A stretch of DNA of 64,000 nucleotides from NCBI RefSeq assembly GCF_008727865.1, contig NZ_VTWU01000001.1:248001-312000 (forward strand), written 5' to 3'. Under the pieces are notes generated by a model. That model did not search any database. It had not been told where the DNA came from and was given only the letters and a program-made list of their open reading frames with translations. Each line of letters begins with the position of its first letter. Position 1 is the first letter of the stretch. Positions 1 through 64,000 of this stretch are shown here, one piece after another. Position numbers and translations under genes: made by a program. This DNA is from Hymenobacter busanensis (GTDB taxonomy: Bacteria; Bacteroidota; Bacteroidia; Cytophagales; Hymenobacteraceae).

Positions 1-1029
1 ATCGGTTTTTTTGCGCATTGCCTCACGGGGGCCGTGCGCCTGCCCGAGGTGCTGCTCGACCGCCAGGTATTTGGCGACATTCGCAACCTGCCCGCGGGCT
101 TGCTGGTGGGCGTCGATGCCGTGGTGAACCTGGCTGCCATCAGCAACGACCCGATGGGCTACGCCTTCGAGCAGGCCACCATGGAGGTGAACCACCAGGC
201 GGGTATCTGGCTGGCGCGCCGGGCCAAAGCGGCTGGGGTGAAGGCCTTTGTGTTTGCCAGCAGCTGCAGCATGTACGGTGCCGGCGACGATGCTCCGCGC
301 ACGGAATGCGCAACGCTGAACCCGCTCACAGCCTACGCCCGCTCCAAGGTGCTAACCGAGCAAGACCTGAAGCCGCTGGCCGACAACGATTTTACGGTAA
401 CGAGCCTACGCTTTGCCACCGCCTGCGGGTGGAGCGACCGGCTGCGGCTGGATCTGGTAGTCAACGACTTTGTGGCCTCGGCCGTGGCGTCGGGCCAGAT
501 TACCATCCTCAGCGACGGAACGCCGTGGCGCCCCCTCATCCATGTGCAGGATATGGCCCGCGCCATTGAGTGGGCGGTGCAACGCCCGGCGGCCAACGGC
601 GGCCACTACGTAGCCGTGAACGTGGGCGCCGACGAGTGGAACTACCAGGTGAGCGAGCTGGCCGAAGCCGTAGCGCGGGCCGTGCCCCACACCGAGGTGA
701 ACCTAAACGCCGCCGCGCCGCCCGACAAACGCTCCTACCGGGTCGATTTCAGCCTGTACCGGGAGCTGGCACCGCACCACCAGCCCCAGCGGCACTTGGC
801 CGATACCATTGCCGAACTGCGCGACAACCTCACGGCCATGAACTTTCACGACGCCAACTTCCGGGCCTCCACCTTCATGCGCCTGCGCGTGCTCACGGCC
901 CTGCGCGAAAGCCACGCCCTTACCGACGACCTGAGCTGGGCCAAGCCCGAGCCCGTTGGCCGTAGCACCGCCGCCGAGGCGGTGCCGGCTGGCTACGCGG
1001 CCGAACTAGCGGCGGCTCCGGTTGCCTAA
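1..1029 (+). CDS. NAD-dependent epimerase/dehydratase, 5' truncated by window edge
   Basis: The frame is open from base 1, so the start codon and the N-terminal Rossmann glycine motif lie outside the window. About 342 residues remain. They show the extended-SDR sugar epimerase/dehydratase pattern: VNLAAISNDP after the cofactor fold, SSCSMYG as the catalytic Ser region, and YARSK as the YxxxK pair. The family acts on nucleotide sugars with NAD(P) in the cytoplasm. The tail after about residue 320 is Ala-rich and looks disordered. It is the first visible gene of a rightward sugar operon, 51 bp before an RmlC-like epimerase, so it probably contributes to the same modified sugar. Substrate and exact reaction (epimerisation, dehydration or reduction) cannot be told from sequence. 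A GTG at 34 gives a shorter frame but would lack the cofactor motif, so it is not the real start. Confidence 0.85.
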   Translation: MGFFAHCLTGAVRLPEVLLDRQVFGDIRNLPAGLLVGVDAVVNLAAISNDPMGYAFEQATMEVNHQAGIWLARRAKAAGVKAFVFASSCSMYGAGDDAPRTECATLNPLTAYARSKVLTEQDLKPLADNDFTVTSLRFATACGWSDRLRLDLVVNDFVASAVASGQITILSDGTPWRPLIHVQDMARAIEWAVQRPAANGGHYVAVNVGADEWNYQVSELAEAVARAVPHTEVNLNAAAPPDKRSYRVDFSLYRELAPHHQPQRHLADTIAELRDNLTAMNFHDANFRASTFMRLRVLTALRESHALTDDLSWAKPEPVGRSTAAEAVPAGYAAELAAAPVA

Positions 1030-1080
1030 GCACACGCTTTCCGCTCCTTATGCTCCCTTGCCACATCCACCACCTTCGCC

Positions 1081-1626
1081 ATGATTTTTACCGAAACGGA
1101 ACTGGCTGGCGCCTTCATCATTGATGTAGACCGCATGGCCGATGAGCGCGGCTTTTTCGCCCGCTCTTGGTGCGAGGACGAATTTGCGGCCCACGGCCTC
1201 GTTGCTCCGCCCCTGCAAGCCAATTTATCGTCGAACCCCCGCCGCGGCACCTTACGGGGCATGCACTACCAGTTGCCCCCGCACGAGGAAACCAAGCTGG
1301 TGCGCTGCACCCGCGGCGCCATCTACGACGTCATCATCGACCTGCGCGAAGAATCGCCGACCTACGGGCAGTGGCTGGGCGTGGAGCTGACGGCCGACTC
1401 GTTTCGGATGCTGTTTGTGCCCGGCCGGTTTGCGCATGGGTTCCTCACGCTGCAAGACAACTCCGACGTGTGCTACCAGGTGTCGGCCAAATATGCGCCG
1501 GGGGCCGAGCGGGGCATTCGGTGGAACGACCCCGCCATCGGCATTCAATGGCCTATGGAGCCGACGCTGATTTCTGATAAAGACCGCCGCCACCCCGATT
1601 TCCAACTGCTGGTGCCGCAGGTGTAG
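1081..1626 (+). CDS. dTDP-4-dehydrorhamnose 3,5-epimerase family protein (RmlC-like)
   Basis: A cupin epimerase of 181 residues, the usual RmlC length. RGMHYQ places the catalytic base at His62. Lys72, Tyr132 and Asp150 (in WNDPAIGI) match the other active-site positions of the family. RmlC enzymes epimerise C3 and/or C5 of dTDP-4-keto-6-deoxyglucose in the cytoplasm. No RmlA, RmlB or RmlD partner is present here, and two C-methyltransferases follow. The product is therefore probably a branched or otherwise modified deoxysugar rather than plain rhamnose, which is inference. The start ATG at 1081 gives the expected N-terminus. The gene lies 51 bp after the preceding epimerase and 100 bp before the methyltransferase. 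A 3-epimerase or 5-epimerase role is equally possible. Confidence 0.9.
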   Translation: MIFTETELAGAFIIDVDRMADERGFFARSWCEDEFAAHGLVAPPLQANLSSNPRRGTLRGMHYQLPPHEETKLVRCTRGAIYDVIIDLREESPTYGQWLGVELTADSFRMLFVPGRFAHGFLTLQDNSDVCYQVSAKYAPGAERGIRWNDPAIGIQWPMEPTLISDKDRRHPDFQLLVPQV

Positions 1627-1726
1627 CGGTGGGGCAGCAAGCCTGCCCCGCCCGCTGCTCTGAAGATGTGTGCCCGCCAAGCGGCCGCCGAGGCCGCCTA
1701 CCTATTCGCCACCAATCCTTTTTGCT

Positions 1727-2992
1727 ATGAACTGCCGCCACTGTGGGTCGTCGCTCCACCACGTTTTCGCCGACCTCGGGCACTGCCCACCCGCCAATTC
1801 CATGCTCAGCTCCGCGCAGCTGGACGAGCCCGAACTCCACTATCCGCTGAAAACGTACGTCTGCGACAACTGCTTTCTGGTGCAGGTGGGCGAGGTGAAG
1901 AAGGCCGTGGAAATCTTCGGCAACGAATACACCTACTTCTCCTCGTATTCTTCGAGCTGGCTGGAGCATGCCCGCCGCTACGTAGACATGATGATGGAGC
2001 GCTTTGGCTACACCGCCGATTCATTGGTGGTGGAAGCCGCTTCCAACGACGGCTACCTGCTGCAGTACTTCCGGCAGTACGGCGTGCCGGTACTGGGCAT
2101 CGACCCCACCGCCAACACGGCCCACATGGCCGCCGAGCGGGGCATTGAGACGCTGGTGGAGTTCTTTACCACGGAGCTGGCCCGCAACCTGGCCGCCAAG
2201 GGGCAGCAGGCCGATCTGCTGATCTGCAACAACGTGCTGGCCCACGTACCCGACATCAACGACTTCGTGAGCGGTATCAGCCTGATGGTGAAGCCGGGCG
2301 GGGTGGTTACGCTGGAGTTTCCGCACCTGCTGAACCTGGTAGAGCAGTGCCAGTTCGACACCATCTACCACGAGCATTTTTCCTACCTGTCGCTGCTGAC
2401 AGTGAACCGCATTTTCGCCGCGTACGGCCTGACCATCTTCGACGTGGAGGAACTGCCCACGCACGGCGGGTCGCTGCGGCTGTTTGCCCGGCACACAGCC
2501 GACGAAAGCAAGCCCATTTCGGCTGCGGTGCTCGAACTGCTGGCCCGCGAGCGGGCGGCGGGCATGCACACGCTGGCCTACTACCAGAACTTCCAGCCCC
2601 GCGTGGACGTGGTGCGGCTGGAGCTGCTGGAGTTTCTGCTGGAGCAGAAGCGCCAGGGCCGGAAAGTGGCCGGCTACGGGGCTGCCGCCAAAGGCAATAC
2701 CCTGCTGAGCTACTGCGGCATTCAGGGCACCGATCTGATTCAGTTTGTGGTCGATGCCTCGCCGCACAAGCAAGGCAAATACCTGCCGGGCAGCCACATT
2801 CCGGTGTTGCACCCCGATGCCATTCGCGACGAACAGCCCGACTACGTGTTGATTCTGCCCTGGAATATTCGCGCCGAAGTGGTCGAGCAACTCGAATACA
2901 TTGAGGAGTGGGGTGGGCGGTTTGCGGTGGCCATTCCGAAACTGGAAACGTTCAGCCACACTACCGTTGCCGCCGATGTGGTCCCCGTCTGA
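1727..2992 (+). CDS. Sugar C-methyltransferase (class I SAM-dependent, NovU/TcaB9 type)
   Basis: A protein of 421 residues with the three-part build of sugar C-methyltransferases. The N-terminal zinc-binding segment has Cys3, Cys6, Cys46 and Cys49. The SAM fold centres on VVEAASNDGY (101-110). The C-terminal domain contains GYGAAAKGNT, typical of the Methyltransf_14 region. YHEHFSYLS (214-222) is the conserved catalytic patch of TcaB9-like C3-methyltransferases, where Tyr and His act on the enolised keto sugar. The likely reaction is transfer of a methyl group to a carbon of a nucleotide-linked keto-deoxysugar. ATG 1727 is chosen over an upstream in-frame start at 1670 because MNCRHCGSS begins the zinc motif. 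The 3' end overlaps the next gene by 17 bp, so the two are probably translationally coupled. Confidence 0.9.
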   Translation: MNCRHCGSSLHHVFADLGHCPPANSMLSSAQLDEPELHYPLKTYVCDNCFLVQVGEVKKAVEIFGNEYTYFSSYSSSWLEHARRYVDMMMERFGYTADSLVVEAASNDGYLLQYFRQYGVPVLGIDPTANTAHMAAERGIETLVEFFTTELARNLAAKGQQADLLICNNVLAHVPDINDFVSGISLMVKPGGVVTLEFPHLLNLVEQCQFDTIYHEHFSYLSLLTVNRIFAAYGLTIFDVEELPTHGGSLRLFARHTADESKPISAAVLELLARERAAGMHTLAYYQNFQPRVDVVRLELLEFLLEQKRQGRKVAGYGAAAKGNTLLSYCGIQGTDLIQFVVDASPHKQGKYLPGSHIPVLHPDAIRDEQPDYVLILPWNIRAEVVEQLEYIEEWGGRFAVAIPKLETFSHTTVAADVVPV

Positions 2993-4307
2993 TACCCCGG
3001 AGCTGGCGCCGCCGGCTACGCGCCGGCCGGGCGCCGCCATGCACCAGATGCTGCGCGAGTTGTACCCGCTGGGCCGCAGCATCACCGGCGACGGTGTGCG
3101 CGCGACACTGCGCGTGCTGGCCACGCATCTGCCGGCCGGCCTGACCGCCCACGAAGTGCCCAGCGGCACTCAGGTGCTCGATTGGACCGTGCCGCCCGAG
3201 TGGAACATTCGCGACGCCTACGTGCGCGATGCGGCCGGCCGCCGCGTCATCGACTTTCAGCAGCACAACCTGCACGTGGTGGGCTACAGCACGCCCGTGG
3301 CTGGCTGGTTTTCGCGCGCCGAGCTGGACGAACACCTGCACTCCTTGCCCGAGCAGCCCGACCTGATTCCGTACCGCACCAGCTACTACAGCCCGGCTTG
3401 GGGCTTTTGCCTCGCGCACCACGAGCGGGAGCAACTGCGCGACGAGCAATACGAGGTTTGCATTGACGCCACGCTCGACCCGGCCGGCTCGCTTACCTAC
3501 GGCCAACTGGTACTGCCCGGTAGCAGCGACGAGGAAGTGCTGATTTCCTGCCACATCTGCCATCCGTCGCTGGCCAACGACAACCTCTCGGGCTTGGTAA
3601 CGGCCGTGGGACTGGCCAACTGGCTGGCCGAGCGCCCGCGCCGCTACACCTACCGGTTTGTGTTCCTGCCCGGCACCATTGGCTCGATTACCTGGCTGCA
3701 CGAGCACCGGGCTAGTGCCGTGCCGCGCATTCGGCACGGGCTGGTGCTGTCGCTGCTGGGCGGGCCGGGCCACTTCACCTACAAACGCTCCCGGCAAGGC
3801 GCCGCCGCCATCGACCGCGCTGTGGCGCTGGCCCTGCGCGACGCCGGCACGCCCCACGAGCTGCGCGACTTCAGCCCCTACGGCTACGACGAACGGCAGT
3901 ACTGTTCGCCGGGCTTCAACCTGCCCGTGGGCTGCTTCACGCGCACGCCGTTCGGGGAATTTCCCGAGTACCACACCTCGGCCGACAACCCAGCGTTTGT
4001 GCGGCCCCGGCAACTGGCCCAGTCGCTGCGCCTGGTGAAAAGCCTGTGCCGCATACTGGAGCACAACCGGAGCTACCAGAACCTGAGCCCCTACGGCGAG
4101 CCGCAACTGGGCCGGCGCGGCCTCTACAAAAACATCGGCGGCGGGCTGGAGGGCCAGCAGTGGCAATTGGCCCTGCTGTGGGTGCTCAATCAGTCCGACG
4201 GGCAGCACTCACTCGTGGACATTGCCGAAAAAGCCAACCTGCCTTTCACGCTGATACGCAAAGCCGCGAAGGCCCTTCGCCACGCTCAGCTGCTGGCTCC
4301 CGCGTGA
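2976..4307 (+). CDS. Polysaccharide-locus aminopeptidase-like protein (DUF2172/DUF4910, C-terminal winged helix)
   Basis: About 443 residues. The order matches the family known from O-antigen and capsule loci: an M28-like metallopeptidase fold interrupted by a small DUF2172 insert, then a winged-helix domain in the last 60 residues. ISCHICHPSLANDN holds likely metal ligands (His193 or His196, Asp202). GGPGHFTYKRSR and YGYDERQYCSPG are conserved blocks of the family. A biochemical role is not established for the family. Its repeated presence beside sugar methyltransferases suggests it acts on a sugar or acyl/amide group rather than on peptides, which is inference. ATG 2976 overlaps the preceding gene; ATG 3039 is an alternative that starts at MHQMLRELYPLGRS, where family conservation begins. 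The winged helix might bind nucleic acid or be purely structural. Confidence 0.85.
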   Translation: MWSPSDTPELAPPATRRPGAAMHQMLRELYPLGRSITGDGVRATLRVLATHLPAGLTAHEVPSGTQVLDWTVPPEWNIRDAYVRDAAGRRVIDFQQHNLHVVGYSTPVAGWFSRAELDEHLHSLPEQPDLIPYRTSYYSPAWGFCLAHHEREQLRDEQYEVCIDATLDPAGSLTYGQLVLPGSSDEEVLISCHICHPSLANDNLSGLVTAVGLANWLAERPRRYTYRFVFLPGTIGSITWLHEHRASAVPRIRHGLVLSLLGGPGHFTYKRSRQGAAAIDRAVALALRDAGTPHELRDFSPYGYDERQYCSPGFNLPVGCFTRTPFGEFPEYHTSADNPAFVRPRQLAQSLRLVKSLCRILEHNRSYQNLSPYGEPQLGRRGLYKNIGGGLEGQQWQLALLWVLNQSDGQHSLVDIAEKANLPFTLIRKAAKALRHAQLLAPA

Positions 4308-4354
4308 GCCCCCACATTCTGCCATTGATTCTCTCCACCTCATTGCCCAACTTC

Positions 4355-5575
4355 ATGGAAGCTCCCGTTCTGACTGCTGTGGCGCCGCGCGCTGCCACCA
4401 AACCCTGTGCCGTGTGCGGCTCCACCGAGTGCGAGGTTTTTTACGAGGTGCACAATGTGCCCACGCAAACCGGCATCCTGTGGCCCACGCCCGAGGCGGC
4501 CCGCAACGCGCCGACCACCGACGTGCGGCTCACGTTTTGCCCGCATTGCCACTACATCGGCAACGAAGCCTACGAGCCGGCCAAAATCACCCACACGCGC
4601 AATGATTTTTCGCTGGAGTTTTCGCCCTCGTTTCGGGCTTTTGCGCAGGGTGTAGCCGCTCAACTCATCGAGCAGTACCAGCTGAAGGGCGGACGCGTGG
4701 TCGATATCGGGTGCGGCGACGGGGATTTCCTGCGCACGCTCTGCCGCCTGGGCATGGCCGAAGGCGTGGGCATCGACCCGGGCTACGCCCCGCGGCCCGG
4801 CGAAGTGGTTACCGAACCGGTGGGCTTCATCAAGGACTTCTTCGGGCCTGGCACGGTCCACGAAATTGCCGGCGCCGACCTTATCAGCTGCCGTCACATG
4901 CTCGATATTCTGGCCACAGGACCGGCTCCGCTGCTGCGGGCCCTGCGCCAAGCCATTCCCGAAGGCGAAAAACCGCTGATTTACGTGGAAGACCCCAACG
5001 CCCTCTACAACATTGGCGAACAGGTGGTGTGGAATATCGTGAACGAGCACTCGTCCTGGATGACGCCCGGCGCTCAGGCCTACCTGTTTCGCAGCTGTGG
5101 GTTTGAGGTGCTGGACGTGCACACCTGCTGGCACGACGAATACCTGGGCTTGGTGGCGCGCCCCGCCGGCCAGCCGCTCGCAGACCCCGGCAGCCTGCCG
5201 CCCACCAACGACCCCAACACGGCCGTGGCCGTGCGCGCATTCGCCGACGCTGCGCAAGCCATTATCGCACAGTGGCAGGAGCGCGTCGACGAACTGCGCC
5301 GCGCGGGCAAGCGCGTGGTGGGCTGGGCCGCTGGCTCGCGCGCTATTTCTTTCCTCAACACGTTCGACCTGGACGAAACAGTCGTGGCCGTGGTCGATAT
5401 CAACCCGCGCCGGCAGGGCCAGTACATTCCCGGCACCGCGCACCCCGTCATCGGGCCCGACGAGCTGATGAGCTACCATCCCGACGTGCTGCTGATTACC
5501 AACCCCACCTACGTACCCGAAATTCAGGAGCAAGCCCGGCAGATGGGCTTTGCCGGTGAGTTTATGGTGCTGTAA
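4355..5575 (+). CDS. Second sugar C-methyltransferase-like protein
   Basis: A protein of 406 residues with the same three-part design as the gene at 1727 but only distant sequence similarity. The N-terminal zinc segment has Cys18/Cys21 and a later CPHC pair. The SAM motif is VVDIGCGDGDF (about 115-125), and the C-terminal region has GWAAGSRAISFLNTF in place of GYGAAAKGNT. The catalytic patch reads NEHSSWMTP instead of YHEHFSYLS: the Glu-His pair is kept and the Tyr is lost, so chemistry or substrate may differ. Two divergent members in one operon suggest two methylations, or one methyltransferase and one enzyme of altered function. ATG 4355 is preceded by a TCTCCACC stretch at 4332-4339 that recurs before other EPS genes. 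The start is well supported because the zinc motif follows directly. Confidence 0.85.
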   Translation: MEAPVLTAVAPRAATKPCAVCGSTECEVFYEVHNVPTQTGILWPTPEAARNAPTTDVRLTFCPHCHYIGNEAYEPAKITHTRNDFSLEFSPSFRAFAQGVAAQLIEQYQLKGGRVVDIGCGDGDFLRTLCRLGMAEGVGIDPGYAPRPGEVVTEPVGFIKDFFGPGTVHEIAGADLISCRHMLDILATGPAPLLRALRQAIPEGEKPLIYVEDPNALYNIGEQVVWNIVNEHSSWMTPGAQAYLFRSCGFEVLDVHTCWHDEYLGLVARPAGQPLADPGSLPPTNDPNTAVAVRAFADAAQAIIAQWQERVDELRRAGKRVVGWAAGSRAISFLNTFDLDETVVAVVDINPRRQGQYIPGTAHPVIGPDELMSYHPDVLLITNPTYVPEIQEQARQMGFAGEFMVL

Positions 5576-5657
5576 CCTGGGCCGCGCCGATTCGGAATTG
5601 GCGCATCGCTTCCGCTTCTGACTGCCTCCAACCTACCTACCAAAAGAGCTTACCATC

Positions 5658-6578
5658 ATGAACACCGTGTACTTTGACTCGCCCATGCCCGACAGCCAGC
5701 GTCGGGAAGAACTTTACGCTGGCCAACTGTTCGCCTTTCAGCCCCGCCCCAGCGTGATGGCGCTGGTGGAATTCGGGCGGGAGTTTGTGCGCGAGGCTTT
5801 TGGCGACGTAGACCCTGCCCTGGCCCAGCATACCATGAGCCCCGAGGCCTACAACGCCATCCTGGCCGATTTCAAGCCCCGCTTCATCAACCACGAAAAA
5901 TCGAAGCAGCTGGTGCAGAATCTGCTGCTGGATTTTGGCTGCGACCCGGAGAAAACCTACTTCGACGTGCCGCGCATGCGCACCGTCACCAGTCACAACT
6001 TCCTGACCCACGGCCTGGCCTACCGCTTCGACACCCACCGCGACACCTGGTTTTCGGCCCCGCTGAACCAGCTGAACTGGTGGTTCCCGATGTACGAGCA
6101 CGAGTCGGGCAACGCGCTGGCTTTCCACCCCAACTACTGGAACCGGGGCGTGGCCAACGGCTCGGAAAACTACCACATGCACGAGTGGTACGCCGAAGGA
6201 GCCCGCCTGGCCGCCGCCGGGGAGCCCGACAAACGCGAGCGGCCGCGCGCCTACGACGAACTGGAACTGCTGGAGCCGCAGGTGCGGCTGGTGCTGCCGC
6301 CCGGCGGCGTCACCATCTTCTCGGCCGCGCAAATGCACTCCACGGTGGTCAACCAAACCGGGCGCACCCGCTACAGCATCGATTTCCGCACCGTGCATAT
6401 CGACGATGTGCGGGCCCACCGGGGCGCCCCCAACCACGATTCGGCCAGCACCGGTACCAACCTGATTGATTTCTTCCGGGTGTCGGACCTGGCCCGGCTG
6501 CCCAAAGAACTGACCAACGAATACGAGCCCGGTACTCCTCTGCTCGATCCGGCCGTGATGCATCCGGTGCTTGTCTAA
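5658..6578 (+). CDS. Putative Fe(II)/2-oxoglutarate-dependent oxygenase
   Basis: A protein of 306 residues without close relatives that I recognise. It carries the facial triad of non-haem Fe(II)/2OG oxygenases: His127-Arg-Asp129 in FDTHRDTW and a distal His227 in AQMHSTVVN. Arg238 in GRTRYSIDF sits where the family binds 2-oxoglutarate. NWWFPMYEHESGNALAFHP is typical of the jelly-roll core of phytanoyl-CoA-type dioxygenases. The probable reaction is hydroxylation or oxidative deoxygenation of a nucleotide sugar or lipid-linked precursor in the cytoplasm; no signal peptide is visible. The gene lies between a C-methyltransferase and an aminotransferase, which makes a sugar substrate the best guess. 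ATG 5658 is the only sensible start. Fold confidence is high; substrate is unknown. Confidence 0.75.
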   Translation: MNTVYFDSPMPDSQRREELYAGQLFAFQPRPSVMALVEFGREFVREAFGDVDPALAQHTMSPEAYNAILADFKPRFINHEKSKQLVQNLLLDFGCDPEKTYFDVPRMRTVTSHNFLTHGLAYRFDTHRDTWFSAPLNQLNWWFPMYEHESGNALAFHPNYWNRGVANGSENYHMHEWYAEGARLAAAGEPDKRERPRAYDELELLEPQVRLVLPPGGVTIFSAAQMHSTVVNQTGRTRYSIDFRTVHIDDVRAHRGAPNHDSASTGTNLIDFFRVSDLARLPKELTNEYEPGTPLLDPAVMHPVLV

Positions 6579-6629
6579 GCAACCCGTCCGTCGTGCGGCT
6601 ATTCTCTCCACTCCACAGCACACATAGCC

Positions 6630-8003
6630 ATGCACACCACTGACTCTGTACTGCCGGCGACCTGCCAACCCGCCGCCCCCGTTTTGCTCGCCCCCAGCCG
6701 GTTTTCGGCTTCGCAAGCCCTGCACGACCGTTTTCACGCCGCCATTCCGGGCGGCAGCCACACCTACGCCAAAGGCGACGACCAATTTCCGGCGCACATG
6801 GCGCCCTACTTGGTGCGCGGACGCGGCTGCCGCGTGTGGGACGTCGATGGCAACGCGTTTGTGGAATACGGCATGGGGCTGCGCTCCGTCACGCTGGGGC
6901 ACGCCTATGCACCGGTGGTGCGGGCCGCCCAACGGGCCATGACGCGCGGCACCAACCTCGGCCGCCCCACCACGCTGGAACTGGCCACGGCCGAAGAATT
7001 TCTGGAATTCACGCAGGCCGGCGACATGGTGAAGTTCGCCAAAAACGGCTCCGACGTGAATACGGCGGCCCTGCGCCTGGCCCGCGCCTACACCGGCCGC
7101 GACCTGGTGGCCGTGTGTGCCGACCACCCGTTCTTCGCCACCGACGATTGGTTTATTGGCACCACACCAGTGCGGGCGGGCATTCCGCAGGCGGTACAGG
7201 GCCTCACGCTGCGCTTTCGCTACAACGACCTGGGCAGCGTGGAGCAACTGTTTCGGGAGCATCCCGGGCAAATTGCCTGTCTGTTTTTGGAGATAGAAAA
7301 AGAAGTGGCACCGGCGGCCGGCTTTCTGGAAGGACTGCGCAGCCTCTGCGACGCGCACGGCACCGTGCTCGTGTTCGATGAAGTCATTACCGGCTTTCGG
7401 TGGCACCACGGCGGGGCACAGGCCGTGTACGGCGTGCGCCCCGACCTGAGCACCTTCGCCAAGGCCATGGGCAACGGCTTCAGCATTGCCGCCCTCACGG
7501 GCAAGCGCGAGCTGATGGAATTGGGCGGCCTGCACCACAACAAAGAGCGGGTGTTTCTGCTCTCGACCACCTACGGGGCCGAAAGCCATGCCCTGGCCGC
7601 CACACGCGCCGTAATGGCCACCTACCGGCAAGAGCCCGTGATTGAGCACTTGCGGGAGGCCGGTAGCTACCTGCGCCGGCTGGTAGAGCCCTCTATTGCC
7701 GAACACGGTCTGGAGCAGCACTTCGCCTTGCTTGGGCCGCCCCAATGCCTGCTGTATGCCACCCGCGACGCGGCCGGGCAGCCTTCCCAGGAATTTCGCA
7801 CGCTGTTTCTGCAGGAAACCCTGCGCCGCGGGCTGCTGCTGCCTTCGCTCATCGTGAGCTATGCCCACCAGCCCGCCGATATTGAACTGACGGCGGAGTG
7901 CATTCACGAGGCGCTGCGCGTATACCGCCGCGGCCTCGACGATGGAGTTGAAAGTGTGCTGGAAAGTCGTTCGGTGAAGCCGGTCTACCGGACGCGTAAC
8001 TAG
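6630..8003 (+). CDS. Class III PLP aminotransferase, glutamate-1-semialdehyde aminomutase-like
   Basis: A protein of 457 residues with the class III aminotransferase fold. IPGGSHTYAKGD near the N-terminus and FDEVITGFRW carry the PLP ring-contact region. TFAKAMGNGF supplies the Schiff-base lysine (Lys278). Members like this in polysaccharide loci are often labelled HemL, but they lack the GGG after the lysine and sit far from haem genes. Here the gene closes a sugar operon, so it likely aminates a keto intermediate or performs an aminomutase step on a sugar-related acid. That is inference. A terminator palindrome follows 27 bp downstream. The start ATG 6630 is preceded by TCTCCACTCCAC. The first 30 residues are Pro/Ala-rich and probably flexible. 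Confidence 0.85.
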   Translation: MHTTDSVLPATCQPAAPVLLAPSRFSASQALHDRFHAAIPGGSHTYAKGDDQFPAHMAPYLVRGRGCRVWDVDGNAFVEYGMGLRSVTLGHAYAPVVRAAQRAMTRGTNLGRPTTLELATAEEFLEFTQAGDMVKFAKNGSDVNTAALRLARAYTGRDLVAVCADHPFFATDDWFIGTTPVRAGIPQAVQGLTLRFRYNDLGSVEQLFREHPGQIACLFLEIEKEVAPAAGFLEGLRSLCDAHGTVLVFDEVITGFRWHHGGAQAVYGVRPDLSTFAKAMGNGFSIAALTGKRELMELGGLHHNKERVFLLSTTYGAESHALAATRAVMATYRQEPVIEHLREAGSYLRRLVEPSIAEHGLEQHFALLGPPQCLLYATRDAAGQPSQEFRTLFLQETLRRGLLLPSLIVSYAHQPADIELTAECIHEALRVYRRGLDDGVESVLESRSVKPVYRTRN

Positions 8004-8030
8004 CTTACTGCCAATACAAAACATCATACG

Positions 8031-8066
8031 CCAAAACGCCGCTTCGGGCCCGAAGCGGCGTTTTGG
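8031..8066 (+). terminator. Perfect 36-bp palindromic terminator between convergent EPS operons
   Basis: Two 18-base arms (8031-8048 and 8049-8066) are exact reverse complements. The core GC stem is flanked by AAAA on the left and TTTT on the right, so it forms a rho-independent hairpin in either direction. It ends the rightward sugar operon 27 bp after the aminotransferase stop codon and could back up termination of the leftward operon. Confidence 0.85.
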
Positions 8067-8105
8067 TTTCTTGGATGGTACGCTGTTGCTCCCAACGGAA
8101 AATAA

Positions 8106-8151
8106 CTGCGCCGGGTGCCGGCTCCCACTGTGGAGCCGGCACCCGGCGCAG
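8106..8151 (-). terminator. Strong terminator of the leftward UDP-glucose dehydrogenase operon
   Basis: The 20-base arms 8106-8125 and 8132-8151 are perfect reverse complements with a 6-base loop. On the minus strand the hairpin is followed by TTATTTT, as expected for rho-independent termination. It lies 16 bp after the stop of the dehydrogenase gene. With the 36-bp palindrome next to it, this forms a double insulator between the two operons. Confidence 0.85.
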
Positions 8152-8167
8152 GGTTGAGTCGGAACAA

Positions 8168-9457
8168 CTAAGCGGTTACTTCTTTGGGAACCACCGGCAC
8201 GTGCCCGTCGGCGAAAACGTAGCGGAAATCGAAGAGGCGTTTGGAGCCCAGCAACGCCTCGTGCTGACGGAATTCCGGCCAATTGGTCAGCAGCACCAGC
8301 TCATCGGCCTGGTCCACCAGCTCTTCCAGCGACTGGGCGTAGCGGATGGGCAGCTGGTATTCGTCAGCAAAGGCCTTGTTGGCCATGGGGTCGTAGGCAA
8401 CGATGGAGCGGTAGCCTTTGCTCAGCAGCTTCTCGATTACAAACAGGCTCGGGCTCAAGCGCACGTCGTCGGAGCCGCCTTTGAAGGCGAGGCCCAAAAT
8501 GCCAATGGTGCTTTCGCGCGGCACGGCCGCGGCAATTTTATTGGCTACGTTCTCTTTAATCTCCTCGTTGACGTGCAGGTTGGCCTCCAGCATGAGGGGA
8601 CGGTAGCCGTGGTTTTGGGCAATGCTACTGAGCGCTGCAGTGTCTTTGGGCAGGCAGTAGCCGCCGTAGCCGCAGCCGGGGTATACGTAGGTAGCCATGC
8701 CGGCTGGCGCCCCAAACCAGCGTTTGTCTTGGTGCAGGATTTTGAAGGTGCCGGCCACGTCGATGTTGCCGATGCGTTCGGCAATCATGGCCATTTCGTT
8801 GGAAAAGCTGATAAGCGTAGACAGCAGCGTGTTCGAGAGGTACTTGATGAACTCCGCCGAGTTGTAGTTGACGTAATAAATGGGGGCGTTGAACGGGAAG
8901 TAGATTTGGCTGAGGACGTCCTTGGAAAGCTCGTCTTCCACGCCAATGACAATGCGGTCGGGGTTGATGAAGTCGTCCCAGGCGTGGCCTTCCCGCAAAA
9001 ACTCGGGGTTCGAGGCCAGGCCCAGGGTAGTGCCGTATTGCTGACTCAGTTCATCCACGTAAGGTTTCACCCGCTCGGCTACCGTAGAAGGCGGCACCGT
9101 CGACTTCACCACCAGCACTTTGAATGCGCCGCGGTTCACCGCAAACACGTCGTGCACGGCCTGCAGCAGGTAGGCCAGGTTGGCGCTGCCGTCGGGGTGG
9201 GAGGGCGTGCCCACGCACACGATGATAATCTTGCTGTCGTTGACGGCGTCGGCCAGCGGCGCGTCGATAATGAAGTTCTGGCCCAACTCGTCGCGCAGGG
9301 CTTCGTCGAGCTGCGGTTCGTAGAACGGCACTTCGTAGCGGCGGATTTTGGCCAGCCGCTGCTCGTTCACATCGATGCCGTACACCTTGAAGCCCTTCTT
9401 GCTGAAGCCCAGGGCCGTGGTCAGCCCCACAAAGCCCAGTCCGAGTACCGTTATCAT
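8168..9457 (-). CDS. UDP-glucose/GDP-mannose 6-dehydrogenase family protein
   Basis: A protein of 429 residues, the normal length for UDP-glucose 6-dehydrogenases. The N-terminus VLGLGFVGLTTALGF is the NAD-binding GxGxxG loop. YPGCGYGGYCLPKD contains the catalytic cysteine (Cys268) that forms the thiohemiacetal intermediate. GLAFKGGSDDVRLSPS is the C-terminal family block. The enzyme oxidises C6 of a nucleotide sugar in two NAD-dependent steps, giving a uronic acid such as UDP-glucuronate. The start codon overlaps the stop of the upstream epimerase by four bases (ATGA), which indicates coupled translation. The neighbouring epimerase resembles UDP-glucuronate-using enzymes, so the pair may act in sequence. 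A dehydrogenase for UDP-GlcNAc or another sugar is an alternative. Confidence 0.92.
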   Translation of the reverse strand: MITVLGLGFVGLTTALGFSKKGFKVYGIDVNEQRLAKIRRYEVPFYEPQLDEALRDELGQNFIIDAPLADAVNDSKIIIVCVGTPSHPDGSANLAYLLQAVHDVFAVNRGAFKVLVVKSTVPPSTVAERVKPYVDELSQQYGTTLGLASNPEFLREGHAWDDFINPDRIVIGVEDELSKDVLSQIYFPFNAPIYYVNYNSAEFIKYLSNTLLSTLISFSNEMAMIAERIGNIDVAGTFKILHQDKRWFGAPAGMATYVYPGCGYGGYCLPKDTAALSSIAQNHGYRPLMLEANLHVNEEIKENVANKIAAAVPRESTIGILGLAFKGGSDDVRLSPSLFVIEKLLSKGYRSIVAYDPMANKAFADEYQLPIRYAQSLEELVDQADELVLLTNWPEFRQHEALLGSKRLFDFRYVFADGHVPVVPKEVTA

Positions 9458-10572
9458 GCGAGTTGTCCGTTGGTGAGGTGGAGGAATTTCAGGTAGCGAC
9501 GGATGCCGTCGGCTACCGGCACGGCGGGCGCGTAGCCGAGCAGGGTGCGGGCTTTGGTCAGGTCGGGGCAGCGGCGGTTGGGGTTGTCGGTCAGGTACTC
9601 CTGATCGGCCGAGACCTGAAAGAAGATGGTGCCCTGGTAGTCAAAAATGTCGCGGCCGGCCTGGGTAAACAGCTCGGCAAAGCTGCGCACCGAGAGTTCC
9701 GGCTGGTCCATGCCGATGTTGAACACCTCGAACTGGCCGTGGAGCAACACCTTCATGTACCCCGTAATGGCATCGGAAATGTAGCAGAAGGTGCGGGTGG
9801 GCGTGCCGTCGGAGAGGATTTCCAGGTCACGGCCTTCCACCACGGCCTTGGCAAAATCGGCCGGCAAGCGCTTGTCGTTGATGTTCATGCCCGGGCCGTA
9901 GTTGTTGAAGGGCCGTGCAATGCCAATGGGCAGGTTGTATTTCTGGGCAAACAGGTAGCACAGCGTCTCGCCGAAGCGCTTGGCTTCGTCGTAGCAGGCG
10001 CGCGGGCCGATGGTGGCCACGTTGCCGCGGTAGGTTTCGGGCGTGGGAATGAACTCGGGAAACGGGTCGCCGTAGATTTCGCTGCTCGAGAAGAACAGGA
10101 ACCCGCGCAGCTGCTTGTCGGCGTAGAAATCAAGCAGGCGGCGCAGCCCGGTGATGTTGGCGTCCACCGTTTCGAGCGGGTAGATGCGGTAGAACGTGGG
10201 CGAGGCAATGGAGGCCATGTGAATGACCAGGTCGGCGTCCTCGGCGCCAGGTACATCCGCTACCGAATCGGTAATGACGTTGAACTCGTGGAGCTTGATG
10301 ACGGCCGGGTTGCTGGCCACCAGGTTGCTGAGCCAGTCTTTGGTGCCGGTCAGGAAGTTTTCGAGGGCAATGATGCGCTTGATCTGCAGCTCTTCGGCGT
10401 AGTGCGCAAAGAAGTGCATGAAGTAGTAGCCCAGAAAGCCACCGCAGCCCGTCAGCAGAATGGTCGAATCGCGCAGCTTGGCAATTTCCTGCTCGGTGAG
10501 GTTGCGGTAAATGGTTTCCATGTCTTCCCGCACAATGCGGTTGCCGACTTGGACGGGTAGGGTTTCGAACAT
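9454..10572 (-). CDS. NAD-dependent epimerase/dehydratase (UDP-glucuronate decarboxylase-like)
   Basis: An extended-SDR protein of 372 residues. The Rossmann motif is TGCGGFLG (41-48), after a longer than usual N-terminal arm. SSSEIYGDP and YDEAKRFGE give the Ser and YxxxK catalytic residues, and RPFNNYGPGM is the usual substrate-loop block. The closest functional groups are UDP-glucuronate decarboxylases and dTDP-glucose 4,6-dehydratases. Overlap with the downstream UDP-glucose dehydrogenase gene supports a uronic-acid substrate, giving UDP-xylose or an epimerised uronate. That is inference. It lies 39 bp after the SAF-domain oxidoreductase gene and has TCCTTCCACC in its leader. The long N-terminal arm sets it apart from compact GalE-type enzymes. 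Confidence 0.87.
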   Translation of the reverse strand: MFETLPVQVGNRIVREDMETIYRNLTEQEIAKLRDSTILLTGCGGFLGYYFMHFFAHYAEELQIKRIIALENFLTGTKDWLSNLVASNPAVIKLHEFNVITDSVADVPGAEDADLVIHMASIASPTFYRIYPLETVDANITGLRRLLDFYADKQLRGFLFFSSSEIYGDPFPEFIPTPETYRGNVATIGPRACYDEAKRFGETLCYLFAQKYNLPIGIARPFNNYGPGMNINDKRLPADFAKAVVEGRDLEILSDGTPTRTFCYISDAITGYMKVLLHGQFEVFNIGMDQPELSVRSFAELFTQAGRDIFDYQGTIFFQVSADQEYLTDNPNRRCPDLTKARTLLGYAPAVPVADGIRRYLKFLHLTNGQLA

Positions 10573-10611
10573 AACGGGAGGCCGGACGAGGTGGAAGGAG
10601 CAGGAACGGGG

Positions 10612-11931
10612 CTACACCAGTACTGCCTTGGCTTGGGCTTGCAGCTCCGGGAAAAACAGCTGGGTTTGCTCGCGGTAGAGGCGCTGCACTAGGTTGTCGG
10701 CGGGCAGCTCCACGTCGTCGAAGGTGAGGACGGCGTCGCGCGGCACGTCGCGCTTCAGGATGCAGCCTTCGGCCAAACCCACGGGCAGCAGGTTTTCCTG
10801 GCGGGCGGTTTCGGCGTTTTCGCATTGCCCGTAGGTGTCGTAGCCACCCAGGCCGTCGAGTTTGTGGCCGGCAGTCAGCGGCGTTTTGGCCAGCGTAATC
10901 ACCTCCACCACCGGCCCGCCCAGCGGCGCCATGATGACGTCCTGAAACAGCACCATGCGGGCAATGGAGTTCGGAATTTCGGCGTAGATGAGGTGGTAGG
11001 GGTAGTAGAAGCTATAAAGCGGCCCCGGCCCAAGCTTGCCGTAGGCGAGGTAGTGCTGCGACTTGGGGTCGTCGGTGGTGGCGTACACGAACACGCCCGG
11101 GCCGGGCTTGGGGCCCACCACGTAATCGACGATGCCGCCGAGACGCTTGAGTTCGTCCACGTCGTACCAGCTCACCATGTCGTCCACGTGGCCGTCGTGG
11201 CGGTAGCCCAGCATGCCGCGCTTGGCCACGCCCATGCCGGTGGCGTTGGCCACAATGGTTTGTTCGATGGAAATCTTGGTACCGTCGGCGAAGCTGGTCA
11301 CCATTTCGGGCGTGAGGTGCCACTGCGCCGCAAAGCCCGCCTGGGTGGTGGGGTTGCGGTAGTAGTCCTGCAGCCCTTTGATGTTGCCGCACACAAGCGG
11401 GGTGAGGCCCATGCCCTTTACAAACCGGTACAGGTTCATGATGCAGCCGGGCTGGTCGCCTTCGCAACCGCTCAGCATCACGCCCGCTTTGTCGGCGTAT
11501 ACCTTCAGCATTGGCCCCACCAAGGCATCTACCTCGGGGTTGAACATGAGCACGTGCCGCCCGTGGGCAATGGCCTGCATGATCAGGTTGGCGGCGTAGT
11601 GGATGGTGCCGGTGCATTCCACCAGCAAATCCAGGCCCTCCACTTCGCAGAGCAGCTCGGCGTTGGTGGTTACGGCCAGTTCGCCCGCCGCTACGCACGC
11701 CTGCAACTCGGCCAGCGTGTGGCATTCTTTGGCCGTGTGGCCCGTGTAGGCATACGCGTCGTGGGCTTTGGCAATGGTGCGGTTGGCAATAACGGTAACC
11801 TCCATGCCCGGCGTGTAGCGCATAATCTGGTTGACCATGCCCTGAGCCATTTCGCCAGCTCCCCACAACCCCACCCGAATCGGATTCCGGTCTTTTTCCC
11901 GGGCTTTCAAAAAAGTATCTAGAATGAACAT
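10612..11931 (-). CDS. NAD(P)-dependent oxidoreductase with C-terminal SAF domain (FlgA-like annotation)
   Basis: A protein of 439 residues. VGLWGAGEMAQGM (20-32) is a Rossmann nucleotide-binding loop like that of homoserine dehydrogenases. The middle has GCEGDQPGCIMNLYRFVKGM, a conserved block of this group. The last 90 residues form a SAF-type domain. Such proteins occur in surface-polysaccharide clusters and are often mislabelled FlgA. They commonly neighbour class III aminotransferases and sugar C-methyltransferases, both present here in the opposite operon. A redox step on a keto or aldehyde group of a sugar-like acid is plausible; the true reaction is not known. ATG 11931 (MFILDTFLKARE) is chosen because the longer frame would run into the intergenic gap without homology. 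Confidence 0.8.
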   Translation of the reverse strand: MFILDTFLKAREKDRNPIRVGLWGAGEMAQGMVNQIMRYTPGMEVTVIANRTIAKAHDAYAYTGHTAKECHTLAELQACVAAGELAVTTNAELLCEVEGLDLLVECTGTIHYAANLIMQAIAHGRHVLMFNPEVDALVGPMLKVYADKAGVMLSGCEGDQPGCIMNLYRFVKGMGLTPLVCGNIKGLQDYYRNPTTQAGFAAQWHLTPEMVTSFADGTKISIEQTIVANATGMGVAKRGMLGYRHDGHVDDMVSWYDVDELKRLGGIVDYVVGPKPGPGVFVYATTDDPKSQHYLAYGKLGPGPLYSFYYPYHLIYAEIPNSIARMVLFQDVIMAPLGGPVVEVITLAKTPLTAGHKLDGLGGYDTYGQCENAETARQENLLPVGLAEGCILKRDVPRDAVLTFDDVELPADNLVQRLYREQTQLFFPELQAQAKAVLV

Positions 11932-11995
11932 GAGGCAATGGTGCTTTGGCGGTGGAAGGTTGGCTTTGAAGGATAATGTACTAATAATACTTAGA

Positions 11996-14002
11996 TTACT
12001 GATAGTTTTTAGAAAGTAATTCACTTTCTTTTTCTGGCGGCCTAAGCCCAAACGGATTGGTCGCCCACCACTGGCCTGCTTGAATGACGGCGCCAAATGC
12101 CAAGCGAACCGGCAGCCACCGGGCGGGAATGCGCAGGCGGCGCAACTCGGGCAGTTCAAACAGCGCGTACACCTCGCGGGCGGCCTCCAGGTTCCGGGCT
12201 TGCAGGGAACGGTAGGTGCCGGCCAGCACAAACTGGTGCAGAAACCGGTCTTTCGCCCGGCGCAGGCGCGGCGCGGGCAGCAGAGCGGCTTGCTCTATTT
12301 TGCCGAAAATGCGCAGCAGCTTCCCAATGGTGTCGGCATTGAACATGGCGGCCGTAATGGCGCCGTCGTGCACCGTGTAGGCGGCCGGACAGCCCGGCAC
12401 ACACAGCACGCCGTGCATCGCAAAAATGCGGGCCCACAGGTCGGTGTCCCCGGTACTGCCTTGCTCGTGGTCAATGCAACCCGCCGCCTGGTAGGCCGCG
12501 CGGCTCACCACAATGGCCGGTATGCGCACCAACGACGAGTCGGTAAGTACCCGCTCCAGCGCCGGCAGTGGCGGGAGGTACTGCTCGCGGGCGGTGGTTT
12601 GTTTGCGCAGCGTCCGGCGCTGCATATCCACCAGTTCTACCCCAAACAGCACGGTGGCGTGCGTATGCCGCACCCTGCGCAGGGTTTGCAGCATCTCGGC
12701 AAGGCCACCGGGCCGCAAGAAATCGTCGTCGTGCAGGTGCAGCACGTAATGGCCCCGGGCGCGGCGCAGGCAGTCGTTGAAGTTGGTTGCGGCGGTGCTC
12801 CCCGGCGGGTTATGGAAGTAGCGCCACTGATTTGCGGGCTGCGACGACAGCACGTAGCGGGTAATGTATTCGCAGAGGTTGTTGCGCGTGGAGTTGTCCG
12901 ATACCACTATCTCCACATCGGGCGGCAGCGGTCCGATGGAGCGCAGGGCCCGGGCCAGCAGTTCGGGCCGGTGGTAGCAGGGCACGCAAATGCTGAGCAA
13001 CGGATGCTGCGGTGCACCACCAGCCACCGCGGGAGGCGCCCAGCCGCGGGCTGCCCGGGCCTGCACTTGCCGGCGGCTGGCCCACACGTGGCGCCAGTTT
13101 CGCTTGATGTAGGCATAGGCCTGCAACGAGCGGCGCTCCAGCAGCAGCACAAACAGCAGAATGGCAAACTGACGCGGAAAAGCACGCAGCCATTGCCCTG
13201 GCAGTTGCGCCGATGTGGGGTTCTTCAGCAGCAGCAATAGCTGATTTTTCACGGCATCGGCTTTCATGGCGCCGCTCAGCCGCAGCCGCAGCCGCACATC
13301 GGCGGGCAGAAAGTGGCGCGGGTGCAGGGCGCGGCATTGGGTAGCCAGTACCGTGCGCCAGCCATACAGGCGGCTGCGCCACGAAATGTCCCAGTCTTCC
13401 TTGTGAGCAAAAAAACGTTCGTCAAAAAACGCCCCTTCCACCCGCAGGTCGTCAATAAACCGGCGGCGGTAAAGAGGCAGGGCCCCGTCGGCCCCGTCCA
13501 CATCTTCTACCTCGGCGGCGAGGGCCACGCTGCTCAGCGGCTGGCCGTGGTAGCGCAGGCGGAAGCGGCTGTCGGGCAAAGCCACCAGCCCCGCCGAGTC
13601 GATGGTGGGGTCGGTACCGGTGGATTGCAGCAACACCCCGCACACCGTCCCAATCCGCTCGTCGGAGTGCAGCACGGCCAGGGCGGTGGCGAGGTAGTCG
13701 GGGGGCAGTACCACGTCGGGGTTCACCAGCAGCACCGCGTCGGTATGGGTGCGGTCGAGGGCATAGTTGTGGCCGCCGCAAAAGCCCGTGTTCTGGGGAA
13801 GGCGGTGCAGGTGCAGGCGGGCATCGGTAGCAGCAATAGCAGCCACGCGGGCGCAGGTGTCGTCGGTCGAGGCGTTGTCGACGACCCACACCGTGATGTT
13901 GGGGTGGGTTTGGGCCAGCGCCGATTGCAGGCAGGCCGCAATAGTTTCCGCGCTGTTCCAGGTGACGATGGAGAGCAACACGGAGGGCTCAGAAGCAGGC
14001 AT
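11996..14002 (-). CDS. Double glycosyltransferase: two GT2 domains in one chain
   Basis: A protein of 668 residues containing two complete GT-A folds. The first starts at LLSIVTWNSAETI (about residue 9), with VVDNASTDDT and the metal-binding region VNPDVVLPPD. It ends in a rhamnosyltransferase-like segment (DWDISWRSRLYGWRT) and a basic helical stretch around 290-320. The second starts near residue 330 (LLSICVPCYHRPELL), with VVSDNSTRN and LHDDDFLRPG as its DxD motif. The role is to add two sugars, or to act twice, on a lipid-linked oligosaccharide at the cytoplasmic face of the membrane. It belongs to the leftward sugar operon, 64 bp before the SAF oxidoreductase gene. Fused GT2 pairs are known from polymerising enzymes, but no membrane segments for secretion are seen here. 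Confidence 0.9.
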   Translation of the reverse strand: MPASEPSVLLSIVTWNSAETIAACLQSALAQTHPNITVWVVDNASTDDTCARVAAIAATDARLHLHRLPQNTGFCGGHNYALDRTHTDAVLLVNPDVVLPPDYLATALAVLHSDERIGTVCGVLLQSTGTDPTIDSAGLVALPDSRFRLRYHGQPLSSVALAAEVEDVDGADGALPLYRRRFIDDLRVEGAFFDERFFAHKEDWDISWRSRLYGWRTVLATQCRALHPRHFLPADVRLRLRLSGAMKADAVKNQLLLLLKNPTSAQLPGQWLRAFPRQFAILLFVLLLERRSLQAYAYIKRNWRHVWASRRQVQARAARGWAPPAVAGGAPQHPLLSICVPCYHRPELLARALRSIGPLPPDVEIVVSDNSTRNNLCEYITRYVLSSQPANQWRYFHNPPGSTAATNFNDCLRRARGHYVLHLHDDDFLRPGGLAEMLQTLRRVRHTHATVLFGVELVDMQRRTLRKQTTAREQYLPPLPALERVLTDSSLVRIPAIVVSRAAYQAAGCIDHEQGSTGDTDLWARIFAMHGVLCVPGCPAAYTVHDGAITAAMFNADTIGKLLRIFGKIEQAALLPAPRLRRAKDRFLHQFVLAGTYRSLQARNLEAAREVYALFELPELRRLRIPARWLPVRLAFGAVIQAGQWWATNPFGLRPPEKESELLSKNYQ

Positions 14003-14055
14003 GGTAGCAGCAGGCGAATGGTGGAAAATCAGCCGACGAAAGAGGCGCTAAATGC

Positions 14056-15300
14056 CTAGTTGGTAGCGTAAACAGGGCGAAGCTGCATCGCCTCCAGGTG
14101 GTTCCGAAGGGCATCCAAGTCCACGGTTAGGTTTTCGCGGCGGGCGTCGCCAAGGTTGGTCGAGGGCGCCGGGTTGCGGCACACCTGCCACCGGTAGCAG
14201 ATGCCCAGCCGCGACGACATTTCCAGGAAGTCGGGCACGACGAAGCCCTGCGGAAACAACTCCAGTAGGGGAGTGCCCGGCCGGCTGAATACGATGTTGG
14301 TAAGGCCAGCCCCTACGGTTGATACCACCGCTTTGGCCCCCGCAAACAAGGCCACTTTTTCGGCAAAGCTGTAGGGGCTTAGCGCGTACGTCTGGAAACC
14401 ATACGTGTGCAGCAGGGCTTCCACCGCCGGCTCGTTGAGCACGCGGCGGGCATCGGCATCTTGCCGGCTGATGTAGATGTAAGGGCTGAATTGCCGGGCC
14501 TGCACCACTGCCGCATCGGGTGGAAGGTAGCCCGTTTGCAGAAAGCGGCAGGCCCAGTCGGGGGTGTGGGCGCCGGTGCCGCGCACCGGCGAAGTCACCA
14601 GCAGCCGCTCGGCTTGCCAGTGGCGGTGGGTGGCCACGTCGATGAGCTGTTCGGGCCGAATGCCCAGCGCGGCCAAGGATTCCTGCACGAAGCGCAATTC
14701 CCGGTTGTAGACCAGGAAATAATCGACGTCGCGCAGCAGCCCGGCTTCCTGCAGCAAGTGCAGCCGCGGTACCGAGTCGATGAGCCAGTGGTAGTAGTTG
14801 CCGATGGCCGCACCGCCCCCCGCCAACAAGCTGCACACCGTGCCGGGCACCTGCACAGGGGCCTGAAAGTATGCCTGCTGAAAGATGTTGTTGTCTTCGG
14901 GCCGAATGGTGTCCCAGGTCTTGTTGGTGTACTGAAACGACGCGTCGCCGACCAGCTTGTTGTCGGCCGCTATAACCGCTACGCTGTCGTTGTTGTCGGC
15001 GTACACGCGGCCTTGGCGCAACTCCAGCACAAAGGCCGCCGGCACCAGTTCCTGCCGCTTGGGCTTGCTGTGCAGGCTGCCCCCGTAAGCCGAAGCAGCC
15101 TGGTAAAACGCTTCCGGGATGTTCAGTTGGGAGACATACGCCGGCACCACCTCGTGGTAGGTGGCGCCGCTGCCGGGCAGCGTGGCGAGCTGGCGGCTGC
15201 TTAAATGCACGCCCACAGGGCGGTAGTGCAGGTTATGGGGTACCAGTTCGCGCAAAATGCGCCCGGCCCGGCGCTGGGCGCGGTTCAGGACTGCGTGCAT
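14056..15300 (-). CDS. GT61 (DUF563) family glycosyltransferase
   Basis: A protein of 414 residues. GNYYHWLIDSVPRLHLL is the DUF563 signature block. YIYISRQDADARRVLNE and the late STVGAGLTNIVF / LLELFPQGFV blocks are those of GT61 enzymes. Bacterial members are presumed to transfer pentoses or other sugars to glycans, but few are characterised. ATG 15300 (MHAVLNRAQRRAG) is preferred to the far upstream start at 15396, which would place AT-rich promoter-like DNA inside the gene. It is the first gene of a five-gene leftward operon ending at 8168. A second GT61 gene occurs at 33209. The leader carries CTCCTCCACC. Confidence 0.85.
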   Translation of the reverse strand: MHAVLNRAQRRAGRILRELVPHNLHYRPVGVHLSSRQLATLPGSGATYHEVVPAYVSQLNIPEAFYQAASAYGGSLHSKPKRQELVPAAFVLELRQGRVYADNNDSVAVIAADNKLVGDASFQYTNKTWDTIRPEDNNIFQQAYFQAPVQVPGTVCSLLAGGGAAIGNYYHWLIDSVPRLHLLQEAGLLRDVDYFLVYNRELRFVQESLAALGIRPEQLIDVATHRHWQAERLLVTSPVRGTGAHTPDWACRFLQTGYLPPDAAVVQARQFSPYIYISRQDADARRVLNEPAVEALLHTYGFQTYALSPYSFAEKVALFAGAKAVVSTVGAGLTNIVFSRPGTPLLELFPQGFVVPDFLEMSSRLGICYRWQVCRNPAPSTNLGDARRENLTVDLDALRNHLEAMQLRPVYATN

Positions 15301-15448
15301 GGCAATAAGGTGAAGGTGGAGGAGGCTGTAGAATGTTCTGGGTAGAACTTTCTGAGCAAATAATTGTATTAATAATGGCAAAAACAATAGATGCAAAGGT
15401 TAATTTTAAATAAAATATATTAAAAGTGCAAATATGCTTGAGTGCACA
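15301..15448 (-). promoter_or_regulatory. AT-rich promoter region of the leftward GT61-to-dehydrogenase operon
   Basis: This 148-bp gap is strikingly AT-rich against a GC-rich background and lies between the terminator of the beta-helix gene and the first gene of the operon. On the minus strand it contains AT-rich tracts and near matches to TAnnTTTG (for example CATATTTG near 15431), but no single convincing -33/-7 pair. The position and composition support a promoter; the exact start point is not resolved. Confidence 0.45.
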
Positions 15449-15482
15449 CAAAAAAGCCCGGCCGCTTGCGCGACCGGGCTTC
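15449..15482 (-). terminator. Rho-independent terminator of the 1110-residue beta-helix gene
   Basis: On the minus strand AGCCCGG (15480-15474) pairs with CCGGGCT (15461-15455) around a GC-rich loop and is followed by a run of T residues. It lies 36 bp after the stop codon of the T9SS beta-helix gene. Confidence 0.85.
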
Positions 15483-15517
15483 AAATGGACCGTGGTGGAG
15501 GACGGTCCGGCGGAAGG

Positions 15518-18500
15518 TTACTTCCGCAACTGGAGGGATTCGCCGGTGAGGGAGCCCGACAATACTTTCAGCACGTAGTTGCCAGCAGGCAAAGCGCTTA
15601 CATTCATGGTCGAGGTGCTCGTGCCCGCCGTGGCGGCTACCGTGCTACGCTTTACTTCGGTGCCCATGCTGTTGAAGAGGCCCAGCGTTACGCTCTCGGC
15701 TTTGGCCAGGTTCAGCGTCACGTTCAGGGTGTTCACGAAGGGGTTCGGGTAAGCTTGCAGGGCCGGGGCCGAGGTAGCCGTCGTCGACAGGGCAGTGCGG
15801 GCCGAGGTCGACGAAGTCGTTACCTTGTACACTTCCACACCCGAGAGGTTCATGGCACCGCCGCTGCTCTGCAGGGCAATCGTGCCGTTGGTTACCGTGG
15901 TGGTGAAAGGACCAAACTTCTTCCAGGTACCGGCGCGGCCGCTATTGTAGTTGCTCACCACGCTCTGGCCGTTCAGGCTCACGCTGTACGTCTCGGGGTT
16001 GTTGTCTTCCCAGGCGTAGAACGAAACTTCGTAGGTGCCATTCGGTACGCTCGTGAGCGAGTACTGCAGGTTGTGGCGCCAGATGAAGGACTGAATCATC
16101 GACGTGCGGTTGGCATCGGTGGCCGGTACCAGCGTCACGTTCTGCGAGGTCAGGCGGCTGCCGTTGGTCGTTACGTTGGCAGGCGAGGTGCCGGCTTCGT
16201 ACACCACCCCGTCGATGGTGGTCGAAGCACCGTTCACGTTAATGGCGCGGTACAGCGTGCGGGTCGTGGTGGGAGTCGTCGGCGTGGTCGGCGTCGTAGT
16301 GGTGCCAGCGCGGTAGATTTCGATACCCGACAGGTTGGGGTGGCCACCCGAAGTCGACAGGGCAATGGTGCCGTTGCTAACCGTTACCTGGTAAGGACCC
16401 ACCCGCTGCCAGCTGCCAGCCGCGCCGGTGTTCACGTTCGACTGCACCGTCGCGCCGTTGAGCACGATGTTGGTCGTTTCCGGGCCGTTGTCTTCCCAGA
16501 GGTAAGCGTACACCGAGTAGGTGCCAGCCGGAACGCCCGAGAGCGAAGCACCGACCGTGCTGCCACCCACCGCGTCGGTGAGCATGCTGGAGCGGTTGGC
16601 ATCCGTGGCGGGGTTCAGCGTGGTGGTGCGGTTGTCGAACACCATGCCGGTCAGCGTCACGCCGGTAGCGGTACCGGCCTCCCAGCTGTTGCCGTCGATG
16701 GTCAGGGCCGAGCCGCCCACGTTGATGCCGCGGTAGAACGTGCCGCTGGTCGGGGTCGTGGGGGGCGTTACCACCACGGCCTGCACCGTTACGTTCACAG
16801 CAGCCGACGACGTCGTGGCACCGGTGTTGTCGGTGGCTTTGGCCGTCAGGCTCAGGCTACCGGCAGCATTGGGCGTGTAGCTCAGCGAGTACGGAGCCGA
16901 GGTGTCTTCGCCCAGCTTGGTGGTGCCGTTGAAGAACTCCACTTTGGCAACCGTGCCGTCGGCGTCAGCGGCCGTAGCCGTCAGGTTCAGGGCCGTGCCC
17001 ACCGTTACGGTGCTGGCGCTCGGCGAAGTCAGGCTCACGGTCGGGGCCTGGTTGGCGGGGGCTGCGTTGTGCTTGTAAATCTCCACACCCGAAACGTTGG
17101 CGTAGCCGCCCGAGGTACCAAAGGTGATGTTGCCGTCGGCTACGTCCACTTGGTACGGGCCTACGCGCTTCCAGGTACCGGCCGGGCCGCTGTTGTAGCC
17201 GCTCTGCACCGTCTGGCCTTCCACCGAGATGTTGAACGTCTCGGCGCTGTTGTCTTCAAAGAGGTACAGGTACACGCTGTAGGTGCCGTTGGCCACGCTC
17301 GAAACCGTGCCGCTGGTGCTGGTGCCGTACACAAACGAGCGGATCATCTCGGCGCGGGCGGCATCGGTGTTCGTCGCCAGGGCCACGTTCTGAGCAGTCA
17401 GGGGCGCACCGTTGATCTGGAAGTTGGCCGCCGAGGCGCCGGCTTCCCAACTGTTGCCGTCAATCGAGGAGGCCGCACCGTTCACGTTGATGCCGCGGAA
17501 GAAGGTCGAGTTGGCCGGGCCGGCCATGGGCGTGGTGCCCGTGTTGCCGCTACCCGTGGTGGGCGTCGTCGGCGTGGTGGGGGTGGTGGGGGTAGTCGGC
17601 GTGGTCGGGGTAGTGCCCGAGCCCGAGCCGCCTACGCCCAGCGTGATGCCGTTTTGGGCTAATTTCTGCTGCCACAGGTCCCACTCGTTCTGCTCGGTTT
17701 GCAGCGTAATGGGGTTCGGCAAGTAGGTCGTGTTGGTGCAGGTTGCGCAAGCATCCGTGTTCACGTCGAAGCGGTCGGGGTAGGGCACGTTGCGGCCCCA
17801 GCTCACAAAACCCGACACGTTGTTATTCATCGTGTTGTTGTAGTACACGTTGCTCGGCTGCGAGTAGCCGTTCCAGATGGCCATGCCGGCGTACATGGCC
17901 GTCATGCGGGAGCCGTCCTGGAAGTAGCCCGAGGTTACTACGCGGTTGCCTTCGTAGTGAATGTCGTGGCCCGAAGCCACGTTCAGGGCCGAGCAGGTAG
18001 CTACCAGCTGGTTGTTGGTCACGTTGATGTACGAGGTGGCATTCGAAGCCGACATGGCGTCACCGTCCATCATGATGCCCGAGCCCGTGTAGTACGAAGC
18101 CGTAGCCGGGTAGGGGAAAGCCCCGTAGATGTAGTTGTCGTGCAGACGGATGGGCGAACTGGCCGTACCACCCGAGTTGTAGAAGTTGATGACGTCTTCC
18201 GGCAACGAGTTGTTCGGGTCGTTAATCACCTGGTTCCAGGCAATTTCGATGTTGCCGGTGTGATACACGCCGTTCAAGCCCAAGAAGTTGGAGTACGTGC
18301 CGCCGCCGTTGCGGAAACGGCCGTCGATGTTCTTGGCCACGTTGCGCACCACTGTCAGCGTCTGCGACGGCGAACCATCGCCGCTCCACATGTAGATGGC
18401 CATGCCCGTGGTTTGCTCGATGTAGTTGCCCTCGATGCGCACCGAGCGGCCCGAGTTGGCTTCTACAAAGCGGCCGCGGCGCAGGTTGTCCACCGTAGGG

Positions 18501-18850
18501 GTCTGGCCGTAGGCTTTGTTGTTGCGAATGACCAGCTGCACGCCGCTCCATTTCGCGTCGATGATGTCGCCGGGGCCCACCAAGGTGCAGTTCTCGATGG
18601 TAACCGGATCGGAAGTTTCAATCTTGATTACCGGCACCGTGGAGCTGGTGCTGCGGTAGTTGCCCGTGTAGGTACCACCGCGGGTGATGACCAGGGGGCC
18701 GGAATAATTGAGTGCGGGGACGGTCTGAGCCCACAATTTGGTCGGGAGAAGACCAATTACCAACAGCACGAGCGCCACCAACGGCAGAAAGCGTGCACCA
18801 GAGGACATGTTACGGGTGGTCCGAACGGAGGTACCAGAGGTTTTTTGCAT
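15518..18850 (-). CDS. Secreted parallel beta-helix / triple malectin-like protein with T9SS sorting domain
   Basis: 1110 residues. A signal peptide ends near residue 42 (KLWAQ). A right-handed beta-helix (about 45-405) follows, with repeated N-rich turns and a terminal CATCTN motif. A Pro-Thr-Thr repeat linker (about 412-432) leads to malectin-like module 1 (448-593), an Ig-like bacterial domain (600-693), malectin-like module 2 (702-847), a short PTT linker and module 3 (863-1008). The final 80 residues (AYPNPFVNTLNV to LQLRK) are a type A sorting domain for type IX secretion. The modules all begin with YRxINVxG-type motifs and are clearly internal duplicates. Beta-helix proteins in EPS loci are often lyases, hydrolases or epimerases; malectin-like domains bind glycans. 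The likely role is binding or processing EPS at the cell surface. Its helix domain is a paralogue of the protein at 19488. Confidence 0.88.
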   Translation of the reverse strand: MQKTSGTSVRTTRNMSSGARFLPLVALVLLVIGLLPTKLWAQTVPALNYSGPLVITRGGTYTGNYRSTSSTVPVIKIETSDPVTIENCTLVGPGDIIDAKWSGVQLVIRNNKAYGQTPTVDNLRRGRFVEANSGRSVRIEGNYIEQTTGMAIYMWSGDGSPSQTLTVVRNVAKNIDGRFRNGGGTYSNFLGLNGVYHTGNIEIAWNQVINDPNNSLPEDVINFYNSGGTASSPIRLHDNYIYGAFPYPATASYYTGSGIMMDGDAMSASNATSYINVTNNQLVATCSALNVASGHDIHYEGNRVVTSGYFQDGSRMTAMYAGMAIWNGYSQPSNVYYNNTMNNNVSGFVSWGRNVPYPDRFDVNTDACATCTNTTYLPNPITLQTEQNEWDLWQQKLAQNGITLGVGGSGSGTTPTTPTTPTTPTTPTTPTTGSGNTGTTPMAGPANSTFFRGINVNGAASSIDGNSWEAGASAANFQINGAPLTAQNVALATNTDAARAEMIRSFVYGTSTSGTVSSVANGTYSVYLYLFEDNSAETFNISVEGQTVQSGYNSGPAGTWKRVGPYQVDVADGNITFGTSGGYANVSGVEIYKHNAAPANQAPTVSLTSPSASTVTVGTALNLTATAADADGTVAKVEFFNGTTKLGEDTSAPYSLSYTPNAAGSLSLTAKATDNTGATTSSAAVNVTVQAVVVTPPTTPTSGTFYRGINVGGSALTIDGNSWEAGTATGVTLTGMVFDNRTTTLNPATDANRSSMLTDAVGGSTVGASLSGVPAGTYSVYAYLWEDNGPETTNIVLNGATVQSNVNTGAAGSWQRVGPYQVTVSNGTIALSTSGGHPNLSGIEIYRAGTTTTPTTPTTPTTTRTLYRAINVNGASTTIDGVVYEAGTSPANVTTNGSRLTSQNVTLVPATDANRTSMIQSFIWRHNLQYSLTSVPNGTYEVSFYAWEDNNPETYSVSLNGQSVVSNYNSGRAGTWKKFGPFTTTVTNGTIALQSSGGAMNLSGVEVYKVTTSSTSARTALSTTATSAPALQAYPNPFVNTLNVTLNLAKAESVTLGLFNSMGTEVKRSTVAATAGTSTSTMNVSALPAGNYVLKVLSGSLTGESLQLRK
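17557..17615 (-). repeat. Pro-Thr-Thr coding tandem repeat (9-bp unit)
   Basis: About six imperfect copies of a 9-base unit encode PTT repeats that link the beta-helix to the malectin modules. A shorter copy lies near 16260-16300 before the third module. Such low-complexity linkers are flexible and prone to copy-number change, and in Bacteroidota they may be O-glycosylated. Confidence 0.8.
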
Positions 18851-18869
18851 TCTGTTTGTATTATGTTAT

Positions 18870-18885
18870 ATGCCTATATAGGCAT
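18870..18885. promoter_or_regulatory. Perfect 16-bp palindrome just upstream of the beta-helix gene start
   Basis: ATGCCTATATAGGCAT is its own reverse complement and ends 20 bases before the start codon at 18850. It could be a dimeric repressor site or an RNA hairpin near the ribosome entry site. No other copy was noticed in the window. Confidence 0.5.
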
Positions 18886-19281
18886 GTTACGGCTTTAACC
18901 TGCCGGTAGGTCAATTCGTTCCAAACGGTGGAATGAATTATGTGCAATTGTATGAAAGGTTGCTCTTCCGCTCTGTTTCTCCTGATTCGACCTGTGCCGG
19001 CAAGGGCTGGGCGCTTGGTTCTTCCGGCTTCACCCCCGGGTAGGTGAAGCGGCTGCCAAAGCCATAGTTGCTGAAAAAGGTGTTTAAAAGGCTAAAAAGA
19101 GGGATTGTAAACCAACTTCACATGCCAACATCACCAAGAAAGCGGCCAATTAAGGGGCTTTCCTTCGTCTCTCCTTTGGGTACAATTGCCAACCCGTCGT
19201 GGGGCGCGGCAAAGGCCTTTTTGGAAACTAAGCCAAGATTGAACATTGGTATTGTTCTAGTTCTTGGGCCGGGGTTCATTA

Positions 19282-19310
19282 CAAATGTATAAAAAGGATT
19301 CGTATTGCAA
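19282..19310 (-). promoter_or_regulatory. Bacteroidota-type promoter (TTG-N18-TACATTTG)
   Basis: On the minus strand TTG (19310-19308) is followed after 18 bases by TACATTTG (19289-19282), an exact match to the TAnnTTTG -7 element of Bacteroidota sigma factors. It is the only exact -7 match between the upstream terminator and the beta-helix gene, so it most likely drives that gene. Confidence 0.6.
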
Positions 19311-19432
19311 GACCCGGCAAATATTTTTTATATGGTACTTAAACAAGATTGTAATTATACATAGCGGATTATATATGTAATTGATAGTGAATAGGGCGCC
19401 TTTAGGGCGTTCATGTTTTTTTCAAAGGGCAT

Positions 19433-19460
19433 AAAAAAAACACCTCTGGAAGGAAGGTGT
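19433..19460 (-). terminator. Terminator of the Wza-to-beta-helix EPS operon
   Basis: On the minus strand ACACCT (19460-19455) pairs with AGGTGT (19445-19440), followed directly by a run of T residues. It lies 27 bp after the stop of the 401-residue beta-helix gene and closes the main EPS operon. Confidence 0.8.
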
Positions 19461-19487
19461 CAGATACATCCTAGGCGAAGGCCGCTG

Positions 19488-20693
19488 CTACAGCTTCTGC
19501 GGGGCCGGTTTGGGGGCAAGTGCCACGCGCGGGCCTATGGAGGCACGTTGGGCCTGTAACTTGTGCTGCCACAGGTCCCACTCGTGCTGCTCGGTTTGCA
19601 GCGTGATAGGGTTGGGCAGGTGCTCGGTATTGGTACAGGGCGTGCAGGCCTCCACATTCACGTCGTGCCGGTTGGCAAACGGATGCTGCATGCCTTCTTT
19701 ATAGAAAGCAATGGTGTTGTGGTCGAAGCGGTTGCTGTGAAATACCTCCTTTGGCTTCTCGTAGGCGTTCCAGATGGCTATGGCGGCATAGCCCGTTTTC
19801 AGGCGGGTGCCGTCGGGCAGCAGGCCGCTGGATACAATGCGGTTGTCGTGGAAGGAGTTGTCGTGGCCGGCGGCAATGTTCATGGCCGCACAGGTGGCCA
19901 CTAGTTGGTTGTGGTAGGCTTCTATATAAGCCGTCGTCGTCAGGGCCGAGTCGCCGTCGCCGTCGGTAGTTACGCCCGAGCCGGTGTAGCTGGCATCGGT
20001 AGCAGGATAGGGAAATGCCCCGTAGATGTAGTTGTCGTGCACGCGCAAGGGGCTGTAGGCCGTGCCCGAGGAGTTGTAGAAGTTGATGTTGTCCTCAACG
20101 CGGGAGTTGTTGGGCTCGTTTATTACCTGATTCCAGGCTATTTCGGCATTCACCAGCCCGCGCACCCCGTTCAGGCCAATGAAAGTGGCAAATGTGCCGC
20201 CGCCGTTGCGGAAGCGGCCATCGGCGTTGCGCACCACGTTGCGCAGCACCGTGAGGGTTTGCTGGGCCGAGCCGTCGCCGCCCCAGAGGTAAATGAGGAT
20301 GCCGCTGGTGTGGCTGAACTCGTTGTTTTCGATGCGCACCGAGCGGGCCGAATTCACCTCCAGAAATCGTCCGTGGGGCTTGTTGTCGACGCTGGGCAGC
20401 AAGCCCACGCCCGTGCAGTCGCGAATAATTAGCTGCGCCCCGCCGTTGGTGGCCTCGATAAGCGTGCCGGCCCCTTCGAGCTGGCATCCTTGCAGGGTAA
20501 CTGGCTCCGTAGTATCAATGCGGATGCAGGGAACAGCCGAGTTTTCGCTGCGGTAGCTGCCGGTATACACGCCGCCGTGCCGCACCACCAAAGTGCCGTG
20601 CTCGGCCGGGGCCGCCAGCTGCGACGCCGGAACGGCGATGCACATGCTTTCGAGGAGCAAACCAAGCCAACGCAAAGGCGACAACAGTGCCAT
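19488..20693 (-). CDS. Secreted parallel beta-helix protein, last gene of the EPS assembly operon
   Basis: 401 residues. MALLSPLRWLGLLLESM begins an N-terminal signal-like segment. The rest aligns along nearly its full length with residues 45-405 of the 1110-residue protein next door. Shared blocks are GRFRNGGGT, AWNQVIN-PNNS, HDNYIYGAFPYPAT, the CTPCTN motif and NPITLQTEQ-EWDLWQ near the end. It lacks the malectin modules and the type IX sorting domain, so it probably stays in the periplasm. Parallel beta-helix proteins in EPS operons are typically lyases, hydrolases or epimerases acting on the nascent polymer. No catalytic residues can be assigned with confidence. The longer frame begins with a TTG at 20738; the ATG at 20693 is preferred. 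It lies 113 bp after the GT11 gene in the same orientation. Confidence 0.85.
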   Translation of the reverse strand: MALLSPLRWLGLLLESMCIAVPASQLAAPAEHGTLVVRHGGVYTGSYRSENSAVPCIRIDTTEPVTLQGCQLEGAGTLIEATNGGAQLIIRDCTGVGLLPSVDNKPHGRFLEVNSARSVRIENNEFSHTSGILIYLWGGDGSAQQTLTVLRNVVRNADGRFRNGGGTFATFIGLNGVRGLVNAEIAWNQVINEPNNSRVEDNINFYNSSGTAYSPLRVHDNYIYGAFPYPATDASYTGSGVTTDGDGDSALTTTAYIEAYHNQLVATCAAMNIAAGHDNSFHDNRIVSSGLLPDGTRLKTGYAAIAIWNAYEKPKEVFHSNRFDHNTIAFYKEGMQHPFANRHDVNVEACTPCTNTEHLPNPITLQTEQHEWDLWQHKLQAQRASIGPRVALAPKPAPQKL

Positions 20694-20806
20694 ACCTGAT
20701 GAAATACGGGTGAGGAAAACGGAGCGCGGCGGTGGCAAGGAAGTTCCAAAGTAGCAGGCTTCAGGGCATATGCTTCTGGTGGATCATGCGGCTGATAGCA
20801 ACTAAT

Positions 20807-21682
20807 TTACTGGTCGAGAAACACCTGAAAATCGGACAGGGCTATGGGCTGCGCGGGGCGCTGCAAATGCAGCAACGGCGCAAGACCGTAGAACGACGCC
20901 CAGGCGGAATAGGAGCTGGGCGGCCCCAGGATGTAGTCGCAGCCGGCCAGGGCGTACATGTCTTCCACAAAGTGCCCCGTTGATAATTCTATATCCAGCC
21001 CGGCAAACGCGGCCGCGCTGAGCTTTTCGTTGGAGCACAGCAGGAATTTCACCCGCTGGTGCGCGGGAAGTTGGGCCCGCAATTCGTGCAAGGCGCGGGC
21101 GTAGGTGGCGTCGTCGTAGAAGTAGGCCCCGCCGCAGTAGGTGGCGTAGTCGCCGCGGCGGATGTGCACGCCCACCACCACATCGGCTTCTGCCCGCACG
21201 CGGGCCAAGAGCTGGGCCACGGCAAGCCGGTGCGGGGCTACGGGCGCAAACAGCTGGCGCAGCAGAGGGCCGTGGTTGGCGAAGTGCCGTTTGTCGCGGA
21301 ACAGCCAACCGTGGGCCAACACCGTGTGGTGCCGGGCGGCATCGAGGTAGGCGGGCTGGTTCAGGTCGTAGTCGGTTTCGCCTTCGTCGGCCAGCAGGGT
21401 GGTGCCGCGAGGCAGCAAGCGTGCCGCCTGACGCAGCAGCCCGAAAGCGCGCGGGTGCTGCACAAGCTCAAATACCCGGTCGAGCTTGGGGCTTTTAAAG
21501 GCGTGCATGCGCACGGGCAGGCCGCCAAAGTTGCCGGTGGAGGTAGCTTCAAAAAAAGGCGCGTAGCCGTTGAAGCTGGGGTTGGCCAGCTCGTAGCCGT
21601 ATTCGGCGGCATTGGCCACGAAATGGGCAAACAAAAACAACCGGTTGCCCAACTGCCCCGTGCGTTTTATCAGAATAACCAT
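20807..21682 (-). CDS. GT11 family glycosyltransferase (alpha-1,2-fucosyltransferase-like)
   Basis: A protein of 291 residues. VHIRRGDYATYC (near 168-179) is the HxRRGD motif that binds the GDP-sugar in GT11 enzymes. The N-terminus IKRTGQLGNRLFLFAH matches the family's opening GQLGNQLF-type block, and ILGPPSSYSAWASFYG is its late conserved region. The enzyme presumably transfers fucose or a related sugar from a GDP donor onto the repeat unit at the inner membrane. No GDP-fucose genes (gmd/fcl) lie in the window, so the donor must be made elsewhere. The gene starts 6 bp after the GT2 stop codon, within the EPS operon. Confidence 0.85.
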   Translation of the reverse strand: MVILIKRTGQLGNRLFLFAHFVANAAEYGYELANPSFNGYAPFFEATSTGNFGGLPVRMHAFKSPKLDRVFELVQHPRAFGLLRQAARLLPRGTTLLADEGETDYDLNQPAYLDAARHHTVLAHGWLFRDKRHFANHGPLLRQLFAPVAPHRLAVAQLLARVRAEADVVVGVHIRRGDYATYCGGAYFYDDATYARALHELRAQLPAHQRVKFLLCSNEKLSAAAFAGLDIELSTGHFVEDMYALAGCDYILGPPSSYSAWASFYGLAPLLHLQRPAQPIALSDFQVFLDQ

Positions 21683-21688
21683 AGCGCA

Positions 21689-22528
21689 TCAGTGCAGAAA
21701 GTACCCCACCATGCGGCGGGCGTAGCCGTTGAGCAAAAACAGCGGCACGAGCGGCGCCGGGCAATTCTTGAGGGCGAAGTGGGTGAAGTTGCGCAGGTTG
21801 CCGCCGCCCCGGATGCCAAACAAATGCTCGTAGTAGCCGCGCAGGCTGCGGCGGCGGCGGGTTTGCTCTTGCCCGCTTTCGTCGGGGTAAGTGAGCAGGC
21901 GGGCTTCGTAGTTGATGAATACCGGAAACCCGCGGCGGCGCGCGACGCTGGTGTAGTCGTAATCGGCGAGATAGTGCGGGAGCCGCTTTTCATCGAACAG
22001 GCCCACATGCGCGAGGGCCGTCGCGGGAATGAGCAGCCCTCGACCCGGCAGGTAGGTAACCGGGTGCAGTCCCCGGCGCTGCTCGGGCGGCAGCACGTGC
22101 AACAGGTGGCGGGGCCGGTGGGTCAGAAAGCTGAACTGCTCGCCCCCATACACGGGCGCGTGGGTGTCGGCGTCGAGTTCCAGCGCGCCCAGCAGGGCCC
22201 GGGGGTGCTTGGCAGCCGCTTTCAGCATTTGCTCAATAAAATCGGGGGCGGCCTGCACGTCGTTGTTCAGGGTCATCACGCGGTCGGCGCCGTGGCGCAG
22301 GGCGTGCCGGATGCCCAGGTTGACGCCCGCCGTCCAGAACAAAAAGCCGGTGCCGTGCAGCACGGTAACTTCCGGAAACTCGCGGGCCAGCGCCTCGGCC
22401 GTGCCGTCGGTCGAGCCATCGTCGACGACAACGACGCGGAAGTTGCGGTTGGTTTGGCGGCGCAACGACAGCAGGCATTCGCGGGTGAAAGCCCAGCGGT
22501 TGAATACAGGAATGACGATGTGGAGCAT
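21689..22528 (-). CDS. GT2 family glycosyltransferase
   Basis: A protein of 279 residues. LHIVIPVFNRWAFTRECL opens a GT-A fold, with VVVDDGSTDGTAEAL as the nucleotide-binding region and TLNNDVQAAPDF as the DxD-equivalent. Members of this size usually add one sugar (often rhamnose-like) to a lipid-linked repeat unit at the cytoplasmic membrane. ATG 22528 is used because the longer frame adds 30 residues without homology. It sits between a GT4 and a GT11 gene in the same operon, with a 6-bp gap to the latter. Confidence 0.88.
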   Translation of the reverse strand: MLHIVIPVFNRWAFTRECLLSLRRQTNRNFRVVVVDDGSTDGTAEALAREFPEVTVLHGTGFLFWTAGVNLGIRHALRHGADRVMTLNNDVQAAPDFIEQMLKAAAKHPRALLGALELDADTHAPVYGGEQFSFLTHRPRHLLHVLPPEQRRGLHPVTYLPGRGLLIPATALAHVGLFDEKRLPHYLADYDYTSVARRRGFPVFINYEARLLTYPDESGQEQTRRRRSLRGYYEHLFGIRGGGNLRNFTHFALKNCPAPLVPLFLLNGYARRMVGYFLH

Positions 22529-22571
22529 AGCAGTGGCGCGTAATCGGGGAGAAGCCAGGCTCTGAGGCAGG

Positions 22572-23873
22572 TTACTGCTCAACGAGTTCGGGAACAGGTG
22601 CCGGTTCGGGGGCCGCACCGATGGTGCGCGGCGCGGGCACGTTGGGAATGCCGGCTTCGCGCATCAGGTCGAACAGCCGCTCGATGCGGTCGGGCCAGGT
22701 CTGGCGCAGAGCAAACTCGTAGCCGGCGCGGCCCATGGCTAGGCGTTCCTGCGGGTGGTCGTAGAGGTACTCCACGGCCCGAGCCAGGGCCTCCACCGTT
22801 TCGTCGGGGTTGTCGACTGGTACTTTAATGGAGGCCGTGGCGGGAATGAAGGTGCGCGCCCCTTGGTGGTTGACGGTGATGATGGGCAGGCCGGTGGCCA
22901 TGGCTTCCATGAACTGCGACGCAAACGACTCGCGCAGGCTGGTGAAGAAAAACACGTCGTGGGAATGCATCTGCACGCACACCTCGCTCCACGGCACGCT
23001 GCCGCGCCAGGTCACGTGGTCGGCCACGCCGTACTGGGCCAGCCAGCCCGGCACGCGCGGCGCCATGGGCCCGTCGCCGAGCACGGTGAGGTGGTAGCGC
23101 ACCCGCGGGGCCACTCGCGAAAGGGCATCGAGCACCAGCGGCAAGGCTTTGTTGGGGTAGAGGCGACCCACCCACAGCAGTTTCAGCACCGGACCGGGAT
23201 GCCGCTCGGGCAGCTTGGCGCCGTAGAATGCTTCTGGCAGGCCGGTATCCAGAAACACGCGCACGTGGCGTGCCCCCAGCCGGCGGGCCAGGTCCGCCGA
23301 TTCGTCGTTGGAAGCCAGTACCAGGGAGCAGTGCCGCAGGTGCTGGCGCAGGTTGGGGTCGAAGCGGGTGAGGACCCACGTGACGGCCGAGCGGAGCGTT
23401 TCGGTGCGAAACCAGTCGGGCACGTAGCGGCGGAAGGCAATGGGGGCTTTTTGGGCGCCGCCCACCGGCCCGTATACCAGCGGCTTGCCCAACCGCCACA
23501 GCCACGAGCCCATTTTGAGGCTGCTATAGGTGGCGTGGTGTACCACGTCGAAGTTCACCTGCTGATCGAGTTTCCGCGCCACGCGCAGCGCCATGAACTG
23601 CCACACCATGTAGTGGATGTACACCCCGAACTGCCACTGGTACAGAAACTCGAAAAAGGCCGGCACCGTCACGTAAACGAACTGCAGCCGGGCCGTGGCC
23701 GGGTCGTTGGGGCGGGCGGCCATGTACTCGTCGATGGCTTCGCGGCCCCAAGTGGTGGTGAGGCACCACACCTGCTGACCGCGCTGGGCCATTTGCCAGC
23801 CCCAGTGAAAACCAATGCCCGATTCGCCGCCGTGGGCGGGGTCGCAGGCGTAAGCGGAGAGGAGGAGTTTCAT
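22572..23873 (-). CDS. GT4 family glycosyltransferase
   Basis: A protein of 433 residues with a GT-B fold. The N-terminus LLSAYACDPAHGGESGIG is typical of a GT4 group from EPS loci. LLWVGRLYPNKALPLVLDAL starts the donor-binding half, and SLRESFASQFMEAMATGLPI is the E-x7-E retaining-enzyme motif. It would transfer a sugar with retention from a nucleotide donor. The start ATG 23873 overlaps the stop of the upstream gene by four bases (ATGA), indicating coupled translation. The last 25 residues are Pro/Glu-rich and probably disordered. CTCTCCACC ends 2 bases before the start codon. Confidence 0.9.
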   Translation of the reverse strand: MKLLLSAYACDPAHGGESGIGFHWGWQMAQRGQQVWCLTTTWGREAIDEYMAARPNDPATARLQFVYVTVPAFFEFLYQWQFGVYIHYMVWQFMALRVARKLDQQVNFDVVHHATYSSLKMGSWLWRLGKPLVYGPVGGAQKAPIAFRRYVPDWFRTETLRSAVTWVLTRFDPNLRQHLRHCSLVLASNDESADLARRLGARHVRVFLDTGLPEAFYGAKLPERHPGPVLKLLWVGRLYPNKALPLVLDALSRVAPRVRYHLTVLGDGPMAPRVPGWLAQYGVADHVTWRGSVPWSEVCVQMHSHDVFFFTSLRESFASQFMEAMATGLPIITVNHQGARTFIPATASIKVPVDNPDETVEALARAVEYLYDHPQERLAMGRAGYEFALRQTWPDRIERLFDLMREAGIPNVPAPRTIGAAPEPAPVPELVEQ

Positions 23874-24898
23874 AGGTGGAGAGGGTTGGCGTAGGAAGGT
23901 TCGCGTACCGGTGGCGTCGGTTCGGGGGCATCGTTCAGGGGAATCAGGCGGGTAAGCCACTGGCGGGCTTTGGCCTGCACCCGGCCCAGCAGAAACTCGC
24001 GGAAGCGCTGCCGGTCGCGACGCCGGTCGCAGAGCACGTAGGGCGGGTGATGCAGCGGAAACGCCAGGTCGGCGGTGGGCACGGCCGCGAAGTCGTCGGA
24101 ATCGTCGAGCGTGTGGGTGCCGTGCTCCCCGAAACCGATGTTGCTCACCAGGTTCTGGGCGGGCACAATGCACAGGCCCGAGTGGGCAGCCACGGCGAAG
24201 TGCCACTGGTAGTCCCACACATCGGGTGGTTCTGGCAGGTCGAGCACGCTTTCGATTTTGCTCAGCCGGTAGCGGGTTTCGAGGGCCGAGCTGTAGAGGC
24301 CCTGCAAGGCGCCGCGGCGTTGCAGCTCCTGGTAGCCGGTGAGGTAGAAATCGAAGTGCTGCCAGGCGCGCCGCCACGTGGCCCAGCCCCAGCTGTTTAC
24401 CTGCGTGGAGAAATAGTACGACTCGGCTTCGGCGGTTGGGGGCCGTTGGGCCTCGGCGCTGAAGTTGTTGCCGCCGATGTGCATCACGCGGGTATCGTGG
24501 CGGTAGCGGGCCAACAGCTCGGCGCAAAAACGAAAGAAGCTGGGCGCTGGCACGCAGTCGTCTTCGAGAATGATGCCCTCGGCCTCGTGTTCGAAAAACC
24601 AATCGATGGCCGTGGCCGGACCGACCCCGCAGTTGAGGTTGGTGTCGCGGTAAAGCGTGTGCAGCTCACAGGGCCAGTCCACCAGTTCGCGCACCAGCTG
24701 CCGAGTGGCCTGGCAGTTGGCGCCGTCGGTGGGGTGCTGGGGGCGGGGGCCGTCGGCGGCCACGTAGAGGCGCGTGGGCCGGGCCCGCCGCAGGGCCTGC
24801 AGCACCCGGCGGGTCGTGTCGGGGCGGTTGAAGACGAGCAGAAGTACGGGCGTAGAGAAGCCCGTGGCGCTGGGCGAAAGGGCGTCAGGCGGTAGCAT
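23870..24898 (-). CDS. Nucleotide-diphospho-sugar transferase (GT-A fold, HlpA-like)
   Basis: A protein of 342 residues. PVLLLVFNRPDTTRRVLQAL and the acidic block IILEDDCVPAPSFF resemble the family annotated as nucleotide-diphospho-sugar transferase or haemolytic-protein HlpA-like, related to GNT-I-type glycosyltransferases. NSWGWATWRRAWQHFDF is a strong family block. The likely role is adding one sugar to the repeat unit. The sugar is unknown. Start ATG 24898 lies inside the end of the upstream polymerase-like gene (14-bp overlap); a longer frame from 24970 has no support. The C-terminus overlaps the GT4 start by four bases. Confidence 0.82.
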   Translation of the reverse strand: MLPPDALSPSATGFSTPVLLLVFNRPDTTRRVLQALRRARPTRLYVAADGPRPQHPTDGANCQATRQLVRELVDWPCELHTLYRDTNLNCGVGPATAIDWFFEHEAEGIILEDDCVPAPSFFRFCAELLARYRHDTRVMHIGGNNFSAEAQRPPTAEAESYYFSTQVNSWGWATWRRAWQHFDFYLTGYQELQRRGALQGLYSSALETRYRLSKIESVLDLPEPPDVWDYQWHFAVAAHSGLCIVPAQNLVSNIGFGEHGTHTLDDSDDFAAVPTADLAFPLHHPPYVLCDRRRDRQRFREFLLGRVQAKARQWLTRLIPLNDAPEPTPPVREPSYANPLHL

Positions 24899-26177
24899 GG
24901 GCAGGGGAGCTGGCTGGAAACAGGGAAGGCTGCTGTGGGGAAGCGGGCTGGCGGAGCGCGGGCACTGCAACGGGTACCGGTGCGGCCGCCGCCAGCATCA
25001 GACCCATAAAGGCATAAACAAAGGGGGGCCAGTCGTACGACACGCCGTACATGAGGGCGCTGGCGCTATAGGCAATCAGGGCGGCGGCGGTGGCATCGAG
25101 CGGCACGGGCTGACGCAGCCGGCGCCACACCTGCACCAAGGGCGCCACCACCACCAGCACAATGCCCAGCACCCCGAAGTAGAACAGCCGGTCGATGTAA
25201 AAGCTATGGAAGTGGTGGCCGGTGCCGTCGCGCCACACGGGGGCGTCGGTATCGGTGCTGTAGAACTGCACCGGCAGCTCGAACCCCTTCAGGCGCATGC
25301 CCGCAATGATATTCTCCTCGATGAACGGCTGGTACGACTCGAACTGCTCGCGGCGCCACTTGCCGGTACCTTGCTTATCGGAGTTGCGAATGTCGTCGAT
25401 GCTGTTGCTGAGCTTCTGGAGCACGGCCGGGTTTTCGATGAACGCCGCCGTGCCGCCAACCGTCAGGGCCAGCAGCGGCATGATGAACACGGGCGTCAGC
25501 CGCTGCATATTCAGCCGTACACCCTGGGTGCGGCGCAGCAACAGCAGATTCACCAGCAGCCCCAGGCCGCCCGCCAGCCACACGCTGCGGTGCTGCAAAA
25601 AGATGACGAGGCCGTAGAGCACAAAAAACATGGCCAGGCGCAACAGCCCGCCGCGGGTGAAATACTGGTTGAGGAAGTACAGGCCCAGCAGCGGCAGCAA
25701 AAACGTGGAGTTGGAGCCAAAGCCCCGTTCGTTGTCGAGGAAGGCCGACATGCTCAGCGCTTCGGGGTGAAGCAGCAGTAGGTTCGACATCAGCCCGGCC
25801 AGAATCAGCGCCATCAGCAGGCCAAACGGCGGCAGGCCGAAGCGCCGGTGAAAGGCGTACACGGCAAACACATTGAGCAGCACCAGCAGCTTAGCAAACA
25901 CGTGCGGGTACACCATCCAGCTGCCCCAGCCGCCGTACGACTCCAGGGCCATCAGCCCGATGCTGCCCAGCACGACGAGCAGCCAGGTGCGCATTACAGA
26001 ATCGAAGTGCTTGTAATACAGTACAGTCAATCCAAAGGTCAGGCCCGTCAGGGCGTAGCTGTAGAGCCCAATCATGGGGTCACCTTCGTCGGCAAAAGCC
26101 AGCTCCGTAAAACCCCGGTCGGTGAGTACCACCGCCAGCACCACCACCACATAGCGGAAACGAAGGCTGATTTTCAT
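24885..26177 (-). CDS. O-antigen polymerase/ligase-like integral membrane protein (Wzy candidate)
   Basis: A protein of 430 residues with about ten hydrophobic segments. A large central loop (about 230-330) contains AFIENPAVLQKLSN and GKWRREQFESYQPFIEENII, in the position of the periplasmic loop of Wzy/O-antigen ligase proteins. HRSVWLAGGLGLLVNLLLL resembles the Wzy_C core. The role would be to polymerise flipped repeat units at the periplasmic face. Only one polymerase-like gene is present, matched with one flippase, one Wzc and one Wza, which fits a Wzx/Wzy pathway. ATG 26177 gives the expected membrane N-terminus. Confidence 0.82.
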   Translation of the reverse strand: MKISLRFRYVVVVLAVVLTDRGFTELAFADEGDPMIGLYSYALTGLTFGLTVLYYKHFDSVMRTWLLVVLGSIGLMALESYGGWGSWMVYPHVFAKLLVLLNVFAVYAFHRRFGLPPFGLLMALILAGLMSNLLLLHPEALSMSAFLDNERGFGSNSTFLLPLLGLYFLNQYFTRGGLLRLAMFFVLYGLVIFLQHRSVWLAGGLGLLVNLLLLRRTQGVRLNMQRLTPVFIMPLLALTVGGTAAFIENPAVLQKLSNSIDDIRNSDKQGTGKWRREQFESYQPFIEENIIAGMRLKGFELPVQFYSTDTDAPVWRDGTGHHFHSFYIDRLFYFGVLGIVLVVVAPLVQVWRRLRQPVPLDATAAALIAYSASALMYGVSYDWPPFVYAFMGLMLAAAAPVPVAVPALRQPASPQQPSLFPASSPAHATA

Positions 26178-26200
26178 GGAGATAGGGCGTGAAACGGAGG

Positions 26201-27307
26201 TTAGGCGGGTACGCGCACTTCGCGGGCTTCCTGGTACACCCGGTGGGTGAGGGCCGCGGTGCGGGCCCACGTGAAGTCATGGCCCCGCCGGTGGCCGGCT
26301 TCGCGGAGTTGCCGTTGCAGGGCGGGCTCGGCCAGCAGGCGGCCGAGCTGCTCAGCCAGGTGGGCGGGGCTGTTCGGGTTGAAATAGAGAGCGGCCTCCT
26401 GGGCTACTTCGGGGAAGCACGAGGCGTGGCTAAGCACGGCCGGGCAGCCGTGGGCAAAGGCCTCCAGAATGGGAATGCCGAAGCCTTCGTAGTGCGAGGG
26501 AAACACGAAAGCCTGGGCCTGCGCGTAGAGGTAGGCCAGCTGCGCTTCGGAAAGCGGCCCGCGCTGCACCACCCGGTCGGCAAGGCCTAGCTGCTCAAGC
26601 TGCGCGGTTTCGGCCGGACTGAAAGGCCCCCCACCAGCGCACACCACATACAGCTGAGGATGGTGCGGGCGCAGCAGGGCAAAAGCCTGCAGCAGGCAGT
26701 CGAAATTCTTGTAGAACCGCCGGGTGCCAGTGTACAGCAGGTAGTGCTCGGGCACGGCCAAACCGGTGCGGCTGGGCACGGCGGGCGACGTACCGTGCGG
26801 CACCACCACTACCTGCTCGGGCTCCACGGGCAGCAGGCGCAGCAAATCGGCACGCGTGTTTTCCGACACCGCAATGATGCGGGTGGCACGGGCGGTTTGG
26901 CGGGCCAGGCCGGCTACCGAGGCGTGGGGGTAGTACTCCGGGTAAAGCAGCGGAATCAGGTCGTGCACGGTCATCACAAACGGCCGGTCCCCAATCAGGT
27001 CCAGGAAATAATCGGCATCGTTGAGGGTGGGGTGAAACACGTCGAAGTCGCCGCGCTGCAAGGCCCGCACCGCGGCCCACTGGTTGATTTGGCCCGTGAG
27101 GCGCCAGGCTTTTTCGGCCAGCCACTGGGGCCGGATGCTGACGTGGCGGGTGTGCTGCCGGTCGTGCAGGTACAGGTTGTTGCTGAGCACGATGGGCAGC
27201 TCGCACTGCGTGCCGGACCCGGCATGGCGCAGCAACTCGCTGAAGTACCGCGTGATACCCCCGACGTCTTGCAGCGAAAAGGCGTGATGGTCGTAGAGAA
27301 TCTTCAT
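26201..27307 (-). CDS. GT4 family glycosyltransferase (mannosyltransferase-like)
   Basis: A protein of 368 residues with a GT-B fold. ILYDHHAFSLQDVGGITRYF is the typical acceptor-side opening of WbaZ-like mannosyltransferases. YTGTRRFYKNFDCLLQAF opens the donor half, and FPSHYEGFGIPILEAFAHG carries the retaining E-x7-E motif. It would add mannose or a similar sugar to the repeat unit. The start overlaps the flippase stop codon by four bases. The gene lies 23 bp before the Wzy candidate. Confidence 0.9.
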   Translation of the reverse strand: MKILYDHHAFSLQDVGGITRYFSELLRHAGSGTQCELPIVLSNNLYLHDRQHTRHVSIRPQWLAEKAWRLTGQINQWAAVRALQRGDFDVFHPTLNDADYFLDLIGDRPFVMTVHDLIPLLYPEYYPHASVAGLARQTARATRIIAVSENTRADLLRLLPVEPEQVVVVPHGTSPAVPSRTGLAVPEHYLLYTGTRRFYKNFDCLLQAFALLRPHHPQLYVVCAGGGPFSPAETAQLEQLGLADRVVQRGPLSEAQLAYLYAQAQAFVFPSHYEGFGIPILEAFAHGCPAVLSHASCFPEVAQEAALYFNPNSPAHLAEQLGRLLAEPALQRQLREAGHRRGHDFTWARTAALTHRVYQEAREVRVPA

Positions 27308-28959
27308 GACAGCTCGGGTTCAGCGGGGGTATGTTCGAGCACCCGGGGCCGGCTCGCCGCACTCATAGCCGACACGGCGCCGGCATGGTAAGGCACGGGG
27401 GTAGTTGCGGGCACCTCAGCGGCATCGGCCGCACAGGCCGGTTGCGGAAAACGCCGCAGCAGCACGTGTACCAAGCCGGCAGCCCAGCCGCTTTGGGGCA
27501 GGCTCAGGCGCGAAAGAATGCGGCCTACCACTTCCTGCAGGCGTGGGGAAGGCAACAGCAGCAAGGCTACTCCTAAGCCTACAGCCCCGGCCACTACCTC
27601 CAGGCCAAACACCACCGGCAGCGGCCAGCCCTGGCCGTGGGTGCCGTATGCCACGGCGCCAATGGCCAACGACACCGTAGCGGCAGCCTGCAGCCCCGGC
27701 CCGTAGGCCCGCAGAATAGCCCAGGGCGACAAGCCCAACACCCGGCGCATGAGTCCCAAATACAGCAGGGTGCGCACCAACTCGCCCAGCACCACAGCCG
27801 CGGCTACGCCCAACAGCCCGTAGCGGCTCAGGCCCACAAACAGGCCCGCCAGCACGGCGGTGTACACCACGTTCAGCAGCAGCTTGCGGCTGAGGGTGGC
27901 AGTAGCGTCGCAGACCACGCCGGCAAACATGGTGACCATGCTCAGGCCAAAGGCGGCGCACACGATGCGCAGAATGGGCACCGCCTCCAGCCATTTCGGG
28001 CCCAGCATCACCAGCACTACCTCGCGCGCGGCCACCGATACGCCCGCACAAATGGGCATCACCAGCGCCCCGATGAGGACAATGCTGCTCAAGTACACCG
28101 TGCCCAGCTTCGTTCGGTCGGTTTGAACCTGGCTGAAGGAAGGAAACACCACTTTGGCTACGCTGCTCGTGAGCAGGTACACCGGCAGGCCTACCAGCAT
28201 CCAGGCGCGGCTGTAGAGGCCCAAGGCGGCGGCACCCAGCAGGCGGCCAATCAGCAGGGTGTCGAGTGAGCTGGTAAAGAATTCCAGGAAGCTGATGAGC
28301 GACATGCGGCTGCCGTAAGACACCAGCGGCCGGTAGGCTTCCCAGCGCAGCAACAGCCGCACCGAGTGGCGCACGGCGCCGTAAGACAGGATGGTGAGCA
28401 GCAAGGTTTGGCCCAGTTGCGCCCCCACCAAGGCCCACACCCCGTAGCCCGCGGCAGCCAGCCCAATGCCCAGGACACCGTAGCTCAGCACGAAAGAGGC
28501 AACCTCGATGATGGCCAGCGTGCGAAACCGCAGCTGGCGGCGCAGCACGCTCACGGCCGTGGCGTTCAGGCCCGTGAGCAGCAGGCCGCACGCCAGCACG
28601 CGCACCACCGGCACCACCGCCGGCTCGTGAAAAAACGGCACGGCCAGCGGCGCGCCCACCATCAGCAAGCCCGCAAACAGCAACGACAGCAGCACCGACG
28701 AGGTGAAAGCCACCCGCACGTCGTTGTCGTGCAGCTCGGTTTTCTGAATCAGGGCCTGCTCCATGCCCATCTGGGCAAAGTAGCTGCCGAAACGCAGCAC
28801 CAGCCCGGCCAGGGCCACCAGCCCAAAGGCCGTGGGCGTGAGCAGCCGCGCCATTACGGCGGTGTAGCCGACCTGCAGAATGGAAGTGGTGATGGTGGCA
28901 GCCGTGGTCCATTTGACGCCGTGAACGGTTGCCGCAGTGAGGTTGGCGGAGGAGGCCAT
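27304..28959 (-). CDS. Polysaccharide flippase, PST/Wzx family
   Basis: A protein of 551 residues. It starts GVKWTTAATITTSILQVGYT, the opening typical of WzxC/PST flippases, followed by about twelve to fourteen hydrophobic segments. SRMSLISFLEFFTSSLDTLLIGRLLG and LGLYSRAWMLVGLPVYLLTS are conserved family blocks. It would move undecaprenyl-linked repeat units across the inner membrane. The last 60 residues are polar and extend beyond the usual family end. It lies 59 bp after the Wzc gene, with TTCTCCACTTCC in the leader. Confidence 0.9.
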   Translation of the reverse strand: MASSANLTAATVHGVKWTTAATITTSILQVGYTAVMARLLTPTAFGLVALAGLVLRFGSYFAQMGMEQALIQKTELHDNDVRVAFTSSVLLSLLFAGLLMVGAPLAVPFFHEPAVVPVVRVLACGLLLTGLNATAVSVLRRQLRFRTLAIIEVASFVLSYGVLGIGLAAAGYGVWALVGAQLGQTLLLTILSYGAVRHSVRLLLRWEAYRPLVSYGSRMSLISFLEFFTSSLDTLLIGRLLGAAALGLYSRAWMLVGLPVYLLTSSVAKVVFPSFSQVQTDRTKLGTVYLSSIVLIGALVMPICAGVSVAAREVVLVMLGPKWLEAVPILRIVCAAFGLSMVTMFAGVVCDATATLSRKLLLNVVYTAVLAGLFVGLSRYGLLGVAAAVVLGELVRTLLYLGLMRRVLGLSPWAILRAYGPGLQAAATVSLAIGAVAYGTHGQGWPLPVVFGLEVVAGAVGLGVALLLLPSPRLQEVVGRILSRLSLPQSGWAAGLVHVLLRRFPQPACAADAAEVPATTPVPYHAGAVSAMSAASRPRVLEHTPAEPELS

Positions 28960-29018
28960 GCGTGAGGGGCGCGGGAGGAAGTGGAGAAGAGAAAGGCCTT
29001 TCCCTGGCAGGGGTGGGC

Positions 29019-31382
29019 CTAGCTGTAGCCGTAGGCGTAGGCTTTCTGCTTGTGGCGGTACTCGTAGGTTTTCTCGAAGCGCACGTCGTTGATGATGATG
29101 TACACGTGCTTGATTTTTTGCTCCCGGTGCAGCTCGTCGATCTGGCTGAGCAGGGCTTTGTCGGTGTAGTTCTGCCGCACCACGTACACGTTGGCATCGA
29201 GGTGGCGCAGCAGCACGAAGTATTCCGACACGTAGCCCACCGGCGGGGTATCGAGCAGCACGTAGTCGTACTCATCGCGCAGGCGCTCCATGAGCGTGGC
29301 CATGCGTGGCGACTCCAGCAGCTCGGTGGGGTTGGGCGGCACTTCGCCGCAGAGCAGCACATCCAGCCGCTTCACCGGGCTGGGCCGCAGGCATTCCTCC
29401 AGGTTGTTGAGGCCCGCCAGGTAATCGGCCAAACCCGGTGCGGTGGGGTCCAGTTCGAAGTAGCCCGCCACGGTGGGCCGCCGCAGGTCGGTTTCCACCA
29501 GGGCCACCCGGCGGCCGGAGTGGGCCAGTTCGGTAGCCAGGTTCACGGCACAGAAGGTTTTGCCTTCGCCCGGCACCGACGACGTGACGCCCAGTACTTT
29601 CTTGTCGAGGCCGGCGGAGAGGTACTGCAGGTTCACGCGAATGGAGCGGAACGACTCGGCAATGGGACCTTTGGGCGACGTGAGCATCACCTCCCGGTCG
29701 TGCTTGGTGCCGTGGGCCACCACGCCCAGCATCGGAATGTTGGTCACGCGCAGCAGGTCCTCTTTCGAGCGAATGCGCTGGTTGGCTTTTTCCAGCAGCA
29801 GCGCCACGCCCGTGGGGCCAAACACGCCGGCCAGCAGCGCAATCAGCATCACAAACAACGGCTTGGGAGCCGATGGACCGCCGCCCGACATGGCAGCGTG
29901 GTCGATGACTTTTTTGTCGGTGGCGTTGGTGGCCAGGGCAATGGCGGCTTCGGCGCGCTTCTCAATCAGGAAGTTGTAGTTCTTGTCATTGAAATCCGAC
30001 TTGGTTTTGAGCACGGCCAGCTGCCGCTCGTTTTCGGGCATGCGGCTCATGTCGCCCCGAATGCGGCTGAGTTGCGTGGTCAGGTCGGCCAGCTGAAAAT
30101 CCGACGAGCGAATCAGGCTCTTCAGGTTCTGCTCCAGCGACGTTTTCGTGGTACGAATCCGCTCGTCGAGCACCGTTACCAGCGGGTTTCGGTCGCTGGC
30201 ATTCACCACCAGCCCGGCCTTCTGGTTCGACAAATCGGCCAGCTGCAGGATCAAGCTGCTGAGCACCGGCTCGTTGACGCCCGAGGCCGACAGGGCCGAC
30301 ATGTCGTGGCTGGTGCGCACGGTGTGCAGCAGCGTTTCGTAGAACTTGCGCTGCGACTCAATGCGGGAGCGTTCTACCTCCAGGTTGGAGAGCTGCTGAA
30401 TGCCCGACGACGACTGCGCGCCCACGTCGACTACGCCCCGGGTGGCCCGGAACGTACTCAGCGCCGCCGCCGACTGCTGCCGGTCGCGGTTCAGCTTGGC
30501 TATTTCCCCGTCGAGGAAGCTCACGGTTTTGCTGCCGGTCAGGTTCTTCTCGTGCAGGTCGGCCGAGATGAACACGCTCATGAGCGTATCCAGAAACTGC
30601 TCTTCCTTAAGGGGCACAGTGCCCTTGGTGCTCAGCTCGATAATGCGCGACTCGTGGTCGATGGCGCGCACGGCGAGGCGGCCGGCGTAGTCGCCGGTCA
30701 GGGTGTTGAGGTCGTTGAGGTTGAAACTGTAGCGCTCCGAGCCATCGGCCGGTACGCCGGGTTCGGGCAATAGCGTCACGCTCAGCAAGGGGTGGTGGAG
30801 CGGCTCGCCGGCCTTCACCACTTGGTCGAGATTGAAGTCGAGCACTTCCCGCACCATCTCGCCGGTGGGCAGGCTGCTGAGGGTGGCTTTCTTGCCTTTG
30901 GCCGTGAGGCGGTAGCGGCCATCGGGCAGCACTTCTACCTGCACGCGGGTGCCGCTGAGCTGGGGAGCGGCCATGTCGGGCACTACCCGAAATGGCACCG
31001 AGCCGGTCGGCCGCTCGCGCACCTGCAGGTCGCGCAGCTGGTTGAGCCAGGTATTGGGCACGGCGTAGTAGCTCACCATAAACTGGGGCAGCCGCTGCAG
31101 GGCCTGCTTCACCATGCCGCCCGACTTAATGAGCCCAATTTCGTCTTCCATTTTGATGCCGCGGTCCTTCACCTCCAGCAGGTTGAGCAGTTCCTGCGCC
31201 CGTTTCGAGCCGCTGCTTTGGTTGCCCAGCAGCATCGTCGACTGGAAGTCGTACACCGGGGCCTTCACTTTCAGGTACAGAAACGCCAGCGTGCCCGCTA
31301 CTACTAGGCTGGCCACATACAGCGGCCAACGGGCCCGCAACCGAAAAAACAGCAGACTCAGGTCAAGCTCGTCGGAATTCAT
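29019..31382 (-). CDS. Wzc-like chain-length regulator and tyrosine autokinase
   Basis: A protein of 787 residues. The N-terminal part has a transmembrane helix (about 21-41), a Wzz domain and a long coiled-coil periplasmic region. A second helix lies near 520. The C-terminal BY-kinase has Walker A SSVPGEGKT (Lys608), Walker A' VETDLRRP and Walker B YVLLDTPP. The extreme C-terminus has five tyrosines in the last 15 residues, the autophosphorylation cluster. Phosphorylation cycles of such kinases control polymerisation and export with Wza and Wzy. ATG 31382 (MNSDELDLS) is preferred; ATG 31397 is also in frame. No Wzb-type phosphatase gene is in the window. Confidence 0.93.
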   Translation of the reverse strand: MNSDELDLSLLFFRLRARWPLYVASLVVAGTLAFLYLKVKAPVYDFQSTMLLGNQSSGSKRAQELLNLLEVKDRGIKMEDEIGLIKSGGMVKQALQRLPQFMVSYYAVPNTWLNQLRDLQVRERPTGSVPFRVVPDMAAPQLSGTRVQVEVLPDGRYRLTAKGKKATLSSLPTGEMVREVLDFNLDQVVKAGEPLHHPLLSVTLLPEPGVPADGSERYSFNLNDLNTLTGDYAGRLAVRAIDHESRIIELSTKGTVPLKEEQFLDTLMSVFISADLHEKNLTGSKTVSFLDGEIAKLNRDRQQSAAALSTFRATRGVVDVGAQSSSGIQQLSNLEVERSRIESQRKFYETLLHTVRTSHDMSALSASGVNEPVLSSLILQLADLSNQKAGLVVNASDRNPLVTVLDERIRTTKTSLEQNLKSLIRSSDFQLADLTTQLSRIRGDMSRMPENERQLAVLKTKSDFNDKNYNFLIEKRAEAAIALATNATDKKVIDHAAMSGGGPSAPKPLFVMLIALLAGVFGPTGVALLLEKANQRIRSKEDLLRVTNIPMLGVVAHGTKHDREVMLTSPKGPIAESFRSIRVNLQYLSAGLDKKVLGVTSSVPGEGKTFCAVNLATELAHSGRRVALVETDLRRPTVAGYFELDPTAPGLADYLAGLNNLEECLRPSPVKRLDVLLCGEVPPNPTELLESPRMATLMERLRDEYDYVLLDTPPVGYVSEYFVLLRHLDANVYVVRQNYTDKALLSQIDELHREQKIKHVYIIINDVRFEKTYEYRHKQKAYAYGYS

Positions 31383-31467
31383 AGCGCGTGGTTCCATGCC
31401 GGGGAAGTGGTGAAATTGCGGTGGGGCCGAAAGCGGCACCCGGAGCGGTGGAAAAAGAGCAGCGGTA

Positions 31468-32241
31468 CTACAGCACTTTGATGTAGTTGAGAATCAATAC
31501 GACAGCAGAAATGCCCGCGAAGACCAAGCCCAGGTTGGCCGCGTTGCCGCGGGAAGTCCGGGCTTTCATGGGCTCCACGTACAGGGCGTCGTTGGGCAGC
31601 AGGTAGTAGTTGGGCGAAGCCAGCAGGGCGGGGCTGGTGAGGTCCAGCAGGGTTACTTCCGAGCCGCTGGCCGTCTGCCGGATCAGCTTCACGTTGCGGC
31701 GGTTGCCAAACTCGGTCAGGTCGCCGGCCATGCCCAACGCTTCGAGTAGGCTGGCCTGGCCGCTGTACACGAAGTAGCGGCCGGGGTTTCGCACCTCGCC
31801 CAACACGGTAATCTTGAAGGATAGAAGCTTAACGAGCACGTTGGCATCCCGCACGAACCGGTTCACTTGCTGTTGAATAATAGCCTGGGTTTCGTCTACT
31901 GTCAGGCCCTGCACCTTCACTTTGCCCACGGTGGGCAGGTTTATCTGCCCTTGCGCGTCAATGTTGTAGCCCGCCAGGAACATGTTTCCCGGGTCGCCGG
32001 AAAACATGGCCCGCGTGTCCACCACGTTGAAAATATCGTTGAGCGTGGGCTGGGCACTTTGCACCCGCACCGACACCACGTCGTTGGGCTGCAGGCGGTA
32101 CGGCTGAACCGCGTTGGGCACCGCCACCGCCGCTCGGGTCGAATACTCCGAGCTTTGGAGGTAAGGGAGGTTGCGCTGAGACACGCAGCCGCCCAGCAAT
32201 GCACCTGCCAGCAGGTACAGGCAAAAGCGTAGGAACGTCAT
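31468..32241 (-). CDS. Outer-membrane polysaccharide export lipoprotein, Wza/SLBB type
   Basis: A protein of 257 residues. The lipoprotein signal ends LLGGC with the lipidated Cys19. YRLQPNDVVSVRV begins the Poly_export domain, followed by an SLBB-type segment (KITVLGEVRNPGRYFV). The C-terminus has a hydrophobic helix (LGLVFAGISAVVLILNYI) in place of the amphipathic alpha-barrel helix of E. coli Wza, as often found in Bacteroidota. It would form or support the export channel with the Wzc homologue downstream. It is the first gene of the assembly operon; a promoter-like pair lies 119-149 bp upstream, and TTCTCCACC ends 3 bases before the start codon. Confidence 0.92.
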   Translation of the reverse strand: MTFLRFCLYLLAGALLGGCVSQRNLPYLQSSEYSTRAAVAVPNAVQPYRLQPNDVVSVRVQSAQPTLNDIFNVVDTRAMFSGDPGNMFLAGYNIDAQGQINLPTVGKVKVQGLTVDETQAIIQQQVNRFVRDANVLVKLLSFKITVLGEVRNPGRYFVYSGQASLLEALGMAGDLTEFGNRRNVKLIRQTASGSEVTLLDLTSPALLASPNYYLLPNDALYVEPMKARTSRGNAANLGLVFAGISAVVLILNYIKVL

Positions 32242-32359
32242 ATTGGTGGAGAATATGCGTGGCCGCTTAGCTGGCTCGCGACGCTTGTGGCGCAGGCAAA
32301 CGCGAGAAAGTAAACGGAACGGGAGAACGGGTTAAAAGAGTCTTGATAGAATCTTTCTC

Positions 32360-32390
32360 TAAAACTATAGGACTTAATCTAAGAAGTCAA
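32360..32390 (-). promoter_or_regulatory. Putative promoter of the EPS assembly operon (TTG-N20-TAGTTTTA)
   Basis: On the minus strand TTG (32390-32388) is followed after 20 bases by TAGTTTTA (32367-32360), seven of eight matches to TAnnTTTG. The region is AT-rich and is the gap between the divergent Wza and response-regulator genes. It would give a leader of about 110 bases before Wza. Confidence 0.5.
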
Positions 32391-32522
32391 GCTTAACTTA
32401 AATTATTTCCATAATAATTTGTAATCATCCTTGCTATCAAGGTTTCCTACTTTTACCCTGGGTTTAGCTACGGTCGGTTTGCAGCCGTACTGTTTACCTT
32501 CGACATCAGAATTACTGCTGGC

Positions 32523-33203
32523 ATGAAGATTCTATTGGTAGAAGACGAGCCCAAAGTGGCGGCCTTCCTGCACAAAGGCCTCACCGAACAAACCCACAGC
32601 GTCGACATTGCCTCCGATGGCTTGTTGGGGCGTCGGCTGGCCTTGGCCAATTCCTACGACCTGATCATCCTCGACCAGCTGCTGCCTGGCCTGAGCGGCC
32701 TGGAGGTGTGCCGCGAGGTACGCTCCCACGACCAGGGCGTGCCCATTCTCATGCTCACGGCCCTGGGCGAAACCGACGATAAAATCCGGGGCCTCGACGC
32801 CGGGGCCGACGATTACCTGGTCAAGCCATTCGCGTTTCAGGAGTTGCTGGCCCGCATCCGCGCTTTGTCGCGCCGCCGCCAGGAAGCTCCCAACGCCCAG
32901 CCCGCCCTGCGCCTCGCCGACCTTACCCTCGACCCGCTGAGCAAAATGGTAACCCGGGCCGGACAACCGGTGCAGCTCACCGCCCGCGAGTTTGCGCTGC
33001 TGCATTACCTCTTGCGCAACCAAGGCCGTGTGGTGTCGCGCGTCGATATTCTGGAGCACGTATGGGAAACCTCCTTCGACACGGGTTCTAATGTGATTGA
33101 TGTGTACATCAACTTCCTTCGAAAAAAAGTCGACAAAGGCTTCAACCCCAAGCTTATCCACACCCTGGTGGGCATGGGCTACGTGCTGAAGGAGGGCGAC
33201 TGA
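32523..33203 (+). CDS. Two-component response regulator, OmpR/PhoB family
   Basis: A protein of 226 residues. The receiver domain has acidic Glu7-Asp8, phosphoacceptor Asp51 in LIILDQLLPG, Thr79 and Lys101 in DYLVKPF. A winged-helix DNA-binding domain follows (QLTAREFALLHYLL, VDILEHVWET, NVIDVYINFLRKKV). The arrangement is closest to CusR/CopR-like regulators. The best partner is the histidine kinase at 34550, but an oppositely oriented GT61 gene lies between. It is divergent from the EPS operon and could regulate it. A TACCTTCG element (32495-32502) may be part of its promoter. Confidence 0.93.
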   Translation: MKILLVEDEPKVAAFLHKGLTEQTHSVDIASDGLLGRRLALANSYDLIILDQLLPGLSGLEVCREVRSHDQGVPILMLTALGETDDKIRGLDAGADDYLVKPFAFQELLARIRALSRRRQEAPNAQPALRLADLTLDPLSKMVTRAGQPVQLTAREFALLHYLLRNQGRVVSRVDILEHVWETSFDTGSNVIDVYINFLRKKVDKGFNPKLIHTLVGMGYVLKEGD

Positions 33204-33208
33204 TCGGC

Positions 33209-34372
33209 TCAGCTCAGAACCAGTGCGGCCGGTGCTGGCTCCAGCATGAGGGCCAGCTGCTGCTCCAGCGCCTGTAGATCAACCGTCATGTCCTGGGCCA
33301 TATTGGTCCAGTGGTCGGTGGCTTCGCCCAAGCTGTAGTCCACCAGGTAGCGGTAGTCGAAGCCCAGGGCTGTACACATATAGTAGTAGTAGTTGGGCGT
33401 GTAGCCGTTGGCGAAGAACTCCAGCACCCGCGTGCCCGCGCCGCACCACAGCAAGTTCGTCAGGGCCGCGCCGTGCGGCGTTACGATAACGCCGGCCTCC
33501 CGAAACAGCTGCATCTGCTCGGCCAGCGGGTAGGGGCGGTCCTCGATGATGTCGAAGCCATAGGCCTGGAGCAGCTGGCACACAGCGGCTTCGTTGAGCA
33601 CCCGGCGGCGACCTTTGCGCGAAAGGTAGATGCGCCTTGTGCCCGGAGTGTCGGCCTCACCGGCGGGCCGAAACCGGTTCCGCAGCAGCGCCAGGTCGCC
33701 CGCACCCGACGACCAGCTTTGCTGGCTGTTGGCCAGCAGCAGGCAATCGGCCTGAATGGCAGTGCCCCAGAGCGGCGCGGTATCCACGATGGCGCTGGCC
33801 GGAATGCCCAGCCGGGCCAGGAATTCCCGCTCAAACGGCGTGTGCAGCAGCGGGTAGCAAACGGTGGCTTCCTGCCAGATGCCCGCCCCGAGCACGTGCT
33901 CGATTCGGCACAGCTTGGCCACCACAAACGTGATGTAGTCATAGTAGCTGGCCCAGAAATGCGGCCACGGCGCTACCACCAGCGGGTATCTGCGGCGGCG
34001 CAGCTTCACCGGCGAATCCAGCAGGCCCGCCGAGGCCGAGAAGTCGACATCGAGCAGCCGGCGGCGGTTGACGAGGGCGCCCCCCGACCGGCAGACCGAA
34101 AGCGTACCTGCGCCGCCGCCCGCAGGTACCTGCCACACGCACTCGGGCTCAAACACGCGCGTTTCGGCGGGGTGCGCTACCGGCCCGCCGTTGGCCGCCG
34201 CCTGGCCGGGCATGGGTACCGGTGGGCTCTGGTGCTGGTACACGGTGTAGGGAGCCAGCCATTCGAAGCTCGACGATTGGCTCAGCGGAGCGCGCCACAC
34301 CGTGCCCGATGCCGTAAGTGCGGCCTGTTTCAGCAGTTGCTTGGAGGTGCCAAGGAGGTGGGACGTTTGCAT
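33209..34372 (-). CDS. GT61 (DUF563) family glycosyltransferase inserted between regulator and kinase genes
   Basis: A protein of 387 residues. RIYLSRKGRRRVLNE and GVIVTPHGAALTNLLWCG are the DUF563/GT61 blocks, and RVLEFFANGY is the late conserved region. The central HFWASYYDYITFVVAKL replaces the usual NYYHW block of the other GT61 in this window, so the two are distant paralogues. The function is presumably transfer of a sugar to the EPS. It lies on the minus strand, 5 bp from the end of the response regulator gene and 177 bp before the start of the kinase gene, as if inserted between them. Confidence 0.83.
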   Translation of the reverse strand: MQTSHLLGTSKQLLKQAALTASGTVWRAPLSQSSSFEWLAPYTVYQHQSPPVPMPGQAAANGGPVAHPAETRVFEPECVWQVPAGGGAGTLSVCRSGGALVNRRRLLDVDFSASAGLLDSPVKLRRRRYPLVVAPWPHFWASYYDYITFVVAKLCRIEHVLGAGIWQEATVCYPLLHTPFEREFLARLGIPASAIVDTAPLWGTAIQADCLLLANSQQSWSSGAGDLALLRNRFRPAGEADTPGTRRIYLSRKGRRRVLNEAAVCQLLQAYGFDIIEDRPYPLAEQMQLFREAGVIVTPHGAALTNLLWCGAGTRVLEFFANGYTPNYYYYMCTALGFDYRYLVDYSLGEATDHWTNMAQDMTVDLQALEQQLALMLEPAPAALVLS

Positions 34373-34436
34373 AACCGAGGACTACCTGATCAGGAGCGTG
34401 CAAGGCGCAACTCCTGAAATTTGTCTATACCCTATT

Positions 34437-34444
34437 TATTTTTG
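34437..34444 (+). promoter_or_regulatory. Exact TAnnTTTG -7 element upstream of the histidine kinase
   Basis: TATTTTTG matches the Bacteroidota -7 consensus exactly and lies in a short AT-rich patch 105 bp before the kinase start. A TTTG upstream is only 13 bases away, closer than usual, so the -33 element is uncertain. Confidence 0.45.
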
Positions 34445-34549
34445 GAATATACATAGTGAAAGGCGTTTGCCAAATGGGTGCAGTAATTTTCCGGCGGCCT
34501 GCGCCTGATTGGTTCGGCAGGCGCACCTCGTTCAGCTACCCCCGCCCGC

Positions 34550-35935
34550 ATGTCCATTCGCCTCCGGTTAGCGCTGCAGTTTGCCGCCATTGTGGCCGTC
34601 ACGCTGCTGCTGTTTTCGCTGCTGATTTATTACTTCACGGCCCGCACGCGCAGCGAAGTGTTCGAGCGCACCCTGCGCAACCGCGCGCTGGTGGTGGCGC
34701 ACGTTTACTTCGACGCCGCCCAGCCCCAGTCCGACGAACGGCACCGCGCCGCTTACCGCCGCTACCTGCGCCAGTTCTACCGCACCCTGCCCGACGAAGA
34801 AGTGCGCATTTACAATGCGCAGGGGCGCATTGTTTTTCGGGAAGGACTGCGCACCAACCGCGCCGTGCCCAAAAAGTGGCTGGCCGGCGGCGACGAGAAC
34901 CTGGTGAAAGAGCATCCCAACTGGGCCTATACCGTAGGCCTGCGCTATCGGGTGCCCGACCGCGGGCAGTTCCTAGTTACGGCGTGGTCGGTAGATGCCG
35001 ACAGCCAGCAGAAACTGCGCAGCCTGCGGGGTATTCTGCTGCTGGGGCTGCTCACGTCGTTGGTGCTGGCTGGTGTGGGCGGCTGGGTGTTTGCCGGGCA
35101 GGCGCTGCGGCCCATGCGCCAGATTGTGCGCGAAGTCAGCAGCATTTCGGCTTCGGACCTGCACCGCCGCCTCTCCCGCGCCGACGGGCATGACGAGGTG
35201 TCGCAGCTGGCGCTGACGTTCAACCGCCTACTCGACCGCCTGGAAACCGCCTTCGTGGGGCAACGTACCTTCGTGCGCGACGCGTCGCACGAGCTGCGCA
35301 CGCCGCTCACCGTCATCATTGGCGAGCTGGAAGTGGCGCTGCTACAGCCCCGTAGCTCAACCGAGTACCACCGCGTGCTGCAAAGCACCCTCGATGCGGC
35401 CCGCCTGCTCAAAGACCTCACCAACGGCCTGCTTCAGATAGCCCGCGCCTCCGACGACCCTTCGCAGGTGCCGCTGAGCGTGCTGCACCTCGATGAGCTG
35501 CTGCTCCAGGCGCACGAAGAAGTACAGCGGCGGCACCCGACCTACCGCATCGACCTGGAGTTTCAGCTGGCCCCCGATGCCGAGCCCGTGGTGCACGGCA
35601 ACGAGGCCCTGCTGTTGGTAGCGGTGCTCAACGTGCTCGAAAACGCCTGCAAGTTTTCGCAGGGGGCGGCGCGGCCCGTGCTGGCAACGCTGGTAACCGA
35701 GCGCCGACTAGTGCGGTTGGAAGTGCGCGACTGGGGCGTGGGCATGGCCGAAGCCGACCGCCTGCAGGTATTCGTGCCCTTCTTCCGCGCCGATAACGCC
35801 CGCGGAGTGCCGGGTCACGGCATCGGGTTGCCGCTCACCCACAAGATTATGGAGCTGCACGGCGGCGCGGTGCGCGTGGCCAGTACCCTCGGCGAGGGCA
35901 CCCAGGTACAGCTGGAATTTCCGCGTCGGGGGTAA
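34550..35935 (+). CDS. Two-component sensor histidine kinase
   Basis: A protein of 461 residues. Two transmembrane helices (about 9-29 and 160-182) flank a periplasmic sensor of about 130 residues. A HAMP domain follows, then the dimerisation box DASHELRTPLT with phospho-accepting His247, the N box NVLENACKFS, and G boxes DWGVGMA and GHGIGLPL. It should phosphorylate the response regulator at 32523, the nearest OmpR-type regulator. The periplasmic domain has the LPDEEVRIYNAQGRIVF pattern of CusS-like or PAS-like sensors, with no obvious ligand. An AAAGGC/GCCTTT hairpin lies just after the stop codon. Confidence 0.93.
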   Translation: MSIRLRLALQFAAIVAVTLLLFSLLIYYFTARTRSEVFERTLRNRALVVAHVYFDAAQPQSDERHRAAYRRYLRQFYRTLPDEEVRIYNAQGRIVFREGLRTNRAVPKKWLAGGDENLVKEHPNWAYTVGLRYRVPDRGQFLVTAWSVDADSQQKLRSLRGILLLGLLTSLVLAGVGGWVFAGQALRPMRQIVREVSSISASDLHRRLSRADGHDEVSQLALTFNRLLDRLETAFVGQRTFVRDASHELRTPLTVIIGELEVALLQPRSSTEYHRVLQSTLDAARLLKDLTNGLLQIARASDDPSQVPLSVLHLDELLLQAHEEVQRRHPTYRIDLEFQLAPDAEPVVHGNEALLLVAVLNVLENACKFSQGAARPVLATLVTERRLVRLEVRDWGVGMAEADRLQVFVPFFRADNARGVPGHGIGLPLTHKIMELHGGAVRVASTLGEGTQVQLEFPRRG

Positions 35936-35961
35936 CAGAAGAGTTCAGCCGGGCACCGGTT

Positions 35962-35980
35962 AAAGGCGCCAGGCCTTTTT
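35962..35980 (+). terminator. Short terminator after the histidine kinase gene
   Basis: AAAGGC (35962-35967) pairs with GCCTTT (35973-35978) around a 5-base loop and runs into TTTTT. It lies 26 bp after the kinase stop codon. Confidence 0.6.
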
Positions 35981-36026
35981 AATTGCCTTTTAATACGGGT
36001 TTAACGTCCTCTTAAGACGGGCACCG

Positions 36027-36034
36027 GACCTTTG
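36027..36034 (+). promoter_or_regulatory. Possible -7 element (GACCTTTG) of the SulP/carbonic anhydrase pair
   Basis: GACCTTTG matches seven of eight positions of TAnnTTTG, with TTTA 23 bases upstream as a weak -33. It lies 78 bp before the SulP start and directly after the kinase terminator. Confidence 0.35.
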
Positions 36035-36111
36035 CGCAGTAACGTCCGAACATGCGGCCTTGCGCGACTGCGTCAAGGGGTGGTTCGGGTACTTCGCCGA
36101 TACTCCTTCCT

Positions 36112-37737
36112 ATGTCCACTCAATCTGTTCTTACCCCTCCGCCGCCCCCGGTTAGCCAAGGGGCACACGAGGCGCCGCAGCCGCTAAAGCTTTCGTACCG
36201 CAACTCGCTGAGCAAAGACTTGCCCTCGGGCTTGGTAGTGTTTCTGGTGGCGCTGCCTCTGTGCCTGGGCATTTCGCTAGCCTCCGGGGCGCCGCTGCTT
36301 TCCGGCCTTATTGCCGGCATCGTGGGCGGGGTAGTGGTGAGCTGGCTGAGCGGTTCGCAGCTAAGCGTGAGCGGACCCGCCGCGGGCCTCACTACCATTG
36401 TGCTGGGCGGCATCAGCAGCATGGGCAGCTACCAGGGCTTCTTGGTGGCCGTGGTGCTGGCCGGTGCCATTCAGGCGCTGATGGGCGCCCTCAAGGCCGG
36501 CGTCATTGGCATGTACTTCCCCACGTCGGTTATCCGGGGCATGCTGGCTGCTATCGGCTTGATTCTGATTCTGAAGCAGATTCCGCACTTTCTGGGCGGC
36601 GACTCGGACTTCTTTGAAGACCTGAACTTCTTCCAGTCCGACGGGCTGAACACGTTCAGCGAAATCGGGCGGGCCATGGAGCAGCTGCAGCCGGGCGCCC
36701 TCGTCATCGGCGTGGTGTCGCTGCTGATTCTGCTGGTGTGGGAGCGGCCGTTTATCCGCCGCAACCGGGTGCTGCAGCTGGTGCCGGGTGCGCTGATTGT
36801 GGTGCTGGTAGCTATTGCCTTGAACCTCGCGTTCGACGCCCTGCAGCCCGGCTGGCGCGTGGCCAATACGCACCTGGTGCGCCTGCCCCAAATCAGGAGC
36901 CTGCAGGACGTTGCCGGCCTGCTCACCTTCCCCGACTGGAGCGTGCTGAGCAGTTCGAAAGTGTACGTACTGGCCCTCACCATTGCCATTGTCGCCTCGC
37001 TGGAGTCGCTGCTGAGCGTGGAAGCCGTCGACAAGCTCGACCCGCACAAGCGCCGCACCCCGCCCAACCGCGAGCTGATGGCCCAGGGCGCGGGCAACTT
37101 TATATCGGGCATGCTGGGCGGCCTGCCGCTCACGGCCGTTATCGTGCGTTCATCGGCCAACATCAACGCCGGTGGCCAAACGCGCCTGTCAGCTTTCTCG
37201 CACGGCTTGCTGCTGCTGATGGCCGTGCTGTTTTTGAGCCAAGTGCTAAACCTGATTCCGCTGTCGGCCTTGGCAGCCGTGCTGCTGACGGTGGGCTACA
37301 AACTCACCAAGCCGGCCCTCTACCGCACCCAGTGGAAACTCGGCTGGGCGCAGTTTCTGCCCTTCATCGTCACGGTGGTGGTCATCCTGTTCACCGACCT
37401 GCTCAAGGGCGTGGGCGTGGGCTTGGTGCTGGCCATGTTCTACATTCTGAAAGCCAACGCCGAGTCGGCCTTCTTCTTCCACCACGAGCCCAGCTTCCAG
37501 CCCCACACGGTGCACCTGAAGTTGTCGGAGCACGTGTCGTTCCTGAACAAAGCCGCCATTGCCACCACCCTCGACCGCATCAAGGCCGGCACCCACCTCA
37601 TTCTCGACGGCACCGACTCGGTAGCCATTGATTACGACGTGCTCGAAGCCATTGAAAACTTCCGCCAAAGCGCCGCCGAGCGCGGCGTGGAGCTGGAGTT
37701 GCGCAACATTCCGCAAGTGGAGGCGCTCGGTCACTAG
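36112..37737 (+). CDS. SulP family anion transporter with C-terminal STAS-like domain
   Basis: A protein of 541 residues. LPSGLVVFLVALPLCLGISLASG is the SulP opening helix, followed by about eleven or twelve more hydrophobic segments. QLSVSGPAAGLTTIVLGGI is the anion-binding transmembrane 3 region. VEAVDKLDPHKRRTPPNREL is the conserved central block. The last 100 residues (HLKLSEHVSFLNKAA to ELELRNIPQVEAL) form a STAS domain. The beta-carbonic anhydrase gene follows 116 bp downstream, as in bicarbonate-type SulP transporters, so bicarbonate uptake is the best guess. Sulfate is the alternative. ATG 36112 is preferred over an upstream start at 36052. Confidence 0.9.
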   Translation: MSTQSVLTPPPPPVSQGAHEAPQPLKLSYRNSLSKDLPSGLVVFLVALPLCLGISLASGAPLLSGLIAGIVGGVVVSWLSGSQLSVSGPAAGLTTIVLGGISSMGSYQGFLVAVVLAGAIQALMGALKAGVIGMYFPTSVIRGMLAAIGLILILKQIPHFLGGDSDFFEDLNFFQSDGLNTFSEIGRAMEQLQPGALVIGVVSLLILLVWERPFIRRNRVLQLVPGALIVVLVAIALNLAFDALQPGWRVANTHLVRLPQIRSLQDVAGLLTFPDWSVLSSSKVYVLALTIAIVASLESLLSVEAVDKLDPHKRRTPPNRELMAQGAGNFISGMLGGLPLTAVIVRSSANINAGGQTRLSAFSHGLLLLMAVLFLSQVLNLIPLSALAAVLLTVGYKLTKPALYRTQWKLGWAQFLPFIVTVVVILFTDLLKGVGVGLVLAMFYILKANAESAFFFHHEPSFQPHTVHLKLSEHVSFLNKAAIATTLDRIKAGTHLILDGTDSVAIDYDVLEAIENFRQSAAERGVELELRNIPQVEALGH

Positions 37738-37853
37738 CAACGGCGTATAAGGGAGAGTTGAGCTAGTTTTGAAGCGTCCACAACCAATCGTGGCGCTTTG
37801 CGCTTAGTCTCCCGACCACAATTTTTCCCTCAACCGACAACCCCTCGTTACAA

Positions 37854-38648
37854 ATGGAACACGGAATGCAGCGAATTCTGGAAGGTAACCGCCAATGGGT
37901 GGAGTCCCAGCGCGCCAAAGACCCCCAGTATTTCGAACGCCTGGCCCAGGGCCAGAAACCCCGTTACCTGTTCATCGGCTGCTCCGACTCGCGCGTGCCC
38001 GGCTCGGCCATCACCGGCACCGGCCCCGGCGAAATGTTTACCCACCGCAACATTGCCAACATGGTAGTGCACACCGACATGAACATGCTGTCGGTGCTGC
38101 AGTACGCGGTGGAAGTGCTGGGCGTGGAAGACGTGATGGTGGTGGGCCACTACGGCTGCGGCGGTGTGGCGGCGGCGGCTTCCAACAAGCAGCACGGCCT
38201 GATTGACAACTGGCTCATCAACATCCGCGACGTAATCCGCATTCACGAAACCGAGCTGCTGCGCATTGCCGACGAGGACGCGCGCCTGCGCCGTCTCGTG
38301 GAGCTGAACGTGATTGAGCAGGTGCGCAACCTGGCCAAAACCAACATCATTCAGAACGCCCGCCGCAGCAACAAGCCCATTAAGCTGCACGGTTTGGTAT
38401 ACGACCTGCGCGAAGGCCTGCTGAAAGACCTGCAGGTGGAAACCGAGAACTTCGACGCGCTCAGCCACATCTACGCCGTAGAAGAGCCGGCTCCCACGCC
38501 GGGCACGCAGCTGCTGATGGACCAGCTGGAAAAGTTGCAGAACAAGCACGCGCACCACGAGCACAACCCTGCTGCGGCAACCGCCCCGGCTGAAGCGTCC
38601 GAAGAAGAGAAAGGCGAAAAAAACGCCAAAGCCTTGCGCCGCGTCTAG
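37854..38648 (+). CDS. Beta-class carbonic anhydrase
   Basis: A protein of 264 residues. IGCSDSRVPG (Cys43, Asp45, Arg47) and VVGHYGCGGV (His99, Cys102) are the zinc ligands and catalytic Asp-Arg dyad of beta-carbonic anhydrases. The enzyme interconverts carbon dioxide and bicarbonate in the cytoplasm. The C-terminal 40 residues (HAHHEHN, then Ala/Glu/Lys-rich) extend beyond the fold and look disordered. It sits behind a SulP transporter; the pair probably concentrates or balances bicarbonate. A strong terminator follows 57 bp downstream. Confidence 0.95.
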   Translation: MEHGMQRILEGNRQWVESQRAKDPQYFERLAQGQKPRYLFIGCSDSRVPGSAITGTGPGEMFTHRNIANMVVHTDMNMLSVLQYAVEVLGVEDVMVVGHYGCGGVAAAASNKQHGLIDNWLINIRDVIRIHETELLRIADEDARLRRLVELNVIEQVRNLAKTNIIQNARRSNKPIKLHGLVYDLREGLLKDLQVETENFDALSHIYAVEEPAPTPGTQLLMDQLEKLQNKHAHHEHNPAAATAPAEASEEEKGEKNAKALRRV

Positions 38649-38705
38649 CGCAGGCGGCTTTTGTACGGATTGGGGCGGTTCCATAGCTCTCCGACCCAAT
38701 CTCAG

Positions 38706-38739
38706 AAACCTCCGGTGCCCCTGGCCCGGAGGTTTTTTT
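38706..38739 (+). terminator. Rho-independent terminator after carbonic anhydrase
   Basis: AAACCTCCGG (38706-38715) pairs with CCGGAGGTTT (38726-38735) and is followed by a run of seven T residues (38733-38739). It ends the SulP/carbonic anhydrase transcript. Confidence 0.88.
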
Positions 38740-38872
38740 GTGCCGCTGCGGCTGCTGAAAATGGCAAGTCACAAAACACCTGCGTCGCAAGCAAAGCAGG
38801 TCCTGGGAGCAAACCTTCTACGCGCAGGTATTCCTACTCTATCTTGGTGCGCCAATTTTTTAGGTTCCACCG

Positions 38873-39838
38873 ATGAAGACAGTTGCGTGCCACTTATGGC
38901 TCCTGCATGTGCTCCTGCTGGCGTTATTGCTGACCGCTTGCCAAGGCAGAGCCAACGCGCCGCAGGCCGCGCCGGGGCCACTGCCCATCCTTTCGTTTTC
39001 AGCTGTCCTCGACCAGCAAATCCGTGAGGCCATGCAGCAGGCCCGCCCCACCATAGAAGCCGCTGCCGCGCACGACCCCAATGCCGAGGCCTGGCAGCGC
39101 TGCGACTTTGCCACCGTGCTCAACGACACCTTGCACTTCGACCCGGCCGAGCACACCGACTTGCGCACGGCACCGTTCGGGCAGTGGAGCCCCTGGCTGA
39201 CAGACTACTGCCTGCTGCACGAATTCCTGGTCGATTCGACCAGCTTGGCCAAAGCGGGCGAGGGCACCTACGCCCGGCCCGTGCGCCTGCCCACCCGCAC
39301 CGGTCGGCAGCTCTACTTGGCCGGCACCGAGCTGCTGGTGCTGCTGGAGTTTCGCCCCGGCGCCTTCCGCGGCATGGCCCTGGCCGCGCACAATACCTTC
39401 GGCGGCCTTACCCACCACTTCTACCCGCACCCCGAGGCCGAGCTGCTGGTTCTCACGGCCGTGCGCGGCGACATGGGCGCGGGCCGGGGTGCCAGCGGCG
39501 AAGCCATTACCGATTTGCAGGTGTACGACCTACGCCACAACCAATGGCTGCTGAATACACCCGTGGGGCGCTACGAAACGCACTTTGGTTACACCAACGA
39601 CAACGGCGAAGACTCGCCCTCCGAGGAGCTGGACGTCCAGCGGCAGTACAAAGTGCTCGATCGGGGCCGTACCATTTGGCTCGGTGCCTATACGGTGCAG
39701 GGCAACGCTCCCGACACGGCCCGCGTGCAGCCCCAGCTGCCACCTGACTTGCTCGGCGACGCCGCCGATACCACCGGGCAGCTGCCGGCGGGTACCTACC
39801 GGCTGCAACAGGGCCAGTACCGACGCGTGGGTGACTGA
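38873..39838 (+). CDS. Putative lipoprotein of unknown function
   Basis: A protein of 321 residues. The signal LLLALLLTAC ends in a lipobox with Cys23, so it should be anchored in the outer membrane or periplasm. The mature part has no domain I recognise; it contains QLYLAGTELLVLLEFRPGAF and HHFYPHPEAELLVLTAVRGD. It may be a beta-rich periplasmic protein. A TATCTTGG element (38840-38847) lies about 25 bases before the start and may be its -7 box. The next gene, a small membrane protein, begins 89 bp downstream, so the two may be co-transcribed. Confidence 0.7.
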   Translation: MKTVACHLWLLHVLLLALLLTACQGRANAPQAAPGPLPILSFSAVLDQQIREAMQQARPTIEAAAAHDPNAEAWQRCDFATVLNDTLHFDPAEHTDLRTAPFGQWSPWLTDYCLLHEFLVDSTSLAKAGEGTYARPVRLPTRTGRQLYLAGTELLVLLEFRPGAFRGMALAAHNTFGGLTHHFYPHPEAELLVLTAVRGDMGAGRGASGEAITDLQVYDLRHNQWLLNTPVGRYETHFGYTNDNGEDSPSEELDVQRQYKVLDRGRTIWLGAYTVQGNAPDTARVQPQLPPDLLGDAADTTGQLPAGTYRLQQGQYRRVGD

Positions 39839-39927
39839 TAAGGCTGCGGCTACGCCGTCGTATCTTTCCGCTTTGCGGGCACGCCAAGTTGACCAACGCA
39901 CCCGCTTTTCGCCTGATTCACCGCGGT

Positions 39928-40494
39928 ATGAAACGCTTTTCGGTTGCGCTGCTGCTTTTGCTGACTTGCATGCTAACGGCCTTTCCCAGCCTGGCGCAGG
40001 GCTCTGCCGGGGCCGCAAGCGGCATGCAAACGCTGAAAAACTACGCCCCGTTTCTGGCCGTGCTCATTCCCTTGGCCGCCTACCTCACGGCCATGTACAA
40101 GGACTGGCGCTCGGCCCAGGGCACGCTCAACAAAGCCTTCCAGGGCGACAACGACGCGGTGGTATACATGACCCACCAAGTGCAGCACAACGAGTGGAAG
40201 CGCCGCATGAAGCGCCACCCCGGTTTCCGGCGCGAGGTCATCACGGCCCTGTGCCTGGCGTGGTCGGTGCAGCCCGCCGACTACATTCGCGCCCTGCTCT
40301 TCGACGCGCTGCTGTGTGTGCGCCAGCAAGGCTACGGCGCCGAAACCCTGCAGGTGCTCGACCGGCTGCTGCGCCAATACGAGCAATACTGCACCCGCTT
40401 CTGCGCCACCGGTTTCACCCCCGTCATCGACGACATGACCACGCTGCGGCACGCGCTGGCCGAGCCACTGCCAGCGGCGCAACGCAAGCGGTAG
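39928..40494 (+). CDS. Small membrane-associated protein of unknown function
   Basis: A protein of 188 residues. MKRFSVALLLLLTCMLTA is a signal peptide, followed after a short segment by one transmembrane helix (NYAPFLAVLIPLAAYLTAMY). The rest (about 120 residues) is cytoplasmic or periplasmic and helix-rich, with EWKRRMKRHPGFRREVITAL. No family was recognised. The frame can be extended to a TTG at 39889, but ATG 39928 fits the signal peptide. A TATCTTTC element at 39861-39868 may be its promoter -7 box. Confidence 0.65.
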   Translation: MKRFSVALLLLLTCMLTAFPSLAQGSAGAASGMQTLKNYAPFLAVLIPLAAYLTAMYKDWRSAQGTLNKAFQGDNDAVVYMTHQVQHNEWKRRMKRHPGFRREVITALCLAWSVQPADYIRALLFDALLCVRQQGYGAETLQVLDRLLRQYEQYCTRFCATGFTPVIDDMTTLRHALAEPLPAAQRKR

Positions 40495-40500
40495 CGCGCC

Positions 40501-41298
40501 CTACGAGGCCATCAGATACTGCTCCATGGCGGCCACGGTTTCCATGGGCGCGCTCAGGTTGGGGCAATGCCCCGAGGCATTCAGCGTCACCAGGGTGGCG
40601 TCGCGCAGGTGCTGGCGCAGGTATTCGCCCACTTCGGGCGGGGCAATCATGTCGCGGTGGCACTGCAGAATCAAGGCCGGGGTGCGCAGCCGCGGCAGGT
40701 CGCTGCGGTTGTCGGAGAGGAACGTAACGCGGGCAAACTGCCGGGCAATGGTGGGGTCGGTGCGGCAGAAGCTCTCGGCCAGTTCGGCCCCCAGCGACGG
40801 TTCTTCGGGGTTGCCCATGATGAGGGGCGCCACCGTTTCTGCCCAATGCGGGTAGTCGGCGTCCATCAGGGCCAGCAGCTCTTCCAGGTCTTTGCGCTCG
40901 AAGCCACCCACGTACCCGCCGTCGTTGATGTAGCAGGGCGAGGGGGTGATGAGCACGAGGTGCGCAAAACGGCGGGGCTCCTGCATGGCGGCCAGCATGC
41001 CAATCATAGCGCCCACGGAGTGCCCCACAAAAACGACGTTGGCGAGGTCGAGGCGGCGGCAGATTTCCAGCAGGTCGTCGGCGTAGCCTTCCAGCTGGCT
41101 GTACTTGATGGGGCTATAGGCGCGCAGGTCGGAGTCGCCAGCACCCACGTGGTCGTAGAGCACCACGCGGTGCGTGGCCAGAAAGCCAGGGGTAATGTAG
41201 CGCCACACGTTTTGGTCGCAGCCGAAGCCGTGGCTGAAAATCATGGCTTGGTCGCCCTGGCCAATTACCTTGACGTTGTTGCGTTCTAGGATATCCAT
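40501..41298 (-). CDS. Alpha/beta hydrolase, RsbQ/KAI2-like
   Basis: A protein of 265 residues, the RsbQ length. The catalytic triad is Ser94 in GHSVG, Asp216 in QCHRDMIAP and His244 in ASGHCPN, close to the positions in B. subtilis RsbQ (96, 219, 247). IFSHGFGCDQNVWRYI and DHVGAGDSDLRAY are family blocks. RsbQ activates the RsbP phosphatase for energy stress in Bacillus, and KAI2/D14 plant homologues perceive butenolides. No RsbP-like PAS protein is nearby, so here it may sense or hydrolyse a small molecule, or signal to an unlinked regulator. ATG 41298 is supported; a longer frame exists without homology. It faces the preceding gene with only 6 bp between stop codons. Confidence 0.88.
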   Translation of the reverse strand: MDILERNNVKVIGQGDQAMIFSHGFGCDQNVWRYITPGFLATHRVVLYDHVGAGDSDLRAYSPIKYSQLEGYADDLLEICRRLDLANVVFVGHSVGAMIGMLAAMQEPRRFAHLVLITPSPCYINDGGYVGGFERKDLEELLALMDADYPHWAETVAPLIMGNPEEPSLGAELAESFCRTDPTIARQFARVTFLSDNRSDLPRLRTPALILQCHRDMIAPPEVGEYLRQHLRDATLVTLNASGHCPNLSAPMETVAAMEQYLMAS

Positions 41299-41404
41299 GA
41301 TGCGGAGGTAGATAAGCTGTATATTGTTCTTGATTAATATAAGGTTTCTGGTTGGGAATGTAGTTCCGTAAATAGATTGGCTTGTGCAAAACACACTGTA
41401 AAGG

Positions 41405-41869
41405 ATGGCTATTCTGGAAGACATTGCGAAGAAGTTGCAGCAGCAGCCAGAGCGACTCGGTATTATACTGCACCCGCCCGCTAGCAAGGAGGAAATCGGG
41501 CAACTGTAACATGCTTTGGGCCGGCCGCTGCCGCCCGATATTGCGGCGTTCTACCGGTTCTGCAACGGATTTGAGACGGATGACGCGCTGTTTAAACTCA
41601 AATCGATTGACTGGATATTGGAATTCAGCAGCCGGTTAGCGGAGCCGCGGTTTGAGCTGGCGGATTACATGGTTTCCTCCGACGTGTGGGAAGTTGTACT
41701 GCATCCTACTGACGTGGCAAGCTACAGTATCGTCAATGCCAATCACGGCTCCGATATAGAGGTCGTGCTAACTACTTCCTTGTTTGATTTTATTAGCAGG
41801 TACTTGGATATGGAAGGGCATTACGACCTCTATCAGTGGTACGAGGTTGAAAAGAGTAGAAGCGTATAG
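41405..41869 (+). pseudogene. SMI1/KNR4-like gene broken by one in-frame stop codon
   Basis: Starting at ATG 41405, one frame runs MAILEDIAKKLQQQPERLG and on to EEIGQL, then TAA (41507-41509), then HALGRPLPPDIAAFYRFCNG and on to 41869. Across the stop the sequence follows the SMI1/KNR4 pattern EEI..LE..LG..LPPD....Y...NG, where the stop codon occupies the usual Glu position. GAA to TAA is a single base change, with no frameshift. The family includes immunity proteins for contact-dependent and polymorphic toxins. Base composition is less GC-rich than its neighbours, as in acquired genes. A shortened product from the TTG at 41516 is possible but would lack the first 37 residues. Confidence 0.65.
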
Positions 41870-41924
41870 CTGCTGCTGGTTTTTGGGTTCAACTTCTGCA
41901 GCTAGCCCCGACTTTTTCCCGCGT

Positions 41925-41932
41925 TATCTTTG
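41925..41932 (+). promoter_or_regulatory. Exact TAnnTTTG -7 element of the topoisomerase III gene
   Basis: TATCTTTG matches the Bacteroidota -7 consensus exactly and lies 57 bp before the topoisomerase start codon. No convincing TTG -33 element is at the usual distance. Confidence 0.45.
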
Positions 41933-41988
41933 TTGATTCCCCGGCTGCCGACGCTTCTGTCGGCGGCCTGAATCAGAAGCCGAGAGAA

Positions 41989-44532
41989 GTGAAAGTCTGC
42001 ATTGCCGAAAAACCCAGCGTCGCCCGTGAAATTGCCAACGTGCTCGGCGCCCGCCTGCGCATGGACGGCTACTTCGAGGGCAACGGCTACCAGGTGACCT
42101 GGACCTTTGGGCACTTTTGCACCCTGAAAGAGCCCCAGGATTACCAGCCCGAGTGGAAACGCTGGAGCATTCACGACCTGCCCATGCTGCCCGAGCAGTT
42201 CGGCATCAAGTTGATGCAGGACGACGGCGTGAAAAAGCAGTTCAACACCATCAAGCGCCTGCTGGCCGAGGCCGACGAAGTCATCAACTGCGGCGACGCC
42301 GGGCAGGAAGGGGAAGTCATTCAGCGCTGGGTGCTGACGGAGGCCAAATACCGCAAGCCCTTCAAGCGCCTCTGGATTTCGTCGCTCACCGAAGAAGCCA
42401 TCCGGCAGGGCTTCGCCAACCTGCGCGAGGGCAGCGAATTCGACCGCCTGTACATGGCCGGCAAGAGCCGCGCCATCGGCGACTGGCTGCTGGGGCTGAA
42501 CGCCACGCGCCTGTTCACGCTCAAATACGCTTCGGGCCGGGGGCAGGTGCTCAGCCTGGGCCGCGTGCAAACGCCCACGCTGGCCTTGCTGGTCGATAGG
42601 TACCACGAAATCCAGAACTTCAAGCCCGAGCCCTATTGGGTGCTGCGCACCGAGTACCGCGGCACCATGTTCAGCCACGTGGCGCCGCCCAAAAAAGGCA
42701 AGGCCGAAGACGACGAGCCCGACGAGAAGGCCCGCCTGAAAGCCCGCGGCTACTTTGTGAGCCAGGAAGAAGCCGATGCGGCCATGGCCGCCGTGAAAGA
42801 CGCGCCGCTGACCGTGACGGGCGTTGAAATCAAGAAGGCGCTGGAGTCGCCGCCCTCGTTGTTTGACCTGACTTCCTTGCAGGTGCAGTGCAACAACCAG
42901 TTGGGCCTCTCGGCCGAAGACACGCTCAAAACCGTGCAGGGGCTCTACGAGAAGAAAGTCGTCAGCTACCCGCGCGTGGATACCACCTTCCTGCCCGACG
43001 ACCAGTACCCCAAGATTCCCGGCATCCTACAGGGTTTGAGTGCCTACCACAGCCTCACGCAGCCGCTGCTGGCCGCCAAAATCAAGAAGTCGGGCAAGGT
43101 CTTCAACAACAACAAAGTCACCGACCACCACGCCATCATCCCGACGGGCGCGGCGGCGCAGGGCCTCGGCGGCACCGAGCACGCGGTGTACGACATAATC
43201 GTGCGCCGCTTCCTGGCCGCGTTTTACCCCGACTGCGAAGTCTCGAACACGACCGTGACGGCCGAAGCGGCCGGGCACCCGTTTCGGGTGCGCGGCCGGC
43301 AGATCCTGTCGCCCGGCTGGCGCGTGGTGTACGGCGACCCCACGCAGCAGCAGGCGCCCAGCACGGCCAAGCCCGGCGAGGGCGACGACGATGTGGTGAA
43401 TACCGTGCTGCCCGCGTTTGAGAAAGGCGAAAGCGGCCCGCACAAGCCCCGCCTCGACCAGAAAGTAACCCAGCCGCCGCGCGAATATACCGAGGCCATG
43501 CTGCTGCGCGGCATGGAAACCGCCGGCCGCAACGTGGACGACGAAGAGCTGCGCCAGGCCATGAAGGAAAACGGCATCGGCCGGCCCTCTACGCGCGCGG
43601 CCATCATCGAAACCTTGTTTAAGCGCGGCTACATCCAGCGCGAAAAAAAACGCATCGTGCCCACGCCCACCGGCGTCGAGCTGATTGGCCTGATTCGGAA
43701 CCCCACGCTGAAATCGGCGGAGCTGACGGGGCAGTGGGAGCGGAAGCTGCGCCAGATTGAGGGGGGCAACCTGGAGCCCGATGTGTTTCTGGACGAGCTG
43801 AAAGGCTTGGTGCGCGAAATGGTGCTGGAAGTGAAGCAGGACCGCTCGCGCATGATGGCCCCGCCGCCCACCACCTCGGAAGTAGCGTCGTCGGCCGCGA
43901 AAAACGGCGGGAGTAAGGCCGCACCAGTCAAGCCTGCGGCACCCAGCGGCCCATTGCCCGATGGCGCGTTGGGCGCTTGTCCGGCCTGCAAGCAGGGCCA
44001 CATCCTGAAAGGCAAAACCGCCTTCGGCTGCTCGCGCTGGAAAGACGGCTGCGGGTTCCGTCTCGCGCCGGTGGTGGAGGGCAAGAAGCTGACCGACACG
44101 CAGGTGAAGGCGCTGCTGAGCAAGGGCCGCACGCCCGTCATGAAGGGCTTCATCGACGACCTCGGAGCCAAGTTCGACGCCGCCATCGGCCTAAATGCCC
44201 AGCACCAGCCCGAGCTGTTGCGCGCCGCCGAAAGCAAGCCCGCTTCGGAAGACAAGCCGCAGCAGATTCCCTGCCCGGTGTGCCGCCTGGGCACCATGCT
44301 CAAGGGCAAAACCGCCTGGGGCTGCTCGCGCTTCCGCGAAGACTGCCAGTTTCGGGTACCGCTGGAACTGTGCGGCCGCCTGCTCACCGACGCCCAAGTA
44401 GCCAAGCTGCTGCGCCGCGGCAAGTCCGACGTGATTCGCGGCTTCACCTCGCAGCGCACCGGCCAGAAGTTCGAGGCCGCGCTGGAAATTTCGGCCGAAG
44501 GCGAAGTAAAGTTTGTGTTTGAGAAGAAGTAA
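41989..44532 (+). CDS. topB: DNA topoisomerase III
   Basis: A protein of 847 residues, starting with GTG. MKVCIAEKPSVAREIANVLG is the Toprim start, and VVSYPRVDTTFLP contains the active-site Tyr327 that forms the DNA-protein link. The C-terminal third has two copies of the Toprim C-terminal repeat with four-Cys clusters (CPACKQGHILKGKTAFGC and CPVCRLGTMLKGKTAWGC), about 65 residues each, plus a Pro/Ala linker before them. The enzyme decatenates DNA and resolves recombination and replication intermediates. The next gene starts 4 bp after its stop codon, so they are probably co-transcribed. Confidence 0.95.
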   Translation: MKVCIAEKPSVAREIANVLGARLRMDGYFEGNGYQVTWTFGHFCTLKEPQDYQPEWKRWSIHDLPMLPEQFGIKLMQDDGVKKQFNTIKRLLAEADEVINCGDAGQEGEVIQRWVLTEAKYRKPFKRLWISSLTEEAIRQGFANLREGSEFDRLYMAGKSRAIGDWLLGLNATRLFTLKYASGRGQVLSLGRVQTPTLALLVDRYHEIQNFKPEPYWVLRTEYRGTMFSHVAPPKKGKAEDDEPDEKARLKARGYFVSQEEADAAMAAVKDAPLTVTGVEIKKALESPPSLFDLTSLQVQCNNQLGLSAEDTLKTVQGLYEKKVVSYPRVDTTFLPDDQYPKIPGILQGLSAYHSLTQPLLAAKIKKSGKVFNNNKVTDHHAIIPTGAAAQGLGGTEHAVYDIIVRRFLAAFYPDCEVSNTTVTAEAAGHPFRVRGRQILSPGWRVVYGDPTQQQAPSTAKPGEGDDDVVNTVLPAFEKGESGPHKPRLDQKVTQPPREYTEAMLLRGMETAGRNVDDEELRQAMKENGIGRPSTRAAIIETLFKRGYIQREKKRIVPTPTGVELIGLIRNPTLKSAELTGQWERKLRQIEGGNLEPDVFLDELKGLVREMVLEVKQDRSRMMAPPPTTSEVASSAAKNGGSKAAPVKPAAPSGPLPDGALGACPACKQGHILKGKTAFGCSRWKDGCGFRLAPVVEGKKLTDTQVKALLSKGRTPVMKGFIDDLGAKFDAAIGLNAQHQPELLRAAESKPASEDKPQQIPCPVCRLGTMLKGKTAWGCSRFREDCQFRVPLELCGRLLTDAQVAKLLRRGKSDVIRGFTSQRTGQKFEAALEISAEGEVKFVFEKK

Positions 44533-44536
44533 CCCA

Positions 44537-44866
44537 ATGGGAAAACAGCATCAATCCCGAAAAGCAGCAACCAAACCAGCGCCTCCTGTAGCCCAGCCCA
44601 ACGCGCTATTTAAAGCCCGCCTGCTGGGTTACCTCGTGGGCATTGTGCCACTGCTGGCGCTGCTGTTGCTGTTTCGGCAGGTGCTGCCGAGCACGGTGGC
44701 GTTGGTGCTGGTCATGCTCGGTACGTTTGCCTCGGTGGTGGTGCAGCAGCGCGTGCGGCTGCGGTTTCCGTACGATTTCAAGCGGCGCGAAGAATGGTGG
44801 GCGCTGGGTGCGTACACGCTGGTGGTGCTGGTGGTGACGGTGGCGTTTTTCGCCTTGCAGCGTTGA
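44537..44866 (+). CDS. Small two-helix membrane protein, unknown function
   Basis: A protein of 109 residues with a short polar N-terminus (MGKQHQSRKAATK), two or three hydrophobic helices (YLVGIVPLLALLLLF, STVALVLVMLGTFASVVV, LGAYTLVVLVVTVAFF) and a charged loop FKRREEWW. No family was recognised. It is 4 bp downstream of topB, so it may simply ride on that transcript. ATG 44537 is chosen because an upstream in-frame start would overlap topB. Confidence 0.65.
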   Translation: MGKQHQSRKAATKPAPPVAQPNALFKARLLGYLVGIVPLLALLLLFRQVLPSTVALVLVMLGTFASVVVQQRVRLRFPYDFKRREEWWALGAYTLVVLVVTVAFFALQR

Positions 44867-45026
44867 GGCACCGGCTCATTTCAGAACAGCAGCAGGCCTC
44901 CGTTATCGTCGCGTGGAAGGCAAACCCGGGGGGCATGCTAATATGATGATGGTTTGGGCGTTGAGCGCGCAGAGCCGGTAAAAAGTCTGCGAAAGAAGCA
45001 ACGGTAGCCGGTTCGGGCGCATCTAG

Positions 45027-45052
45027 GCGGTCAAACGCACTTGTCTGACCGC
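45027..45052 (+). promoter_or_regulatory. Inverted repeat ending one base before a start codon
   Basis: GCGGTCA (45027-45033) and TGACCGC (45046-45052) are exact reverse complements separated by 12 bases. The ATG of the next gene is at 45054. In RNA it would form a 7-bp hairpin against the start codon; on DNA it could be an operator. Confidence 0.45.
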
Positions 45053-45053
45053 T

Positions 45054-46166
45054 ATGAAACCACTTTTGCTGGGTAGTCTGCTGCTGATCGGCGGAACTAC
45101 ATTTGCCCAATCCACCGCCACCTACCAAGGCTTGCCCGTCATCAAGGCGCACGAGTTGCGGGCCGATTACCGGCTGGGCCGCGAATGGGTGAAAGGCAAC
45201 TGGCGCATTGCCCCCGAAGCCAGCCCCGATGTGCTCATCCTGCCCTTGCACACGGCCAAGGAAACCCTCGTGTTCCGCACCGACCACGACTCCATTCGCT
45301 ACACGCTGGCACCCGGCAACACCCAGCGCTTCTACGTGCTGCTCGACGACGGCCGCTACGCCCTGACGGAGCTGCGCGCCACCGCCTTCACCGCCGAGCC
45401 CCTGCGCTTCGATACCAAGGCTCCAGCCGCCGCTTTTCCGATGCAGTACGAAGCCGGCCGCAACAACGCCTACCTCGCGCAGCTGCGCCAGCAGTACCAC
45501 CTCGACGCTGTGGTGCAAGGCGCCCGCAACGATACCGAGCGGGCCTTGCGCCTGCTGCACTGGGTGCACCAGCAGTGGGACCACAACGGCGAAAACCAGC
45601 CCACCAAGAGCGATGCGCTTTCCATTCTGGAAGAAGTGAAGCAGGGCAAGCAGTTTCGCTGCGTGGAGTACGGCATCGTGGCCACCTCCTGCCTGAACGC
45701 CTTCGGGCTGAAGTCGCGGGTGCTGGGCCTGAAAACCAAAGACGTGGAAACCACCGAAAGCGGAGCCGGACACGTGCTGCTGGAAACCTGGCTGCCCGAC
45801 CTGCAGAAGTGGGTGCTGCTCGACGGGCAGTGGGACGTAATGCCGGTGCTAAAGGGCAAGCCGCTCAACGCGGTGGAATTTCAGCAGGCCATTGTCAGCA
45901 ACTACAAAGACCTGGAAATCAGCAGCCTCTCGGGCGCCAGCAAAATGGCCTATGTCAGCTGGATTACGCCCTACCTGTACTACCTGGACGTGAAGTTCGA
46001 CAACCGCGAAGGCGTGGGGCTGGAACGGGCCAAGGTGAACGGCAAAAGCAGCCTGATGCTGGTGCCCGCCGGTGCCAAGGAGCCTACCGTCTTTCAGGTG
46101 AAGAATCCCATCACTTACTGCCACTACACCCATTCGGTGGCGGCTTTCTACGCCAAGCCGGAATAA
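45054..46166 (+). CDS. Secreted transglutaminase-like protein
   Basis: A protein of 370 residues with a signal peptide (GSLLLIGGTTFAQS). The transglutaminase core has FRCVEYGIVATSCL (Cys203), GAGHVLLETW (His240) and VLLDGQWD (Asp257), the full catalytic triad. The middle segment ARNDTERALRLLHWVHQQWD is the usual lead-in. It is probably periplasmic, with a cysteine-peptidase or transglutaminase-like reaction. Bacteroidota have many such proteins of uncertain role. A hairpin abuts the start codon, and a terminator follows 39 bp after the stop. Confidence 0.85.
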   Translation: MKPLLLGSLLLIGGTTFAQSTATYQGLPVIKAHELRADYRLGREWVKGNWRIAPEASPDVLILPLHTAKETLVFRTDHDSIRYTLAPGNTQRFYVLLDDGRYALTELRATAFTAEPLRFDTKAPAAAFPMQYEAGRNNAYLAQLRQQYHLDAVVQGARNDTERALRLLHWVHQQWDHNGENQPTKSDALSILEEVKQGKQFRCVEYGIVATSCLNAFGLKSRVLGLKTKDVETTESGAGHVLLETWLPDLQKWVLLDGQWDVMPVLKGKPLNAVEFQQAIVSNYKDLEISSLSGASKMAYVSWITPYLYYLDVKFDNREGVGLERAKVNGKSSLMLVPAGAKEPTVFQVKNPITYCHYTHSVAAFYAKPE

Positions 46167-46204
46167 GCACCGGCCTGGGCCAGTGGGCCCATAGCTTGGT
46201 TGAG

Positions 46205-46249
46205 ACACCCGTTTGATGCGCGCTGCGTATCGAACGGGTGTACTTTTTT
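46205..46249 (+). terminator. Terminator after the transglutaminase-like gene
   Basis: ACACCCGTT (46205-46213) pairs with AACGGGTGT (46233-46241). The stem extends further with ATCG pairs and one G-U pair, followed by AC and six T residues. The next gene starts only 9 bp after the T-run. Confidence 0.8.
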
Positions 46250-46257
46250 CACCGCCT

Positions 46258-46488
46258 ATGCCTCCGCAACTCGGTAAACTTCTTGTGCTCCTTGGCCTGG
46301 GCATCGTCATTCTGGGCGCCGTCATCTGGCTGGGCGGCGGCAGCCTGCTGAGTTGGTTTGGCCGCCTGCCCGGCCACATCCGCATCGAGCGGCCCGGCTT
46401 TCGTTTCTACGCGCCCATCGTGTCGATGCTGCTGGTGAGCTTGCTGCTGAGCGCGGTGCTCTGGCTGGTTCGGCGGCTGGGTGGCTAG
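46258..46488 (+). CDS. DUF2905 family small membrane protein
   Basis: A protein of 76 residues. LGKLLVLLGLGIVILGAVIWLGG is the first membrane helix, and LSWFGRLPGHIRIERPGFRFYAPI is the family's signature loop (GxLPGDIxIxRxxFxFYxP). A second helix follows. Members are small membrane proteins of unknown role, widespread in bacteria. ATG 46258 gives the family start; an upstream in-frame start would lie within the terminator hairpin. Its transcript may start within the terminator region or come from readthrough. Confidence 0.85.
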   Translation: MPPQLGKLLVLLGLGIVILGAVIWLGGGSLLSWFGRLPGHIRIERPGFRFYAPIVSMLLVSLLLSAVLWLVRRLGG

Positions 46489-46738
46489 GGCTGGTCTGCC
46501 GCTGGAAAACAATTGGCAATACCATACCGAAAAGTAGCTAGCCCCCACTGCGCCTAGCCGCAGTAGTGGGTGGGGTGATGGTAAAATGATAGGGGCACGA
46601 AATTATTCTCCCCCGATGATGTAGTTGTGCCTTTTTCGGGAGTGGCCTACCTTTTCGACAGGCGTTGCACAAAGCGCGCAGGCCCGGCAATGCGGCCCGT
46701 TCCGCAGTGCAGGTTTTTATTCCATTAGGCGGCCGTCG

Positions 46739-48358
46739 ATGATGATGAAGCTTTTTGCCTGGATAGGTGTGATGTTGATGGCCTTGAGCGCACGGGCGCA
46801 GGGCCAATGGGATTGGGCGCAGCGCCTGCCGTTGGTGAACACGGCGGTAGCGGCCGGCCCGGCCGGGCGGGTGTACGTGAGCGGTTCGTTCAGCGGCTTG
46901 GTGGTCATTGGCGGAACCCGGTACGCGGCCGTTGGCACCGAAGACGGCTTTATAGGTTGTTTCACCAGTGCCGGCGTGTTGCAGTGGAGCCAGCAACTGA
47001 GCAGTCAGCCCTACTATCCGCAGACGCAACCACAGTCTGCATCTCCCACCGACATTGCCGCCGATGCCGCGGGCAACAGCTACGTGACCGGGGCCTTTAC
47101 GGGGCGCATCAGTTTCCCCAATGCCACGGTTACGGCCCCGATGGGCTGGAATGGGCTCTTCACGGCCAAGTATTCGCCCGCCGGAGCACTGCAGTGGATT
47201 CGAGCGGGCGGCTGCCCGAGCTACGCCAGCAAGCCCGGGGCAATAGCCGTCGATGCAGCGGGCAATAGCTACATAGCCGGCGGCGTAACGTCGCCGGCCG
47301 TATTCGATCAGGTAAGCAAGTCGTTTGCCGGCAAATACCAAGTGTTTGTGGCCAGCTACTCCACCACCGGAGCCATTCGGTGGCTCACTACGGGAAGCGG
47401 ACAGTCCAACACTAACCTCGCCCAGGACGTTGCCGCCGATGGCCACGGTGGCGTATACGTGGTGGGGAGTTACTACAGCGAGCTGACGCTGGGCGCAACG
47501 GTATTACCCGCCAACAGCAGCAACGGCACGCAGTACCCCAACCAATTGATTGCGCAACTTCGCGGCTCGACCGGGCAGGTAGTGTGGGCCCGGTGGGCCG
47601 GTGGCCCGGGTTCGTACGTGTTGGGCGAAGGCATTTCGGTAGATGATGCGGGCAATACCTGCGTGGCAGGGCGATATAGCGGCGCCCCCGCGTTTGGGCT
47701 GGGTACCAACGGGCTTCCGGCTGCGAGCAGCCCCACCGCCTACGCGGCGGCCTACACCAGCGTCGGTACCCCGCGCTGGGCCGTTCCGCTTGACCTTACC
47801 ACCAACCAGGGCCGTTGCCGCACCGCCAGCGCCGCTGATGGCAGCCGTTGCTATGTACTCAGCGACCGGACCACCGTTTCGCCCACGCCTGTGGTGCTGC
47901 GCCGCCTGTGGCCCGCGTCGGGAAGCACTCAGTGGCGGCTCGATATGCGCGGCGATGCGCATCCTTATGCGCTGACACTAGCCCCCGATGGATACCTATT
48001 TGCTACGGGTAGTGTTTCCGGTACGGCGTATTTCGGCCCATCAATGCTTAACGCAGCCAGCCCGGCCAACTTCTTTGTGCGGGTGAGCGAAACCGCCGCC
48101 CGCCAAACTGCCACGGCCGCGCAAAACGCGTGGACCGCGTACCCCAACCCAACGCAGAACCTACTGCGCGTGCCTCTGCCAGAGCCAGCGCAAGCTACCG
48201 TGCGTGATGCCTTCGGCCAACTTCGCATGCAAACCTTGCTACACCCGCAGCCCGACGGTGCTTGGCTGAACGTGGACCGCCTGCTGCCCGGCACCTACGT
48301 GCTGGAGTTACGCACGGCCGGCGGTGTTGTACACCGGCAGTGGGTAGTGAAAGAATAG
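46739..48358 (+). CDS. Secreted beta-propeller (SBBP-like) protein with T9SS sorting domain
   Basis: About 539 residues. Three start codons in a row (46739, 46742, 46745) precede KLFAWIGVMLMALSARAQ, a signal peptide. Repeats of the form IAADAAGNSYVTGAFTG, IAVDAAGNSYIAGG and VAADGHGGVYVVGSY mark SBBP-type beta-propeller blades (about 60 residues each). The last 80 residues (AYPNPTQNLLRVPLP to HRQWVVKE) are a type A sorting domain for type IX secretion. The protein is probably surface-exposed; the function is unknown. The 250-bp gap before it has an imperfect hairpin at about 46543-46574 but no gene. Confidence 0.85.
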   Translation: MMMKLFAWIGVMLMALSARAQGQWDWAQRLPLVNTAVAAGPAGRVYVSGSFSGLVVIGGTRYAAVGTEDGFIGCFTSAGVLQWSQQLSSQPYYPQTQPQSASPTDIAADAAGNSYVTGAFTGRISFPNATVTAPMGWNGLFTAKYSPAGALQWIRAGGCPSYASKPGAIAVDAAGNSYIAGGVTSPAVFDQVSKSFAGKYQVFVASYSTTGAIRWLTTGSGQSNTNLAQDVAADGHGGVYVVGSYYSELTLGATVLPANSSNGTQYPNQLIAQLRGSTGQVVWARWAGGPGSYVLGEGISVDDAGNTCVAGRYSGAPAFGLGTNGLPAASSPTAYAAAYTSVGTPRWAVPLDLTTNQGRCRTASAADGSRCYVLSDRTTVSPTPVVLRRLWPASGSTQWRLDMRGDAHPYALTLAPDGYLFATGSVSGTAYFGPSMLNAASPANFFVRVSETAARQTATAAQNAWTAYPNPTQNLLRVPLPEPAQATVRDAFGQLRMQTLLHPQPDGAWLNVDRLLPGTYVLELRTAGGVVHRQWVVKE

Positions 48359-48369
48359 TCGCGCGGCTC

Positions 48370-49854
48370 TCATGAAGCAATCCGCGCTGGCACAGCGGGC
48401 CCGGCTTGCCCATACTGCACGATGTTCTCAATCATGCCCTTGAAAATGACGAAGTGAAAGGGCACCAGCGCGTACCAGTACAGCCGCCCGGCCAGCCCGT
48501 CGGGGCGGAACGCGGCCAGCTGCTCCAGCGTGTGGGTGCCGTCGGCGTTGGGCAGAATGCGGAACTGCAGCCAAGCCTCGCCGGGCAGCTTCATTTCGGC
48601 GTAGAGCAGCAGGCGCTGGCCGGCGCGGTCGGCCACGAGCACGCGCCAGAAGTCGAGCGGGTCGCCCGGGCGCAGGTCGGTGGGGGAGCGGCGGCCGCGG
48701 CGCAGGCCCACGCCGCCCACGAGCTTGTCGAGCACGCCGCGCACGCGCCAGAGCCAGTCGACCTTGTACCAGCCGCGCTTGCCGCCTAGGCGCCATACGT
48801 TGGCCAGCACCTCTTCGGGCGGGCGTGCAAAGGCCAGCGTCTGGCGGTCGAAAAACATGCCGTGCTGCGGAATCTGCACGTAGTCCATGTAGTTTTTGTC
48901 GGCCACGCCGCTGCTCACGGCGTCTTTCCAGCTGCTCACCACCTCGTTTTGCTCGATGCGCTGAAACGCCAGCTGCAAGGCGGCCTCGTAGCTCATGCAC
49001 GCGTGCGGCACGGCAACCTCGATGCTGCATTTGGGGTCGACCACGGTATCGTTGCGCAGCGAATCGACGAGGCTACGGGCCAGCGAAAACGAGGTGCGCG
49101 TGACCAGAAACAGCCACCACGACGAGAGCCGCGGCGTGAGCACCGGCACCGTGACGATGCGCCGCCGAAAGCCGCGCTGCCGGGCAAAACCCTCCAGCAT
49201 CTGCTTGTAGGTCAGCACGTCGGGTCCACCGATGTCGAAGGCCCGGCCGTAGCAGGCGGGGTTGCCGAGCACGGCCGTGAGGTAGTGCATCACGTCGCGC
49301 ACGCCAATGGGCTGGCAGCGCGAGTTGAGCCAGCGCGGCCCAATCATGACCGGCAGCTTTTCCACCAGGTCGCGGATGATTTCGAACGAGGCCGAACCCG
49401 AGCCGATGATGATGCTGGCCCGCAACACGGTGGCGCGGGCGCGGGCCGCTTGCTGCAGGATGTGCTCGACGCCCTGCCGGGAACGGAGGTGCGTGGAGAG
49501 GTGCGCGTCGTTGGCAATGCCCGAGAGGTAGACCACCTGCCGGATAGCGGAGCCGTCGAGGTAGCGCACGAAGTTGCGGGCCGACTCCTGCTCGGCGCGG
49601 TAGAAGTCCGTGCCGTTGGTGCTCATCGAATGCACCAGGTAATACGCCGCGTCGAATTCGGTGGGCAACTGGCGCAGCGTGTCGGGCTGGCGCAAATCGG
49701 CGCGCACCACCTGTACCCGCTCCTGCAGCGCGGGCGGCAGCTCGAAGCGGCGCGGGTCGCGCACGAGGCAGGTGACGCGGTGGCCGGCTTGCACCAGCAG
49801 GGGCAGCAGGCGCTGGCCGATGTAGCCGTTGGCGCCGGTGAGCAGGATTCGCAT
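48370..49854 (-). CDS. SDR-type NAD(P)-binding protein fused to DUF2867
   Basis: A protein of 494 residues. The N-terminus RILLTGANGYIGQRLLPLL is an atypical SDR cofactor fold (GxxGxxG), with YLVHSM and VVYLSGIAND. From about residue 300 on a DUF2867 domain follows (GWYKVDWLWRVRGVLDKLVGG, LLLYAEMKLPGEAWLQF). Such fusions are widespread and of uncertain function; a role in fatty acid, quinone or isoprenoid modification has been suggested but is not proven. It is divergent from the GT39 gene. A CACCTTTG match to the -7 consensus lies 12 bases upstream of its start, suggesting a very short leader. Confidence 0.85.
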   Translation of the reverse strand: MRILLTGANGYIGQRLLPLLVQAGHRVTCLVRDPRRFELPPALQERVQVVRADLRQPDTLRQLPTEFDAAYYLVHSMSTNGTDFYRAEQESARNFVRYLDGSAIRQVVYLSGIANDAHLSTHLRSRQGVEHILQQAARARATVLRASIIIGSGSASFEIIRDLVEKLPVMIGPRWLNSRCQPIGVRDVMHYLTAVLGNPACYGRAFDIGGPDVLTYKQMLEGFARQRGFRRRIVTVPVLTPRLSSWWLFLVTRTSFSLARSLVDSLRNDTVVDPKCSIEVAVPHACMSYEAALQLAFQRIEQNEVVSSWKDAVSSGVADKNYMDYVQIPQHGMFFDRQTLAFARPPEEVLANVWRLGGKRGWYKVDWLWRVRGVLDKLVGGVGLRRGRRSPTDLRPGDPLDFWRVLVADRAGQRLLLYAEMKLPGEAWLQFRILPNADGTHTLEQLAAFRPDGLAGRLYWYALVPFHFVIFKGMIENIVQYGQAGPAVPARIAS

Positions 49855-49928
49855 GCGGGCTCGGGCAAAGGTGAACTATTCCGAAACCACCCGGCGGGGC
49901 CGATGTTCAGCACCCGGCCCGTTTGCGC

Positions 49929-49936
49929 TACTTTTG
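49929..49936 (+). promoter_or_regulatory. Exact TAnnTTTG -7 element of the GT39 gene
   Basis: TACTTTTG matches the -7 consensus exactly and lies 26 bp before the chosen start codon at 49962. A TTC lies 20 bases upstream as a weak -33. Confidence 0.5.
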
Positions 49937-49961
49937 TCGCCGCTCTACGTTTGCTCTGCCT

Positions 49962-51632
49962 ATGGTTCCGGTTCCGATGTCTTCCCGCGTGTGGTTGTGG
50001 CTCCTGTTGGCGGTATTGGGCGGGGCTTTTCTAATCAACCTCGGGGCGTGGGGCGTACTCGAAAGCAGCGAGGCCCGCTACGCCGAAATCGGGCGCGAAA
50101 TGCTGACGGGGCGCGACTGGCTCCACCCGCGGCTGCTGGGCATTCAGCACTTTCACAAGCCGCCCTTGACGTATTGGCTCACGGCCATCGGGCTGGCGTT
50201 GTTTGGCGGCAGCGCGGCGGCGGTGCGGGTGCTGCCCGTGCTGGCCGTGCTGGCCCAGGTAGGATTGGTGTACGGACTCGCCCGCTTGGTTTTCAACGGC
50301 GACGTGCGCCGGGCCCTGGCGACGGCCGTGGTGTACGGCACGTTGCCGGTCGTGCTCATTTCGGCCCTCAACGTAACCACCGACGCCTACCTGGCCACGC
50401 TGGAGCTGCTGGCCGCCTATGCCTTTGTGCGCTACCATTACACGCCGGGCGAAAAGCGCGCCGCCGGCTGGCTGTACCTCGGCTGGGTGGCGCTGGGGCT
50501 GGGGTTTCTCACCAAAGGCCCGGTGGCCGCCGTGCTGCCGCTCATGGCCGTCATCAGCCTGCACCTCACGCCCGGCGCGCCCCGCCGCGCCTGGAGTGCG
50601 CAGCACTTGCTGGCCGGGGTGCTGTTTGCCCTCGTGGGGCTGAGCTGGTACCTGGTGCTGGTGGCCGACAACCCCGCGTTTCTGCGCTATTTTCTGTTTG
50701 AGCACACCGTAGAGCGGTTTGCCAACGCCGCCACATTCAACCGCAGCAAGCCGTGGTGGTTCTACCTGGTGCTGGCGCCGCTGGGCAGCTTGCCGTGGTC
50801 GGCGGCGCTGCTGACGGAAGTGGTGCGCACCGGCTGGCGCGGCTTGGGCCGCCGCTGGCAAATGGTGCTGCTGTGGTGGGTGCTGGTGCCGCTGCTGTTT
50901 TTCTCGCTTTCCAGCTCCAAGCTGCTGCTCTACGTGCTGCCCATCTTTCCCGGCGTAGCCCTGCTGACGGTGGAGCTGCTGGGCCGCCGCACCGATGCCG
51001 TGCTGCTGCGCTGGTACGTGGGCTTCGTCGCGTTTTTTGGGCTGGCACTCGGGGCGCTGTGTTTGCTGCCGGTGCTGGGCCCGCAGTTTGGCATCAGCGT
51101 CAGTCCGTTCACCACCATCTGGCCGGCGGCGAGCATCGTGGTGCTCATTCTCACGCACATGTTTTGGGACGAAGTGCGCATTGCGCCCCGGCTGCTGGTA
51201 CTCGCAGTCGTTTTCACCGCCGGCCTGTTGGTGAGCGTGAAGCCCGTGCTGGCCCAAATTGAGCTGGAAGCCAACGGCAGCCGACCCATTGCCCGGCGGC
51301 TGCAAGCCCTGCGCCTCGACACCCGCCCGGTGCTGGTATACAACGAGTTGCTGCCGTCGTTGGCCTTCGAACAGCAACGCCTGCCCGTGTCGCTCTACGA
51401 CGGGGAACACACCCTGCGCCGCGAAACCCAGTTCGAGCGTGATGCCCAATGGCGCCGCACGTGGATTGACCTCACCAACCCCGCCGATACCGCCGCGCTG
51501 GGCCCGCTGCTGCGCCAGCATGCGGTGGTGGTGTCGAAAGGCGAGCTGCCGGCCGAGCGGCAATGGCTGGTGCGCGGCCTGCCGCAGCACGAGCACGTGG
51601 GCGAGTGGCTGATTTACTACGGCGGCTGGTAA
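49962..51632 (+). CDS. GT39 family (ArnT/PMT-like) membrane glycosyltransferase
   Basis: A protein of 556 residues with about twelve hydrophobic segments. ESSEARYAEIGREMLTGRDW is the first periplasmic loop, with acidic residues typical of the ArnT catalytic site, and HKPPLTYWLTAIGLALFG is the next conserved block. ArnT enzymes transfer sugars such as aminoarabinose from a polyprenyl carrier to lipid A. Many Bacteroidota members have unknown acceptors. ATG 49962 is chosen because it lies downstream of the TACTTTTG element; an earlier start at 49923 would precede it. Confidence 0.87.
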   Translation: MVPVPMSSRVWLWLLLAVLGGAFLINLGAWGVLESSEARYAEIGREMLTGRDWLHPRLLGIQHFHKPPLTYWLTAIGLALFGGSAAAVRVLPVLAVLAQVGLVYGLARLVFNGDVRRALATAVVYGTLPVVLISALNVTTDAYLATLELLAAYAFVRYHYTPGEKRAAGWLYLGWVALGLGFLTKGPVAAVLPLMAVISLHLTPGAPRRAWSAQHLLAGVLFALVGLSWYLVLVADNPAFLRYFLFEHTVERFANAATFNRSKPWWFYLVLAPLGSLPWSAALLTEVVRTGWRGLGRRWQMVLLWWVLVPLLFFSLSSSKLLLYVLPIFPGVALLTVELLGRRTDAVLLRWYVGFVAFFGLALGALCLLPVLGPQFGISVSPFTTIWPAASIVVLILTHMFWDEVRIAPRLLVLAVVFTAGLLVSVKPVLAQIELEANGSRPIARRLQALRLDTRPVLVYNELLPSLAFEQQRLPVSLYDGEHTLRRETQFERDAQWRRTWIDLTNPADTAALGPLLRQHAVVVSKGELPAERQWLVRGLPQHEHVGEWLIYYGGW

Positions 51633-51768
51633 AAAAGCACCTGCCGGGTAACCCAACTAGGTTGCTTATCATTATTCCTGCAACTTGGGCCGTGCGGTAT
51701 GCTTGATGCTAGCTGCATGCCGAACTCAATTGCCCAACTACACCAACCTGCAACCCAACATCAGTCTT

Positions 51769-52689
51769 ATGAAACAGAATTTACTGCTGCTGTGGTTGCT
51801 GCTGGGCGGCATTGCGAGCCAGGCGCAAAACGGTTTGTGGGCACCGGCCGGGGCGCATTGGGCCTATACGTTTTCTTCCATGAGCGGCACCCCGGCTGTA
51901 CTTCACCTCAGCTATGTCGGCGAGGGAAATTACGCCGGCCGCCGCTGCCAGAAACTGGTACGGGCCATCAAAACGCAGGCCGGAGCGCCGCAAGGGGGCG
52001 TCGATACCGTCTATACCAGCGCCGATGCCAACCAGGTTTCGGTGTATGCCAACGGGCAGTTCTACAAACTCTACGATTTCAGCGCCGCCGTCGGCGACAC
52101 CTGGACGTCGGTTTCCAACGGCTCGGGGCAAAGTTGGTGCGTGCCCGCTGCGGTTACTGTAACCAATACCGGGCAGCAGGTGGTGGCCGGGCAAATGCGG
52201 CGCTGGTTCACGGCTACCTATCGTTTAACCGGTATTCCCGTTGACCTGACCTGGGGGCCCGTCTACGAGGGAATTGGGCCGTTGAGCGGCTTTGTCTCGC
52301 CGCCGGCTGCCTACAACGTATGCGGCCGTATTCTCACCGCGGCAACGGGTGAGTTGTTGTGCTTTGGTACCAGTGGGCAACCTGGCCTGTACAGCGCGGC
52401 TACCGCCACCAATTGCAGCAGCATCCTGATGAGCGTTGCGAAGCGCCCGGCAACCACCAGCACCGTTGCCTTTCCGAACCCAAGCACCGGCAACGTAAGC
52501 CTGACCGTACCAGCGGAGTACCGGTCAGCGGCAGCCACGGTGTACGACCTAACGGGCCGCCAGTGCTGGCACGGGCCCCTGCCCACCGCCGGAAAACTCG
52601 ATTTGCGGGGTTTGCCCAAAGGCGTATACCTGCTGAGCGTGGCCAAGGCTGGAATGCCCACGCTCACGCAACGTTTGCTGCTGCACTAA
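51769..52689 (+). CDS. Secreted protein with T9SS sorting domain, unknown function
   Basis: A protein of 306 residues. LLLLWLLLGGIASQAQ is the signal peptide. The middle (WAPAGAHWAYTFSSM, VYTSADANQVSVYANGQF, DFSAAVGDTWTSV) is a beta-rich region I do not recognise. The last 75 residues (VAFPNPSTGNVSLTVP to LTQRLLLH) are a type A sorting domain for type IX secretion. ATG 51769 fits the signal peptide; the frame extends further upstream without support. It ends at a strong bidirectional terminator shared with lysA. Confidence 0.8.
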   Translation: MKQNLLLLWLLLGGIASQAQNGLWAPAGAHWAYTFSSMSGTPAVLHLSYVGEGNYAGRRCQKLVRAIKTQAGAPQGGVDTVYTSADANQVSVYANGQFYKLYDFSAAVGDTWTSVSNGSGQSWCVPAAVTVTNTGQQVVAGQMRRWFTATYRLTGIPVDLTWGPVYEGIGPLSGFVSPPAAYNVCGRILTAATGELLCFGTSGQPGLYSAATATNCSSILMSVAKRPATTSTVAFPNPSTGNVSLTVPAEYRSAAATVYDLTGRQCWHGPLPTAGKLDLRGLPKGVYLLSVAKAGMPTLTQRLLLH

Positions 52690-52703
52690 AACGGCTTGAA
52701 CGT

Positions 52704-52752
52704 ACGCCCAAGAGCACCGTTACGAGCCGTAACGGTGCTCTTGGGCGTTTTC
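52704..52752. terminator. Bidirectional terminator with 21-bp perfect stem
   Basis: The 21-base arms 52704-52724 and 52728-52748 are perfect reverse complements with a 3-base loop, and T residues follow on the plus side. It lies between the convergent T9SS-protein gene and lysA and can end both transcripts, although the minus-strand T-run is short. Confidence 0.85.
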
Positions 52753-52756
52753 CGGT

Positions 52757-53899
52757 CTACACGTACACCGCCGGCGCCAGGTCGCGCAGGTTGTAGCGCG
52801 AGGCCATAACCTCGCCGTACGCACCGGCCGTGCGCAATACCATCACGTCGCCGCGGCGGGTTTCGGGCAGGGGCACGCGCCGCCCAAACGTATCCGACGA
52901 CTCGCAGATGGGCCCGACCACGTCGTAGAGTTGTTCCGCGCCTTGGCCGGTGAGGTTTTCGATGAGGTGGAAGCTCTGGTACAGCGCCGGCCGAATCAGC
53001 TCGGTCAGGCCCGCGTCGAGAATGGCAAAGCGGGTTTGCTGGCTTTCTTTCACATAGAGCACCCGGCTCACGAGCGTGCCGCACTGCGCCACCAAGGCGC
53101 GGCCTAGCTCCACGTGCACCTGCTGGCCCGGGCGGCGCTGTAGCAGGCGTTCAAAAATCGAGAAGTAGGCCTCGAAATCGGGTACCAGCTCGGCGTCGGG
53201 CTGCTGGTAGTTCACGCCCAGTCCACCGCCCACATTGAGGTGCGCCAGCGGCAGGCCGCGGTGCTCAAACCAGGTTTGCAGCTCGTTTACGCGGTGGCAG
53301 AGCGTCTCGAACACGCTCAAATCGGTAATCTGGGAGCCGATGTGCACGTGCAAACCCACCAACTCGATGTTTGGCAGCGTGGGCAGCAAGTCCACTACGG
53401 CGGGCAGCTCGGCCATGCCGATGCCGAACTTGTTGGCCTCCAGCCCGGTGGTAATGTAGTGGTGCGTGCGGGCGTCCACGTTCGGGTTCAGGCGCAGGGC
53501 CACGCGGGCGCGGCGGCTTTGCCGACCCGCCAACTCGTTGAGCACCTGCAGCTCGGCCCCCGACTCCACGTTGAAGCACCAGATATCGGCGGCCAGCGCG
53601 AGGTTGATTTCAGCGTCGGACTTGCCCACACCGGCAAACACAATGTGCTCGGGCCGAAAACCGGCTTCGAGGGCACGGTGCACCTCGTTGCCGCTCACGC
53701 AGTCGGCCCCGATGCGGTGCTCGTGCATGAGGTGCAAAATGGGCAGGTTGGCGTTGGCTTTCAGCGCGTAGTGCACCTGAATGTGGCGCGAGCGGGCCGC
53801 GTGCTGCGCGGCCTGTACCGTGCGGCGCAGCAGGGCCAGGTCGTAGAGGTAAAAAGGCGTGGGCCGGCTGGCCAGGTCCGACGGCAATGAGAAGGGCAT
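52757..53899 (-). CDS. lysA: Diaminopimelate decarboxylase
   Basis: A protein of 380 residues. VHYALKANAN has the PLP lysine (Lys47), and HVHIGSQITD and NVGGGLGVNY are the phosphate-binding and glycine-rich loops. GPICESSDTFG carries the catalytic cysteine, and ELGRALVAQCG replaces the usual EPGRSxVA. The reaction is the last step of lysine synthesis, meso-diaminopimelate to lysine. The aspartokinase gene lies 66 bp upstream in the same direction, so both ends of the pathway are co-transcribed. ATG 53899 (MPFSLPSDLA) is chosen; a longer frame adds residues without homology. Arginine or ornithine decarboxylases share the fold, but the GPxCESxD motif favours LysA. Confidence 0.92.
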   Translation of the reverse strand: MPFSLPSDLASRPTPFYLYDLALLRRTVQAAQHAARSRHIQVHYALKANANLPILHLMHEHRIGADCVSGNEVHRALEAGFRPEHIVFAGVGKSDAEINLALAADIWCFNVESGAELQVLNELAGRQSRRARVALRLNPNVDARTHHYITTGLEANKFGIGMAELPAVVDLLPTLPNIELVGLHVHIGSQITDLSVFETLCHRVNELQTWFEHRGLPLAHLNVGGGLGVNYQQPDAELVPDFEAYFSIFERLLQRRPGQQVHVELGRALVAQCGTLVSRVLYVKESQQTRFAILDAGLTELIRPALYQSFHLIENLTGQGAEQLYDVVGPICESSDTFGRRVPLPETRRGDVMVLRTAGAYGEVMASRYNLRDLAPAVYV

Positions 53900-53965
53900 A
53901 GAGCAGAGGGCAGGAGGGAGGCAACGCCGGAGACGAGCCGCCAAACAGAGATGAACAGGCAGACG

Positions 53966-55303
53966 CTACACCACGGCCGGGCGCGCAAACAGGCCGGCGT
54001 TCAGGGCCTTGAGGGCGCGGGTTTTGTCGGGGGTGTTGATGAGCAGGCTGATGTTGTTGGGCGAGCCGCCGTAGCTGATCATGCGCAGCGGAATGTTGTG
54101 CAGGGCCTCAAACACCTGGCTGGCGGCGCCGTGGGCGTCCTGAATGAGGTTGCCCACGAGGCAGATAATCGTCTGGTTCTCGTCGACTTCCACCGAACCG
54201 AAGCGTTGCAGCTCGGCCACAATTTCGGGCAGGTGCGCCGCGTCGTCGATGGTCAGCGACACGGCCACTTCCGAGGTGGTAATCATGTCGATGGAGGTGC
54301 GGTGCCGCTCAAACACCTCGAAAATAGCCCGCAGAAACCCGTGGGCCAGCAGCATCCGGCTCGACTTTACCTTGATGGCCGTCAGCCCGTCTTTGGCCGC
54401 CACGGCTTTGATGGCCTCCTGGCCCGTATGGGCCGAAATGAGCGTACCGGGCGCCTCGGGCTGCATGGTGTTGAGCAACCGTACCGGAATGCCGTGCTCC
54501 CGCGCCGGCAGCACCGAGCTGGGGTGCAGAATCTTCGCCCCGAAATAAGCCAGCTCGGCGGCCTCGTCGAACGACAGCTCCCGAATGGGGTAGGTACCTT
54601 CCACCACGCGCGGGTCGTTGTTGTGCAGCCCGTCGATGTCGGTCCAGATCTGGATTTCCTCGGCCTGCGCCGCCGCCCCAATCAGCGAGGCGGAGTAGTC
54701 GGAGCCGCCGCGCTTGAGGTTGTCGATGCTGCCCTGCGCGTTGCGGCAGATGTAACCCTGCGTGATAAACAATTCCACTTCCGGGTACAAGGCTAGCTGG
54801 GCCGCCAGGTGCTCCCGGATGTAGCCCGCGTCGGGCTCTTCGTCGTGGTCGAGGCGCATAAAGTCCAGCGCGGGCAGCAGCACGGCCTGCTCTTGGCGGA
54901 TGCGGGTGAGGTAGAGGTGAAACAGGCGCGTGCTCAGCAGCTCGCCCTGGGCCAGAATGACTTTTTCGCCGGCCACCGACAGCGGCTGGCGGGTGAGGTT
55001 GAAAATGCTTTTGAACGAGTCGTCGACCAGCTTCAGGCCTTCGGCCAGCGCCTCCTCGTTGGGCAGCAGCTCGCGGGCTACGATGTGGTAATGCTGGCGC
55101 AGCACCTCAATCTGGAGCGTGCCGGCGGTCAGGTCGCCCTCAAAAAGCAGCTTGGCAATGTTGACCAGCGCGTTGGTGGTGCCCGACATGGCCGACAGCA
55201 CCACGATGCGCTGCTGGCCCGCCGGGGCCTGAATCAGGGTAGCTACGGCGCGCATCCGCTCGGCGGTACCGACGGACGTGCCGCCGAACTTGAGAACTTT
55301 CAT
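53966..55303 (-). CDS. lysC: Aspartate kinase (aspartokinase)
   Basis: A protein of 445 residues. MKVLKFGGTSVG is the kinase start, with Lys5 and Gly7-Gly8. KRGGSDYSASLIGAAAQA and IWTDIDGLHNNDPRVV are substrate-binding blocks. Two ACT domains at the C-terminus (IDMITTSEVAVSLTID, LRMISYGGSPNNISLLI) fit allosteric control by lysine or threonine. It makes aspartyl phosphate, the first step to lysine, threonine, methionine and diaminopimelate. The lysA gene follows in the operon. A hairpin with T-run lies 67-98 bases upstream, where no promoter was seen after it, which raises the possibility of attenuation. ATG 55303 starts exactly at MKVLKFGG. Confidence 0.95.
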   Translation of the reverse strand: MKVLKFGGTSVGTAERMRAVATLIQAPAGQQRIVVLSAMSGTTNALVNIAKLLFEGDLTAGTLQIEVLRQHYHIVARELLPNEEALAEGLKLVDDSFKSIFNLTRQPLSVAGEKVILAQGELLSTRLFHLYLTRIRQEQAVLLPALDFMRLDHDEEPDAGYIREHLAAQLALYPEVELFITQGYICRNAQGSIDNLKRGGSDYSASLIGAAAQAEEIQIWTDIDGLHNNDPRVVEGTYPIRELSFDEAAELAYFGAKILHPSSVLPAREHGIPVRLLNTMQPEAPGTLISAHTGQEAIKAVAAKDGLTAIKVKSSRMLLAHGFLRAIFEVFERHRTSIDMITTSEVAVSLTIDDAAHLPEIVAELQRFGSVEVDENQTIICLVGNLIQDAHGAASQVFEALHNIPLRMISYGGSPNNISLLINTPDKTRALKALNAGLFARPAVV

Positions 55304-55369
55304 GGAATCAGCGAAAGGAAGGAGGCTGGGAAACGCAACCGGCGGAGCAGGCTGCTTAGTGAAACGCAT

Positions 55370-55401
55370 AAAAAAAGCGCCGGTTCACTGGGGACCGGCG
55401 C
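55370..55401 (-). terminator. Terminator-like hairpin in the aspartokinase leader
   Basis: On the minus strand GCGCCGGT (55401-55394) pairs with ACCGGCGC (55384-55377) and is followed by seven T residues. It is 67 bp before the lysC start. It could end the transcript of the small Cys-rich frame upstream or act as an attenuator of lysC. No good -7 box was found between it and lysC. Confidence 0.7.
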
Positions 55402-55441
55402 GGTTACTTAAAGCAGGGCAAGTAGCAGGAAATGGCGACGG

Positions 55442-55576
55442 TCAGGTACGGGCGGGTTTCACGCGTTTAGCGCATTTGCTTTTCTTGCTCGATTTGCACG
55501 CGCCGGCCACCGGTGCCTTGCAGCACTGGCCCACCGGGGCGAAAAGCGAAGAAAAACGAACGGCCGCAGCTGCCAT
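55442..55576 (-). CDS. Possible small Cys/Lys-rich protein gene
   Basis: A frame of 44 codons with ATG at 55576: MAAAAVRFSSLFAPVGQCC, then KAPVAGACKSSKKSKCAKR and a basic end. Four cysteines and nine basic residues in the last 28 positions suggest a metal- or nucleic-acid-binding peptide. It ends 40 bp before a terminator-like hairpin in the same direction and lies in a 513-bp gap between lysC and the DUF2911 gene. No homology was recognised and codon use cannot be judged at this length. It could be a leader peptide of lysC, an independent gene or chance. Confidence 0.4.
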   Translation of the reverse strand: MAAAAVRFSSLFAPVGQCCKAPVAGACKSSKKSKCAKRVKPART

Positions 55577-55746
55577 AGCGAAGGCGAAACGCGGACGCGG
55601 GAAAAAGTGCGCGCCGGTTTGCAGCCGCAAGTACGGACATAATCCAGAAAATTCCAGCGCGGAGCGGCAAAATCAGCCTGCTGAGCCGGGGCGTCCGGCG
55701 TGTTATTTGCGGAGGCCACGCCGCTGGGTTTGCCGGGCCCGCGCGG

Positions 55747-55754
55747 TATACTTG
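55747..55754 (+). promoter_or_regulatory. Possible -7 element (TATACTTG) of the DUF2911 gene
   Basis: TATACTTG matches seven of eight positions of TAnnTTTG and lies 63 bp before the chosen start. A TTTG lies 14 bases upstream, closer than usual for the -33 element. Confidence 0.35.
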
Positions 55755-55816
55755 CGCCCTCAGCCCCGGCACTAGCTCACTGCCCGCACCGTCCGTTTTT
55801 CCCTTTCTTTCCCCGT

Positions 55817-56707
55817 ATGCGCCCTTTCTGTACCCGCATGATGCGTTTCCCCTCCCTTCTCCTGATTGCCGGCTGTTTGAGCGGATTGCCTACGCTTTCG
55901 GCGCAGGCCCAGCAACAGCTCAGCCTGCCCGCCATGAGCCCCGCCGTGCACCTGCGGCAAGCGTTTTCCACCTCCTACATCGACCTGAACTACTCGCGGC
56001 CCTCGAAGCGCGGGCGCGAAGTATTCGGCAAGCTGGAACCCTACGGTAAAGTGTGGCGCACGGGGGCCAACTCCTCCACGCGCATCAAGTTTGGCGAAGA
56101 AGTAAAGCTGGCCGGGCAGGTAGTGCCCGCCGGCACCTACGCCCTCTTCACCATTCCCGACCCGAAAGAGTGGACGGTGATTCTGAACAAAGACACTTCG
56201 CAGTGGGGCGCCTACGACTACAAGCCTCAACTAGACCTGCTGCGCGTGAAAGTGAAGCCGACGGCGCTGGCGGCTCCCGTCGAAACCTTCGCCCTCACGC
56301 TGGAAAACCTACAGCCCGAAGCCGCCGACCTAGTCATGCGCTGGGACAAAGTGCAGCTGAGCGTGCCCATCACGGCCGATGCCGATGCCCGCGTGATGAC
56401 GCAGATTCAGGAGGCCATGAAAACCGACAAGAAACCTTACTTCGCGGCGGCGCAGTACTACTACAGCACCGACAAAGACCTGGGCCAGGCCGTGAAGTGG
56501 ATGGACGAAGCCATTAAGCAGGAGCCCAAGAGCTACTACTTCTACTACTGGAAGGCCAAAATGCTGCAGAAAGCCAAGCGCAACGCCGAAGCCACCGCGG
56601 CCAGCAAGCAGTCGTTGGAGCTGGTGAAGGCCGAGAAAAGCGCCCCGTTGCAGGAAGAATACGTGCGCCTGAATCAGCAGCTGATGGCCGAGCTGGCCAA
56701 GAAATAG
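55817..56707 (+). CDS. DUF2911 domain secreted protein with TPR-like tail
   Basis: About 296 residues. The signal peptide FPSLLLIAGCLSGLPTLSAQ fits starts at 55817, 55838 or 55841. LNYSRPSKRGREVFG and WRTGANSSTRIKFGEEVKLA are the DUF2911 signature, a beta-rich domain common in Bacteroidota and of unknown function. The C-terminal third (AAQYYYSTDKDLGQAVKWMD, YYFYYWKAKMLQKAKRNAEA) is TPR-like. The protein is probably periplasmic. It ends at a bidirectional terminator shared with the FAD oxidase gene. Confidence 0.85.
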   Translation: MRPFCTRMMRFPSLLLIAGCLSGLPTLSAQAQQQLSLPAMSPAVHLRQAFSTSYIDLNYSRPSKRGREVFGKLEPYGKVWRTGANSSTRIKFGEEVKLAGQVVPAGTYALFTIPDPKEWTVILNKDTSQWGAYDYKPQLDLLRVKVKPTALAAPVETFALTLENLQPEAADLVMRWDKVQLSVPITADADARVMTQIQEAMKTDKKPYFAAAQYYYSTDKDLGQAVKWMDEAIKQEPKSYYFYYWKAKMLQKAKRNAEATAASKQSLELVKAEKSAPLQEEYVRLNQQLMAELAKK

Positions 56708-56722
56708 CCGCGCCCGAACACC

Positions 56723-56767
56723 AACAGCCGGGGCCGGATGCTACTGCGTCGGGCCCCGGCTGTTTTA
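56723..56767. terminator. Bidirectional terminator between DUF2911 and FAD oxidase genes
   Basis: AACAGCCGGGGCC (56723-56735) pairs exactly with GGCCCCGGCTGTT (56752-56764), followed by TTAT on the plus side. It lies between convergent genes. Confidence 0.82.
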
Positions 56768-56777
56768 TGCTTGGCCA

Positions 56778-58292
56778 TTAGTGAGTAGCCTGGGCTACTG
56801 CGGCGGGTACTGGTTGGGGTTTGTAGCGCTGATAGAAGTAGTTCTGAAACACTTCCTGCGGGTCGTACTGCAGCTTTTTCTGGAAAAAGGCGTCGGCCAT
56901 GGGGTAGGCGGTGCGTAGCTGGGCGGGCGTGGCGTGCAGGCGGTAGGGTAGGTAGTAGGTACCGCCAAGCTGGAGCGCGGCCGCTGTCAGCTCCTGCGTC
57001 AGAGGCTGCATCTGCTGGTCGGCTTCGGCGGTGGCGGGCTGGTCGAAGAACATTACGAAGGCAAACATTTCCTCATCGGCGTAGCGCATGAAGGTGTCCT
57101 CGTCGCGGTACACGTTGCGAATGGTGACGTTGAGCAGATTGGTCTGGTGCCGCGGCACGATGCGCTGCAGCTGCTGCACAAACCGGTAGAACTGCCGGCG
57201 CGGAATGAAGTACTCGTGCAGAATATCGGTGCGCCCGGCCGACTGGTTCAGGTACAGCTCGGGGTTTTCGTTCATGATCTGGTTGCGCGACACTTCCTGG
57301 CCCACCATCAGGCGCGAAAACAGCTGCTCGGCGTTCCAGCGCAGCTCTTTGCCGTAGTCGTCTTCCTTCGAGCTGAGGAACACGGCCCGTTTGGTGGCCG
57401 CAAAGCCAGGGTCGGTGAGGGGTTGCTGGCGCGTGGCGGGCCGCTCGTAGGCAAAGTAATTGAGCGTGGCGTGTTCCAGAAACTGCTCCCGGTTCACGTT
57501 CAGGCGGCCGTACACCATGCGCGCCTGCGGGTTCTGGTCGACGTGGCGGCGGTAGGCCGCGTCGTAGCCGGCGGCGGGCACCGGCACGCGGTGGTAGGAG
57601 TACACCTCGTTGGGCACGGTTTGCAGCTGCACGTCGAGTAGGATGCCGAACAAGCCGTAGCCGCCCAGCACCAGCCCGAACAGCTCGGCGTTTTGCTGGC
57701 GGCTGCACGTCACCACCGCGCCGTCGGCTTTCAGCAGCCGAAAGGCCTGCACCGTGGCCGCAATGGGCGGGCGGTTGTGCTGCCAGCCGTGGCAGTTCAC
57801 GCTAATGGAGCCGCCCACCGAAAAGGCGTTGTCGGACTGCATGGTGGAAATGGCGCGGCCGTGCCGGTTCAGGTACGGAATGATGTCGGCCCACAGCGCG
57901 CCGGCACCCACCGTGAGCGTGCCCGAAACGATGTCGAGCCGCATGTGCCGGAACGGGCGCATGTTGACCTGCATACCGCCCGGCGCAATGGTGTGGCCGC
58001 CCATGCTGTGCCGCGCCCCGGCAATGGACACCGGCAAGTGCCGCGTGCGGGCTTGCGCGAGCAGTCCGCGCAGCTGCCGCAGGGCCTGGGCGGTGTCGGC
58101 AGCCACCGGCACAATGGTGTCCATGCGGGTTTGGTTGAGCCGGCTCACGTCGTCGGCGTAGCCGCTGGCGGCGGCGGGGAGGTTGTGCTCGTCGTGCCGA
58201 ATGGCCTGAATAAGGTGCGCGCCGGGCCGCAGCAGCACGGCGCCGAGCAGCAGGCCGGAAAGAGTAAAGCCGTAGAGGAATCGTCGTTTCAT
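56778..58292 (-). CDS. FAD-binding oxidase, membrane-anchored
   Basis: A protein of 504 residues. An N-terminal helix (FLYGFTLSGLLLGAVLL) anchors it or acts as a signal. VSIAGARHSMGGHTIAPGG and VGAGALWADIIPYLNRHG form the PCMH-type FAD site, and GGSISVNCHGWQHNRPPIAA and VLGGYGLFGILLDVQLQT complete it. The C-terminal half resembles the substrate domain of sugar-lactone oxidases and DprE1-like enzymes. It would oxidise an alcohol with FAD; the substrate is unknown. Convergent with the DUF2911 gene and facing away from the PH-like gene upstream by 139 bp. Confidence 0.8.
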   Translation of the reverse strand: MKRRFLYGFTLSGLLLGAVLLRPGAHLIQAIRHDEHNLPAAASGYADDVSRLNQTRMDTIVPVAADTAQALRQLRGLLAQARTRHLPVSIAGARHSMGGHTIAPGGMQVNMRPFRHMRLDIVSGTLTVGAGALWADIIPYLNRHGRAISTMQSDNAFSVGGSISVNCHGWQHNRPPIAATVQAFRLLKADGAVVTCSRQQNAELFGLVLGGYGLFGILLDVQLQTVPNEVYSYHRVPVPAAGYDAAYRRHVDQNPQARMVYGRLNVNREQFLEHATLNYFAYERPATRQQPLTDPGFAATKRAVFLSSKEDDYGKELRWNAEQLFSRLMVGQEVSRNQIMNENPELYLNQSAGRTDILHEYFIPRRQFYRFVQQLQRIVPRHQTNLLNVTIRNVYRDEDTFMRYADEEMFAFVMFFDQPATAEADQQMQPLTQELTAAALQLGGTYYLPYRLHATPAQLRTAYPMADAFFQKKLQYDPQEVFQNYFYQRYKPQPVPAAVAQATH

Positions 58293-58431
58293 TGCGGAGA
58301 TAAGCGCCCGACGCCGGGCAGCACCGGGCTAAACGCCGCGAAGCAGCTTGGCTGTATGTATGGGCGGGCTAAATGGCGGAAAGCGGTTCGGCAGGGCCCG
58401 GTATACCCGTTGCCAGTGCGTTGCTTGGGGC

Positions 58432-58788
58432 TCAGCTCGCGCGCCCGGTTCGCAGCAGGGCAATGGCCGCCGCGGGGTCTTCGACTTCGATGATGAGCTG
58501 GTCGTACTCCTCGCGCACCAGCTCAACGACAATGGCGTTGCGCTTGCGCAGCACGTCCCAGAAAATGCGGCGGCCGTCGAGCAGGTAGGTGCCGGCCGTA
58601 AACACGCCCGGAATGCTCGTGCCGGGCATGCGCCAGCCTTTCCACCAGCCGCCGAGCGCGGCAGGATCCTGGCGGGCCGAGGTGACGTGCGCGGCCGGAA
58701 CCCGCAGGTAGCTTTTGAGCGCCCAGAGCTTGTGCAGGCCTTGCACGTCGAAAAGAAAGGTGTCGCCTTCGCGGGTGATGCGAACCAT
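58432..58788 (-). CDS. Small conserved protein, PH-like fold suspected
   Basis: A protein of 118 residues. GLHKLWALKSYLRVPAAHVT, GGWWKGWRMPGTSIPGVF and RRIFWDVLRKRNAIVVEL are blocks known from short bacterial proteins of unknown function, also in actinobacteria and myxobacteria. The pattern of beta strands and a C-terminal helix suggests a PH-like fold. No catalytic residues are apparent. The upstream gene ends 7 bp before its start, so the two are probably co-transcribed. Confidence 0.75.
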   Translation of the reverse strand: MVRITREGDTFLFDVQGLHKLWALKSYLRVPAAHVTSARQDPAALGGWWKGWRMPGTSIPGVFTAGTYLLDGRRIFWDVLRKRNAIVVELVREEYDQLIIEVEDPAAAIALLRTGRAS

Positions 58789-58795
58789 AAGGGAG

Positions 58796-59230
58796 TTAAT
58801 GAAGCAGGGCTTTTATCAGTTTGTAGCCTAACCAAAGCGACAATGCGCCAACCAGAATATTGTTGATGAGAATATCATAGCGCCACTTGGGCACACGATG
58901 CGGGGGGTAGTCAAGGTCCCACGCTCCTTTATTAGCAAAATCAGCCAGCATGGCGGGCGTTACGGGTATTCGCTTAACGCGCTCGTAAGGAGGCTGTAAA
59001 ATGGAGCCGCCAATGTCGAGGCCGCCGCCTTCTTCGTCGGTATGAAAGTACCAGAGGTAGCCGCTCATATCCACTGAAAAGGCCTCGGCATACTTTTCCA
59101 TCAGTTCGTGGAAATCATCACCAGCAACTCCTACGTCAGCCAGAATGTCGGAAGTTGGTTCTACGGTGTCGCAGTCCAAACTATTCTGTAGCCAGCAAGC
59201 CACGTCCGCTGCAGAGTGTAAGGGTGACAT
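58796..59230 (-). CDS. DUF1493-like protein with C-terminal membrane helix
   Basis: A protein of 144 residues. DILADVGVAGDDFHELMEKYAEAFSVD has the acyl-carrier-like helix pattern of DUF1493, with MSGYLWYFHTDEEG after it. The C-terminal IINNILVGALSLWLGYKLIK-type segment is one membrane helix. The function is unknown; such genes are scattered accessory genes. Base composition is less GC-rich than its neighbours, as in recently acquired DNA. It lies 38 bp after the GH97 gene. Confidence 0.65.
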   Translation of the reverse strand: MSPLHSAADVACWLQNSLDCDTVEPTSDILADVGVAGDDFHELMEKYAEAFSVDMSGYLWYFHTDEEGGGLDIGGSILQPPYERVKRIPVTPAMLADFANKGAWDLDYPPHRVPKWRYDILINNILVGALSLWLGYKLIKALLH

Positions 59231-59268
59231 TGAAGCCAGTTCAATTTTACAGGGTTTATCAGCTCATC

Positions 59269-61374
59269 TTACTTCGCCGCCGGCTTGAAGCTCACCGCCG
59301 CGCCGCCGCCCGGCGCCAACTGCAGCTGCAGCGTCGATTTGCTGGTCACGGTCTGCCGGCGAATCTGGTAGCTCATGGGGTTCTTTTCCCAGTCGGCGCC
59401 CTTGCCGTCGGCGTAGATGGTGGCCTCGTACTTGCGGCCGGGCGCGAGGAAATCCAGCTTCACGGTTTGCTGGCGGGCCTGCTCGTCGGTAATGGCGCCG
59501 AGGTACCATTCCTCCTTGCCTTTGGCTTTGCGGGCGGTGGTGATGTAGTCGCCGGGCTCGGCCTGCAGAATGCGCGTGTCGTCCCAGTCCACGGCCACGT
59601 CCTTGATGAACTGGAAGGCGTCGAGGTGCTGCTCGTAGGCTTCGGGCAGGTCGGCGGCCATTTGCAGGGGCGAGTACATGGTTACGTACAGGGCCAGCTG
59701 CTTGCAGAGCGTGGTGTGCACCTGCCGGCCTTTGTTCTGGGCGGGGTTCCAGCTTTCGAGCTTGATCTGGAAGATGCCGGGCGTGTAGTCCATGGGGCCG
59801 CCCATGAGGCGGGTAAAGGGCAGGATGGTTTCGTGCTCGGGCGGATTGCCCTCGCTCCAGGCGTTGAACTCGTTGCCGCGGGCAGCTTCGGCGGCCAGCC
59901 AATTGGGGTAGGTGCGGTGCAGCCCCGTCGGCCGCACCGATTCGTGCATGTCGACCATGATTCGCCGCTCGGCCATGTGCTGGGCGGTGCGGTTGTAGTG
60001 GTTCACCATCCACTGGCCATCGTGGAATTCTCCGCGCGGGATGATGCGGCCCACGTAGCCGGTTTTTACCGCGTCGTAGCCGTGCGCGGTCATGAAGCGC
60101 AGGGCCTCGTCCTGCCGCCGCTCGTAGTTGGTGACGGCGCCGGAGGTTTCGTGGTGCATAATCAGCTTAACGCCCTTTGCGGTGGCGTACTGCTGCAATT
60201 CGTCCACATTGAAATCGGGGTAGGGTGTCACAAAGTCAAACACTTCCTCTTTCTGGTTGCCGTACCAGTCTTCCCAGCCCACGTTCCAGCCTTCCACCAG
60301 CACGCTCTGCAGGCCGTGCCGGGCGGCAAAGTCGATGTAGCGTTTCACGTTGGCGGTGTTGGCGCCGTGGCGGCCGTTGGGTTTCAGCGCGTTCCAGTCG
60401 GTGTCGGCCAGCTTGATGTTCGACACGTCGGCGTAGTTCCAGGAGGCCTTGTTGACGTGCATTTCCCACCACACGCCCACAAACTTCTGCGGCCGAATCC
60501 AGCTTGTTTCGGTCAGCTTGCTCGGCTCGTTCAGGTTCAAAATCAGCTTCGAAGCCAGCACCTCGGGCGCTTTGTCGCTTACCACCACGGTGCGCCAGGG
60601 CGTGTGCTCGGGCGTCTGCAGGTACGCTTTGATACCTGCCGGACCGGGCACCAGGTGGCTGCCGAGGCCAAAGGTTTGCAGGTTTACCGAGAGCATCAGG
60701 GCCGGGTAGTTCACCAGCGCGGCCTCGTGGATGTTCACGTACAGTCCGTCGTCCGATTTAAGCATCAGCGGCGTTTGCACCGTGGTGGTTTCGGCCCGCT
60801 GCTGAATGGGCGTGATGCGCGTGGTGTTGACCTCGCTCAGGCGCGAGGTGGTATAGACGTACTCGTTGGAATCGTAGTCGCCCGGAATCCAGAACGCTTT
60901 GTGGTTGGCGGGCAGGTTGAACTCGGTGCGCTCGTCCACCACGTTGAAATAGCTCAGGCGGGGTTGCTGGGGCCATTCGTAGCGGAACCCCAGGCCGTCG
61001 TCGAAGAGGCGGAAGCGCACCCGCATGAGCCGCTGCTCGGGGCCGGGTTGCTGCAGCGTCACCAGCAGCTCCCGGTAGCGGTTGCGAATCTGCTTCACCT
61101 CGCCCCACACCGGCGCCCACGTTTCGTCCTGCTGCGCCGAGTCGATTTTCACCACCGTCAGGCCCGCAACGAAGCCCGGCTGCCCCTGAATGAGTACGCC
61201 GAGCCGGCTGGGCTTCAGCACTGGGCGGCGCCCGAAATCCAGCTGATAAGTCGGCTCGCCTAGGGCATTGAGGCTGAAGCGCAGCGCCAACTTATGCGAA
61301 GGGGAGTGCAGGGTCTGGGCGTGGGCGGTCAAAGCGAGCAGCACGGCCGCCAGCAGGAGGGCAAAACGATTCAT
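59269..61374 (-). CDS. Glycoside hydrolase family 97 enzyme (alpha-glucosidase-like)
   Basis: A protein of 701 residues with signal peptide FALLLAAVLLALTAHAQ. The N-terminal beta-sandwich has YQLDFGRRPVLKPSRLGVLI, the middle barrel has YVDIAARH-type helices, and HYNRTAQHMAERRIMVDMHE and EGNPPEHETILPFTRLMGG are GH97 barrel blocks with catalytic-site Glu and Asp residues. The C-terminal sandwich follows. GH97 contains inverting alpha-glucosidases (SusB) and retaining alpha-galactosidases. The Glu-rich EGNPPEHE segment resembles the family's calcium-binding, base-supplying region. It is likely periplasmic and degrades alpha-glucans. No SusC/SusD pair is present here. Confidence 0.92.
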   Translation of the reverse strand: MNRFALLLAAVLLALTAHAQTLHSPSHKLALRFSLNALGEPTYQLDFGRRPVLKPSRLGVLIQGQPGFVAGLTVVKIDSAQQDETWAPVWGEVKQIRNRYRELLVTLQQPGPEQRLMRVRFRLFDDGLGFRYEWPQQPRLSYFNVVDERTEFNLPANHKAFWIPGDYDSNEYVYTTSRLSEVNTTRITPIQQRAETTTVQTPLMLKSDDGLYVNIHEAALVNYPALMLSVNLQTFGLGSHLVPGPAGIKAYLQTPEHTPWRTVVVSDKAPEVLASKLILNLNEPSKLTETSWIRPQKFVGVWWEMHVNKASWNYADVSNIKLADTDWNALKPNGRHGANTANVKRYIDFAARHGLQSVLVEGWNVGWEDWYGNQKEEVFDFVTPYPDFNVDELQQYATAKGVKLIMHHETSGAVTNYERRQDEALRFMTAHGYDAVKTGYVGRIIPRGEFHDGQWMVNHYNRTAQHMAERRIMVDMHESVRPTGLHRTYPNWLAAEAARGNEFNAWSEGNPPEHETILPFTRLMGGPMDYTPGIFQIKLESWNPAQNKGRQVHTTLCKQLALYVTMYSPLQMAADLPEAYEQHLDAFQFIKDVAVDWDDTRILQAEPGDYITTARKAKGKEEWYLGAITDEQARQQTVKLDFLAPGRKYEATIYADGKGADWEKNPMSYQIRRQTVTSKSTLQLQLAPGGGAAVSFKPAAK

Positions 61375-61445
61375 AGGCGGGCAAGGTACGCAAAGCGGCA
61401 ACTGACTTTAGTCCCGAAACAGCCGCTTGCGTACCGCGGTTGTGG

Positions 61446-61895
61446 TCAGTCGATGAAGTGGGCCCGCTTCCAACCGTCGGACGACAACTCAAACCGTACT
61501 TCGCCGCTGCTGGTGTGGCCGGTGTGCTGCCAGCCCTGGCGCCGGTAAAATTCTTCGGCCCGGGTGCCGGGCGCGGTGCTCAGCCACACCGGGTGCTGCG
61601 TCTGCGCGAAATACCAGTCGAGCATCAGGCGGTGCAGCTGTTTGCCGATGCCGCGGGCCGCGTGGTTGGGGTGCACAAACAGGGCCCAGATGTTGTGGCC
61701 GAGCAGGTCGGCCACGGCAAAGCCGGCCACCGCGCCGTCGGTTTCGCAGAGCCAGCCTTTGCCGCGCCGGGTTAAGTAGTCGGCATAATCGGCCGCCGTA
61801 ATCAGTGCCGGGTTCGACAACGCATTTTCCCGCACCGCCAGCCGCACGCGCGACAACGCAGGAATGTCAGTCAGGAGGGCTTCGCGGTATAGCAT
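61446..61895 (-). CDS. GNAT family N-acetyltransferase
   Basis: A protein of 149 residues. YREALLTDIPALSRVRLAV is the opening block, and LFVHPNHAARGIGKQLHRL is motif A, with RGIGK binding the acetyl-CoA pyrophosphate. WLSTAPGTRAEEFYRRQGW is motif B. The protein acetylates a small molecule or protein amine in the cytoplasm; the substrate is unknown. It lies 71 bp upstream of the GH97 gene in the same orientation. Confidence 0.9.
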   Translation of the reverse strand: MLYREALLTDIPALSRVRLAVRENALSNPALITAADYADYLTRRGKGWLCETDGAVAGFAVADLLGHNIWALFVHPNHAARGIGKQLHRLMLDWYFAQTQHPVWLSTAPGTRAEEFYRRQGWQHTGHTSSGEVRFELSSDGWKRAHFID

Positions 61896-61970
61896 TCCAG
61901 AAGGGCTTCGGCCAACGCGGATGGTGCGTTTCGCCGCCGCAAGATACCAGCCGCGGCCCGCTACGCGGAG

Positions 61971-62153
61971 CTACCGCTCGGTCTCCTCCGGCGGGAGTCG
62001 GTAGGCCGTCACGAGCAGCAGCGTGGCCAGCGGCCCGAGCAGCAGCGAAACCAGAAACCAGTTCAGGCCGCTGCGGTCCTTGCTTTGGGCCAATCCGGCG
62101 TTCAGCCGGGCCAGCGTGCCCCAACCAAGGGTGTATTCGTTGTCGATAGGCAT
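61971..62153 (-). CDS. Small one-helix membrane protein
   Basis: A protein of 60 residues. The soluble N-terminus (MPIDNEYTLGWGTLARLNAG) is followed by KDRSGLNWFLVSLLLGPLA, a pattern common in small bacterial membrane proteins with a Lys/Arg-G-Arg-S-G-W/N-W motif before one helix. Function is unknown. ATG 62153 is the only start. It lies between the SPFH gene and the GNAT gene in the same orientation. Confidence 0.55.
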   Translation of the reverse strand: MPIDNEYTLGWGTLARLNAGLAQSKDRSGLNWFLVSLLLGPLATLLLVTAYRLPPEETER

Positions 62154-62203
62154 GCGGCAGGAAATCTAGTGGCGGAGAATGAGGTATTTGCCTGGGTGCG
62201 AAC

Positions 62204-62968
62204 TTAGCCGTTGTCCGGTTGGCTCATCATCTTGGTGAGGCTCTTGGCGGCGCTGGTAAACTCCGAGGGTACCATGATTACCGTCGTGGTATTGTTGTCG
62301 ATGCCGATTTCCGACAGCATCTGCATGCGGCGCAGTTCCAGCGCAATGGGGCTTTCCTCCATCTGTTTGGCGCCCTGCGTGAGCTTAATAGAGGCTTCCA
62401 GCTCGGCTTCGGCTTTGATGATGCGGGCGCGCTTTTCCCGAATGGCCTCGGCCTCGCGCGCCATGGCCCGCTGCATGGATTCGGGAATTTCCACGTCCTT
62501 GATTTCCACCATCTCAATCTTCACGCCCCAGGGCTCGGTGGCGGTGTCCACAATCTGCTGCAGCGTCTTGTTGATCTGCTCGCGCGACTTGAGCACCTCG
62601 TCGAGCTGGTGCTGGCCGATGATGTTGCGCAGCGCCGTGACGGAGAGCTGGTACACGGCTTGGTTGAAGTTGGCCACTTGAATAATGGCTTTGGCCGGAT
62701 CAATCACCCGAAACCACAGCACCGCGTTGACCTTGATGGTAACCGAGTCTTTGGTAATGGTTTCCTGCTGCTCCAAATCCACGGTTTTGGTGCGCATGTC
62801 GATGGTCTGCTGCCGCTCAATGAGCGGGATTATCCAGTACAAACCGGGCCCGCGCACGCCGGTAAAGCGGCCGAGGCGGAACACAATGGCCCGCTCGTAT
62901 TCCTGCGCAATGCGCAGGCCCGTTAGGAAGATGACGAAAACGATGCCGGCAATCAGGAGGAAGTCCAT
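62204..62968 (-). CDS. SPFH/band 7 (stomatin-like) membrane protein
   Basis: A protein of 254 residues. MDFLLIAGIVFVIFLTGLRI is an N-terminal membrane anchor. ERAIVFRLGRFTGVRGPGLY and IDMRTKTVDLEQQETITKDS are the SPFH core, and REAEAIREKRARIIKAEAEL is the coiled-coil region. Stomatin-like proteins scaffold membrane microdomains and often regulate proteases; no NfeD partner gene is adjacent here. ATG 62968 is used since the extra upstream residues are polar and unrelated to the family. Confidence 0.92.
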   Translation of the reverse strand: MDFLLIAGIVFVIFLTGLRIAQEYERAIVFRLGRFTGVRGPGLYWIIPLIERQQTIDMRTKTVDLEQQETITKDSVTIKVNAVLWFRVIDPAKAIIQVANFNQAVYQLSVTALRNIIGQHQLDEVLKSREQINKTLQQIVDTATEPWGVKIEMVEIKDVEIPESMQRAMAREAEAIREKRARIIKAEAELEASIKLTQGAKQMEESPIALELRRMQMLSEIGIDNNTTTVIMVPSEFTSAAKSLTKMMSQPDNG

Positions 62969-63212
62969 GGCAGTGGGACGAAAGAGGTAAATGTTTCGTC
63001 CGCTGCGGTTGCAGGCGCCGTGCCACACAAGCGGTTTGTCGGTCAGCTAAGCTCTGCCGGATTGTAAGTGCCTGGTGTAGGGTTAATTATTCGTTGAAAT
63101 GTATGACGAGAACTATATCGAGCATGCAGGTCATTCAGTGCCACCTTTCCAAAATGAAAGGGTGGTTTTCATTCCGGTGTGCCAGCCGCGTCGGAATAGG
63201 CTCGTCTGTGCA

Positions 63213-63809
63213 TCAAGCCAGTTGGAAATGCGGGCTGTTGACTTTGACGAACTGGAGCCGCGTTGCCCGAATCTGTGGTTCCAGTCGCTCAAACTCGGAC
63301 GCAATGGCTTCGAGTTGTTTTTCCGTACCGGCTTGTTGTGCTTCTTGAATTAGGTCAACCATTTCATTGCAACCCATTAGCGCATACGCGTTGCACACCT
63401 CGTGCATCTGCTCTTCCACAGCCCGGCGCTCCACCTCACTATCGAAGGCAAAGACCTTGTCGATGTCGCCGATGCCCAGCGCACCTTCGAAAAGATACAG
63501 GTGATACACTGCCCGATGATAAGGGGAGAGTGCAGCTACCAGTGCTTCCTGCTTGTTCCACCCGTTCGCCCCGTCGGCTTCTAGGTGCAGCCTCTCCAGA
63601 ACTTTGTGATACAGCTGCTCCAGCAACAGAAAATCACTGGTTGCCTCGCCGATCGTTTGGACCGTAACGGGTGGTAACGCAATGCCCAGCTCAATACGGG
63701 CCTGATGATAAAGAATAGAATCGGGGTTGTTCGCCTCCTTGAGTAACTCCTGGCGCTTGTACTGCTCTTTGAGCCGCTTGCGCAGCTCCTGCTGAGATTC
63801 TTTAGCCAT
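63213..63809 (-). CDS. Helix-rich soluble protein of unknown function
   Basis: A protein of 198 residues. The N-terminus KESQQELRKRLKEQYKRQEL is a charged helix or coiled coil. The rest (DFLLLEQLYHKVLERLHLEA, EALVAALSPYHRAVYHLYLF, EEQMHEVCNAYALMGCNEMV) is helical, resembling DMP19-like accessory proteins only loosely. No family was recognised with confidence. GC content is lower than its neighbours. The 244-bp gap after it holds an imperfect hairpin at 63141-63165 and no accepted gene. Confidence 0.6.
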   Translation of the reverse strand: MAKESQQELRKRLKEQYKRQELLKEANNPDSILYHQARIELGIALPPVTVQTIGEATSDFLLLEQLYHKVLERLHLEADGANGWNKQEALVAALSPYHRAVYHLYLFEGALGIGDIDKVFAFDSEVERRAVEEQMHEVCNAYALMGCNEMVDLIQEAQQAGTEKQLEAIASEFERLEPQIRATRLQFVKVNSPHFQLA

Positions 63810-63842
63810 TGATAAAAGCTTAACGGGTGAAGCAGTGCTGGC

Positions 63843-64000
63843 TTATCGCACCGGCCGCGGCAGCACCGGCAGGCTCTCGTGGCCTTGCTCATCAACAGCG
63901 GCCACGGCGAAAATATAATTGTCTTTGCTGTGCGGCAAATCGGCGGTGAGGCCCTGCACCGGGAAGCGCTGCTGCCACACCGGCGAGGTGGTTTCGCGCA
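63843..64000 (-). CDS. C-terminus of an M28-type metallopeptidase, truncated by window edge
   Basis: 52 complete codons of a leftward gene enter from the right edge. The residues RETTSPVWQQRFPVQG, then KDNYIFAVAAVDEQGHES and a final VR match the C-terminal region of M28 family peptidases of Bacteroidota, which carry RETTSPVWQ before SKDNYIFGVRAVD. The active site would lie outside the window. Assignment rests only on these tail motifs. Confidence 0.65.
   Translation of the reverse strand, partial: RETTSPVWQQRFPVQGLTADLPHSKDNYIFAVAAVDEQGHESLPVLPRPVR

Follow-up and report, generated by a model that had tools for sequence, protein, structure and literature searches.

A paralogous pair of helix-domain proteins at an exopolysaccharide locus of Hymenobacter busanensis, with signs of gene conversion in some related pairs and homologues in phage gene blocks

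The window analysed here is a stretch of 64,000 nucleotides from Hymenobacter busanensis (contig NZ_VTWU01000001.1), and all features given below with coordinates lie on its minus strand. It carries an exopolysaccharide (EPS) locus in which a same-strand run of genes follows the order Wza-Wzc-Wzx-GT4-polymerase-like-GT4-GT2-GT11-S: a Wza-like export protein (Poly_export, SLBB; 31468..32241), a Wzc-like co-polymerase/kinase (29019..31439), a Wzx-like flippase (Polysacc_synt_3; 27304..28959), a GT4 glycosyltransferase (26201..27307), a multi-TM polymerase-like protein (24885..26270), a GT4-type glycosyltransferase ORF (22572..24602), a GT2 glycosyltransferase (21689..22618) and a GT11-like glycosyltransferase (20807..21682) scoring 23.1 bits, under the cut-off of 23.9. 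The polymerase-like protein has no Pfam match and owes its assignment to visual inspection of its hydrophobic stretches and to its place in the locus; its start probably lies at about 26177, and the true start of the second GT4-type gene is probably further inside its ORF. The final gene of the run, S (19488..20693), encodes a 401-residue protein consisting of a helix domain only, and beyond it L (15518..18850) encodes a paralogue of 1110 residues. Both reading frames are present where the first-pass annotation had placed them. Downstream of L are genes for a GT61 glycosyltransferase (14056..15396) and a two-domain GT2 (11996..14002), and a UDP-sugar dehydrogenase is encoded downstream in the window. 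Of the earlier claim that S is the last gene of a polymer operon, the last position in the run holds, while strand and gaps suggest that the run forms a single operon.

The paralogy proposed in the first-pass annotation was borne out by protein alignment, in which S and residues 29-405 of L are identical at 210 of 382 positions (55%, E 1e-149), with CxxCTN and NPITLQTEQxEWDLWQ ends common to both. In L, the helix domain (residues 46-410, 17621..18715), which includes the putative catalytic residues D219 and D262, is followed by malectin-like module 1 (residues 448-593, 17072..17509), an Ig-like domain assigned by Pfam to Big_7 (residues 603-670, 16841..17044), malectin-like modules 2 (residues 703-847, 16310..16744) and 3 (residues 864-1009, 15824..16261) and a type IX C-terminal sorting domain (residues 1034-1100, 15551..15751). 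Pfam reports only module 3 as Malectin (PF11721, residues 868-970, 25 bits against a cut-off of 23), modules 1 and 2 being assigned by their similarity to it; the three modules are identical to each other at 75 of 145-146 positions (75/146 between modules 1 and 3), with 200 shuffles far lower. The sorting tail scores 40.3 bits with Por_Secre_tail (cut-off 27) and 32.3 bits with TIGR04183 (cut-off 23), and the N-terminus of L, read by eye, is a hydrophobic stretch with KLWAQ as its end. The genome encodes type IX machinery, represented by SprA (SprA_N, 470.7 bits), and contains 121 sorting-domain matches (E up to 0.001). Neither Big_7, Malectin nor a sorting domain was found in S by Pfam (E up to 0.1) or NCBIfam. 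The modular make-up first proposed for L, and the statement that S lacks the sorting domain, are both upheld by these scores and by the self-similarity of the modules.

About 430 nt before the ATG of L lies a Bacteroidota-type promoter motif, TTG-18-TACATTTG (19282..19310). Of 27 intergenic regions between S and L, 17 contain this motif, that of the window being one of them, against a mean of 0.94 and a maximum of 4 after block shuffling; this supports the earlier suggestion that L has a promoter of its own. The terminator proposed alongside it is present as a hairpin after L (15453..15482), and a similar one follows S (19439..19461), but the 7 terminator-like hairpins of this region do not exceed what shuffled sequence yields (mean 6.7). 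No Rfam family exceeded its cut-off between 14000 and 33500, and hence no known riboswitch was seen in the long L leader. An anti-hemB match below the cut-off (E 0.003) covers the last part of L together with the terminator-like hairpin behind it.

The proximity of the pair to EPS genes was found to be conserved in relatives, as the first-pass annotation had proposed to check. S and L are adjacent in 8/8 genomes of the window's genus and also occur as a pair in two further genera. Among 204 genomes of the family, 119 hold both the helix domain and the polymerase, 2 the helix only, 2 the polymerase only and 81 neither (thresholds of E up to 1e-5 for the helix and 1e-20 for the polymerase); in genus g4 the corresponding figures are 70, 1, 0 and 49. 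The nearest upstream homologue of a window gene is a GT2 or GT11 homologue for 70 of 73 S copies. EPS genes are present in 79 of 93 stretches chosen for holding the helix domain; in the other 14 a search for them found none, several of these being contig ends or off-locus copies. Some EPS loci carry L alone, with no S (e.g. loci L073, L075, L077, L080 and L089). Relatives of L carry malectin, PA14 and Big binding modules, and Por_Secre_tail was detected in 19 of 45 L proteins of one set, some members of which are cut or frameshifted, and in 32 of 34 of another, leaving 28 of 79 in which it was not found (E 0.001). S consists of the helix domain alone, and L adds to it exchangeable glycan-binding modules and, often but not always, a type IX tail. 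A role for L in gaining nutrients from foreign glycans, with its place in the EPS locus due to chance, is highly improbable. Glycan enzymes exported by type IX secretion commonly serve scavenging in Bacteroidota, and a Deinococcus copy of the helix lies near GH43 and GH2 genes; however, the co-occurrence of helix and EPS polymerase is nearly complete, and scavenging would leave the homogenisation of L with the locus-borne S, described below, unexplained.

The N-termini suggest that S is apparently kept in the cell envelope while L is exported. With a loose pattern that includes some poor matches, a lipobox-like motif was found in 22 of 35 S copies in g4 (a set that includes one cut L, L099), 3 of 7 in g1 and 0 of 28 in g6, as compared to 5 of 83 L controls overall and 5 of 46 in g4; a strict pattern was passed by only 10 of the 35 g4 copies. 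S of the window has no lipobox by the pattern used, so that the term periplasmic rests for it mostly on its relatives. The split of a duplicated EPS enzyme into a periplasmic and a surface form, as first suggested, is favoured by the conserved locus context, the phage homologues and the N-terminal sequences, but not every L has the type IX tail and S of the window showed no lipobox.

The helix domain itself is predicted to adopt a beta-helix fold. Pfam Beta_helix (PF13229) gives 19.7 bits with S, under the cut-off of 25.9, and no match with L at E up to 0.1; of 68 members, 33 match it with an E value of at most 1, the best being 1e-5. Against the PDB, the broadest helix profile matched only a pectate lyase (E 0.004 over 136 positions); with L, S, L120 and the alignments A2 and A4 as queries, the only enzymes to match the helix were this pectate lyase and a pectin lyase (E 0.66). 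NCBIfam and PHROGs gave no convincing match for the domain, and no relative with tested activity was found. Whereas the first-pass annotation held that no catalytic residues could be named, conserved acidic candidates can now be proposed. D201 and D244 of S, equivalent to D219 and D262 of L, are conserved at 99.4% in 162 sequences; in 14 distant homologues the first position is D or E in 14/14 and the second in 12/12 of those with a residue there. These near-universal positions are putative catalytic residues. The invariant set is mostly asparagine and glycine.

Of 8 viral-contig loci, 6 have a helix homologue next to genes for phage tails, portals or packaging: tail genes lie directly upstream of the helix gene in loci L177, L182 and L183, and portal or packaging genes are present in loci L176, L178 and L180. 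The helix proteins may be parts of the virion. Locus L176 holds a host-type copy, with a signal-peptide-like start and a sorting-like tail, close behind genes resembling a lysis cassette. S had no match among 50,697 phage records, nor L120 among plasmids. As a rule, helix proteins encoded among phage tail genes are depolymerases (tailspikes), which argues against a helix that binds EPS without cutting it, with S then serving as an accessory of assembly or export and L as an adhesin or a scaffold of the matrix. The prevalence of asparagine and glycine among the invariant residues, the richness of L in malectin, PA14 and Big modules and the lack of a match to any catalytic family would all suit such binding, but host, phage and Deinococcus copies alike retain the pair of acidic residues, and we regard this possibility as rather unlikely. 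The precedent of WceF, described in PMC7949094 as an active hydrolase, also speaks against it. A helix that modifies the polymer instead of cutting it, as a C5-epimerase or similar enzyme on the AlgG model, would fit the UDP-sugar dehydrogenase gene of the window. Beta-helix epimerases are moreover found in export operons; still, an epimerase would be of little use to the relatives encoded among phage structural genes, and we judge this reading very unlikely.

A division of S and L into two ancient clades was considered and is rejected for S: in a test that took in 84 of 95 rows, S as one clade had an AU p of 1.3e-64. On the trees the S and L labels are interleaved. Nucleotide comparison within loci revealed S-L identity along roughly 1 kb that gives way to a diverged edge at loci L094, L095 and L155, identity confined to the last 320-360 nt at loci L063 and L072, and similarity confined to about the first two thirds at locus L172. 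Core S-L identity within a genome reaches 1.00 (L094), 1.00 (L095) and 0.98 (L163), as compared to 0.93 for S-S between species. Such tracts concern a minority of pairs: in a tract test 18 of 72 reached at most 5/500 shuffles, most pairs being without a significant conversion tract, and at loci L143/L148 and L076/L081 S is closer to S than to L. No recent conversion was seen in the window pair (nucleotide identity 0.64; run test 15/500). These mosaic patterns suggest that the helix domain has undergone gene conversion in such pairs; in three species this would have happened once they had diverged. The likeness of S and L within genomes might alternatively result from repeated re-duplication of the pair; repeated duplication and loss would also yield the interleaved labels, and could account for locus L154, where the helix nucleotide sequence is identical over its full length, and for locus L155, where two L copies are present and S matches the more distant one. 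We consider this unlikely, because the partial tracts of loci L063, L072 and L172 stop inside the helix domain and because gene order and promoter motif are conserved.

Taken together, it is reasonably probable that S and L represent a single kind of EPS-specific beta-helix depolymerase in two forms, one for each compartment, between which conversion at times copies the helix. Most likely, the helix domain of both would cut the polymer of the surrounding Wzx/Wzy-type locus, with catalysis by the two conserved acidic residues (D201 and D244 in S, D219 and D262 in L). S would be held in the envelope, as the lipoprotein-like or anchor-like N-terminus of many relatives suggests, and would trim or clear the polymer while polymerisation and export proceed. 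L would be transcribed separately and leave the cell, which in the window would be by the type IX route; its malectin-like modules would keep it on the polymer, where it would remodel the finished EPS. Gene conversion would at times copy the helix domain from one to the other while their ends stay distinct, presumably because both proteins must fit the strain's own polymer.

Several known systems resemble parts of this arrangement. EPS biosynthesis loci may encode their own polymer-modifying or polymer-cutting enzyme, as with AlgL/AlgG, PslG and BcsZ-type proteins, which have other folds or activities and are not duplicated as S and L are. Phage tailspike depolymerases are another parallel, since the helix family of S and L adjoins the tail, portal or packaging genes of viral contigs; host copies differ in their signal-like N-termini and, in L, in having binding modules in place of virion-attachment parts. 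WceF of Pantoea stewartii is described in PMC7949094 as a Tat-exported trimeric beta-helix protein, single, from the stewartan EPS cluster, related to phage tailspikes, and mutants lacking it produce longer EPS. S and L are likewise encoded inside an EPS biosynthesis cluster and their helix has relatives in phage structural gene blocks, with adjacent tail genes in three; unlike the single WceF, they form a paralogous pair whose members apparently occupy different compartments and bear signs of concerted evolution. The WceF chain was not among PDB matches at E up to 10, its presence in the searched set being unconfirmed. VexL is presented in the same source as a monomeric beta-helix hydrolase of capsule biosynthesis (PMC7949094). 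S as read here would be, like VexL, a periplasmic beta-helix polysaccharide cleaver of such a pathway, and the VexL chain was not among the PDB matches. To our knowledge, VexL has no secreted twin. Among the matches listed in a literature search (titles and abstract openings), none described the S/L pair. What is new here is that S is not one clade and that conversion tracts occur, the homologues in phage blocks, and the two near-universal acidic residues.

For any EPS locus with a built-in cutting enzyme, the question arises whether this enzyme acts while the polymer is being exported or once the matrix is complete. One lineage apparently devotes a protein of its own to each of these sites, both with the same active domain, making the question directly addressable by genetics. 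More tentatively, the locus may hold a depolymerase twice, in periplasm and matrix, with conversion tuning both to a changing polymer and with phages drawing on the same domain for their tail enzymes and, at locus L176, for a host-type secreted copy. If true, the concerted evolution of the pair would allow changes in the polymer to be read from the helix domain sequence, and would connect EPS remodelling by the host with the supply of phage depolymerases.

Both open reading frames described in the first-pass annotation are present as claimed: S, a 401-residue protein made of the predicted beta-helix domain only (19488-20693, minus strand), and L, its 1110-residue multi-domain paralogue (15518-18850, minus strand). 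Their paralogy was borne out by 210 identical residues out of 382 between S and residues 29-405 of L, as was the composition of L, which carries Big_7, malectin (above cut-off) and a T9SS sorting domain, the malectin-like modules being three in number and mutually similar. A search with S at E up to 0.001 returned no further helix copy in this genome. On the minus strand, S follows genes for Wza, Wzc, Wzx, GT4, a multi-TM polymerase-like protein, GT4, GT2 and GT11, and precedes L, GT61, GT2, an oxidoreductase, an epimerase and a UDP-sugar dehydrogenase. The motif underlying the proposed separate promoter of L was found, and recurs in 17 of 27 S-L intergenic stretches. Many relatives keep blocks of the leader of L (about 430 nt, 18851-19281), among them AATTGCACA and GGAACGAATTG; this leader had no Rfam match at E up to 5. 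In Hymenobacter loci L051, L056, L059 and L062, L is followed by a gene that resembles GDP-mannose 4,6-dehydratase (identified by eye), and many other loci have a weak epimerase match downstream of L; taken with GT11, these genes suggest fucose in the polymer.

The S-L pair is adjacent in all eight genomes of the window's genus. A helix profile matched 121 of 204 family genomes, in three of six genera, seven of them (G029, G039, G077, G086, G092, G102 and G170) at E of 1e-12 to 3e-6 only, and five of 395 genomes drawn phylum-wide (four from this family, one being the window's own). A pattern scan of named genome contigs yielded 58 loci, 54 in Hymenobacter, one in Solirubrum and three in MAGs labelled Oligoflexia. 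With an E limit of 1e-20, 41 of 50 genus g6 genomes carry the helix, and S and L were both found in all 28 fetched stretches, which had been picked for two helix copies listed near each other. EPS genes occur in 79 of 93 fetched stretches (58 plus 35, all selected for holding the helix, L100 and L167 being one place). The 93 stretches comprise 68 with S and L, 19 with L only and six with S only, some being cut by contig ends. The polymerase of the locus served as an independent marker and was detected in 121 of the 204 family genomes at E up to 1e-20. Counted as presence per genome rather than as proven linkage in each, both genes occur in 119 genomes, the helix only in G118 and G170, the polymerase only in G190 and G203, and neither in 81; Fisher values for this co-occurrence overstate independence because the genomes are related. 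Extra off-locus helix copies with short C-terminal tails exist in four Hymenobacter genomes (L071, L082, L083 and L098, two pairs of syntenic regions), where EPS genes are absent from the fetched stretch.

On a 95-domain helix tree the S label must change 10 times, with at least eight of these changes forced by well-supported branches; on a quick tree of 162 domains it must change 18 times, with at least 16 forced. A single S clade was rejected at a cost of 600 log-likelihood units (p-AU 1.3e-64, 84 of 95 rows). S does not form one clade because tracts of S-L nucleotide identity exist within pairs, as revealed by comparing 72 pairs, the window included. The S and L helices of L154 are identical throughout, a pair for which the run test is uninformative; those of L094, L095 and L155 agree fully for about 1 kb, next to a diverged edge. 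L155 has two L copies, and its S matches the more distant one. Identity is restricted to the last 320-360 nt in L063 and L072, and similarity to roughly the first two thirds in L172. For 10 pairs none of 500 shuffles of the codon columns gave runs as long, and for 18 of the 72 (these 10 included) no more than 5 of 500 did; a clear tract was not seen by this test in 53 further pairs. The window pair itself has diverged (amino acid identity 0.56, nucleotide identity 0.64), with no recent conversion event seen. Core S-L identity within L094, L095 and L163 is 1.00, 1.00 and 0.98, against 0.93 for S-S between species, and homogenisation in these three species therefore took place after speciation. 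In L063/L072 this pattern is confined to the 3' end, where S-L identity is 0.959 and 0.90, versus 0.852 for S-S and 0.907 for L-L. In L143/L148 and L076/L081, S-S identity (0.84, 0.925) exceeds S-L identity (0.72, 0.74-0.76).

It had been stated that no catalytic residues could be named, but conservation now allows D201 and D244 (S numbering) to be put forward. Across 162 helix domains both are conserved at 99.4% and H219 at 98.8%, while E368, N152, N188, N221, N262 and N284 are invariant (100%). Among 14 distant homologues, D or E occupies the D201 position in 14 of 14 and the D244 position in all 12 with a residue there; H219 and E368 are variable. From this pattern we infer that D201 and D244, both retained in the window's S and L, are the best catalytic candidates. 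The recurring asparagines, 22-41 residues apart, look like a structural ladder.

The C-terminus of S lies within 60 residues of the helix end. A loose lipobox-like pattern was found at the N-terminus of 22 of 35 g4 and 3 of 7 g1 S copies, versus 5 of 83 L copies, the loose set including some poor matches (a strict pattern retains 10 of the 35 g4 copies). None of 28 g6 S copies has a lipobox, a membrane anchor being read there by eye; the N-terminus of the window's S is hydrophobic and lacks a lipobox. Beyond the helix, L proteins of the various lineages have Big, malectin, PA14, PKD or CBM_4_9 modules. In two sets of L proteins, A3 and A5, Big_7 was detected in 38/45 and 24/34, PA14 in 1/45 and 28/34, and Por_Secre_tail in 19/45 and 32/34, the A3 tail count being a lower bound because some members are frameshifted or contain runs of N; other A3 members truly terminate in a malectin-like module. 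Malectin was detected in 5/45 of A3, Pfam recognising only the clearest modules. Ricin-type lectin domains occur in two of three MAG copies (L097, L101), and an NPCBM domain is annotated in one of three Deinococcus copies. Since the modules vary between lineages, the helix emerges as the constant part and the glycan-binding part as the one exchanged. The L proteins of L056, L057, L059, L060 and L067, in which no type IX tail is recognisable, have a common C-terminus of the form RPxLVA..SRQR..RL.

No phage record matched S, and a viral-contig scan gave eight helix loci at 29-46% identity. Neighbouring proteins were compared with PHROGs, 20 in all, of which 19 belong to these loci. Tail genes lie immediately upstream of the helix gene in L177, L182 and L183, a head maturation protease gene downstream in L183, and portal, adaptor or terminase genes nearby in L176, L178 and L180; the single neighbour scanned was a nucleotide-sugar epimerase in L181 and had no PHROGs match in L179. 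The L176 helix gene (3262-6611) lies about 1.3 kb after an amidase endolysin gene (read by eye), with small ORFs intervening. Its signal-like start and sorting-like tail suggest a secreted copy of host type, possibly an EPS cutter within a phage lysis cassette. In G007, from the window's genus, a third helix copy (29% identical) sits some 1 kb upstream of an amidase-like ORF, which shares 60% identity over 136 residues with the L176 amidase; the upstream neighbour of this third copy had no PHROGs match. Three Deinococcus plasmid records (L184, L185, L186) carry copies 34-37% identical, that of L185 within an EPS-type gene cluster (one of three places viewed) and that of L186 being the annotated NPCBM fusion.

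The closest precedent to S and L is WceF, encoded in the Pantoea stewartii EPS cluster. This protein hydrolyses stewartan and has a tailspike-like beta-helix, and its mutants make longer polymer; its authors did not decide between action during periplasmic transfer and action in the biofilm (PMC7949094). Cleavage by S and L, their fold, the two catalytic residues and the place where S resides are all inferred here. The S/L lineage appears to have a separate protein for each of these two places, periplasmic transfer and the biofilm.
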